Assembly: GCA_019120075.1 (NCBI GenBank)
Contig: DWVT01000135.1
Coordinates: forward strand, 1-35,267
Direction of reading: 5' to 3'
Source: Candidatus Mediterraneibacter excrementigallinarum
Lineage (GTDB): Bacteria; Bacillota; Clostridia; Lachnospirales; Lachnospiraceae
DNA length: 35,267 bases
A program made the translations under genes and the position numbers. Numbering within the stretch: position 1 is the stretch's first letter; each line of letters begins with the position of its first letter. The notes below the pieces were generated by a model. It had not been told where the DNA came from, searched no databases, and was given only the letters and a program-made list of their open reading frames with translations. This document shows, one piece after another, positions 1 to 35,267 of this stretch.

Positions 1-130
1 CCCCTCAAGATGAGATATCCCATAACGTCAAGTTAGTAAGACCCCTTGAAGACGACGAGGTAGATAGGGCAGAGGTGGAAGTGCGGTAACGCATGGAGCT
101 GACTGTTACTAATAGGTCGAGGGCATAACC
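1..130 (+). rRNA. 23S ribosomal RNA, 3' end (partial)
   Basis: The first 130 bases match the conserved 3' terminal domain of bacterial 23S rRNA. They include the helix ending in GGTAACGCATGGAGCTGACT and the closing TACTAATAGGTCGAGGGC. The 5' part lies outside the window. No 5S rRNA-like sequence follows before the terminator at 219-252, so this operon either ends at 23S or carries its 5S elsewhere. Confidence 0.95.
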
Positions 131-218
131 AAAGCGGAATAGGTGAAGATGGATGAAAGAATTGATTCTTTGTATGTGGTTTTGAAGGTACATGAATATT
201 TACATATGGAATGAGAGG

Positions 219-252
219 ACACCTGAGAGAGTAATCTTTCAGGTGTTTTTTT
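219..252 (+). terminator. rho-independent terminator of the rRNA operon
   Basis: ACACCTGA (219-226) pairs with TCAGGTGT (239-246). GAGA/TCTT extends the stem to 12 bp closed by a GTAA tetraloop, followed by a run of T. It sits about 90 bases after the 23S end and ends the rRNA transcript. Confidence 0.9.
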
Positions 253-271
253 GACAGGAAACTTTGTTCCA

Positions 272-300
272 TTGACAATCCATGTCCGGGGGGATACGAT
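272..300 (+). promoter_or_regulatory. sigma-A-type promoter for the lyxose isomerase fusion gene
   Basis: TTGACA (272-277) and TACGAT (295-300) are separated by 17 bases. The predicted start is near 307. An AAGGAGG ribosome-binding site at 322-328 precedes the ATG at 336. Confidence 0.75.
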
Positions 301-335
301 AAAAGAAATTGTGAAACAGCGAAGGAGGCTCAAAT

Positions 336-1622
336 ATGAAGCGTTCAGACATCAACCGGTGTATCAGGGACATGGAAAAACTTATCAGGGAGAACGGCTT
401 CCATCTTCCCCCGTTCTGTAACTGGACGCCGGAGGAGTGGGAGTCAAAAGGACATGAGTATGACGAGATCCGCGACAATATGCTTGGCTGGGATATCACG
501 GATTATGGTCTGGGAGACTGGAACAAGGTCGGTTTTGCCCTGATCACTCTGCGGAACGGGAACCAGAAGGACCCGAAGTACAAGAAGGTCTATGCTGAGA
601 AACTTCTTATGTTAAAGGAAGGCCAGCATTCGCCCATGCATTTCCACTGGACGAAATCAGAGGACATTATCAACCGGGGCGGCGGAACATTGATCATCCA
701 TATCTACAATGCTGATGAGAATGAGGAACTGGCTGATACGGATGTGTGCGTGAATTCGGATGGCCGCTCCTACTATGTTCCTGCGGGAACCGGGGTGGAG
801 TTAAAGCCGGGAGAGAGCATTACGCTGTGGCCTTATCAGTATCATGATTTTGATGTAAAGCCGGGGACTGGAGATGTGCTGATCGGCGAAGTGTCCATGT
901 GCAATGACGACAATACGGATAACCGGTTCAATCCGCCGGTGGGCAGATTCCCTGAGATCGAGGAGGATGAGGAACCTTACAGGCTCCTGTGCAACGAATA
1001 TCCGAAGGCCCCGACAGTGTATGAAACCATAACTGGCGATGTCGGGCAGCCGTACTGTGTGAAGGAGGATGAAGCTCCTTATCGGGCAGAAAGAAGATAT
1101 ACGGTGGATGACTATCTGGAGATTCCGGAAGATACCAGAGCAGAACTTATGGACGGCGTTCTGTATGACATGGCATCTCCAGGTATTTCCCATCAGGACA
1201 TCTGTACCAGACTTACAGTCATATTCGGAAGCTATATTAATAGGAAGAAAGGAAAATGCAAAGTATTCGCGGGTCCGGTCGATGTTCAGCTTGACTGTGA
1301 TGACGACACAATGGTAGTACCGGATCTCACAGTGGTCTGCGATGAGAGTAAGATAAAGAAAGGAAGGATCATGGGCGCGCCTGATCTGGTGGCAGAAATT
1401 GTATCACCTTCTTCCAGGAGAAGGGACTATGTCATAAAGACGGAGAAATATTGCAGTGCAGGCGTCAGGGAATACTGGATCATAGACCCGGACAATGAAC
1501 GTGTACTCGTTTACTGTTTTGAAAAAGACGACGTCCCGGTCATGTACGTAAAGGGAGAAATCGTCCCGGCGGGAATTTTTGAGGGTGATCTGAAGATCAG
1601 AGTTTCTGAAATTTTTGGTTGA
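336..1622 (+). CDS. D-lyxose isomerase (cupin) fused to a Uma2-family endonuclease-like domain
   Basis: Residues 1-223 form a complete D-lyxose isomerase of the metal-dependent cupin type, which interconverts D-lyxose and D-xylulose (also mannose/fructose in some members). The metal ligands seen in the family are present: HFH (H102, H104), E109 and H170. Residues ~250-428 are a Uma2 (DUF820) domain, a PD-(D/E)XK-like fold of uncertain function. It carries VVPDLTVVC (D330), AEIVSPSSRRRDY (E354), K368 and GVREYWIIDP. Each half matches the length of its stand-alone family and the frame runs through without a stop, so this reads as a true fusion rather than a sequencing artefact. The linker (about 224-249) resembles the segment before Uma2 domains in two-domain relatives, which suggests the isomerase replaced an N-terminal part of a Uma2 gene. 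It is monocistronic, between a good promoter and the HPr-like gene. Whether the Uma2 half is active is unknown. Confidence 0.9.
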   Translation: MKRSDINRCIRDMEKLIRENGFHLPPFCNWTPEEWESKGHEYDEIRDNMLGWDITDYGLGDWNKVGFALITLRNGNQKDPKYKKVYAEKLLMLKEGQHSPMHFHWTKSEDIINRGGGTLIIHIYNADENEELADTDVCVNSDGRSYYVPAGTGVELKPGESITLWPYQYHDFDVKPGTGDVLIGEVSMCNDDNTDNRFNPPVGRFPEIEEDEEPYRLLCNEYPKAPTVYETITGDVGQPYCVKEDEAPYRAERRYTVDDYLEIPEDTRAELMDGVLYDMASPGISHQDICTRLTVIFGSYINRKKGKCKVFAGPVDVQLDCDDDTMVVPDLTVVCDESKIKKGRIMGAPDLVAEIVSPSSRRRDYVIKTEKYCSAGVREYWIIDPDNERVLVYCFEKDDVPVMYVKGEIVPAGIFEGDLKIRVSEIFG

Positions 1623-1659
1623 GTGCTCATGGAACTGTTACGGAAAATTTAGAAAAAAC

Positions 1660-1688
1660 TTGCGGTATCATTGAAGTTCTGTTATTAT
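1660..1688 (+). promoter_or_regulatory. promoter for the HPr-like gene leader
   Basis: TTGCGG (1660-1665), a 17-base spacer and TATTAT (1683-1688) form a plausible sigma-A promoter. Transcription would begin near 1695, about 200 bases before the ATG at 1894, and pass through the hairpin at 1731-1785. Confidence 0.5.
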
Positions 1689-1730
1689 AAATACATATTA
1701 AAAAGCGGTCTGCGAAAGCAGATGTTAAAA

Positions 1731-1785
1731 AGAGACAATAAACAGGGAGTCCAAAGCAGGACGACGTGGTTATTGTCTCTTTTTG
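1731..1785 (+). terminator. hairpin with T-run in the leader of the HPr-like gene (terminator or attenuator)
   Basis: AGAGACAATAA (1731-1741) is perfectly complementary to TTATTGTCTCT (1770-1780), with a ~28-base loop and then TTTTT. It lies after the previous gene but also after a plausible promoter (1660-1688), so it may end the upstream transcript, act as a leader attenuator, or end a ~90-nt RNA. Confidence 0.7.
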
Positions 1786-1893
1786 TAATGGAGACGAGCC
1801 AATGTCCGGACTTGTTTGGGACCTTGGCGGCCGCTCACAATCCCGGAATGTTCCTTTTGGCACTTCCGGAGATGCTGTCAGGAGGTAAAGCGT

Positions 1894-2121
1894 ATGAGAA
1901 AATCAATGAGTATTCAATTCAGAGACTATGATATGATAGAGAGATTTTCAAAGGATATTGCAAATATGAAAGGTGAATTCGACCTTGTTTCCGGCAGAAA
2001 AGTTGTTGATGCAAAATCTTTTCTGGGAATCTTCAGTCTGGATCTGTCGGCGCCTCTTACGCTGAATGCAGTAACAGATGACGATCAGGCATTTACAGTA
2101 TTCCAGAGATATGCAGTATAG
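1894..2121 (+). CDS. HPr-like protein lacking the phosphorylatable histidine
   Basis: This 75-residue protein resembles PTS phosphocarrier HPr in its second half. The run FDLVSGRKVVDAKSFLGIFS matches the HPr segment around the regulatory serine, where family members read DAKSIMG. The N-terminal histidine motif (G-x-HARPA) is absent, so it cannot act as a classical phosphocarrier. Similar short His-less HPr relatives are common in Lachnospiraceae; their role is not established. I chose the ATG at 1894 because an AGGAGGT site (1880-1886) sits at ideal distance and the upstream extension is not HPr-like. The gene stands alone, with its own leader and a long hairpin upstream. Confidence 0.8.
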   Translation: MRKSMSIQFRDYDMIERFSKDIANMKGEFDLVSGRKVVDAKSFLGIFSLDLSAPLTLNAVTDDDQAFTVFQRYAV

Positions 2122-2185
2122 CATCGGTTACAGTTCATGCATGAACATTCCGCTGAAATATTTTAGAGCGTGATCTGTTTTGGGC

Positions 2186-2215
2186 TTGACAAACCTCCTC
2201 CTCAAGAGGTAACAT
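2186..2215 (+). promoter_or_regulatory. promoter for the branched-chain amino acid binding protein
   Basis: TTGACA (2186-2191), an 18-base spacer and TAACAT (2210-2215) lie upstream of the ATG at 2250. The spacer contains the inverted repeat ACCTCCT...AGAGGT, which could also sequester the ribosome-binding region in transcripts coming from upstream. Confidence 0.5.
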
Positions 2216-2249
2216 ATGGGTTGACACTTAGTTTTAAGGAGGAGATATT

Positions 2250-3425
2250 ATGAAAATGTGGAAAAAGGCAGCGAGCCTGGCACTGGCTTCAGCGCTCGTA
2301 GTTTCACTGGCTGCCTGCGGAAGTGGAAGCGGAAGCAGCAGTGATTCCGGAGATTCCGATGCAACCGCATTCAAGATCGGCGGTATCGGACCTACAACAG
2401 GTGACAATGCAATTTACGGAACAGCCGTTAAAAACGGTATCCAGCTGGCAGTTGACGAGATCAACGCAGATGGAGGAATCAACGGCTATCAGATCGAGTA
2501 TCAGTTTGAGGATGACCAGAGTGATTCCGAAAAATCAGTCAATGCGTACAACACTCTGAAAGACTGGGGTATGCAGATGCTGGTGGGAACAGTTACATCT
2601 ACACCGTGTGTTGCTGTAGTAGAGGAAACTCATGCTGATAACATGTTCCAGTTTACACCGTCTGCAACAGCAGTAGACAGTATCCAGTATGACAACGCAT
2701 TCCGTATGTGTTTCTCAGATCCGAGCCAGGGTACTGTTTCAGCGGATTATATCGCAGACAACTCTCTTGCACAGAAGATCGCTGTTATCTATAACAGCTC
2801 TGACACATATTCAACAGGTATTTATCAGAACTTTGTGACAGAGGCTGAGGCAAGAGGTCTTGAGGTTGTAGCGGCAGAGGCATTTACAGCAGACAGCAAG
2901 ACAGATTTCTCTGTACAGATTCAGAAGGCAAAAGATTCAGGCGCAGAGCTTGTATTCCTTCCGATCTACTACCAGGAAGCTTCTCTGATCCTTGCGCAGG
3001 CTGACAGAGCAGGATTTGCTCCGAAGTGGTTTGGCGTAGACGGAATGGACGGTATCCTGAACGTAGAAGGATTCGACGGAAGCCTTGCAGAGGGCGTAAT
3101 GTTCCTGACACCGTTCACACCGAACGCAGAGGATGAAGCTACTCAGACATTCGTTGCAAATTATGAAAAAGAATTCGGCGATACACCGATCCAGTTCGCT
3201 GCAGATGCTTATGACTGTATGTATACGATCAAGGCTGCGGTAGAGCAGGCTGACATCACACCGGATATGAGCATCTCTGATATCTGTGACGCTATGAAGA
3301 CAGCGATGACAGAGATTACGATCGATGGACTTACAGGAAAACAGATCACATGGGGCGAAGACGGAGAGCCGTCAAAAGAGCCGACAGTCGTTGTGATCGA
3401 GAATGGAGAGTACTCTGTTCTGTAA
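2250..3425 (+). CDS. livJ: ABC transporter substrate-binding lipoprotein, branched-chain amino acid type
   Basis: This is a 391-residue type I periplasmic binding protein. The N-terminus is a lipoprotein signal peptide with the lipobox SLAAC (Cys23), followed by a Ser/Gly/Asp-rich tether. The mature part has the Leu/Ile/Val-binding fold signatures FKIGGIGPTTGDNAIYGTAV and AVDEINADGGINGY. It would capture branched-chain amino acids, or related small solutes, outside the membrane. A GGAGG site precedes the ATG and a strong terminator follows, so it is transcribed alone. The matching permeases and ATPases (livHMGF) are 15.7 kb downstream and lack an adjacent binding protein, so this lipoprotein is the obvious partner. 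Ligand specificity cannot be settled from sequence. Confidence 0.9.
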   Translation: MKMWKKAASLALASALVVSLAACGSGSGSSSDSGDSDATAFKIGGIGPTTGDNAIYGTAVKNGIQLAVDEINADGGINGYQIEYQFEDDQSDSEKSVNAYNTLKDWGMQMLVGTVTSTPCVAVVEETHADNMFQFTPSATAVDSIQYDNAFRMCFSDPSQGTVSADYIADNSLAQKIAVIYNSSDTYSTGIYQNFVTEAEARGLEVVAAEAFTADSKTDFSVQIQKAKDSGAELVFLPIYYQEASLILAQADRAGFAPKWFGVDGMDGILNVEGFDGSLAEGVMFLTPFTPNAEDEATQTFVANYEKEFGDTPIQFAADAYDCMYTIKAAVEQADITPDMSISDICDAMKTAMTEITIDGLTGKQITWGEDGEPSKEPTVVVIENGEYSVL

Positions 3426-3461
3426 TTCCGGCTGAATGAAAGAATTAGAAAAGTAATGAAC

Positions 3462-3497
3462 AAAAAGGGGTACTGTTTTAAACGGTGTCCCTTTTTC
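3462..3497 (+). terminator. terminator after livJ
   Basis: AAAAAGGGGTACTGTTT pairs with AAACGGTGTCCCTTTTT in a long stem with several G-U pairs and a 1-3 base loop. The T-run lies in the descending arm. Confidence 0.9.
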
Positions 3498-3537
3498 TCA
3501 CCCATTTTTCGGGTGGCAGTGAGGATGGTGAAAACAG

Positions 3538-4227
3538 ATGAAGCACATTTTCTTTGTAGAAGACGATCTGAGTCTGATCAATGGCCTGTCTTTTGCGATC
3601 AGGAAACAGGGATATGAACTGACGACCGCCAGGACCAGAGAGGAGGCAGAGAGGCTCTGGGCGAAGGGCGGCTACGATCTGGTGATCCTGGACGTCACTC
3701 TTCCGGACGGCTCCGGTTTTGACCTGTGCAGGAAAATCCGTGAGTCCTCCAAAGTACCGATCATGTTTCTCACAGCTGCAGACGAGGAAACAGATATTAT
3801 CATGGGGCTTGATATCGGAGGCGATGACTATATGACCAAACCGTTCAAGCTGGCCGTGTTCCTCTCAAGGATCAATGCGCTGCTGCGCCGCAGCGATAAT
3901 TTTGAGCAGACAGTCGATACGGAGTTGGATTCAAACGGCATACGGGTTCAGCTTCTCAGACAGGAAGTTACCAAAAACGGAGAGACGGTCGACCTGACGG
4001 CCAGCGAATATAAGCTGCTGTGCCTGTTCATGGAAAATGCCGATATTGTCCTTTCCCCGGAGAAGATCTTAAGCAGGCTGTGGGACTGTGATGAGAAGTA
4101 TATTGACAACAATACGCTGACGGTGTATATTCGCCGGCTGCGGACAAAAATCGAAGATGATCCTGCTGATCCGAAGAAGATCGTTACTGTACGGCGCATG
4201 GGATATAAGTGGAACACGACAGAGTGA
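3538..4227 (+). CDS. OmpR/PhoB-family response regulator
   Basis: This is a 229-residue two-domain response regulator. The receiver domain has the acidic pocket D9/D10, phosphorylation site D52 (LVILDVTLPDG), T79 and K101 (KPF). A winged-helix DNA-binding domain follows from about residue 130, with LTASEYKLLCLFMEN and VYIRRLRTKIEDDP. It overlaps no gene but is only 8 bases from the kinase at 4236 and is followed by an ABC exporter pair. This is the arrangement of peptide- and antibiotic-sensing Bce/Vnc-type modules, so the exporter genes are its likely target. The ATG at 3538 is preceded by a moderate GAGGATGG site. Confidence 0.93.
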   Translation: MKHIFFVEDDLSLINGLSFAIRKQGYELTTARTREEAERLWAKGGYDLVILDVTLPDGSGFDLCRKIRESSKVPIMFLTAADEETDIIMGLDIGGDDYMTKPFKLAVFLSRINALLRRSDNFEQTVDTELDSNGIRVQLLRQEVTKNGETVDLTASEYKLLCLFMENADIVLSPEKILSRLWDCDEKYIDNNTLTVYIRRLRTKIEDDPADPKKIVTVRRMGYKWNTTE

Positions 4228-4235
4228 GGTATGTT

Positions 4236-5273
4236 ATGAGAATACTGGTAAACCGAAAGATCAAACGTCTTTTTCTGTGCGTACTGCTTGCTGTGACAGT
4301 CTTCATTGCAGTTTCCGCCTTCTTTCTCCTCCTGAAAACGGAATATGCGATCTTCTGTGTGACAGCGGCTGCCGTGCTGCTGGCGTGCTCCCTTTTTGCG
4401 TTGATGTACAGATATTTCAGGGATCAGAGCAGGATCATGAACGATGCCATTGATCAGATCCGTGAATATATTGACGGGAATCGGAACGCCCGTATCGAAT
4501 GCGATGATGAAGGGGACCTGTACCGGCTTTTTCATGAGGTCAATACTCTTGTAACGATTTTAAACGCCCATGCCGAAAATGAAGAACGTGCCAAAACCTT
4601 TATGAAGGATACGATCTCAGATATCTCTCATCAGCTCAGGACGCCTCTGGCGGCTCTCAATATCTATAACGGACTTTTACAGGAGGAAGTGGACGGACAC
4701 CCTGAACTGAGGGAGTTTACTTCACTCTCTGAGCAGGAACTGGACCGGATCGAAACTCTGGTACAGAATCTTCTGAAGATCACAAGGCTGGATGCGGGAA
4801 CCATCGTATTTGAAAAGTCACCGGAAAATGTTTCTGATATGATGAGTTACATCAAACGGCATTTTGCCTGCCGGGCGGAGCAGGAAGGAAAATCCCTTAT
4901 CCTTTCAGGAGATGAGGAGGTTGAGCTGTTCTGTGACAGGAGCTGGCTGACAGAGGCGATCAGCAATATTGTAAAAAATGCGCTTGATCATACAGCGGCG
5001 GGGGCAGAGATCCGCATTACATGGCGGGCTTTTGCCTCCGTTGTACAGATCATTGTGAGCGATGACGGCAGCGGAATCCATCCGGAGGACCTTCCCCACA
5101 TTTTCAAACGGTTTTACCGCAGCAGATTCTCAAAAGATAAACAGGGAATCGGCCTGGGGCTGCCTCTGGCAAAGGCGATCATAGAGGAACACAATGGAAC
5201 GGTCGAGGTGAACAGTACATTGGGAGTCGGGACGACCTTTACTGTCAATTTCCTGATTCCTACAAAATTGTAG
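4236..5273 (+). CDS. sensor histidine kinase
   Basis: This is a 345-residue membrane kinase. Two N-terminal membrane helices (about 11-33 and 37-57) are joined by only a few outside residues, the layout of intramembrane-sensing kinases. A coiled linker leads to the H-box ISDISHQLRTPLAA (H132), then the N-box EAISNIVKNALDH and G-boxes DDGSGIHPEDL and GIGLGLPLAKAIIEEH. I chose the ATG at 4236, eight bases after the regulator's stop with a GAGTGAGG site, over an upstream in-frame GTG inside the regulator gene. It should phosphorylate the adjacent regulator, probably in response to a compound handled by the downstream exporter. Confidence 0.92.
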   Translation: MRILVNRKIKRLFLCVLLAVTVFIAVSAFFLLLKTEYAIFCVTAAAVLLACSLFALMYRYFRDQSRIMNDAIDQIREYIDGNRNARIECDDEGDLYRLFHEVNTLVTILNAHAENEERAKTFMKDTISDISHQLRTPLAALNIYNGLLQEEVDGHPELREFTSLSEQELDRIETLVQNLLKITRLDAGTIVFEKSPENVSDMMSYIKRHFACRAEQEGKSLILSGDEEVELFCDRSWLTEAISNIVKNALDHTAAGAEIRITWRAFASVVQIIVSDDGSGIHPEDLPHIFKRFYRSRFSKDKQGIGLGLPLAKAIIEEHNGTVEVNSTLGVGTTFTVNFLIPTKL

Positions 5274-5275
5274 GA
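5258..5275. promoter_or_regulatory. perfect palindrome upstream of the exporter genes (candidate operator)
   Basis: TCCTACAA-AA-TTGTAGGA is a perfect 8-bp inverted repeat spanning the kinase stop codon. It lies about 70 bases before the ABC ATPase start. A TTGACG at 5298-5303 downstream could be a -35 element. A binding site for the adjacent response regulator is the natural reading but is inferred. Confidence 0.45.
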
Positions 5276-5346
5276 TTTCTGTCATAATACAGTAGGGTTG
5301 ACGTGTTACTCTTTCTATACAAAAACAGAAAGAGGTGTTATACGAA

Positions 5347-6030
5347 ATGGAATTGCTGGAAGTTAAGAATATTTCCAAAACATACGGAACCGGGGATGCC
5401 GCGGTACATGCTCTGAAGCAGGCCACATTTTCGGTCCCAAAAGGCGAGTTTGTCGCGATCGTCGGTGAGTCCGGATCCGGAAAAAGTACGCTGCTGAATA
5501 TGATCGGCGCACTGGATACTCCCACTTCGGGAAAGGTGTTCATCGACGGCAGAGATATTTTCGGGATGAAGGAGAGAAACCTGACGATCTTCCGCCGGCG
5601 GAACATCGGATTTATCTTTCAGAGCTTCAATCTGATCCCGGAACTGACGGTGGAGCAGAATATCATTTTCCCGGTCCTTCTGGATTATCAGAAGCCGAAT
5701 AAAAAATATCTGGAGGAACTGCTGAGCGTGCTGGGGCTGAAAGAGCGCCGCAGCCATCTGCCCGGGCAGCTCTCAGGAGGCCAGCAGCAGCGTGTGGCAA
5801 TAGGAAGGGCACTGATCACCCGTCCTGCCCTGATCCTGGCCGACGAGCCCACAGGAAACCTGGACAGCCAGAATACAAGCGAGGTGATCGCCCTGTTGAA
5901 AGAAGCCTCCCGTCTGTATGAGCAGACGATTGTGATGATCACGCACAGCCAGGGCATTGCCCAGACCGCAGACCGCATCCTGGAAGTGTCAGACGGTGTG
6001 GTGACTGATTTCGGGAGGTGCCGGGAATGA
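5347..6030 (+). CDS. ABC transporter ATP-binding protein (MacB/LolD/BceA type)
   Basis: This 227-residue ATPase has all core motifs: Walker A GESGSGKST (40-48), Q-loop region FIFQSFNLIPELT, signature LSGGQQQRVAIGRAL, Walker B ALILADEPTGNLD and the H-loop MITHS. The short form with the GNLDS motif is typical of ATPases paired with FtsX-like permeases, which use mechanotransmission for lipoprotein or peptide export or resistance. The ATG at 5347 has AGAGG upstream; a GTG at 5335 overlaps that site and is less likely. Its stop overlaps the permease start (ATGA at 6027-6030), so the two are translationally coupled. Confidence 0.93.
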   Translation: MELLEVKNISKTYGTGDAAVHALKQATFSVPKGEFVAIVGESGSGKSTLLNMIGALDTPTSGKVFIDGRDIFGMKERNLTIFRRRNIGFIFQSFNLIPELTVEQNIIFPVLLDYQKPNKKYLEELLSVLGLKERRSHLPGQLSGGQQQRVAIGRALITRPALILADEPTGNLDSQNTSEVIALLKEASRLYEQTIVMITHSQGIAQTADRILEVSDGVVTDFGRCRE

Positions 6031-8378
6031 GAAGTTATCTGAGTCTGATCCCGATCTCGGCAAAGGTGCGGAAACGCCAGAATCGGATGATGATCCTCTG
6101 TATTATGATATCTGTTCTGCTCGTGACAACAATCTTCAGCGCGGCGGACATGACGATCCGGGGAGAGAGAACCGCAATGATGGAGAAGCACGGGAACTGG
6201 CATATCCGGATAGAGAACCTTTCAGAAAAAGCTGCCGGGGAGATCAGCAGCCGCCCGGACGTCACGGCATCCGGCTGGTTATCCGTATTTAATTTTGATG
6301 CGGACCAGCCCTGGTACATTGGCGACAGAAAAGCCACTCTGTACGGCACAGACGAAACCTATCTGTCTCACCTTGCAGACGGTATAGAAGAAGGAACCTT
6401 TCCACAAAATGACAGAGAAGTGGTGCTCAGTTCCAACGCGAAGCTTGCTCTGGATGTGCAGACCGGAGATCCTGTGACAGTCCGGACACCGGCAGGCGAC
6501 GTCGAACTGACGGTATCCGGCTTCGGATCAGATGATCAGGAGTATTATGAGGGGCAGACATACCTGGTCGCCGTCTATATGACAGAAACAGCCTTTGCAT
6601 CGCTGATGGATGAAAACGGCGTCTCAGACCCCGTCCCGGTCTGCTATGTGCAGTTCCGGAGCGCGGCGAAAGCATCGGATGCGATCACGGAAATCCGGGA
6701 GCAGTATGATCTGCCGCAAGAAAGTATCAGTGAAAATACGGCCGTTATGGGGCTTGCCGGTCAGAGCAGCAGTGAGTCCGTGAAAAATTTCTATGGGATC
6801 GCGGCGGTCCTGTTTGTCCTGGTGCTGCTGGCCGGAGTGCTGATGATCTCCGGAGGAATGAACAGCAATGTTGCCCAGCGTACAAAGTTCTTTGGCATGA
6901 TGCGCTGTATCGGCGCCAGCCGGCAGCAGGTGATCCGTTTCGTAAGGCTGGAGGCGCTGAACTGGTGCAAAACAGCGATCCCGGTCGGCCTGATCGCAGG
7001 TACGGTCATCACCTGGGCGGTCTGCGCGCTGCTGCGTTACGGCATCGGCGGTGAATTTGCGTCTACTCCTGTATTCGCTATCAGCCCGATCGGTCTGGTA
7101 AGCGGTGCGGTGGTCGGACTTATGACGGTTCTGCTGGCGGCCCAGGCTCCGGCAAAACGTGCGGCAAAGGTGTCTCCGATGGCAGCGGTTTCCGGAAACA
7201 GCGGGACGGTCCCGAAAGTGAATCATACGTCAAAGATGCTGTTTGGGAAAGTTGACTGGACATTGGGATTGCATCATGCAACAGCCTCCAAAAAGAACTG
7301 GTTTCTGATGACAGCCAGCTTTTCCCTGAGTATCATCCTGTTTCTCTGTTTTTCAGTGGGACTTGATTTTGCCCATGAACTGATCCCCTCCCTGCGCTCC
7401 TGGCAGCCGGATATCACACTGAACGGATATGCCAATGCGCTTGTGCTGGAACAGGATCTTCTGGATGAGATCCGGCAGGTTCCGCATGTGGAGACAGCCT
7501 ACGGCACCGCATACATGGAAAATGTCCCGGCGGCTTCCCTCGATATGAAATCCGATGCAGGAGAGGAGATCGACCATGTCAATCTGACGTCTTACACAGA
7601 TTATCTGCTGGATTGCGCGGAAGACAGCATTGTGGAGGGGAATCTGTCGGATGTTTATGGAAATACAGGGAGCGTCATGACGATCAGCAATAAAGACAAC
7701 CCTTTACAGGTTGGGGACAGGATCCGGATCGGAGGAAAGGAAGTGAGGATTACCTGTGCGGTTTCTTCCGGTGTGTTCCCCAGTGAATACAGTGTGATCT
7801 GTTCCGAAGAAACATTTGAATGGCTTACAGGCGAAACAGCTTACAGTCTGATCGGGATTAAATTAGACAGTGGTGCAACGGATGAAACGATCCGTCAGAT
7901 CAATGATATGGCAGGCAGTGACATCATCTTCTCTGATCTGCGCAAGGGGAATCAGGAGGACAAGGCAACTTATTTTGCCGCCCAGTTTGTTCTGTACAGT
8001 TTTCTGGCGATCATCGCCATGATCACGCTGTTTAACATGATCAACAGCATTTCAATGAGCGTGACGGCACGGATCCGGCAGTATGGAGCCATGCGGGCAG
8101 TAGGCATGGACGGCGGACAGCTCACGGGCATGGTCATTGCAGAAGCCCTCACTTATGCCGCTTCCGGTCTTGTGGTGGGATGCGCGGCAGGTCTGGCGTT
8201 GAGCCGATACCTGCACATCATGCTGATCACGAAGTATTTCGGTACAGAGTGGAGCCTGCCCGTACCGCTGCTCTGCATTATCGCCGCATTCAACCTTTTC
8301 ACCGCGCTCCTGGCAGCCCGGGCCCCATCCAGACGGATACGCAGTATGGCGATCACAGAAACCATCAACGAATTATAA
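6027..8378 (+). CDS. FtsX-like ABC transporter permease with two FtsX domains
   Basis: This 783-residue membrane protein has one helix near residues 18-40, then a large extracytoplasmic domain. Three helices follow with the FtsX core (GIAAVLFVLVLLAGVLMISG; MRCIGASRQQVIRFV), and the same pattern repeats in the C-terminal half (FLAIIAMITLFNMINSISM; MRAVGMDGGQLTGMV). Duplicated FtsX cores are usual in Gram-positive exporters of antimicrobial peptides or cell-surface lipoproteins. With the ATPase and the upstream two-component system it forms a probable sensing and resistance module. The start is set by the ATGA overlap with the ATPase and the GGGAGG site at about 6014. A GTG at 6018 sits on that site and is rejected. 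Confidence 0.92.
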   Translation: MRSYLSLIPISAKVRKRQNRMMILCIMISVLLVTTIFSAADMTIRGERTAMMEKHGNWHIRIENLSEKAAGEISSRPDVTASGWLSVFNFDADQPWYIGDRKATLYGTDETYLSHLADGIEEGTFPQNDREVVLSSNAKLALDVQTGDPVTVRTPAGDVELTVSGFGSDDQEYYEGQTYLVAVYMTETAFASLMDENGVSDPVPVCYVQFRSAAKASDAITEIREQYDLPQESISENTAVMGLAGQSSSESVKNFYGIAAVLFVLVLLAGVLMISGGMNSNVAQRTKFFGMMRCIGASRQQVIRFVRLEALNWCKTAIPVGLIAGTVITWAVCALLRYGIGGEFASTPVFAISPIGLVSGAVVGLMTVLLAAQAPAKRAAKVSPMAAVSGNSGTVPKVNHTSKMLFGKVDWTLGLHHATASKKNWFLMTASFSLSIILFLCFSVGLDFAHELIPSLRSWQPDITLNGYANALVLEQDLLDEIRQVPHVETAYGTAYMENVPAASLDMKSDAGEEIDHVNLTSYTDYLLDCAEDSIVEGNLSDVYGNTGSVMTISNKDNPLQVGDRIRIGGKEVRITCAVSSGVFPSEYSVICSEETFEWLTGETAYSLIGIKLDSGATDETIRQINDMAGSDIIFSDLRKGNQEDKATYFAAQFVLYSFLAIIAMITLFNMINSISMSVTARIRQYGAMRAVGMDGGQLTGMVIAEALTYAASGLVVGCAAGLALSRYLHIMLITKYFGTEWSLPVPLLCIIAAFNLFTALLAARAPSRRIRSMAITETINEL

Positions 8379-8463
8379 TACACAGCCCTGCAAAAATCCG
8401 TCCTCACAGACAGAAACCGGGAAGCCCTCACGCCCTTTTTGCTGTACAGCCCAAAACGGCTCC

Positions 8464-8706
8464 TCCCGGCTGGAAGCGCCTTTCAGGGAGGTGGGGCAGA
8501 GGAACCCGGTGACTTTGGAAGGATTGTTAGAAATAGTTAAACTCCGGGAATTCAGCGTTAATACGGGAAATGGCATTGTCTGAGCGTAAGCGAGTTGTGC
8601 CATTTCCCGTATTGTATTTAGCTGAATTTCCGGAGTTCTACTATTTCTTCAATCCTGGAACGGAACCGGAGGCCTTTGCCCCATCTCCCTGAATACGCAT
8701 CCCAGC
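8464..8706. repeat. ~240 bp imperfect inverted repeat between convergent genes
   Basis: The two halves of the intergenic region are diverged reverse complements. The core AATACGGGAAATGGCA (8560-8575) matches TGCCATTTCCCGTATT (8598-8613) exactly, around a 22-base loop containing GAGCGTAAGCGAG. Further out, AAACTCCGG/CCGGAGTT, AGAAATAGT/ACTATTTCT, GGATTG/CAATCC, TGGGGCA/TGCCCCA and CAGGGAG/CTCCCTG pair in order. It may act as a bidirectional terminator for the permease and the reductase, but its length and substitutions suggest a palindromic repetitive or mobile element. Confidence 0.8.
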
Positions 8707-8738
8707 CCGAGTCCCGTTTTCGGACTGTCTGTCACATT

Positions 8739-10745
8739 TTAAAGATATCCACGTTTCTCCAGTGTATTGAGGATATTTCTTCCTTCTTCTGTTCCGTCGA
8801 TGATTCTTCTTGCGCGAACGCTGTCACCGATGTTGAGGATTTCGATGGAGTCATCGTCCTCGAACGCCTCTCTGATCTGCTGGAGCACCGGATGTTCTGC
8901 CTTCATTCCAAGACATACAAATCCATAGTCGAAAGGAAGTTCTTTCTGCTCACCGTCTGCTTCTACGAGGAAGTTATCCGGGCGAACCTCTTTGAGTGCC
9001 GTGTTCGGCATCTGTTTTACATTGTATTTATTCATCAGAGTATTGATGTCAACTTTGGATACCGGATCGATGCCGTTTCCGATGACCGGCATCATCTCGA
9101 CGATGCTGACGTCAGCTCCGCGCGGAGCAAAGTATTCTACCACATCGAGTCCTACCGCACCTCCGCCGATAACGACAACTTTCTTTCCGGACATGTCTTC
9201 CGGATAGTCATTGTTATTGACGTGCTCGATCATATCGAGGATGCTGTATACTTTGCTTCCCTCTTTTCCGAGGTTCTCATGAAGTCCTGCGATCGGCGGG
9301 AGCAGCGGGGAAGATCCTGTTGCGTTTACGATGATATTCGGCTTCAGGTTTTTGATGAAGTTCACATCTGCTTCCATATTCGTAAAGGCAAAAAGGTTTC
9401 TCAGCTTATTTGTGCGGTGGATCATGTAGTTCGGGAAGTCGGACAGTCTCTTCTTATCCGGGATCTTGGAGATCTCTGCGGCAAGTCCGCCCAGGTAAGG
9501 TTTCTTCTCGATCAGGAATGTGGTGCAGCCGACTTCGGCAGCTGTACAGGCAGCTTCCATACCGGCTGTACCGCCTCCTACAACGACTACGTTGCACGGT
9601 TTTGTTATCTGATGTTTCTTGTAATCCTCGCCCTCTGCAACTGCAGGATTGATGGTACAGCGGATCGGGCGGTTGATGCCGATACGGTTTCCGGCACATC
9701 CGATATTACAGGAGATACACTTCCTGATATCGCAGACATCACCGAATTCAACTTTGTTTACCCATTCCGGATCAGCGATCAGACCACGTCCGATACCGAT
9801 CAGGTCAGCGTCGCCTCTTGCCAGGATGTCCTCGGCAACATGAGGATCACGGATATTTCCCATTGTGACACATGGTTTGTTATATCTTTCTTTTACGGCT
9901 TTCGCCATGTAGGAACGCCATCCGTCCGGGAAATGGTTGGAATCGATCTGGTACTGGATGGAGCCGTTCAGTCCGCAGGAAACGTCGATGACATCCGCCT
10001 CTTTTTCGATATACTGCAGATAGTCAAGGCAGTCGTCCAGAGTATTTCCGCCGTCCATAAATTCATCGGCGCTGATACGGAGGAAGATCGGGAAGAACGG
10101 TCCGACCTGTTTCCTTACTTCTTCCATTACGAGACGGGCAAAGCGTGCTCTGTTTTCAGCGGAACCGCCGAATTCATCTGTTCTCTTGTTTGTGAGAGGA
10201 GAGAGGAACTGGCTGAGGAGGTAAGAGTGTCCGGCATGGATCTCCACACAGTCAAACCCTGCTGTCTGAGCCCGCTTTGCAGCTTCTCCGTATTTCTTTA
10301 CGATGCGCATGATCTCGTCTTTCTCCAGCGGACGCGGAATCTCGCCGCCTTCTTTGGACGGGATATTGGACGCGGATACCGGCTGCATGTTTGTACGGGC
10401 GGACTGCGCGGAAGCGCCGGCATGGTTTAACTGGATTCCAATGCAGGTTCCGTGTTTGTGTATCGTCTCGGTCAGTTTGAAAAGACGGGGAATGTAATTG
10501 TCATGGTCGATGCGGAGCTGTGTTGTTCCGTTGGAGCCCTCCGGAGAGTCAACACTGGCGTTCTCTACCATGATCAGACCTGTGCCGCCTTTTGCGCGCT
10601 GCTCATAGTAATTAATATGGAGGAAACTCATCTCTCCGCTCTGCTCACCGTAGTTTGTTCCCATAGGAGTCATCATGATCCTGTTTTTCAGAGTCATGCG
10701 GCGAACGGTGAAAGGTTCAAAAATGTGTTTGTACTCTTTCTTCAT
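8739..10745 (-). CDS. FMN/4Fe-4S/FAD oxidoreductase of the old yellow enzyme/2,4-dienoyl-CoA reductase family (BaiCD/BaiH-like)
   Basis: This 668-residue protein has three parts. An OYE TIM barrel (1-~335) carries the active-site run EIHAGHSYLLSQFLSP (H170, H173, Y175) and the typical DEFGGSAENRARF. A 4Fe-4S cluster site follows with C343, C346, C350 and C363. Two nucleotide-binding Rossmann motifs come next, VVVVGGGTAGMEAA (FAD) and VVVIGGGAVGLD (NAD(P)H). Family members reduce C=C bonds next to a carbonyl or thioester. Its partners here are quinate/shikimate genes, so 3-dehydroshikimate or another cyclohexene carboxylate is a plausible substrate; that is inference. It is divergent from a LysR gene, with which it shares a 207-base promoter region. 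A bile-acid or dienoyl-CoA role cannot be excluded. Confidence 0.9.
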   Translation of the reverse strand: MKKEYKHIFEPFTVRRMTLKNRIMMTPMGTNYGEQSGEMSFLHINYYEQRAKGGTGLIMVENASVDSPEGSNGTTQLRIDHDNYIPRLFKLTETIHKHGTCIGIQLNHAGASAQSARTNMQPVSASNIPSKEGGEIPRPLEKDEIMRIVKKYGEAAKRAQTAGFDCVEIHAGHSYLLSQFLSPLTNKRTDEFGGSAENRARFARLVMEEVRKQVGPFFPIFLRISADEFMDGGNTLDDCLDYLQYIEKEADVIDVSCGLNGSIQYQIDSNHFPDGWRSYMAKAVKERYNKPCVTMGNIRDPHVAEDILARGDADLIGIGRGLIADPEWVNKVEFGDVCDIRKCISCNIGCAGNRIGINRPIRCTINPAVAEGEDYKKHQITKPCNVVVVGGGTAGMEAACTAAEVGCTTFLIEKKPYLGGLAAEISKIPDKKRLSDFPNYMIHRTNKLRNLFAFTNMEADVNFIKNLKPNIIVNATGSSPLLPPIAGLHENLGKEGSKVYSILDMIEHVNNNDYPEDMSGKKVVVIGGGAVGLDVVEYFAPRGADVSIVEMMPVIGNGIDPVSKVDINTLMNKYNVKQMPNTALKEVRPDNFLVEADGEQKELPFDYGFVCLGMKAEHPVLQQIREAFEDDDSIEILNIGDSVRARRIIDGTEEGRNILNTLEKRGYL

Positions 10746-10853
10746 AGTCTTAATCTCCTGAATGATAATGATTTCGGTTATTGGTTGTTAAATAGAGAGG
10801 TTGTTGAAAAACGGGCGTATTGTCTTTTGCTTAACAATCCGTTTACAAGCTGT

Positions 10854-10882
10854 ATTATAAAAGAAATTATCGTATAAAACAA
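10854..10882 (-). promoter_or_regulatory. promoter of the reductase gene with an inverted-repeat half site
   Basis: On the minus strand TTGTTT (10882-10877), a 17-base spacer and TATAAT (10859-10854) give a good promoter and a ~100-nt leader. GTATAAAA (10872-10879) overlaps it and is repeated inverted as TTTTATAC at 10931-10938, near the LysR start. These are candidate LysR contacts. Confidence 0.6.
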
Positions 10883-10892
10883 ATGCATATTT

Positions 10893-10921
10893 TTGATGGA
10901 ATCTATAGAAATAGTTAATAA
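10893..10921 (+). promoter_or_regulatory. promoter of the first LysR gene
   Basis: TTGATG (10893-10898), 17 bases and TAATAA (10916-10921) precede the LysR gene. The inverted half site TTTTATAC (10931-10938) lies just downstream, consistent with autorepression. Confidence 0.5.
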
Positions 10922-10952
10922 TTTGTGATATTTTATACAAAGAGGTGATCAT

Positions 10953-11834
10953 ATGAATCTGAATCAGCTGCATTATTTTTCCAAGCTCGCAGAAGTGGAG
11001 CATTATACGAAGGCGGCGGAGGAACTCGGGATCTCTCAGCCGACTCTCAGCCATGCGGTCGGAGCTCTTGAGACGGAACTGGGGACAAAGCTGTTTGAGA
11101 AGCAGGGAAGGAATATAACATTGACAAAATACGGTAAGATTTTCCGGGAATATGTGGATGAATCTATAAAAACACTGGACGCCGGTGTGAAAAAGGTCCG
11201 TTCTCTGACAGGTCAGACGGAGGGCGTGATCGAACTGGGGTACATCTATACGCTTGGAAGCGAGTTTGTCCCGTCGCTGGTCAGTGATTTTATACGTACT
11301 CACGAAGAACTGAAGGTGAAGTTCCATTTCACGGTGGGAAATACCTCCGATATCATACAGGGTCTGAAGGAGGAAAAGTATGATATCGGGTTCTGCTCCA
11401 TGGCGGAGAAGGAAAGCGGAATCCAGTTTACGCCTGTGGGGACGGAGAATCTGGTCGTTGTGGTCCCGAAAGGACATCCGCTTTCCTATGAAAAGGCCAT
11501 AGATCTTGAACAGGCGGCGGCTTATCCGCAGATCTTTTATACGCCGAACAGCGGTCTTCGGCCGGTTGTGGACCGGATGTTTGAACAGATAAAGGTGAAG
11601 CCGGAGATCGCCTATGAAATCGAGGAAGACGGGTGTATGGCGGGACTGGTGTCACAGAATTTCGGGATTGCAGTGATGCCGGAGATCCCGGTCTTAAGTC
11701 AGCTCAGTGTGGATATTGTTCCGCTCCGCAATCAGCATGAAAAGAGATATGTATATATGGCGAGATCCAGAGACACGTTTCAGCCGCCCCTGGTGCACCG
11801 GTTCGCGGAATATGTCAGAAATCGCGGGATGTAA
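10953..11834 (+). CDS. LysR-family transcriptional regulator (adjacent to the reductase)
   Basis: This 293-residue LysR protein has the N-terminal winged helix MNLNQLHYFSKLAEVEHYTKAAEELGISQPTLSHAVGALETELG, here quoted only as its span 1-44 with key SQPTLSHAV, then a linker helix and a two-lobe effector domain (about 90-293). It is divergent from the reductase, the classic layout for a LysR activator of its neighbour. Its ligand is probably a hydroaromatic acid, by analogy with shikimate-responsive QuiR of Listeria, which controls a comparable gene set; that is inference. The ATG at 10953 has an AGAGGTG site. Its end faces the second LysR gene, 61 bases away. Confidence 0.92.
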   Translation: MNLNQLHYFSKLAEVEHYTKAAEELGISQPTLSHAVGALETELGTKLFEKQGRNITLTKYGKIFREYVDESIKTLDAGVKKVRSLTGQTEGVIELGYIYTLGSEFVPSLVSDFIRTHEELKVKFHFTVGNTSDIIQGLKEEKYDIGFCSMAEKESGIQFTPVGTENLVVVVPKGHPLSYEKAIDLEQAAAYPQIFYTPNSGLRPVVDRMFEQIKVKPEIAYEIEEDGCMAGLVSQNFGIAVMPEIPVLSQLSVDIVPLRNQHEKRYVYMARSRDTFQPPLVHRFAEYVRNRGM

Positions 11835-11895
11835 AGTCCCGCCGGGAGGACCGGCGGAGATGGGGAAAATCCCGGGCAGGACAGAGGACTGCCGC

Positions 11896-12786
11896 TCAGG
11901 TATCCAGCCGTGTTCCTTCCTTTTTAATGAAAGAAATGAAATTCCTGACAGCAGGAATCTGGTAATGATCCTTCAGGTATCCCATGTATACGGTATGTCT
12001 CAGGCTGACATCGCTTAAATGGAGCTTTTCCAGAGGAAAGTGATCCAGTATATCCACATCCGCTACGAGAGCGATGCCGAAGTCTTCCGCCACAAGTGAT
12101 GCAATGGCGTTTTCATCCGGTGATTCACATACAATATTCGGGGTGATCGAATAGGCGTCAAAAGTCCGTCTGGTAAAACGTCCCAGACCGGAAGTCCTGT
12201 CATATCCCATCAGGGGATAGCGTTCCAGGTCTTTCAGTACGGGCGCCTTTTTACGGGCGAGGGGATGGCCCAGAGGCGTGATGATGATCATTTCCTGGTT
12301 CAGGATCGGGACAAACTGGATTTCCGGCTCATTTTCCACATAGGAACCGAAGATGACATCGTACTGCTCTGATTTCAGTCCGGCTACCATCTCGGCGGTA
12401 TAAGTCTGGCGGAAACTGAAACTGATATTTTCATTATTATTTCCGGCGAGAAATCGTCGGACTGTGTGGGGAATATACCTGGCGGCAAGGGGGAAGACGT
12501 AGGCGATATCCACATGTCCGGAATTTCCCGAGAGTTTTTTCATATGTTTCTCTGCGAGCCGGACGTCATCAAGGATCCGGTCTGTATGCTCGAGGAAGAT
12601 CTTTCCATATTTTGTGAGTGTGACCGTGCGGCCTTTCCGCTCAAACAGAATGATCCCGAGTTCCTTTTCCAGGTTGGAGATGGAGTGGCTCAGGGACGGC
12701 TGAGAGATGTTAAGTTCAGAGGCCGCGAGGCGGAAATGCTGGCAGCGGGCAACAGTCTGAAAGTAGATAAGCTGATTCAGTGTCAT
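11896..12786 (-). CDS. LysR-family transcriptional regulator (adjacent to aroE)
   Basis: This 296-residue LysR protein is clearly paralogous to the preceding one: LNQL-YF near the start, ASELNISQPSLSHSISNLEKELG, and a shared YGKIF after LTK. The effector domain includes IITPLGHPLARKKAP. It is divergent from aroE across a 191-base region that carries a typical LysR box at 12837-12853. Start: ATG at 12786 with AAAGGAG upstream on the minus strand. It probably controls the aroE-MFS-aroD-TRAP unit in response to quinate or shikimate. A short GC-rich hairpin (CCGCCGG-GAGGA-CCGGCGG, 11839-11857) lies between the two convergent regulators. Confidence 0.92.
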   Translation of the reverse strand: MTLNQLIYFQTVARCQHFRLAASELNISQPSLSHSISNLEKELGIILFERKGRTVTLTKYGKIFLEHTDRILDDVRLAEKHMKKLSGNSGHVDIAYVFPLAARYIPHTVRRFLAGNNNENISFSFRQTYTAEMVAGLKSEQYDVIFGSYVENEPEIQFVPILNQEMIIITPLGHPLARKKAPVLKDLERYPLMGYDRTSGLGRFTRRTFDAYSITPNIVCESPDENAIASLVAEDFGIALVADVDILDHFPLEKLHLSDVSLRHTVYMGYLKDHYQIPAVRNFISFIKKEGTRLDT

Positions 12787-12822
12787 GGCTCTGCTCCTTT
12801 CTAAAAAACTCCCTTTTGTAGT

Positions 12823-12853
12823 ATTATACTATAAATGATAGTTTAAAACTATC
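12823..12853. promoter_or_regulatory. LysR-type operator between lysR and aroE
   Basis: GATAGTTT-A-AAACTATC (12837-12853) is a perfect inverted repeat of the ATAG-N7-CTAT (T-N11-A) class used by LysR proteins. A third half site, ACTAT, at 12829-12833 forms a second inverted repeat with ATAGT. On the minus strand TATAAT (12828-12823) is a good -10 for the lysR gene, so binding here would autorepress it while activating aroE. Confidence 0.7.
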
Positions 12854-12873
12854 AAAAAAGTTAAAAAGATATA

Positions 12874-12903
12874 TTGGAACTATAATATATAATTGCGTAT
12901 AAT
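12874..12903 (+). promoter_or_regulatory. promoter of the aroE operon
   Basis: TTGGAA (12874-12879), an 18-base spacer and TATAAT (12898-12903) lie just downstream of the LysR box. The start would be near 12910, leaving a ~68-nt leader with the AAGGAG site at 12964-12969. Confidence 0.6.
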
Positions 12904-12977
12904 AAAGTCAGAGAGGTTGTTTGATATTTAACAAACAAGAGCAACAATCAACAATATTTAAAAAAGGAGAAAAAATC

Positions 12978-13856
12978 ATGGCAGAGAGAATCACAGGACA
13001 CACAGAACTGATCGGCCTGATGGCTTACCCGATCAGACATTCAAGTTCACCGGCAATGCACAACGAGGCGTTCGCGACTCTGGGACTTGATTATGCTTAC
13101 CTTGCATTTGAGGTAGACAACAGCACTCTTGAGGACGCCATCAAAGGTCTTCGTGCTTTAAAAATGGTAGGATCCAACATTTCCATGCCGAATAAGACTG
13201 TTGTAGGACAGTATCTGGATGAGCTTTCACCGGCAGCTCAGATGTGCGGTGCAGTAAATACTATCGTGAACGACAACGGAAAGCTGATCGGACACATCAC
13301 AGACGGTATCGGTTACATGCAGTCCTTAAAAGACAATGACATTGATGTGATCGGAAAGAAGATGACTATTGCAGGCGCAGGCGGAGCTGCAAAGGCAATC
13401 GAGGTGCAGGCTGCTCTTGACGGAGTAAAAGAGATCTCTATCTTCAACATCAAAGATAAATTCTGGGAGGCAGCGGAGAAGACAGTGGAGACGATCCGCA
13501 ATAACACAGACTGTATCGTAAATCTGTACGATCTGGATGACAAAGAGAAATTAAGAGAAGAGATCGCAGACAGCTATCTTTTCGCACAGGCAACAGGCGT
13601 TGGAATGAAACCCCTTGAGGGACAGTCCGTGATCCCGGATAAATCTTTCTTCCGCCCGGATCTGATCGTGACAGATACGATCTACGCTCCGAGAGAGACT
13701 CTGACTCTGAAGATGGCAAAAGAGGCAGGATGCCGCAAGACGATGAACGGTCTCGGAATGATGCTCTTCCAGGGGGATGCAGCGTTCTATCTGTGGACAG
13801 GCAAGCACATGCCGATCGATCATATGAAAGAAGTCCTCGACATCAAATATGACTAA
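12978..13856 (+). CDS. aroE: shikimate/quinate 5-dehydrogenase
   Basis: This 292-residue dehydrogenase interconverts shikimate and 3-dehydroshikimate, and in YdiB-like members also quinate and 3-dehydroquinate. The substrate serines are in HSSSPAMHN (S22, S24), catalytic Lys73 is in SMPNKTVV and Asp109 in HITDGIGY. The Rossmann loop is GAGGAAKAI. After the second strand it reads FNIKDKFW (D160) instead of the NRT-type NADPH motif of biosynthetic AroE. An acidic residue there suggests NAD(H) use and a catabolic YdiB-like role. Start ATG 12978 follows AAGGAG; an upstream TTG extension (12921) is non-homologous. First gene of the operon with the MFS carrier, aroD and the TRAP transporter. Confidence 0.92.
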   Translation: MAERITGHTELIGLMAYPIRHSSSPAMHNEAFATLGLDYAYLAFEVDNSTLEDAIKGLRALKMVGSNISMPNKTVVGQYLDELSPAAQMCGAVNTIVNDNGKLIGHITDGIGYMQSLKDNDIDVIGKKMTIAGAGGAAKAIEVQAALDGVKEISIFNIKDKFWEAAEKTVETIRNNTDCIVNLYDLDDKEKLREEIADSYLFAQATGVGMKPLEGQSVIPDKSFFRPDLIVTDTIYAPRETLTLKMAKEAGCRKTMNGLGMMLFQGDAAFYLWTGKHMPIDHMKEVLDIKYD

Positions 13857-13893
13857 AAGATAAAGAGAGAGGAAAGAGAGGGAAATAAAAAAC

Positions 13894-15081
13894 ATGAATA
13901 AGAAATATGTGCCAAGCGCGCTTATCCTTTATTTAAACTATTTTATCCATGGTATCGGATGCTCTATCTTAAGCCAGCAGGTAGTAAAAGAACTTCTTGC
14001 AGAGCAGTGGGGTATGAGCGGTGTAATGAGTGTTACGGCAGTGGCCGCAGCATTGGGACTGGGACGTCTGATCTCCCTTCCGTTTGCAGGCCCGCTGTCT
14101 GACAAATTCGGAAGAAGGATCTCTGTCCTGATCGGATGCTTCTCCTATGTGATCTTTTTCGTTGGTATCGCATTCTCACCGAATATGACTATCGCATATG
14201 TGGCAGCAGTTCTCGGAGGTATCGCAAACTCCTTCCTTGATACAGCTACATATCCGGCAGTTGCAGAGATCATCTACAAATACACAGGTATCGCGACAAT
14301 GGGAATCAAGCTGTTCATCTCTGTTGCGCAGCTTCTCCTGCCGTTCTTCCTGGGACTCTGTGTAGGAACATCTATGTCTTACCTGACGCTTCCTCTGGTA
14401 TGCGGTATTGTGATCGCAGTACTTGGCGTACTTGCTATCTTTGCTCCCCTTCCGAAGGTTGAGGGTGTAGGAAAAGGCGAGTCCTTCCTGAACAACTTAA
14501 AGAGCGCTCACTTCTCAGTAGAAAGTGTTGCCCTGATCCTGATCGGTTTCACATGTACTGCTACATTCCAGCTGTGGCTGAACTGTGCGCAGACATTCGG
14601 TACAGAAGTTGCAGGCATCGCATCTGAAGATGTTTCCATGATGCAGACATATTATTCTGCAGGAACACTTGTTGCTCTGTTTGTTACAAGCGCCCTGATC
14701 ACAAAGTTCAAACAGGTACGTTTCCTGGTGATCTATCCGGCGATCTCACTGATAATGCTGGTTCTTGTTTACATGATCAAGAGCCCGATGATCTGCTATG
14801 TAGGTGCATTCGTGATCGGTTACGCAGGAGCCGGCGGAGTGCTTCAGATGGCGACAGCTGTTGCAAACGATCTGTTCCCGAAGATCAAAGGTACACTTAC
14901 CAGCCTCGTTATGATCGCGTCCAGTCTCTGTAACTACACGATCCTGACAGCGGCTTCCAATATGACTGCATCCGGTGTTATAATCATGAATATCGTGATC
15001 ACTGTCATCGGTATCCTTCTTGCGCTGTTCGTCAACGCAAGATATGGAGTCCTGCTGAAAAACGCAGACACATCCAAATAA
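13894..15081 (+). CDS. MFS transporter, probable shikimate/quinate carrier
   Basis: This 395-residue protein has about 12 hydrophobic segments and the MFS motif A after the second (GPLSDKFGRR). It lies 37 bases after aroE and before aroD. That context, as in QsuA/ShiA-like carriers of quinate/shikimate gene sets, points to hydroaromatic acid uptake or exchange. Export of a reduced end product in exchange for substrate is equally possible. The family is certain, the substrate is inferred. Confidence 0.88.
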   Translation: MNKKYVPSALILYLNYFIHGIGCSILSQQVVKELLAEQWGMSGVMSVTAVAAALGLGRLISLPFAGPLSDKFGRRISVLIGCFSYVIFFVGIAFSPNMTIAYVAAVLGGIANSFLDTATYPAVAEIIYKYTGIATMGIKLFISVAQLLLPFFLGLCVGTSMSYLTLPLVCGIVIAVLGVLAIFAPLPKVEGVGKGESFLNNLKSAHFSVESVALILIGFTCTATFQLWLNCAQTFGTEVAGIASEDVSMMQTYYSAGTLVALFVTSALITKFKQVRFLVIYPAISLIMLVLVYMIKSPMICYVGAFVIGYAGAGGVLQMATAVANDLFPKIKGTLTSLVMIASSLCNYTILTAASNMTASGVIIMNIVITVIGILLALFVNARYGVLLKNADTSK

Positions 15082-15098
15082 TAAACAGAATTGAAAAG

Positions 15099-15147
15099 AG
15101 GCAGCAGGCCGGGGCGGCGCGGAAAACGCCGTTTCGTGACGCTGCCT
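15099..15147 (+). other. GC-rich hairpin between the MFS gene and aroD
   Basis: AGGCAGC (15099-15105) pairs with GCTGCCT (15141-15147), with an inner GGCG/CGCC pairing. No T-run follows, so an mRNA processing or stability element, or a weak attenuator, is more likely than a strong terminator. Confidence 0.5.
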
Positions 15148-15244
15148 TCCTGTGGTTAAAAAGGCGCGGTTTACAGCTGTCTTTGAGTACAGTGTGAACT
15201 GCAGCGTAAAAGTATCAAATTCACTGACAGGAGGAAGAATAAGA

Positions 15245-16006
15245 ATGAATCCGGTAAAAGTAAGAAATGTAGAGATCGGAACAGGTATTCCGAAGATCTG
15301 TGTTCCCATCGTGGGAGTTACAAGAGAAGAGATCCTTAAAGCGGCGGAGACGATAAAGACGACAGCTGCAGACGTGGTCGAGTGGCGTGTGGACTGGTAC
15401 GAAGATATCTTTGACTTCGGAAAAACAGAGGAGACGATGAAAGCGCTCAGAGATGTGCTTGGAGATACGCCGATCCTGTTTACATTCCGTACATCCAAAG
15501 AAGGCGGAGAGAAAGCGATCGAGACAGACGCATATGTTGAGCTGAACCAGAAAGCGGCAAAGACAGGTCTGATCGATCTGGTCGATATCGAGGCTTTCAC
15601 AGGGGACGATGCAGTAAAAGCTGTTGTTGAGACAGCTCATGAGTGCGGTGTGAAAGTAGTTGCTTCCAACCACGATTTCCACAAGACTCCGGAAAAGGAT
15701 GAGATCGTATCCCGACTCCGCAAGATGCAGGATCTGGGAGCGGATATCCCGAAGATCGCGGTAATGCCGCAGAGCAAGAAGGATGTCCTGACACTTCTGT
15801 GTGCGACAGAGGAGATGGCGACAGAGTATGCAGACCGCCCGATCATTACCATGTCCATGTCTGGAACCGGCGTGATCAGCCGCCTGTGCGGAGAGGTGTT
15901 CGGCTCCGCGCTGACATTCGGAGCAGTAGGAAAGGCTTCCGCACCGGGACAGATGGGAGCGGAGGATCTGCAGACTGTTCTGGGACTTCTTCACAAGAGC
16001 CTTTAA
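15245..16006 (+). CDS. aroD: 3-dehydroquinate dehydratase, type I
   Basis: This 253-residue class I enzyme interconverts 3-dehydroquinate and 3-dehydroshikimate by a Schiff-base mechanism. The catalytic residues fall at the E. coli AroD positions: H143 (SNHDFHKTP), K170 (IPKIAVMPQS) and R213 (GTGVISRLCGE). EWRVDWYED and FRTSKEGGE line the site. Start ATG 15245 has a strong AGGAGG; the upstream in-frame extension is not conserved. Its place next to aroE and transporters, away from other aromatic biosynthesis genes, indicates a catabolic or interconversion role. Confidence 0.95.
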   Translation: MNPVKVRNVEIGTGIPKICVPIVGVTREEILKAAETIKTTAADVVEWRVDWYEDIFDFGKTEETMKALRDVLGDTPILFTFRTSKEGGEKAIETDAYVELNQKAAKTGLIDLVDIEAFTGDDAVKAVVETAHECGVKVVASNHDFHKTPEKDEIVSRLRKMQDLGADIPKIAVMPQSKKDVLTLLCATEEMATEYADRPIITMSMSGTGVISRLCGEVFGSALTFGAVGKASAPGQMGAEDLQTVLGLLHKSL

Positions 16007-16088
16007 GTATAATCATCTTATATTGATTTTCGCGAATGAAATGGGAGATGAAGATGTTTCTCGTCTCCCTTTAATTAGGAGAATTTTT

Positions 16089-16580
16089 ATGAAAAAAGCA
16101 ATTAACTGGATTGACGAGTATCTGGAAGAGGTACTCCTGGTGGCTGCTCTTGCAGCCATGGCGGTGATCATGGGAGTGCAGGTGTTCTGCAGATATGTGC
16201 TTGGCGCCTCGCTGTCCTGGTCTGAGGAGCTGACCAGGTATATTTTTATCTGGGCAGGATTTTTGAGCGTCAGCTATTGTACGAAAAAATGTATTTCCAT
16301 CAAGATCGAACAGTTTGTCGCGCTGTTTCCGAAACGCGGCAAGGCGATGTTCAAGGTGGTAAACCACACGTTTGAACTGATCCTGTTCCTTTATCTGATT
16401 CCGTTTGCGTGGAAATATCTGATGTCCGCCGTGGCAAACGGGCAGACAAGTCCGGCTATGGAGATTCCGATGTATTATGTACAGGCAGCGCCCCTGGTAG
16501 GATTTATCCTTTCTGCGATCCGTGTACTTCAGAGGTGGATCGCGGAGTTCAATTCAGTGCGCCGGAAAGGAGGAGAGTGA
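16089..16580 (+). CDS. dctQ: TRAP transporter small permease (DctQ)
   Basis: This 163-residue membrane protein has four helices and the DctQ signature (VFCRYVLGASLSWSEELTRY, then FIWAGFLSVSYC). It is the small subunit that joins the large permease in sodium-driven TRAP uptake of organic acids. ATG 16089 follows TAGGAGA; the upstream ORF extension is not membrane-like. The stop is one base from the dctM start. It belongs to the aroE-aroD operon, so its substrate is probably quinate or shikimate. Confidence 0.92.
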   Translation: MKKAINWIDEYLEEVLLVAALAAMAVIMGVQVFCRYVLGASLSWSEELTRYIFIWAGFLSVSYCTKKCISIKIEQFVALFPKRGKAMFKVVNHTFELILFLYLIPFAWKYLMSAVANGQTSPAMEIPMYYVQAAPLVGFILSAIRVLQRWIAEFNSVRRKGGE

Positions 16581-16581
16581 G

Positions 16582-17871
16582 ATGTCGGCTGTTGTTTTAT
16601 TTATTATTTTTGTCGTGTGCCTGGTCATCGCGATCCCGGTCTCCATCTCGCTTGGGATTGTTTCCGTGCTTCCCGGGGCGGTGGATCCGTCGTTTACGGC
16701 AAGCGCGACCTATGTGATACGATCCATGCTGGGAGGACTTGACAGTTTCCCGCTCCTTGCGGTGCCCATGTTCGTACTGTCCGGGATCATCATGGCCCGG
16801 GGAGGAATCTCAAGAAAACTGTTTGATGTGTTTGCCTATTTCATGGGGAAGAGGACGGCGGGCATGCCCTGTGCCGTGATCGTGACCTGTCTGTTTTACG
16901 GAGCGATCTCCGGTTCCGGACCGGCGACTGTGGCGGCAGTAGGAAGCATGACCATCCCGATCCTGATCGAGATGGGGTACGATAAGAAATTTACCACTGC
17001 TCTGGTAGCCGTGGCAGGAGGACTGGGAGTTATCATACCGCCCAGTATCCCCTTCATTATGTACGGGTCCGCTTCGGGGGCTTCCGTCAGCGACCTGTTT
17101 ATCGCCGGCATCATCCCGGGACTTCTGATCGGCGGGCTCCTGATGGTCTATGCATTCTACTACTGCAAGAAAAACGGTGAAGACCAGGAAAAGAAGATGG
17201 TGGTAGTCGGCGCGCTCCATGAGCGGGGGCTGTTCCGTGTATTGAAGGACAGCGCGTTCGCTCTTCTGAGCCCGGTCATCATCCTTGGCTGCATCTACAC
17301 AGGAATCGCTTCTCCGACAGAGGCAGCGGTCATTTCCGTGTTCTATGCACTGTTGATCAGTATGCTGGTCTATAAGACGATTAAGGTGAAGGACATCTGG
17401 GCGATCCTTGTGGAGTCCATACGCACTTATGCTCCGATCCTGTTTATCCTTGCGGCGGCGATCGCATTTTCAAGAGTGCTGACTCTGATGCAGGTTCCTC
17501 AGGCGATCAGCACATGGATCCTGGCCCACTTTACGAATCCTGTGATCCTTCTTCTTGTCATCAACGGATTCCTGCTGATCGTGGGAATGGTCATGGATAC
17601 GACGCCTGCGATTCTTATACTGACACCGATCCTTCTCCCGATCGTGGAGTCCATCGGGATGGATCCGATCCATTTCGGTGTGATGATGGTGGTGAACCTT
17701 GCAATCGGTTTTGTCACTCCGCCTATCGGAGTCAATCTGTTTGTGGCAAGTTCGCTTACGGAGGTGCCCCTTATGGAGATCGCAAAACATGCGTTGCCTA
17801 TGATCCTGTATTTCCTTGTGGCGCTTCTGATCATCACATTTGTTCCGGCGGTCAGCCTGGCGCTGCTGTAA
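16582..17871 (+). CDS. dctM: TRAP transporter large permease (DctM)
   Basis: This 429-residue protein has the usual DctM length and many membrane helices. It carries the family segments GGLDSFPLLAVPMFVLSG, SGSGPATVAAVG, GVIIPPSIPFIMYG, SPTEAA and FVTPPIGVNLFVA. It forms the transport channel of the TRAP system. The ATG at 16582 has AAAGGAGGAG directly upstream within the end of dctQ. dctP follows 28 bases later, giving a complete Q-M-P set. Confidence 0.95.
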   Translation: MSAVVLFIIFVVCLVIAIPVSISLGIVSVLPGAVDPSFTASATYVIRSMLGGLDSFPLLAVPMFVLSGIIMARGGISRKLFDVFAYFMGKRTAGMPCAVIVTCLFYGAISGSGPATVAAVGSMTIPILIEMGYDKKFTTALVAVAGGLGVIIPPSIPFIMYGSASGASVSDLFIAGIIPGLLIGGLLMVYAFYYCKKNGEDQEKKMVVVGALHERGLFRVLKDSAFALLSPVIILGCIYTGIASPTEAAVISVFYALLISMLVYKTIKVKDIWAILVESIRTYAPILFILAAAIAFSRVLTLMQVPQAISTWILAHFTNPVILLLVINGFLLIVGMVMDTTPAILILTPILLPIVESIGMDPIHFGVMMVVNLAIGFVTPPIGVNLFVASSLTEVPLMEIAKHALPMILYFLVALLIITFVPAVSLALL

Positions 17872-17899
17872 CGGCGGGTTTATACGGAAGGAGACAGTT

Positions 17900-18901
17900 A
17901 TGAGAAAGAAAAATATTTTTGCGGCTGCTGTGGTGCTTGCCGCGGCCGGAGTTCTGGCGGGATGCGCCTCCGGGAAGGTTGGAGAGCAGCGGTACGCGTA
18001 TCCGCTGGGAACGGCGAGCCCGGAGGACACAGTGACCCAGATCTATGCGGAAAAGTTCGTTGAGGAAGTGGACCGCCTCAGCGAAGGAAGGATCAAGATC
18101 ACGGTCTATCCCAACAGTGTGCTTGGCGGAGACCGGGAACTTCTGGAGAGCTGTTATGACGGGGATATCCCGTTTGTGATCCAGAACACAGCGCCTCAGG
18201 TCAGCTTTATCGACGATACGGCAGTGTTCGACGCGCCCTGTATCTTCAGCGACATCGAGTCGGTCAGGGAGACAGTGGATCAGCCGGAATTCCTGGAAAA
18301 GATGCAGGAGTCTTACCGGGAATCTGGATTTGAACTCCTGGGATATGCGGATCAGGGGTTCCGCGTCATGTCCACGAACAAGGCTGTCAGGGAGTTCTCT
18401 GACTTTAAAGGACAGAAGATCCGGACCATGGAAGATGCCTATCAGCTCGCTTTCTGGCAGCAGCTGGGGGCAAATCCGACGCCGATGAACTTCAGCGAAG
18501 TCTATATCGGACTTCAGCAGCATACCATTGACGCTCAGGAGAATCCTTATGAAGTTATCGTGTCCAACCGCCTCTATGAGCAGCAGGACTATATCGTTGA
18601 GACGAATCATGTGCCTCACCTTATCTCTCTTGTGGTGAGCGAGGATTTCTTTAAAGATCTTCCGGAGGAAGACCAGCAGATCCTGATCAAAGCGGAGGAG
18701 ATCGCAAAGGAATATGCGAGAGAGCAGTCCGATGAGAGGATCGACGACAGGATCCAGACCATCCGGGACAGCGGAACCGAGATCATCACGCTGGACGGCT
18801 CTGTCAGGGAAGAGATGATCCAGGCAAGTGAGCCGGTATATGAGGAGATCCAGGAGGTTGTGGATCCGGAGATCTACAGGCTGTATACCGGGAATGAATA
18901 A
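17900..18901 (+). CDS. dctP: TRAP transporter substrate-binding lipoprotein (DctP)
   Basis: This 333-residue binding protein starts with a lipoprotein signal (lipobox LAGC). The family features are FVEEVDRLSEGRIKITVYPN, the carboxylate-binding region KGQKIRTMEDAYQ with its key arginine, GANPTPMNFSEVYIGLQQ and DAQENPYEVI. DctP proteins bind organic acids through that arginine. In this operon, with aroE and aroD, quinate, shikimate or dehydroshikimate is the best guess. Start ATG 17900 follows AAGGAGA. Last gene of the island, followed by a terminator. Confidence 0.94.
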   Translation: MRKKNIFAAAVVLAAAGVLAGCASGKVGEQRYAYPLGTASPEDTVTQIYAEKFVEEVDRLSEGRIKITVYPNSVLGGDRELLESCYDGDIPFVIQNTAPQVSFIDDTAVFDAPCIFSDIESVRETVDQPEFLEKMQESYRESGFELLGYADQGFRVMSTNKAVREFSDFKGQKIRTMEDAYQLAFWQQLGANPTPMNFSEVYIGLQQHTIDAQENPYEVIVSNRLYEQQDYIVETNHVPHLISLVVSEDFFKDLPEEDQQILIKAEEIAKEYAREQSDERIDDRIQTIRDSGTEIITLDGSVREEMIQASEPVYEEIQEVVDPEIYRLYTGNE

Positions 18902-18945
18902 GGTTATTGATTATTCAAAGATAGCATAAAATTGTATTGTCGGAT

Positions 18946-18996
18946 AAAAGCACTGACGGGAGAGATTTGGTTACTCTTCCGGGAGGTGCTTTTTTT
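18946..18996 (+). terminator. terminator of the aroE-dctP operon
   Basis: AAAGCAC pairs with GTGCTTT, with further pairing between the inner GGGAGAG and CTCTTCC, followed by seven T. Confidence 0.8.
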
Positions 18997-19067
18997 CTGT
19001 CCGGTTTTAGAAAAGGATTTCATGGCGGAACTGTTAAACAAAAACCGAGCGGACTCGATTTTTGTTA

Positions 19068-19097
19068 TTGCCAGGGACGGCGGGAGTATGCTATAAT
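19068..19097 (+). promoter_or_regulatory. promoter of the livHMGF operon
   Basis: TTGCCA (19068-19073), an 18-base spacer and an extended -10 TGC-TATAAT (19089-19097) lie 48 bases before livH. This shows livHMGF is transcribed separately from the upstream island. Confidence 0.65.
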
Positions 19098-19144
19098 TAA
19101 CTGATATTCGAAAAACTATACAATATAGATGAGAGGGAATGATT

Positions 19145-20029
19145 ATGAGCTTTATATCGTATTTAGTTAACGGATTGAGTCTTGGAAGTGTGTATGCGAT
19201 CATTGCCCTGGGATACACCATGGTGTACGGAATAGCGAAGATGCTGAACTTTGCCCATGGAGATATTATCATGGTAGGTGCTTACATCGCCCTGATGAGT
19301 ATGACCCAGGCAGGCCTGCCGCCTTTTGCTGCCGTACTTGTTGCGGTAGTTGGATGTACGGTGCTCGGTGTCCTGATCGAGAGGATCGCTTACAAACCGC
19401 TGAGGAATGCGTCTTCCTCGCTGGCTGTTCTGATCACTGCGATCGGCGTCAGCTACCTGCTTCAGAACCTGGCGCTTCTGATCTTCGGAGCGAATACCCA
19501 GACTTTCAGTTCTGTGGTCAAATGGAAAGGCGTTACTCTCGCGGACGGAGCTATGAGCATCTCCGGCGTGACCATCGTTACGATCGTGGTGTGTATCATC
19601 ATCATGGCAGTGCTGGTCACTTTCGTGCAGAAGTCAAAGCCGGGGCAGGCAATGCGCGCTGTCTCCGAGGATAAAGGGGCAGCACAGCTTATGGGAATCA
19701 ACGTGAACGGCACGATCGCGCTGACTTTTGCGATCGGTTCCGCTCTGGCAGCGATCGCGGGCGTGCTTCTCTGTTCTGCTTACCCGAGCCTGACACCATA
19801 TACCGGAGCGATGCCCGGTATCAAAGCTTTCGTCGCGGCAGTATTCGGCGGGATCGGCTCGATCCAGGGAGCATTTATCGGAGGACTTCTCCTTGGGATC
19901 ATCGAGATCCTGGGAAGAGCCTATATCTCTTCACAGATGGCGGACGCTCTGGTGTTTGCCGTTCTGATCATCGTGCTTCTTGTGAAGCCTACCGGTATAC
20001 TTGGAAAACAGATTCAGGAGAAAGTGTAG
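19145..20029 (+). CDS. livH: branched-chain amino acid ABC transporter permease LivH
   Basis: This 294-residue permease has the LivH opening (FISYLVNGLSLGSVYAIIAL, then GYTMVYGIAKMLNFAHGDI). Later come RAVSEDKGAAQLMGIN (the ATPase contact) and AFVAAVFGGIGSIQGAFIGG. It forms the membrane channel with LivM. I chose the ATG at 19145; the ATG at 19139 is only one or two bases from the GAGAGGG site. First gene of a tight livHMGF operon. Confidence 0.93.
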   Translation: MSFISYLVNGLSLGSVYAIIALGYTMVYGIAKMLNFAHGDIIMVGAYIALMSMTQAGLPPFAAVLVAVVGCTVLGVLIERIAYKPLRNASSSLAVLITAIGVSYLLQNLALLIFGANTQTFSSVVKWKGVTLADGAMSISGVTIVTIVVCIIIMAVLVTFVQKSKPGQAMRAVSEDKGAAQLMGINVNGTIALTFAIGSALAAIAGVLLCSAYPSLTPYTGAMPGIKAFVAAVFGGIGSIQGAFIGGLLLGIIEILGRAYISSQMADALVFAVLIIVLLVKPTGILGKQIQEKV

Positions 20030-20041
20030 GTGAAGGTCGAG

Positions 20042-21109
20042 ATGAAGAAGATAAAGAATATGAACAAAAATACAAAGAACAATCTGATCACTTACGGGAT
20101 TGTTATCGTTGCGTTTATTGTGATGCAGACGCTGATCAGTACAGGAAGCGTTTCAAGTCTTCTGGAAGGACTGATGGTGCCGCTGTGCATCTATATCATC
20201 CTTGCTGTTTCGCTGAACCTTGTGGTCGGAATTCTCGGTGAGCTGAGCCTGGGACACGCAGGCTTTATGTGCGCGGGAGCGTTTTCCAGCGCGTTTTTCT
20301 CCAAATGCATGAAGGATGTGATCGAAAACGGAACGCTGCGTTTCATCCTTGCCCTTCTGATCGGGATCGCCGTTGCGGCGGTGTTCGGAATCATTATCGG
20401 AATTCCGGTACTCCGTCTGAAAGGTGATTACCTGGCTATCGTTACACTGGCATTCGGCGAGATCATCAAGAACCTGGTCAATGTGGTTTTCATCGGAAGG
20501 GACTCCAACGGATTCCACTTTTCCACAAAGGACGTAATGGCTCTGAATATGGAGCCGGACGGAGAGGTTCTTGTAAACGGTCCTCAGGGAATCACGGGAA
20601 CCCCGAAGGATTCCACGTTCCTGATCGGAGTGATCCTGATCCTGATCACACTGTTTATTGTGATCAACCTGATCAATTCCCGTGACGGACGCGCGATCAT
20701 GGCGATCCGCGACAACCGCATTGCGGCGGAGTCTGTTGGAATCAATATCACAAAATATAAACTGATGGCGTTTACCATATCTGCAGCCCTTGCGGGAGGG
20801 GCGGGCGTGCTGTATGCCCATAACCTTTCCACACTGACGGCAAACACGAACAACTTCGGATATAACATGTCCATCAATATCCTTGTATTCGTTGTGCTCG
20901 GCGGCATCGGAAATATCAGAGGCTCCATGATAGCGGCAGTCATCCTGACCCTCCTCCCGGAGCTGCTCAGAGGACTTTCCGATTACCGTATGCTGATCTA
21001 CGCGATCGTCCTGATCCTCATGATGCTCTTCAACTGGGCGCCCAAGTCCATTGAGTGGAGAGAAAAGTACCTTTCCTTCGGAAAGAAGAAAAAGGAGGTT
21101 GTAAAATAA
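20042..21109 (+). CDS. livM: branched-chain amino acid ABC transporter permease LivM
   Basis: This 355-residue permease has SLNLVVGILGELSLGHAGFM, LRLKGDYLAIVTLAFGEI, AIRDNRIAAESVGINITKYK (ATPase contact) and VLGGIGNIRGSMIAA, all LivM signatures. It pairs with LivH. The ATG at 20042 is preferred over the GTG at 20030 because AGGTGAAGG lies before it. Its stop overlaps the livG start (TAATG at 21107-21111). Confidence 0.93.
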   Translation: MKKIKNMNKNTKNNLITYGIVIVAFIVMQTLISTGSVSSLLEGLMVPLCIYIILAVSLNLVVGILGELSLGHAGFMCAGAFSSAFFSKCMKDVIENGTLRFILALLIGIAVAAVFGIIIGIPVLRLKGDYLAIVTLAFGEIIKNLVNVVFIGRDSNGFHFSTKDVMALNMEPDGEVLVNGPQGITGTPKDSTFLIGVILILITLFIVINLINSRDGRAIMAIRDNRIAAESVGINITKYKLMAFTISAALAGGAGVLYAHNLSTLTANTNNFGYNMSINILVFVVLGGIGNIRGSMIAAVILTLLPELLRGLSDYRMLIYAIVLILMMLFNWAPKSIEWREKYLSFGKKKKEVVK

Positions 21110-21870
21110 TGGCTGCATTACTGGATGTAAAGAATCTGGGCATTTCATTCGGTGGATTGAGAGCTGTGAACGGCTTTGACATTTCCATTGAAAAGGAACA
21201 GCTCTACGGACTGATCGGACCCAACGGTGCCGGCAAGACGACAGTGTTCAACCTTCTGACAGGAGTATATAAACCGGATGCGGGAAAGGTCATACTGGAC
21301 GGACAGGATATCACTGGAAAGAAGACGATTGATATCAGCAAGGCCGGGATCGCCAGGACATTCCAGAATATCCGTCTGTTTTCAAAACTGAGTGTGCTTG
21401 ACAATGTCAAGGTGGGACTCCACAACAAGCACCACTACTCAACAATAGAGGGAATATTAAGACTTCCCGGATACCGGAAAGTGGAAAAAGAGATGAATGA
21501 GCAGGCAATGGAGCTGCTGAGAGTATTTGATCTTGCAGACCATGCGGATTATCTTGCGTCAAACCTTCCATACGGACAGCAGAGAAGGCTGGAGATCGCG
21601 CGGGCGCTCGCGACGGAACCGAAGCTTCTGCTCCTGGATGAACCGGCTGCGGGAATGAATCCCAACGAGACCGGGGAACTGATGGAAATGATCCAGTTTG
21701 TGAGAGAAAAGTTCCACATGACCATCCTTCTGATCGAGCATGACATGAAACTGGTCAGCGGGATCTGCGAGAAACTGACGGTGCTGAACTTCGGCGAGGT
21801 GCTCGCACAGGGAGATACGGCGTCCGTGCTCAATGATCCGCAGGTTATCACGGCATATCTTGGAGAGTAG
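21109..21870 (+). CDS. livG: branched-chain amino acid ABC transporter ATPase LivG
   Basis: This 253-residue ATPase has Walker A GPNGAGKTTVFN, the LivG-specific FQNIRLFSKLSVLDNV, signature LPYGQQRRLEIARAL, Walker B LLLLDEPAAGMN and the H-loop IEHDMKL. It starts within the livM stop with an AAAGGAGG site, so it is translationally coupled. With LivF it powers the transporter. Confidence 0.95.
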   Translation: MAALLDVKNLGISFGGLRAVNGFDISIEKEQLYGLIGPNGAGKTTVFNLLTGVYKPDAGKVILDGQDITGKKTIDISKAGIARTFQNIRLFSKLSVLDNVKVGLHNKHHYSTIEGILRLPGYRKVEKEMNEQAMELLRVFDLADHADYLASNLPYGQQRRLEIARALATEPKLLLLDEPAAGMNPNETGELMEMIQFVREKFHMTILLIEHDMKLVSGICEKLTVLNFGEVLAQGDTASVLNDPQVITAYLGE

Positions 21871-21882
21871 GAGGAAACGGCT

Positions 21883-22593
21883 ATGGCAATGCTTGAAGTA
21901 AAAGATTTGGAAGTATATTACGGCGTCATCCAGGCGATCAAAGGCGTATCCTTCGAGGTAAACCAGGGTGAGGTCATCGCGCTGATCGGTGCCAACGGAG
22001 CGGGAAAGACCACGATCCTGCACACGGTCACAGGACTGCTCTCTCCGAAGAGAGGACAGGTTATTTTTGAAGGAAAAGATATCACCAGGGTTCCGGCGCA
22101 CAAGATCGTGTCCATGGGAATGGCGCATGTGCCGGAAGGAAGAAGGGTTTTCGCGGAACTGAGCGTTTACGAAAACTTGAAGATGGGTGCCTACACCAGG
22201 AAAGACAGGAGCGAGATCGAAGAGAGTCTTGCCAATGTATATAAGAGATTTCCACGTCTGGAGGAGAGGAAGAATCAAATGGCAGGGACATTGAGCGGTG
22301 GAGAGCAGCAGATGCTCGCAATGGGAAGAGCATTGATGTCGAAGCCGAAGATCATCCTGATGGATGAGCCTTCCATGGGTCTTTCCCCGATCCTGGTAAA
22401 TGAGATCTTCGATATCATACAGGCGGTGAGCGAGAGCGGGACCACGGTCCTCCTGGTGGAGCAGAACGCGAAAAAGGCGCTGTCTATCGCTGACAGGGCA
22501 TATGTCCTTGAAACAGGAAACATCGTTCTGGAAGGAAAGGCAAAAGACCTGCTTGAGGACGATTCTATAAAGAAAGCATATCTGGGCGAGTAA
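21883..22593 (+). CDS. livF: branched-chain amino acid ABC transporter ATPase LivF
   Basis: This 236-residue ATPase has Walker A GANGAGKTTILH, AHVPEGRRVFAELSVYENL, signature LSGGEQQMLAMGRAL, Walker B IILMDEPSMGLSP and VEQNAKKAL (the LivF form of the H-loop). It begins 12 bases after livG with AGGAGG. It is followed closely by a kinase-like gene in the same operon. Confidence 0.95.
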   Translation: MAMLEVKDLEVYYGVIQAIKGVSFEVNQGEVIALIGANGAGKTTILHTVTGLLSPKRGQVIFEGKDITRVPAHKIVSMGMAHVPEGRRVFAELSVYENLKMGAYTRKDRSEIEESLANVYKRFPRLEERKNQMAGTLSGGEQQMLAMGRALMSKPKIILMDEPSMGLSPILVNEIFDIIQAVSESGTTVLLVEQNAKKALSIADRAYVLETGNIVLEGKAKDLLEDDSIKKAYLGE

Positions 22594-22607
22594 GGGGGCG
22601 TATCACT

Positions 22608-23231
22608 ATGAGGAACATCGTTATCACGGTATCAAGACAGTACGGCAGCGGCGGAAAGACCATCGCCGCGATGCTCGCAAAGGAGCTGGGAATCAACTGC
22701 TACAGCAGAGAAATCCTGCGCATGGCCTCCGAGGACAGCGGAATCAATGAGAGTCTGTTCGGCATGTCGGACGAGAAGATCCGCCACGCGGGATGGTTCA
22801 AGATCCTGAGCCGTCCTTATGACGGAGAACTGCTCCCGCCGGAAGACCGGGATTTCGTTTCCGATGACAACCTGTTCAATTATCAGGCAAAAGTTATCAA
22901 GGAACTTGCCGCAAAGGAATCCTGCGTGATCATCGGTAGATGTGCGGATTATATTCTGAAAGACTACCCCAACGTGGTGAGCGTCTTTGTCCATGCGGAT
23001 AAAAAGTTCTGCCTGGACCGCGCTATGGAGCGCCACAGTATGGATGAGAAAGAGATGCAGAAGTATATTGAAAAGACCGACAATTACCGGGGAGATTTCT
23101 ACAGATATCACACCGGACATGAGTGGGCTGACGCGAGAAACTACGATCTGTGTCTGAACAGCGGCAAACTGGGCTTCCAGAAGTGCGTGGAAGAAATCAA
23201 GTCATATATCCGGATCCGGTTTGATCAGTAA
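22608..23231 (+). CDS. cytidylate kinase-like family protein
   Basis: This 207-residue P-loop protein has the family opening ITVSRQYGSGGKTIAAMLAKEL, where YGSGGK acts as the P-loop, and IIGRCADYIL and VFVHADKKFCLDRAMER further on. These proteins resemble CMP kinase but have unknown substrates. It lies 14 bases after livF and ends before the operon terminator, so it is co-transcribed with liv. Similar livF-kinase linkage seems recurrent in related Firmicutes, but I cannot verify this here. Confidence 0.85.
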   Translation: MRNIVITVSRQYGSGGKTIAAMLAKELGINCYSREILRMASEDSGINESLFGMSDEKIRHAGWFKILSRPYDGELLPPEDRDFVSDDNLFNYQAKVIKELAAKESCVIIGRCADYILKDYPNVVSVFVHADKKFCLDRAMERHSMDEKEMQKYIEKTDNYRGDFYRYHTGHEWADARNYDLCLNSGKLGFQKCVEEIKSYIRIRFDQ

Positions 23232-23310
23232 GGAGGACGGGGCGAAAACGTTCACCTGGAAACGACAGCGGACAATGACGGGACAGGCTGATAAAGGCAG
23301 ACAAATAAGA

Positions 23311-23350
23311 GAAGGCTCTGAAAAGAAAAATTTCAGAGCCTTCTTTTTTT
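23311..23350 (+). terminator. terminator of the liv operon
   Basis: GAAGGCTCTGAAA (23311-23323) pairs perfectly with TTTCAGAGCCTTC (23331-23343), followed by seven T. The rest of 23232-23596 is AT-rich and holds only the promoter for the next gene. Confidence 0.95.
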
Positions 23351-23501
23351 GGTTCTATAACAAAAATATTCTGATCTATTCTGAAAAGTTTTCCTGACTA
23401 ATCCTGTTAAGTAAAAGTTAATAATTAATAAGTTAAAATGAGAAGATATTGGAAAAAGATTTGTGTAAAACAATGAAAACGAGAAGAAGTAAAGAAATTT
23501 A

Positions 23502-23530
23502 TTGAGGATAAAAAGAGAAAATGCTATATT
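23502..23530 (+). promoter_or_regulatory. promoter of the beta-glucosidase gene
   Basis: TTGAGG (23502-23507), a 17-base spacer and extended -10 TGC-TATATT (23522-23530) lie 66 bases before the ATG. Confidence 0.65.
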
Positions 23531-23596
23531 CTGATTAATGAAATTTTACTAACAAATCTGCAGGTCTGTTTTGGATATAGCGTAAAGGAGGAGACT

Positions 23597-24955
23597 ATGG
23601 GATTTTCTAAAGATTTTGCATGGGGAGCCGCCACAAGTTCGTACCAGATAGAAGGGGCGGCAGAAGAAGGCGGAAAAGGAACGGATATATGGGATGTTTT
23701 TACAAAAGAACCTGGGAGGATCGCCGGAGGGCATACCGGAGATGTCGCGTGTGATCATTATCACAGATTCCGGGAAGATGTTGCCATGATGAAAGAAATG
23801 GGGCTGAAGGCTTATCGTTTTTCGGTCAACTGGGCACGTGTCCTTCCGGAAGGTACGGGCCGGGTGAATGAAGAGGGGGTCAGGTTTTACAGTGATCTGA
23901 TCGATGCCCTGCTGGAGGCGGGGATTGAACCTTATCTTACGCTTTATCACTGGGAAATGCCCTACGAGCTCTATAAACGCGGCGGCTGGATGAACCCGGA
24001 GAGTGTCAGATGGTTTGGCGAGTATGCAAAACTTGCTGCTGAACGGTTCAGCGACAGAGTCAGATATTTTTTCACCCTGAATGAGCCGCAGTGTTTCGTA
24101 GGCCTTGGTTATTTGAGAGGGGAACATGCTCCGGGGCTTAAAGCTCCTCTCCGCGACGTCTTTGAAATAGCCCACAATGCGCTGAAGGCGCACGGCTATG
24201 CAGTGCAGATGCTCCGTCAGTACGGAAAACAGCCCCTTGTCATCGGGTACGCTCCCACTGGATCCATGTGCTATCCGGAATCGGAGAAAGAGGAAGATAT
24301 AGAGGCTGCAAGGCAGATGCTGTTTTCCATTCCGGAAAATATGGACAACTGGACCTGGAGTGTGTCGTGGTGGTCAGATCCGGTGATATTGGGAGAGTAT
24401 CCGGAGGAAGGAATGAAACAGTTTGAGCCCTATCTGCCCAAAATCACGGAGAAGGATATGAAACTGATCTCTGAGCCGATAGATATATATGGACAGAATA
24501 TATACAATGGAAGGTGCATCCGGATGGGAACGGACGGAAGGCCGGAAGATACCGTGAGGTATGAAGGATTTCCCAAAACGGCCATGAGCTGGCCGGTCAC
24601 TCCGGAGTGTCTCTACTGGGGACCGAAGTTTTTATATGAACGATACAGAAAACCAATCTATATCACGGAGAACGGGATGTCATGCCATGATGTGGTGTCT
24701 GTTGACGGAAAAGTGCATGACCCTAACAGGATTGATTTCCTGGCAAGGTATTTGAGAGAATTGAAAAAAGCGGCGGGCGAGATTGAAGTGGGAGGATATT
24801 TCCAGTGGTCGCTGATGGATAATTTTGAGTGGGCAAGCGGATATGCGGAGCGTTTCGGACTGATCTATGTCGATTACCGTACCCAGAAAAGAATCTGGAA
24901 GGATTCCGCTTACTGGTATCGTGATATGATCCGGACAAACGGAGAAGAACTGTAA
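23597..24955 (+). CDS. beta-glucosidase, glycoside hydrolase family 1
   Basis: This is a 452-residue GH1 TIM barrel. The acid/base is E163 in TLNEP and the nucleophile is E358 in YITENG; FAWGAATSSYQIEGA is the family N-terminus. The C-terminal NFEWASGYAERFG carries the Glu-Trp pair that binds an unphosphorylated sugar, so this is a beta-glucosidase type rather than a 6-phospho-beta-glucosidase. There is no signal peptide, so it is cytoplasmic and would cleave imported beta-glucosides. LYHWEMP replaces the usual LYHWDLP, a mild substitution. It is monocistronic, with AAAGGAGG before the ATG. Its place near the quinate/shikimate island would suit plant glycoside use, but that is speculation. 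Confidence 0.93.
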   Translation: MGFSKDFAWGAATSSYQIEGAAEEGGKGTDIWDVFTKEPGRIAGGHTGDVACDHYHRFREDVAMMKEMGLKAYRFSVNWARVLPEGTGRVNEEGVRFYSDLIDALLEAGIEPYLTLYHWEMPYELYKRGGWMNPESVRWFGEYAKLAAERFSDRVRYFFTLNEPQCFVGLGYLRGEHAPGLKAPLRDVFEIAHNALKAHGYAVQMLRQYGKQPLVIGYAPTGSMCYPESEKEEDIEAARQMLFSIPENMDNWTWSVSWWSDPVILGEYPEEGMKQFEPYLPKITEKDMKLISEPIDIYGQNIYNGRCIRMGTDGRPEDTVRYEGFPKTAMSWPVTPECLYWGPKFLYERYRKPIYITENGMSCHDVVSVDGKVHDPNRIDFLARYLRELKKAAGEIEVGGYFQWSLMDNFEWASGYAERFGLIYVDYRTQKRIWKDSAYWYRDMIRTNGEEL

Positions 24956-25023
24956 ATATCAGAAATGATCAGGAGATAAAGACAGTATAAAGAAGGAGAG
25001 AATTAATAAAGTGATCAAAGATA

Positions 25024-25152
25024 TGAAATCGTATATAATAGCAAGGATTTGAAACACCAGGCTTTGCGTCATGGACGCCCGAAGACTGGAAAAATGCCGG
25101 ACATGAGTATGATGAGATACGTGACAACCGTCTCGGATGGGACATATGGTAA
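25024..25152 (+). pseudogene. remnant of a D-lyxose isomerase gene (N-terminal fragment)
   Basis: From 25054 one frame reads SWTPEDWKNAGHEYDEIRD followed by NRLGWDIW and a stop. This matches residues 29-54 of the isomerase at 336-1622 (NWTPEEWESKGHEYDEIRD). An ATGAAA with an upstream GGAG site at about 25024 looks like the old start, in another frame. The rest of the gene, including all metal ligands, is gone. Confidence 0.8.
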
Positions 25153-25232
25153 AGGCGGTGGACAGGATACTGGATAAACTGGCTGGAGCTTTCCGTATCC
25201 GACACACTTCTTCTTTTTTCTCGGAATGGCGA

Positions 25233-25241
25233 TGATATAAT
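25233..25241 (+). promoter_or_regulatory. extended -10 promoter for the membrane-anchored unknown gene
   Basis: TGA-TATAAT (25233-25241) is an extended -10 element 50 bases before the ATG at 25292. No good -35 is visible. Confidence 0.45.
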
Positions 25242-25291
25242 GATCGCGCACGGCATAATGTGCCGGAAACAGAAAAGAGGAGGAGTCAAAA

Positions 25292-25975
25292 ATGACAGAA
25301 AAAAAGAGAAAGATCCTGATCACAGCGGCTGTGCTGATACTGGTTTCCATCGCCGCGGTTATCGGGATCTGGCTGTATATGAACCGGTTTGATCCCGTGG
25401 AATATGTGCAGGCAGTGCTGGATGCATCATATAAAAATCAGACAGAAGCTTATGTGAAGATCACAGGAGTATCAGAAGAAGAGGCAGGGCAGATTTTTGA
25501 GGACAACCTGGACGCCACCATGGAACAGTTTGCATCTTCCCCCATGCCGGAAGAGTTGAAGCCCAAATACCGGGAACTCTTTGCACAGCTTGCAGAACAC
25601 GTCAGTTATACTGTCGGGGAGGCGGTCCGTGAGGAGGATGGGAGTTACAGCGTCCCTGTCAAAGTGAAGCCTGTGACACTGTTTACGGATACATACGAGG
25701 CATTTCGTCAGAAAGCCCAGGAGTATGCGGATCAGGTGACGGACAGTGTGATGGGCGGAGTAGAGATGCCCACAGACGAAGAAATGCAGGCTCAGGTTTA
25801 TGAAATCTATTATGAGGTGCTCTCCGACGGGATAAATGACGGGATGATGTACGGTGAGGCAAAGGACGTGACTCTCCATGTGAGAAAGAATGACCGCGGA
25901 GATTATGAGATCGATGACAGTGATATGAAAGAGCTTGATTCCCTGCTGATCCAGGATACCGAGGAAGAATCCTGA
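25292..25975 (+). CDS. membrane-anchored extracytoplasmic protein of unknown function
   Basis: This 227-residue protein has a basic N-terminus and one membrane helix (about 9-30). The remainder is acidic and soluble, and would lie outside the cell: DPVEYVQAVLDASYKNQ, then a helical region and a basic-to-acidic C-terminus ending TEEES. The pattern of N-anchor plus YVQAVLDASYKN resembles Gram-positive lipoproteins of the DUF5105/DUF4878 kind, but there is no lipobox and I do not assign it. AGAGGAGG precedes the ATG. Neighbours are an isomerase remnant and the convergent histidine kinase. Confidence 0.8.
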   Translation: MTEKKRKILITAAVLILVSIAAVIGIWLYMNRFDPVEYVQAVLDASYKNQTEAYVKITGVSEEEAGQIFEDNLDATMEQFASSPMPEELKPKYRELFAQLAEHVSYTVGEAVREEDGSYSVPVKVKPVTLFTDTYEAFRQKAQEYADQVTDSVMGGVEMPTDEEMQAQVYEIYYEVLSDGINDGMMYGEAKDVTLHVRKNDRGDYEIDDSDMKELDSLLIQDTEEES

Positions 25976-26027
25976 AGGATCAGTCTGAAGTCCGGAAGAG
26001 ATTGATATAAGATTCTGTCCCGGGAGC

Positions 26028-26948
26028 TCAGGACTCAGAACCCCGGGACATGTCGGCAGCAGGAAAAAAGATACGGACAGACAGGATATGATCCTTATAA
26101 TCTGCCTCGATAGTCCCGCCCATCTGTTCAGTCAGTGTCCGGGCGATGGAGAGCCCAAGTCCTGTGGAACCGGCGGAAGCGGTATTCACAGTATAGAACC
26201 GGTCAAACAGACGGCCGGCCTGGACTTCATCCAGTTGAGCGGTGTGGTTGGAGAAGATGATCTCCCCGTTTTCCCTCAGGGTGATATCCAGGTCGCCGTC
26301 GCTGTATTTTATGGCGTTGCTGAGCAGATTCCCGAAGATCCTGGAGCAGGCGTTCCGGTTGAGCATACGTTTTACTTCTGCTTGAGGCAGATCGATCCGG
26401 GGAGTGATCCGGTTCTGTTTCAGCGCTCCGTAGTAAGCGGAGATACTTTCTTCAAGAAGACGGTTCAGCACCAGCGGCTCGGCAGGCGTGCTGTCCGATG
26501 CTGTGGTCAGCATAGAATAGCGGAACAGCTCTTCCGTGAGCTGCTTCATAGCCTCCGTCCGTTCCCGGATGATCCGGATATACCGGCGGGCTTCCCCGGT
26601 GTTTTTTTCTTTTTCCAGAAGATCAAGGTAACCGAAGATGGCTGTCAGGGGTGTGCGAAGGTCGTGGGAAATGTTCGTTACAGCATCTTTTAACTCCAGA
26701 TCGCCCTGTTGAAAACGATGGCGGTCCTTTTTTAGTTTATTCAGCTCTATATTAATTTCTTTTGCAAGCTTTCTCATGTGGCTGTCGCGGCTTGAAATTG
26801 CGATCAGAGTGTTGGTATCGGCGGTGAGCCTGAGGGCGAACTCCTCTCTGATCTCATCTGTGGACTTTTGCAGGAGAAAGACCTTGACGGTCAGCAGCAG
26901 TATGATAATAATGAGAATGCCGATCACGGCGCACAGCCAGAATTCCAT
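26028..26948 (-). CDS. sensor histidine kinase with a single membrane helix
   Basis: This 306-residue kinase has one membrane helix (4-26), a coiled linker, H-box TNISHDLRTPLTAIFGYLD (H95), N-box RIFGNLLSNAIKYSDG and the G-box GSTGLGLSIARTLTEQMGG. It lacks any outside domain, as in kinases that take their signal from a partner ABC transporter. It is the last gene of the minus-strand unit ATPase-permease-kinase. A hairpin GTCCCGGG/CCCGGGAC (26017-26049) overlaps its 3' end. The regulator at 28922-29590 is its likely partner. Confidence 0.92.
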   Translation of the reverse strand: MEFWLCAVIGILIIIILLLTVKVFLLQKSTDEIREEFALRLTADTNTLIAISSRDSHMRKLAKEINIELNKLKKDRHRFQQGDLELKDAVTNISHDLRTPLTAIFGYLDLLEKEKNTGEARRYIRIIRERTEAMKQLTEELFRYSMLTTASDSTPAEPLVLNRLLEESISAYYGALKQNRITPRIDLPQAEVKRMLNRNACSRIFGNLLSNAIKYSDGDLDITLRENGEIIFSNHTAQLDEVQAGRLFDRFYTVNTASAGSTGLGLSIARTLTEQMGGTIEADYKDHILSVRIFFPAADMSRGSES

Positions 26949-27011
26949 GATAACCTCCGATCTTATTTCAAATCTGTGTCTTCGGGTTCACCTGTGGGGC
27001 GGACGCCCTGT

Positions 27012-27851
27012 CTATTTAATATCCTTCTTTCTAAAAGCTGTCATACCCGCTCCGGCAACGGCTGCCGTAATTATTGCAGAATAGCCGCACAGTATCGGGA
27101 TGTTCTCTGCCTCCATGTTGGTAAACTGCACTGTCTGTCCCGTGGGGAGAAAGTCATTGATGAATTCGCAGACTTCTCTCTTGGCTCCTCTCAGATACAT
27201 GGGGTTCGGGACTTCTTCCGTAGTCACGGAACTTACTCCGTTTTCATCCATGACCACAGACTGAGTAGAAATCGTTTCCGGTGTCTCCAGCCATGCACGG
27301 ATGTAGATGGAGATAAAAAGCATGGTGAAGATGAGAAGAATATTGATCACCGCAGCGACAGCCCGGTTCTGGCACAGCATGGAGATCAGTGTGCAGATGG
27401 AGGCAAATGCGGTGACTGCGATCAGGATGCCGATACAGGTGGCAAATACCAGCCGGGAGCTGGCGTCAAAGGATCCCATCAGGGGGATGCCCACAGCGAA
27501 GGAGACCGCCAGATTGACCGCACACATGATCATCCCTGCAGCAGTGCAGACGATCAGGTTCGACAGATAGATAGACGCTCGTGTGTGTCCGATGACCAGC
27601 TTGTTCCGGATCGTTCCGTCGTTGTACTCTGTCCCCAGGAACAGGCTGACAAACGCGGACAGCAGGATCCCTGTAAAAATGGAAAACGAGAAGAACAGGT
27701 TGTCGATCAGGGGGACTTCCCCGGAAGCTGTGGTGGTGAGATAGTTCATGACCTGCATGAAGATCCCGTATACAAAAGCATAAATGCAGCATACCCAGAA
27801 TGCCTTGCTTTTAAGCAGTCTTGAAAAATTAGCAGCCAACAGTCTATTCAT
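27012..27851 (-). CDS. ABC-2 type transporter permease (bacitracin/lantibiotic resistance-like)
   Basis: This 279-residue protein has about six membrane helices: 17-38, 54-76 and four in the second half, ending GYSAIITAAVAGAGMTAF. A large outside loop lies before the last helix. The N-terminus NRLLAANFSRLLKSKAFWVC is typical of ABC-2 permeases that partner BcrA/LanF-like ATPases. Its start overlaps the ATPase stop by eight bases (27844-27851). The substrate, perhaps a lantibiotic or bacitracin-like peptide, is inferred from gene order. Confidence 0.88.
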   Translation of the reverse strand: MNRLLAANFSRLLKSKAFWVCCIYAFVYGIFMQVMNYLTTTASGEVPLIDNLFFSFSIFTGILLSAFVSLFLGTEYNDGTIRNKLVIGHTRASIYLSNLIVCTAAGMIMCAVNLAVSFAVGIPLMGSFDASSRLVFATCIGILIAVTAFASICTLISMLCQNRAVAAVINILLIFTMLFISIYIRAWLETPETISTQSVVMDENGVSSVTTEEVPNPMYLRGAKREVCEFINDFLPTGQTVQFTNMEAENIPILCGYSAIITAAVAGAGMTAFRKKDIK

Positions 27852-28758
27852 TGCTCTTCCCTCCGATCAGATTGATATAGTAACTCTCCAGGCTCTCTTC
27901 ACGCTCAGTCATGGAGATGACGTCGCATCCCTGGGCAGCAAGGGCCAGAGTAAGCTTTGAGACATTGACCCTGGTGAAAATGTCTGCCATTGTATCGGAG
28001 AGGACCCGGTACTCCAGTTCCATATCGTCAAGCACCCGGGTGAGCGCCCGGATGTCTGAAACCTGTACCCGGATGCATTTGCGGCATGCCGCGTCCAGTT
28101 CCTTTGCGCTCATCTCCTTTACCATATGGCCTCCGTCGATAAATCCGTAGTGCGTGGCAAGACGGGAGAGCTCATCCAGAATGTGGCTGGAGATGAGGAC
28201 TGTGATCTGCCGTTCCCGGTTCAGCTTCAGGATCAGCTCCCGCATCTCGATGATGCCCTGCGGGTCCAGTCCGTTGACCGGCTCATCCAGAACGAGAAAG
28301 TCCGGATCTCCGGCGAGGGCGATGGCGATCCCGAGACGCTGGCGCATCCCGAGGGAGAAATTTTTCGCTTTTTTCTTTCCTGCGCTCTCCAGCCCGACCA
28401 GTTTCAGCAGTTCCGGGATGCCGTCGAAATCCGGCAGGCCGATGATACGGAACTGTTCCTTTAGGTTTTCCTTCGCGGACATATCCAGATAGATGGAAGG
28501 CGTCTCGATGACTGCGCCCATCCTTCGGCGGCATTTTGCAATGCGGGAATCTGTATTCTTTACTCCGTAAAGATTATAGTTTCCTGAAGCGGGCTCTTGA
28601 AGACCGCAGATGATGCGGATGAGAGTAGTCTTTCCGGCCCCGTTTTTTCCCACAAAGCCATAAATGGAGCCCTTCGGGACATGGATGGAAAAATCATTGA
28701 GTGCCTTGAAATGATGGTAATGTTTACTCAGCGAGTCTGCTGTAAGAATGTATTCCAT
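27844..28758 (-). CDS. ABC transporter ATPase, BcrA/LanF type
   Basis: This 304-residue ATPase has Walker A GKNGAGKTTLIRI, signature FSLGMRQRLGIAIAL, Walker B FLVLDEPVNGLDPQG and H-loop ISSHILDELS. A C-terminal accessory region (about 215-304) is usual in peptide self-protection ATPases. GGAGGAACC precedes the ATG at 28758. It is translationally coupled to the permease. The 12-bp direct repeats upstream (28853-28893) are likely response-regulator sites. Confidence 0.93.
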   Translation of the reverse strand: MEYILTADSLSKHYHHFKALNDFSIHVPKGSIYGFVGKNGAGKTTLIRIICGLQEPASGNYNLYGVKNTDSRIAKCRRRMGAVIETPSIYLDMSAKENLKEQFRIIGLPDFDGIPELLKLVGLESAGKKKAKNFSLGMRQRLGIAIALAGDPDFLVLDEPVNGLDPQGIIEMRELILKLNRERQITVLISSHILDELSRLATHYGFIDGGHMVKEMSAKELDAACRKCIRVQVSDIRALTRVLDDMELEYRVLSDTMADIFTRVNVSKLTLALAAQGCDVISMTEREESLESYYINLIGGKSNE

Positions 28759-28836
28759 TACTGGTTCCTCCTTTTCTTTTTTCTGACAGAAGGAGTGCGG
28801 TCCGAAAATGCGGCTCCTATCTGTCTGACAGTGCCT

Positions 28837-28893
28837 ATTCTATCCGCCGGGGGTTAAGAAAGCGGTAAAGAAAAGGGTAAAGAAAGAGTAAAG
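28837..28893 (-). promoter_or_regulatory. tandem 12-bp direct repeats and -10 element upstream of the ABC operon
   Basis: On the plus strand GTTAAGAAAGCG, GTAAAGAAAAGG, GTAAAGAAAGAG and a partial TAAAG follow without gaps (28853-28893). On the minus strand a -10 TAGAAT (28842-28837) lies downstream with no -35. Direct repeats of about one helical turn are the usual binding pattern of OmpR-family activators. The last repeat covers the -35 position. Confidence 0.65.
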
Positions 28894-28921
28894 ATTGTCG
28901 GATATCTGTCTGCAGATCCGC

Positions 28922-29590
28922 TCAGATCAGATCTTCGTTCAGTTTAAATCCGATCCCCCAGACAGCTTCTATATAATCCTTTCCATTGATCTCTTTCAGT
29001 TTCCTGCGCAGGTTACTCACATGGACTTTGAGAGAACTTTCCATGCAGTCCGGCGTGTCCTCGCTGATCCGGTCCAGCATGACAGATCTGGTGATAACCT
29101 GGGAGGGATTCTGCATCAGGAGCTTCAGTATCGCATACTCTGTTTTTGTGAGCCGCACCGGAATCCGTTTTACCTTTACGGAGCGGGAATCCGTATCCAG
29201 TTCTATCTCATCATAGGTCAGTATTGGGGTGGAAGAAGCCGATGATTTCCGGAGCTGAACCGTGATCCGGGCGAGCAGTTCTTCTGTATTGAAGGGCTTG
29301 GTGATATAGTCCGCAGCGCCGCCGAGAAGAAGATCCACTTTGCTGCTCACCTCGGCCTTTGCGCTGACTACGATGACGGGGATGCCCTGGATCAGGGGAA
29401 GCAGTTCCTCGCCGCTCAGGCCAGGGAGCATCAGATCCAGAAGGATCAGGTCCGGTCTGTTTGAAGAGAGGTAAAGGAGCGCTTCGGTTCCTGAATAGGC
29501 GCGCGCCGTGCCGTAGCCCTCCCGGGTGAGTACTTCCTCCAGCATGTCGCCGATACAGACGTCATCATCCACGATAAATATATTCTTCAA
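28922..29590 (-). CDS. OmpR/PhoB-family response regulator with TTG start
   Basis: This 222-residue regulator has a receiver domain with D8/D9, phosphorylation site D52 (LILLDLMLPGLSG), S76 and K98 (TKPF). The winged-helix domain has LTKTEYAILKLLMQN and VHVSNLRRKLKEING. The only start with a good ribosome-binding site (AGGAGGG) is TTG at 29590. It precedes the ABC genes by 163 bases and shares no kinase overlap; the kinase is at the far end of the unit. It probably binds the 12-bp repeats at 28853-28893. Confidence 0.92.
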   Translation of the reverse strand: MKNIFIVDDDVCIGDMLEEVLTREGYGTARAYSGTEALLYLSSNRPDLILLDLMLPGLSGEELLPLIQGIPVIVVSAKAEVSSKVDLLLGGAADYITKPFNTEELLARITVQLRKSSASSTPILTYDEIELDTDSRSVKVKRIPVRLTKTEYAILKLLMQNPSQVITRSVMLDRISEDTPDCMESSLKVHVSNLRRKLKEINGKDYIEAVWGIGFKLNEDLI

Positions 29591-29648
29591 GAGAGATCCC
29601 TCCTATCTGTTTTCATCAGTTTTGTGCGTACTGTTCTCTGCCGTATTT

Positions 29649-29677
29649 ATTTTAGAGAGTTCTTATCGTGAATGCAA
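29649..29677 (-). promoter_or_regulatory. promoter of the second response regulator
   Basis: On the minus strand TTGCAT (29677-29672), 17 bases and TAAAAT (29654-29649) lie about 60 bases before the TTG start. Confidence 0.6.
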
Positions 29678-29716
29678 CAGCAAAATAGTGCTGTAATATA
29701 TATGGGAAGAATCCAC

Positions 29717-29739
29717 AAAATTTCCATTATGGAAATTTT
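29717..29739. repeat. perfect inverted repeat at the edge of the Uma2 remnant
   Basis: AAAATTTCCA-TTA-TGGAAATTTT is a perfect 10-bp inverted repeat with a 3-base centre. It lies upstream of the regulator promoter and right before the Uma2 pseudogene. It could be an operator or the scar of an insertion. Confidence 0.5.
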
Positions 29740-30110
29740 ATGGATAAACTATGTGAAAATAAATTGAAAAATGGGTATAATGGAAAGATGCTCGGTCATG
29801 TGCTGGAGAAGAAAGGAAGCTGCCTCCCCATGATTTCGCCCCTGGATGTGCAGATCGACTGTGATGACAAGACAATGGTACAGCCGGATGTCATCATTGT
29901 CTGCGACAGGGACAAGATCATTAATCGCTGCGTTTACGGAGCACCGGACTTTGTGGCAGAGATTCTTTCGAAAACCTCGAGACGGAGGATTATCCTGCTG
30001 TCTATGGATTTGATGCAGTGTTGCCGGTCAGGGTACTGGACGGAGACTGCAGGATTGATTTTAAGGAAGTGTATGAGCATATCCGTTTTCTCTATGAGAG
30101 AAAAAAGTGA
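29740..30110 (+). pseudogene. internally deleted Uma2-family gene
   Basis: The first frame reads KKGSCLPMISPLDVQIDCDD, then KTMVQPDVIIVCDRDKI and YGAPDFVAEILSKTSRRR. This is the middle of a Uma2 domain and resembles residues 305-363 of the fusion protein at 336-1622. At about 29980 the frame changes, and the new frame reads EDYPAVYGFDAVLPVRVL and IDFKEVYEHIRFLYERKK to a stop at 30108-30110, the usual Uma2 C-terminus. The segment with the catalytic lysine and EYW..DP motif is missing, and the N-terminus is decayed. It is a clear pseudogene. Confidence 0.85.
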
Positions 30111-30159
30111 GAAAGGGATAAAGAAAGTATAAACAATTCTAAAATAAGTGATAAAGTCA

Positions 30160-30188
30160 CTGACAGATTCGGAATCTTCTGTTAAAAT
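30160..30188 (+). promoter_or_regulatory. promoter of the small peptide gene
   Basis: CTGACA (30160-30165), 17 bases and TAAAAT (30183-30188) give a start near 30195, 24 bases before the ATG at 30219. Confidence 0.65.
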
Positions 30189-30218
30189 GCATTGCATAGA
30201 CAAAAAGGAGGTTCGAAT

Positions 30219-30380
30219 ATGCTGAAATATTATTTTTATATGTTTATCTTATATAACGATTATGGAAAGAAACTGAAAGAGGTCCTGAACGGATTGTTTC
30301 CGGGACTGATCAAAGAACCTGTCAGAGTACGCGTTCCTGTCAGAGTACCGGGTCCGAGACAGGAGCAGAGAAGAAGATAG
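30219..30380 (+). CDS. 53-residue cationic peptide of unknown function
   Basis: The peptide starts MLKYYFYMFILYNDYGKKLK, an aromatic, hydrophobic N-terminus. The middle is EVLNGLFPGLIKEP, and the strongly basic tail contains the repeat PVRVRVPVRVPGP and ends QRRR. It is supported by a good promoter, an excellent AAAGGAGG site and a terminator 80 bases downstream, so it is probably expressed as a single-gene unit. There are no cysteines and no recognisable domain. It is 600 bases from a peptide-resistance-like module, but a link is speculative. A membrane-active or regulatory peptide is possible. Confidence 0.7.
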   Translation: MLKYYFYMFILYNDYGKKLKEVLNGLFPGLIKEPVRVRVPVRVPGPRQEQRRR

Positions 30381-30458
30381 ACACGGAGAACAGCCATGAA
30401 GTAATTCAGTCAGGCGGTTAGGGCGCCGGAAGAGAAAGACTCCGAAAGGGACAGCAAT

Positions 30459-30495
30459 ACAGCTCGAGGTGACATTTATCTTGGGCTGTTTTTTT
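30459..30495 (+). terminator. terminator after the small peptide gene
   Basis: ACAGCTCGAG (30459-30468) pairs with CTTGGGCTGT (30480-30489), using two G-U pairs, followed by seven T. Confidence 0.85.
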
Positions 30496-30649
30496 GTTTA
30501 ACAGGAAACTTCGTTTCCTATCAAACAAAACGCTCCGCGGGATGCGCACTCGTACGAAGTGGGAATTTGTCGTTAAAGCGGCCGCGCTCGGCGCGTGAGT
30601 TCCGCGAGCGGAACTCTTTATTCCAATGGACAGCGAACGGCTTTGCCGT
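30496..30649. repeat. cluster of short palindromes (REP-like)
   Basis: Several hairpins follow each other: GTTTAACAGGAAAC/GTTTCCTATCAAAC (30496-30526), the near-palindrome CACTCGTACGAAGTG (30548-30562), GAGTTCCG-CGAG-CGGAACTC (30597-30616) and ACGGC-TTT-GCCGT (30637-30649). The stretch is GC-rich unlike its surroundings. No gene is seen in 30381-30766. Confidence 0.6.
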
Positions 30650-30766
30650 GAGTTGCCCGAGATATCATTCTGATTGGATAGGAGAAAGGAGATTCCCCTG
30701 TCCGATTTTAAGAAAAGGAAAGGGAGAGAAAAGATGCGGGAGAATAATGAAAGTAAGGGGAAAAAG

Positions 30767-31714
30767 ATGAAAAGAATGTTAATGGCTGTGACGATGGCGG
30801 CCATGCTGGCTCTGACAGCCTGCGAAGGAATGACAGATCCGGCAGACGGGGCAACGGGGCCGTCTGCGGAAACAGAAACACAAATGGCAGCAGGAGCTGC
30901 GTCAGATCAGACGCAGGAATATGAGTCTGTCTCTGATGTGCCGGAATACAGCGGGGAGCCCTATGTGGAAATCAATGATAATCAGCCGGATTTTACAGAG
31001 GAAGAGCTGACGACAGTCTCCTATGAGGAATACAGCGAGCTGGATGAACTGGGAAGGTGCGGGACGGCTCAGGCATGTATCGGAGAGGATCTGATGCCAA
31101 CGGAAGAGCGGGAGAGCATCAGTGATGTGACGCCGACCGGGTGGGAAAATGAAAAGCATGATGTCGTGGATGGCGGATATCTTTATAACCGGTGCCATCT
31201 GATCGGATTTCAGCTTTCAGGGGAAAATGCGAACGAGGAGAACCTGATCACCGGGACCCGGTATATGAATACAGAAGGAATGCTGCCTTTTGAAGATGAA
31301 GTGGCTGATTACGTCCACGAAACAGAGAATCATGTCATGTACCGGGTCACTCCGGTCTTTGAAGGAGAGGATCTTGTGGCATCCGGCGTGCAGATGGAGG
31401 CAGAGTCCGTGGAGGACGATGGCCGGGGCATTTGCTTTAACGTCTATGTCTACAATGTTCAGCCGGATATCACTATTGACTATTCAACAGGATACAGTTG
31501 GGTGACGACAGAGGAAGAGAAGACGTCGGATACAGGAGAAGTGGAAGAACAGTCAGAGCAGACGTATATTCTTAATACAAATACACATAAATTCCACCTT
31601 CCGGACTGTTCCAGTGTGGAGGATATCAAAGAAAAAAACAGGGAAGAGTTTACCGGAAGCCGGGATGAAGTGATCGGGCAAGGGTATGAACCGTGCTCAA
31701 GGTGTAAACCGTGA
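30767..31714 (+). CDS. secreted DNA/RNA non-specific endonuclease lipoprotein
   Basis: This 315-residue protein has a lipoprotein signal with lipobox ALTAC (Cys19) and a Thr/Glu-rich tether. A beta-beta-alpha-metal nuclease domain (about 75-240) includes GWENEKHD, YLYNRCHLIGFQLSGENANE and NLITGTRYMN. The family DRGH motif appears as NRCH with the catalytic histidine kept, a variant common in Firmicutes. A small C-terminal domain (about 265-315) has HKFHLPDC and CSRCKP, an Ada-like putative zinc site. It probably degrades external nucleic acid at the cell surface. ATG 30767 gives a normal signal peptide after AAGGGG; ATG 30734, with AGGGAGAG, would add 11 residues and is the alternative. Confidence 0.88.
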   Translation: MKRMLMAVTMAAMLALTACEGMTDPADGATGPSAETETQMAAGAASDQTQEYESVSDVPEYSGEPYVEINDNQPDFTEEELTTVSYEEYSELDELGRCGTAQACIGEDLMPTEERESISDVTPTGWENEKHDVVDGGYLYNRCHLIGFQLSGENANEENLITGTRYMNTEGMLPFEDEVADYVHETENHVMYRVTPVFEGEDLVASGVQMEAESVEDDGRGICFNVYVYNVQPDITIDYSTGYSWVTTEEEKTSDTGEVEEQSEQTYILNTNTHKFHLPDCSSVEDIKEKNREEFTGSRDEVIGQGYEPCSRCKP

Positions 31715-31804
31715 CAGGGGAAAATTCCCAAAAGCTGTAACAGCTTTCCCGCGGCGATATTCAGTTTGATACCCTGGTTGATACCCTTTGATTTCCCGGA
31801 TAAA

Positions 31805-31853
31805 ACGAAAGAGCTGGAAATGCTTGTTTTTCAAGCGTTTCCAACTCTTTTAG
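31805..31853. terminator. bidirectional hairpin between the nuclease and tRNA-Trp
   Basis: AAAGAGCTGGAAATGCTTG (31808-31826) pairs with CAAGCGTTTCCAACTCTTT (31832-31850), with one wobble and one mismatch. T-rich sequence flanks it on both strands. It ends the tRNA on the minus strand and probably the nuclease transcript on the plus strand. Confidence 0.75.
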
Positions 31854-31855
31854 AG

Positions 31856-31926
31856 CAGGGGATGAGAGAATCGAACTCCCACCAAAGGTTTTGGAGACCC
31901 CTATCATACCATTTGACCAATCCCCT
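31856..31926 (-). tRNA. tRNA-Trp (anticodon CCA)
   Basis: On the minus strand a 71-base cloverleaf forms. The acceptor AGGGGAT pairs with ATCCCCT, the D-arm is GTCA/TGAT, the anticodon loop CTCCAAA has CCA at 34-36, and the T-arm is GGGAG-TTCGATT-CTCTC with discriminator G. CCA is not encoded. The anticodon stem GGGGT/ACCTT has two G-U pairs, which is somewhat weak. Confidence 0.9.
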
Positions 31927-32095
31927 GTACAGCAGCCTGTTTCAATCAAGCCACTTGTATAGTATACTTTGGAAATTGGTATTTGTCAATCATTTTCTTT
32001 GAAAGTTGTCAAAAATTCCGATTCCATTTTTGAGAGCTGAAAAGAGATTGCGGAAATGAACTGCGTTTCCGGACTTGCCGGAGATGATCATTTGG

Positions 32096-32419
32096 TCACT
32101 GGCTCAGATAATGATAAAGGATATCGAGAAATTCTCCGGTAGTAGGTTTTTCGATTAACGGGTATGCCGCGATATTGGAGAGAAGATCCTTGTTTCCCCG
32201 GTCCCAGCAGCGGGAAACTGCGGTACGCATACAGTGTTCGACATTGTCCCGGGTCGTGTTGAAATGTCTGGCAACGTCCACATAAAGGAGCTTGTAGACT
32301 GCCAGGAGATAATCTTCATCCTTGAGACAGAGCTCGAGTGCATAACAAAGATAGTGGTGTCCAAGTCTCGTAGACGGAATGCCAAGAGATAGCAATAAAT
32401 GACTGATCTTTTTTGTCAT
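32096..32419 (-). CDS. stand-alone Spo0A C-terminal (DNA-binding) domain protein
   Basis: This 107-residue protein matches the effector domain of Spo0A, the master sporulation regulator, over its whole length. The sequence KISHLLLSLGIPSTRLGHHY aligns with the start of the Spo0A domain, the HTH segment with FNTTRDNVEHCMRTAVSRCW, and PTTGEFLDILYHYLS with the C-terminus. No receiver domain is present, so it is not controlled by phosphorelay and would bind DNA constitutively or compete with Spo0A. ATG 32419 has a good AAAGGAGG; the longer upstream frame is not Spo0A-like. Tandem 0A-like boxes lie in its promoter. Orphan Spo0A-C proteins occur in Lachnospiraceae, but their function is not known to me. 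Confidence 0.88.
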   Translation of the reverse strand: MTKKISHLLLSLGIPSTRLGHHYLCYALELCLKDEDYLLAVYKLLYVDVARHFNTTRDNVEHCMRTAVSRCWDRGNKDLLSNIAAYPLIEKPTTGEFLDILYHYLSQ

Positions 32420-32482
32420 GGCAGCGTTCCTCCTTTCTGATGTGGTTTGTTTTTCTACTTTCAGTTTATATGGAAAAAGACG

Positions 32483-32542
32483 ATAATAGAGCATAAAAAA
32501 TAAAATTCTACAAAATTCAGCAAAAATCGACAAAAAAAGACA
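32483..32542 (-). promoter_or_regulatory. tandem 0A-like boxes with overlapping promoter of the Spo0A-C gene
   Basis: On the minus strand 10-bp units follow in phase: TGTCTTTTTT, TGTCGATTTT, TGCTGAATTT and TGTAGAATTT. Their first seven bases resemble the 0A box TGTCGAA. A -10 TATTAT (32488-32483) is placed so that the last unit (TGTAGAA, 32512-32506) occupies the -35 position. This matches Spo0A-activated sigma-A promoters. Confidence 0.65.
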
Positions 32543-32580
32543 TGAAAAGTTCATGCTCTGTGCATAGCTTTGTACATGAA
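32541..32580. repeat. CATGAA/TTCATG inverted half sites
   Basis: CATGAA-AAG-TTCATG (32541-32555) is a perfect inverted repeat, and a third half site CATGAA lies at 32575-32580. They sit between the Spo0A-C and degV promoters and may be an operator. Confidence 0.4.
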
Positions 32581-32633
32581 AGCAATCTTCTGTCAATTTG
32601 AAAAGGAAAATAGAGAAATGACGGGAAACAGTC

Positions 32634-32662
32634 TTGTTGTATCTGAAACGTGTTGATATAAT
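32634..32662 (+). promoter_or_regulatory. promoter of the degV gene
   Basis: TTGTTG (32634-32639), 17 bases and TATAAT (32657-32662) lie 65 bases before the ATG at 32728. Confidence 0.75.
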
Positions 32663-32727
32663 ATTTATCAGTGCCGGACTGTCTGATGTGGCAGAACGCA
32701 AAAACTGAGAACAACAGGAGGAGAACG

Positions 32728-33597
32728 ATGTCTGAATATGTGATCACTACAGATTCAAATTCCGACGTGCTGCCGGAATTTATTAAAGAAAATGAACTTA
32801 CCATTATCCCGCAGTATTATTCATTTGGAGATACGGTATATGGAGATGAACTGAATATGGCGCCTCATGAGTTTTATGAAACGATGAGGAAGGGCGAACT
32901 GCCGAAATCTCAGGCAAACAATCCGGCAGTGATACGAGAGCGTTTTGAGAAGATACTGAAGGAGGGGAAGGATATTCTCCACATCGCCTTTTCCAGTGCG
33001 CTCAGCGGGAGCTGCAACAATGTCATGATGACGGCCAATGAGCTGATGGAAGATTATCCGGAGAGGAAGATCAGAGTGTTTGATTCTCTCAATGCCTCTC
33101 TGGGTGAGGGAGTATCCGTGTATCGGGCGATAGAGCTTCAGAAAGCGGGAAAAAGCATGGACGAAGTCTATGACATCCTGATGGAAGAGCGCGATCATGT
33201 CAATGTGTCTTTCACAGTTAATGATCTGTATCACCTTCAGAGAGGCGGCCGCGTGTCAAAGACAACGGCTGTTGTGGGAAGCCTTGTGAATATCAAGCCG
33301 ATCCTGACCGTAACGGCTTCCGGAGAACTGAAATCCGATGGGACGGTGAGGGGAAGAAAGAAATCGCTGAAGACTCTTGTCAGCCGGATGGAAGCTGCGC
33401 TGGATCTTGAGCATTACGGCAAGGACAGAATGGTGGCAGTGCTCCACGGCGACTGTCTTGACGAAGCGGAGTCGGTGGCGCAGATGGTGAGAGATATGGG
33501 ATTCACCAATGTAGTGATAAATGATGTGAGTCCGAGTATCGGAACCCATGCGGGTCCGGGAGTGGTAGGACTGGTGTCTTACGGGAAGAAAAGATAA
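32728..33597 (+). CDS. DegV family fatty-acid-binding protein
   Basis: This 289-residue DegV-type protein has the family features YVITTDSNSDVLPEF, KSQANNP, HIAFSSALSGSCNN, FTVNDLYHLQRGGRVSK, NIKPILTV and GTHAGPGVVGL. DegV/FakB proteins bind a fatty acid and present it to the kinase FakA for incorporation into phospholipid. Genomes often hold several copies with different lipid preference. No fakA is seen nearby. ATG 32728 follows AGGAGGAG; the longer frame begins upstream of the promoter start and is rejected. It is convergent with dapA. Confidence 0.93.
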   Translation: MSEYVITTDSNSDVLPEFIKENELTIIPQYYSFGDTVYGDELNMAPHEFYETMRKGELPKSQANNPAVIRERFEKILKEGKDILHIAFSSALSGSCNNVMMTANELMEDYPERKIRVFDSLNASLGEGVSVYRAIELQKAGKSMDEVYDILMEERDHVNVSFTVNDLYHLQRGGRVSKTTAVVGSLVNIKPILTVTASGELKSDGTVRGRKKSLKTLVSRMEAALDLEHYGKDRMVAVLHGDCLDEAESVAQMVRDMGFTNVVINDVSPSIGTHAGPGVVGLVSYGKKR

Positions 33598-33615
33598 AAG
33601 ATAGAAGATAAAGCA

Positions 33616-33657
33616 CAGGGACTTGATCAGATCTGATCAGGTCCCTGGTTCCTTTTC
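33616..33657. terminator. hairpin terminator between degV and dapA
   Basis: CAGGGACTTGATCAG (33616-33630) pairs with CTGATCAGGTCCCTG (33633-33647) around a 2-base centre. The following TTCCTTTTC is a weak T-tract. Confidence 0.75.
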
Positions 33658-33681
33658 TAAGCGATTTGAAATTATGAAGAA

Positions 33682-34566
33682 TTACAGCAGTCCGAAATCC
33701 GTCATTGCCTTGCGGAGCACTTCTTTGTGCGCGTCCTCCATTTCTGTCAGCGGTGCGCGGAGCGGCCCGACCTCTTTGCCCATCATGTTCAGTGCTGCCT
33801 TTACAGGAATAGGATTGACTTCACAGAACAGCGCGTTGCACATCGGGATTGCATCAAGCTGCATCTTGCAGCTGCCGTCCCTGTCTCCTGACAGATATTT
33901 ATATACCATATCATGTACATAAGCCGGAGCTACATTTGAGAGAACGGAGATTACACCGATTCCTCCAAGGGAGAGGAGCGGTACAACCTGGTCATCGTTT
34001 CCGGAGTACAGATCAATGTTGCCGTCGCACAGATGCATGATTTCTGCCACTGTTCCGATATTTCCGGAGGCTTCCTTAACTCCTACGATATTATCCACGT
34101 CTTTTACAAGGCGTGCCAGAGTCTGCGGCTGAATGGAACATCCGGTACGGCTTGGAACGTTATACAGGATCGCAGGGATCTTCACCTCGTTGCAGATTGC
34201 GGTATAGTGAGCGATGAGACCGTTCTGTGTGGCTTTGTTGTAATAAGGTGTTACAAGAAGCAGTCCGTCTGCTCCGTCTTTTTCAGCTTCCTTGGAAAGC
34301 TCGATAGCTGTTCTCGTGCAGTTGGAACCGGTACCTGCGATGACCGGGATCCTGTGATTTACTCTTTCGATGGCAAAACGGATCGCCTCGCTGTGTTCTT
34401 TCTCTGTCATTGTAGCGGACTCGCCTGTGGTACCGCAGATGATGATCGCATCCGTACCGCCTGCGATCTGCTCTTCCAGCATCTCGTCCAGTTTGTCGTA
34501 ATTGATTTCCAGATTGTCTTTCATTGGTGTGACGATCGCCACGCCTGCGCCTTTAAAAATTGCCAT
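33682..34566 (-). CDS. dapA: 4-hydroxy-tetrahydrodipicolinate synthase
   Basis: This 294-residue aldolase condenses pyruvate with aspartate semialdehyde in lysine and diaminopimelate synthesis. The active-site residues are present: GTTGESATM (T46/T47), Y109, Y135 and R140 in YNVPSRTG, and Schiff-base K164 in VGVKEASG. GNDDQVVPLLSLGGIGVISV is the family C-terminal signature. It is monocistronic here, behind a lysine riboswitch, which confirms the lysine-pathway assignment over the related N-acetylneuraminate lyase. AGGAGG lies just before the ATG. Confidence 0.97.
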   Translation of the reverse strand: MAIFKGAGVAIVTPMKDNLEINYDKLDEMLEEQIAGGTDAIIICGTTGESATMTEKEHSEAIRFAIERVNHRIPVIAGTGSNCTRTAIELSKEAEKDGADGLLLVTPYYNKATQNGLIAHYTAICNEVKIPAILYNVPSRTGCSIQPQTLARLVKDVDNIVGVKEASGNIGTVAEIMHLCDGNIDLYSGNDDQVVPLLSLGGIGVISVLSNVAPAYVHDMVYKYLSGDRDGSCKMQLDAIPMCNALFCEVNPIPVKAALNMMGKEVGPLRAPLTEMEDAHKEVLRKAMTDFGLL

Positions 34567-34595
34567 TCTTTCTTCCTCCTTAACTGTTGGTGAAC

Positions 34596-34625
34596 AATAA
34601 AAGAAACGGCAAGATGCGCCGTTCC
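34596..34625 (-). terminator. riboswitch-controlled terminator upstream of dapA
   Basis: On the minus strand AACGGC-GCATCTT-GCCGTT is followed by TCTTTTATT. It lies between the lysine aptamer and dapA and forms the off state of the expression platform. Confidence 0.85.
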
Positions 34626-34640
34626 AAAATATACCTTTCC

Positions 34641-34815
34641 GTATAGATCAGATAGCTCTCCATCCTGCGATGACAGTCATGTCGTTATTCACGCCATGCC
34701 CAAGAATAAAGCTTCAGGTTCTTTACTCTTTCGGCATCTTTCCCTTTCGAATGAGTTCTTCTGCTCCTGATACATCCGTCATCTTACTAATGAAAAATGC
34801 AACCTCTATCTACGT
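34641..34815 (-). promoter_or_regulatory. lysine riboswitch (L box)
   Basis: On the minus strand the conserved blocks occur in order: AGATAGAGGT at the 5' side of P1, GGGAAAGATGCCGAAAG, TTGGGCATGGCGTGAATAAC, GACTGTCAT and GGAGAGCTATCT closing P1. The same blocks mark the Bacillus lysC L box. A terminator follows, so lysine should cause early termination before dapA. Confidence 0.93.
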
Positions 34816-34831
34816 TTCTATATTTAATGAA

Positions 34832-34860
34832 ATCATAACACTGCTGTAAAGTGATGTCAA
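34832..34860 (-). promoter_or_regulatory. promoter of the lysine riboswitch-dapA transcript
   Basis: On the minus strand TTGACA (34860-34855), 17 bases and TATGAT (34837-34832) form a near-consensus promoter about 15 bases before the aptamer. Confidence 0.85.
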
Positions 34861-34945
34861 CTGATTTGACGGGTTTTCTGCGAATGCAGGGCCGCCGGAG
34901 TCCTGGTGTACACCTGGCTGCCGCTGCGATGCGTGCTGAGACTGC

Positions 34946-35095
34946 CTAAGAGGTCTGCATTTTACTGAGTTCTTCTTTTACAGACTGAAAATAGGAGTTT
35001 TCCGGATCCGCCTGAAGGATATGGCTGATCTGACCGGAAAAACGGGAGAGATATTCCTCCGGCGTCCCCCGTATATTGTTATATGATGAGATGAA
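34946..35095 (-). pseudogene. C-terminal remnant of an unknown gene
   Basis: On the minus strand an open frame of about 50 codons reads RGTPEEYLSRFSGQISHIL, then QADPENSYFQSVKEELSKM and a stop. Codon choice is like the neighbouring genes, yet there is no start codon or ribosome-binding site, and an in-frame stop precedes it. I do not recognise the family. Confidence 0.45.
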
Positions 35096-35127
35096 TTAAC
35101 AGAATATTCTGACGACATTTTAAGAAA

Positions 35128-35182
35128 GTACCGTGTACCTTCGACAAAGTACACGGCACCTGTGATAAAGGTACACGGCACC
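35128..35182. repeat. REP-like array of a 12-bp motif
   Basis: GTACACGGCACC occurs at 35149-35160 and 35171-35182 (22-base period), and a near copy occurs inverted as GTACCGTGTACC (35128-35139). The inverted pair folds into an 11-bp hairpin with one mismatch. Confidence 0.75.
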
Positions 35183-35222
35183 TTTGACAATTTCCCTATA
35201 TTATGGTAAGCTGAAATTGCCC

Positions 35223-35262
35223 AAAGTGTGAATGACGAGATTATCATTTGCACTTTTTTTTC
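35223..35262 (+). terminator. terminator-like hairpin at the window end
   Basis: AAAGTGTGAATGA pairs with TCATTTGCACTTT using two G-U pairs, followed by a T-run. No gene upstream on this strand accounts for it. TTGACA-17-TAAGCT (35184-35212) could give a very short transcript. Confidence 0.6.
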
Positions 35263-35267
35263 GCAGT

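Follow-up and report, generated by a model that had tools for sequence, protein, structure and literature searches.

A conserved gut bacterial gene cluster probably serving plant quinic and shikimic acids, with a dedicated flavin enzyme predicted to hydrogenate them

Quinic acid makes up one half of chlorogenic acid, a main phenolic of coffee. A 2024 report names an oxidative and a reductive route as proposals for how quinic acid is broken down by gut microbes, and describes knowledge of the enzymes involved as "mostly lacking" (PMC11602726). No genes assigned to reductive quinate/shikimate metabolism were found in the titles and abstracts of the literature searched, which leaves out most subscription journals and bioRxiv. 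A locus of Candidatus Mediterraneibacter excrementigallinarum, in which a flavin-dependent reductase neighbors genes of quinate/shikimate metabolism, raises the question of whether these acids are imported and reduced, and by which enzymes. The locus lies within the window, the whole stretch of 35,267 nucleotides that was analyzed (GCA_019120075.1, contig DWVT01000135.1, positions 1–35,267, forward strand).

The gene content, gene order, orthology, and linkage of the cluster were observed directly and are set out below. It is fairly probable that they reflect a cluster for the uptake and interconversion of hydroaromatic acids with a reductive exit, in which substrates, reaction direction, product, and regulation are predicted from sequence. 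Candidate genes are thereby offered for a conversion that takes place in the gut and for which few enzymes are known.

Gene content and conservation of the cluster

The cluster opens with a reverse-strand gene (positions 8739–10745) for a 668-residue Fe-S/FMN/FAD reductase of the old yellow enzyme (OYE) type (PF00724 and PF07992), the proposed 3-dehydroshikimate ene-reductase. Two LysR-type regulators follow (PF00126 and PF03466 in each), the first on the forward strand and divergent from the OYE gene (10953–11834), the second on the reverse strand and divergent from the run of genes beyond it (11896–12786); the position of each is kept in the genus loci. This forward-strand run encodes a shikimate/quinate dehydrogenase (SDH) of the YdiB/Listeria type (12978–13856), an MFS transporter (13894–15081; PF07690), a type I 3-dehydroquinate dehydratase (AroD; 15242–16006; TIGR01093/PF01487), and a TRAP importer consisting of the small permease DctQ (16089–16580; PF04290), the large permease DctM (16582–17871; TIGR00786 and PF06808), and the solute-binding protein DctP (17897–18901; TIGR00787 and PF03480). 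Open reading frames and family matches bear out every member of the gene set given in the preliminary description, which had also noted that the block lacks a dehydroshikimate dehydratase and a decarboxylase; indeed, none of the nine block proteins received such a name in the family scans, and the scan for protocatechuate decarboxylase and ring-cleavage enzymes covered these nine proteins only.

The SDH scores 515.4 bits against NF001313 (cut-off 431) and 334 bits against NF009390 (quinate/shikimate dehydrogenase), just under the cut-off of 349. Its FNIKD motif aligns with FNRRD of 1vi2, placing an acidic residue at the YdiB NAD site; the Asp of both motifs is presumably the NAD-site residue, and the SDH is predicted to be of the NAD type. 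AroD scores 265 bits against TIGR01093 (cut-off 139) and carries the motifs SNHDF and KIAVMP, which we take to contain the catalytic His and Lys.

The OYE, both LysR, SDH, MFS, and AroD genes occur in identical order in 16 of the 18 larger loci from the genus, and the contig stops within the cluster in the remaining two (L048 and L054). The recurrence of this order indicates that the cluster is more than a chance grouping. The locus had been called an island, and its insertion site does vary between species (some have it within an ABC operon for branched-chain amino acids, others elsewhere), whereas its base composition does not set it apart, as the GC content of the block (0.494) is no different from that of the flanks (0.496 and 0.485).

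Between the second LysR gene and the SDH gene lies a 9-bp perfect inverted repeat containing T-N11-A (12836–12854). Its arms are partly conserved across 18 aligned intergenic regions, window included. When the window stretch was shuffled 2000 times with dinucleotides preserved, arms of 9 bp arose in 55 of the shuffles; the repeat is a weak candidate for a LysR site. A long inverted repeat was looked for in the intergenic region between OYE and the first LysR gene, and none was found.

The OYE-type reductase and its linkage to shikimate genes

Domain scores of 270 bits (PF00724) and 104 bits (PF07992) place the reductase in the Fe-S OYE (FadH/BaiCD-like) superfamily, and it shares domain architecture, a four-cysteine cluster, and the catalytic Tyr with BaiCD, the long form of bilirubin reductase, FadH, and 2-naphthoyl-CoA reductase. 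Assignment to BaiCD (NF041087; 478 bits, cut-off 825) or to the long-form bilirubin reductase (NF045599; 351.8 bits, cut-off 750) was rejected. The cysteines of the Fe-S motif (Cys343, Cys346, Cys350, and Cys363) and His170, His173, and Tyr175 are kept in all 91 subfamily sequences. Tyr175 aligns with a Tyr of FadH, both presumably catalytic, and the His-His-Tyr residues are taken to be YqjM-like in role. At the position of the His pair, other residues are found in FadH (1ps9) and 6qkg, the latter presumably 2-naphthoyl-CoA reductase (NCR), and both have a His at the position of Asn260. The residues specific to the subfamily are mostly polar: Arg117, Asn260, Gln266, and Asp268 are each conserved in at least 97% of the 91 sequences and are rare among 25 paralogs. 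An AlphaFold model was mediocre (pLDDT 72.9; 11 sequences) and was not used as evidence.

The identities of 116 distinct near-full-length sequences to the window OYE leave a gap between 40 and 53%, into which one shorter segment, at 49%, falls; this set was limited to matches that span at least 560 aligned residues and contain neither stops nor X. Seven phylum genomes have an OYE match at 40% identity or less. In a FastTree phylogeny of 98 of the 116 sequences, with genus members of 85–99% identity omitted except for two, the 73 subfamily members are monophyletic with a support of 100. Judged by these comparisons, the window OYE is a member of a distinct subfamily of orthologs, whose ties to shikimate genes are set out next.

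The preliminary description had called for a survey of co-occurrence, and the linkage extends over many genera, as SDH or AroD lies near OYE in 71 of the 80 named relatives (best 80 of 444). In seven of the nine loci of this set without either gene, the contig ends within 1.8 kb of the OYE 5' side; the other two (L159 and L163) have longer flanks and carry OYE without SDH or AroD, which counts against the reductive reading. All eight loci of distant orthologs (49–67% identity) contain SDH, AroD, or AroQ, seven being counted with SDH or AroD and the eighth (L067) having OYE beside SDH and a type II dehydroquinase. The presence at L067 of a type II instead of a type I enzyme points to the dehydroquinase product. 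In contrast, none of 16 paralog control loci has any of these genes (Fisher p = 1.4e-6 against the distant orthologs, kinship ignored); nine of these controls come from the window's own genus, some are short-flanked, and the OYE2 paralogs that adjoin the cluster in some relatives are not among them.

In the reverse direction, five of 391 genomes match the SDH at E ≤ 1e-95, and four of these five also have OYE. Two of the six OYE-bearing genomes of the class (G358 and G396) lack an SDH match at this threshold; G358 has SDHs at 50% identity, and G396 has AroD near OYE. A second type of SDH occurs at 15 of the 80 loci (best 80 of 444), eight of which also have the cluster type. The linkage supports 3-dehydroshikimate or a neighboring hydroaromatic acid as the likely substrate.

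Proposed reactions and competing explanations

In the proposed pathway, the TRAP and MFS carriers would import quinate and/or shikimate. Some relatives may also take up and cleave hydroxycinnamoyl esters, as suggested by a GntP-type permease and an enzyme of the feruloyl esterase family at their loci. The NAD-type SDH would oxidize either quinate, giving 3-dehydroquinate, or shikimate, giving 3-dehydroshikimate, and AroD would connect the two ketones by dehydration. Next, the OYE is predicted to use NAD(P)H to reduce the C=C bond of 3-dehydroshikimate that is conjugated to the ketone. SDH-type enzymes would then reduce the leftover ketone to yield dihydroshikimate-like cyclohexane acids, with a net consumption of reducing power. 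We infer both the reduction of 3-dehydroshikimate and a role as an electron sink.

A more specific version is put forward tentatively, wherein the OYE subfamily would supply the 3-dehydroshikimate ene-reductase with which a fermentative, reductive quinate/shikimate pathway begins in gut Clostridia, with AroD perhaps eliminating twice and SDH-type enzymes giving 3,4-dihydroxy- or 3,4,5-trihydroxycyclohexane carboxylate. A second elimination by AroD may be feasible because reduction of the C=C bond leaves the C5 hydroxyl in the beta position relative to the ketone, which the C1 hydroxyl occupies in dehydroquinate. If true, the pathway would serve as an electron sink and would give genetic access to the route from quinate via cyclohexanecarboxylate to hippurate. 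No recurring enzyme that could finish the dehydroxylation was found among the unannotated frames of the 80 loci (best 80 of 444), where the family seen most often was not a dehydratase but a fusion of chorismate mutase and shikimate kinase (23 loci when counted by frames).

Imported shikimate could also be used for aromatic biosynthesis, with AroD serving both purposes. The window genome has one PF01487 copy and no PF01220, making AroD the only dehydroquinase found, and aroB is present; AroD must therefore serve aromatic biosynthesis as well, and finding it in the cluster does not prove catabolism. Consequently, neither a purely catabolic cluster nor one with a dehydroquinase paralog separate from the biosynthetic enzyme is upheld. 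By eye, the only other SDH of the genome also looks YdiB-like, and the cluster enzyme may accordingly have a partly biosynthetic role. An explanation by salvage alone, in which imported quinate or shikimate goes to chorismate and the OYE provides a side activity or protection from enone intermediates, draws on AroD as the only dehydroquinase found and on the presence of aroB. It is further favored by the chorismate mutase-shikimate kinase fusion at 24 and DAHP synthase at 4 of the 80 loci (tblastn for the fusion; best 80 of 444), and by a decayed cluster (L095) that retains AroD while SDH is cut, MFS is split, and OYE is gone. However, to our knowledge quinate/shikimate salvage requires no ene-reductase, yet the OYE is kept at 86–98% identity across the genus compared with 67–94% for the adjoining LysR genes. 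In addition, 17 of the 18 AroD loci examined among 35 OYE-lacking genus members, some short-flanked, have no cluster-type SDH beside AroD, indicating that aromatic biosynthesis does without the cluster. Salvage alone is consequently considered unlikely.

It is quite unlikely that the OYE is instead an enoate reductase that acts on the hydroxycinnamate part of esters of the chlorogenic type, turning caffeate into dihydrocaffeate, while SDH and AroD handle the ring part. The 2-enoate reductases do have the same Fe-S OYE architecture, and a feruloyl-esterase-family (PF20434) gene is present at 6 of the 80 loci (best 80 of 444), but this is far below the 71 at which OYE occurs with SDH or AroD, and the type II dehydroquinase beside OYE in L067 also argues against this assignment.

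An aromatizing route from 3-dehydroshikimate to protocatechuate or gallate is improbable for the window genome. As in aromatizing qui/qsu/qa catabolism, a quinate/shikimate dehydrogenase and a dehydroquinase are present, whereas no dehydroshikimate dehydratase was found: in this genome (94% complete), QuiC gave no match over the cut-off (nor did it in any of 14 control genomes), a search for the Lmo2234-type enzyme, run without a positive control, gave no match, and none of the best 10 of 15 PF01261 matches is so named by NCBIfam. In favor of this route, a TIM barrel of the Lmo2234 type (matching PDB 2g0w), presumably of a dehydroshikimate dehydratase family, lies beside the cluster with its own OYE paralog at 8 of the 80 loci (best 80 of 444) and at 2 of the 8 distant loci. 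Since these paralogs (approximately 31% identity) accompany both SDH and the dehydratase family, an OYE beside SDH does not by itself imply a reductive end product. The earlier wording "not aromatizing" stands for the known dehydratase types searched in the window genome and fails for the wider group, in which, going by gene content, reduction and aromatization are not mutually exclusive. Least probable of all is a general ene-reductase that detoxifies plant enones and is co-regulated with plant-acid uptake, which would fit the YqjM-like His-His-Tyr residues and is opposed by a linkage to SDH and dehydroquinase that is specific to the subfamily and absent from the 16 paralog control loci.

Comparison with known systems

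The closest solved relatives of the window SDH are 3tnl/3toz, presumably Listeria proteins, and the TIM barrel of some relatives belongs to the Lmo2234 family; both likenesses point to the Listeria quinate/shikimate (qui) genes, which we take to be lmo0488–0491 and lmo2233–2236. The window system differs in having a TRAP importer and no Lmo2234-type match in its genome. Whiting and Coggins reportedly described the reduction of quinate and shikimate to dihydroxycyclohexane carboxylate by Lactobacillus, with products and enzymes and without genes. The overall chemistry proposed here (dehydrogenate, dehydrate, hydrogenate) is similar, although the window system is known from genes alone and the Lactobacillus products were measured. 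With respect to the gut conversion of quinate to hexahydrobenzoate, a route named in PMC11602726, the cluster would supply the first steps, whereas the genes seen here do not account for the further dehydroxylation to cyclohexanecarboxylate.

As one recognizable reductase subfamily and its neighbors mark a candidate reductive cluster, the quinate question becomes testable. Named carriers among the best 80 of 444 relatives, cultured strains included, are Coprococcus comes, Roseburia inulinivorans, Blautia hansenii, Anaerostipes, and Faecalicatena.

Gene content and proposed pathway

Nine proteins were identified in positions 8739-18901 by NCBIfam and Pfam searches, and all of those claimed in the preliminary description are present. 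These are a 668-residue Fe-S/FMN/FAD old yellow enzyme (OYE; 8739-10745, minus strand), the regulators LysR1 (plus strand) and LysR2 (minus strand), a YdiB/Listeria-type shikimate dehydrogenase (SDH; NF001313, 515 bits versus 431), an MFS carrier, the type I dehydroquinase AroD, and a TRAP importer with three subunits. Each LysR gene points away from a neighbour: LysR1 is divergent from OYE, while LysR2 is divergent from the run of SDH, MFS, AroD and TRAP genes. Two transcription units are predicted from this layout. The structures closest to the SDH are 3tnl and 3toz, presumably NAD complexes from Listeria, and the SDH retains the acidic residue found at the NAD site of YdiB. The nearest solved relative of AroD is 3js3.

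The best reading of this gene set is a pathway in which import, NAD-linked oxidation and dehydration would be followed by a putative ene-reduction of 3-dehydroshikimate by OYE. Lactobacillus possesses a reductive pathway for quinate and shikimate. Both oxidative and reductive gut routes have been proposed for quinic acid, and PMC11602726, which cites this proposal, describes knowledge of the enzymes as mostly lacking. PMC10269891 describes the reactions of the Listeria OYE homologs, including lmo0489, as still to be elucidated. No gene assignment for reductive quinate/shikimate metabolism was found in the titles and abstracts searched, a set with subscription journals mostly, and bioRxiv wholly, outside it.

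No dehydroshikimate dehydratase was found in the 94% complete genome, in a search that leaves room for AsbF-like enzymes. There was no Lmo2234-type match in this genome, in a search containing no known positive; the same query matched a distant ortholog's locus (L084) and 8 of the 80 named loci (tblastn; these loci are the top 80 among 444 relatives from named genomes). QuiC was not found either, using a model for which none of 14 control genomes scored above the cut-off. None of the 10 PF01261 matches scanned (those of the 15 with loci) was named as a dehydroshikimate dehydratase. In 8 of the 80 named loci, a second OYE occurs with a TIM barrel whose top PDB match is Lmo2234 (2g0w, E 2.6e-90), a family we take to be the QuiC2 dehydroshikimate dehydratase. 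An additional SDH adjoins this pair in 7 of the 8, the other (L172) being cut there. The module of OYE paralog and TIM barrel, in most cases accompanied by SDH and MFS, adjoins the first cluster in these loci and in L065 and L084. L068 carries a tandem duplicate of OYE-SDH-MFS.

An OYE subfamily linked to shikimate genes

When 116 distinct near-full-length sequences are compared with the window OYE, identity leaps from 39 to 54%. In a midpoint-rooted FastTree of 98 sequences, the 73 orthologs form a single monophyletic group with support of 100. All 91 subfamily sequences keep His170, His173 and Tyr175, as well as the four cysteines of the Fe-S cluster. Subfamily-specific residues (at least 97% conserved in the subfamily and at most 15% in 25 paralogs) include Ser71, Asn107, Arg117, Asn260, Gln264, Gln266, Asp268 and Asp274; non-polar residues are also on the complete list, and the polar set would fit a hydroxylated acid. 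In contrast, FadH (1ps9) and NCR (6qkg) lack the His pair and have a His at the position of Asn260.

The co-occurrence survey links OYE to SDH or AroD in 71 of the 80 named loci (best 80 of 444; SDH 71, AroD 64, MFS 62, DctM 50). In seven of the nine loci where neither gene was seen, the contig stops less than 1.8 kb from the 5' side of OYE; the other two, L159 and L163, have longer flanks. Among distant orthologs (49-67% identity; L065-L069, L082-L084), SDH, AroD or the type II dehydroquinase AroQ is found in 8/8 loci, versus 0/16 loci of homologs at ≤40% identity (L085-L088, L206-L217; Fisher p 1.4e-6, kinship ignored). Of these 16 control loci, nine come from the genus of the window's own genome and several are short-flanked; paralogs adjoining the cluster itself were left out. 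The dehydroquinase of L067 is type II (PF01220), which performs the same step as type I without being homologous to it; this is the strongest pointer to OYE acting beside 3-dehydroshikimate. In the reverse direction, an SDH search at E 1e-95 picked out 5 of the 391 class genomes, four of them with OYE; in the fifth (G339, L218), the SDH looks by eye like the solitary second SDH found in the window's own genome. Neither G358 nor G396, both with OYE, gave an SDH match at this threshold; SDHs at 50% occur in G358, and an AroD lies nearby in G396.

Ties to aromatic biosynthesis

The preliminary interpretation is partly supported. The linkage to shikimate genes strengthens the reductive hydroaromatic reading; a purely catabolic cluster is rejected, as the window AroD is the only dehydroquinase found in a genome that also contains aroB and a DAHP synthase (sole PF01487 match; PF01220 not found). 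A type I dehydroquinase is present in 57/58 genus genomes, and cluster-type SDH is absent beside AroD in 17 of the 18 AroD loci read from the 35 genus members without OYE, some of these loci having short flanks. The eighteenth (L095) is a decayed cluster that retains AroD. A chorismate mutase-shikimate kinase fusion (domains checked in one example) occurs in 24 of the 80 named loci, in 11 of them less than 750 bp from the OYE end. With AroD as sole dehydroquinase, biosynthetic genes in the genome and the kinase fusion in related loci, the cluster is therefore interwoven with aromatic biosynthesis, and there are probably two fates for the shikimate that is imported.

Distribution and genomic surroundings

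This genome lies in a large genus, and its closest named records belong to Candidatus Mediterraneibacter and to related MAGs, many of them chicken-derived. An OYE ortholog (86-98% identity) is present in 23/58 genus genomes, this one included, with partial matches in three (G002, G005, G046), and in 0/41 non-genus genomes of the same set at E 1e-100; G021 and G056 exceed this threshold through paralogs alone (34-35% identity). Orthologs occur in 6/391 class genomes, again counting this one; 12/398 phylum genomes exceed E 1e-125, with homologs at ≤40% identity in 7 of the 12. Among the best 80 of the 444 relatives in named genomes are Coprococcus comes, Roseburia inulinivorans, Blautia hansenii, Blautia massiliensis, Anaerostipes, Faecalicatena, Robinsoniella, Intestinibacter, Terrisporobacter, Sarcina ventriculi and Absicoccus porci. 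In L070 (3590-7370), a 490-residue frame with a transposase domain (DUF772) splits the OYE gene.

The order of OYE, both LysR genes, SDH, MFS and AroD is identical in 16 of the 18 larger genus loci fetched, the remaining two (L048, L054) reaching the end of the contig. TRAP genes are absent beyond AroD in L057, where the sequence runs on, and L046 is without DctP. An alpha/beta hydrolase (PF20434, BD-FAE) and a GntP permease lie between AroD and DctQ in L040, L041, L045 and L055; of the 80 named loci, 6 carry the esterase (cut in one of them) and 5 carry the permease. Chlorogenate cleavage by this esterase is offered as a suggestion only, because its nearest solved structures are lipases/esterases, an acetyl xylan esterase among them.

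In the window, the two parts of a branched-chain amino-acid-type ABC system lie apart, the binding protein (2250-3425) before the cluster and the permeases/ATPases (19139-22593) after it. Because the cluster lies directly between these parts in L042, L043, L045 and L046, it seems in several species to sit within what was once a liv operon. Two-component and ABC/FtsX exporter genes (3538-8378) separate the binding protein from OYE in the window; these same genes come after OYE in L040 and L041, and not in L042 and L043. Further out, 30674-31714 (plus strand) encodes a DNA/RNA non-specific endonuclease domain (PF13930) with an N-terminus that appears lipoprotein-like by eye. An odd fusion at 336-1619 (plus strand) joins, in a single frame, D-lyxose isomerase (PF07385, residues 1-222) and Uma2 (PF05685, residues 258-397), a putative restriction-endonuclease domain, and L120 has a 428-residue homolog with the same start.
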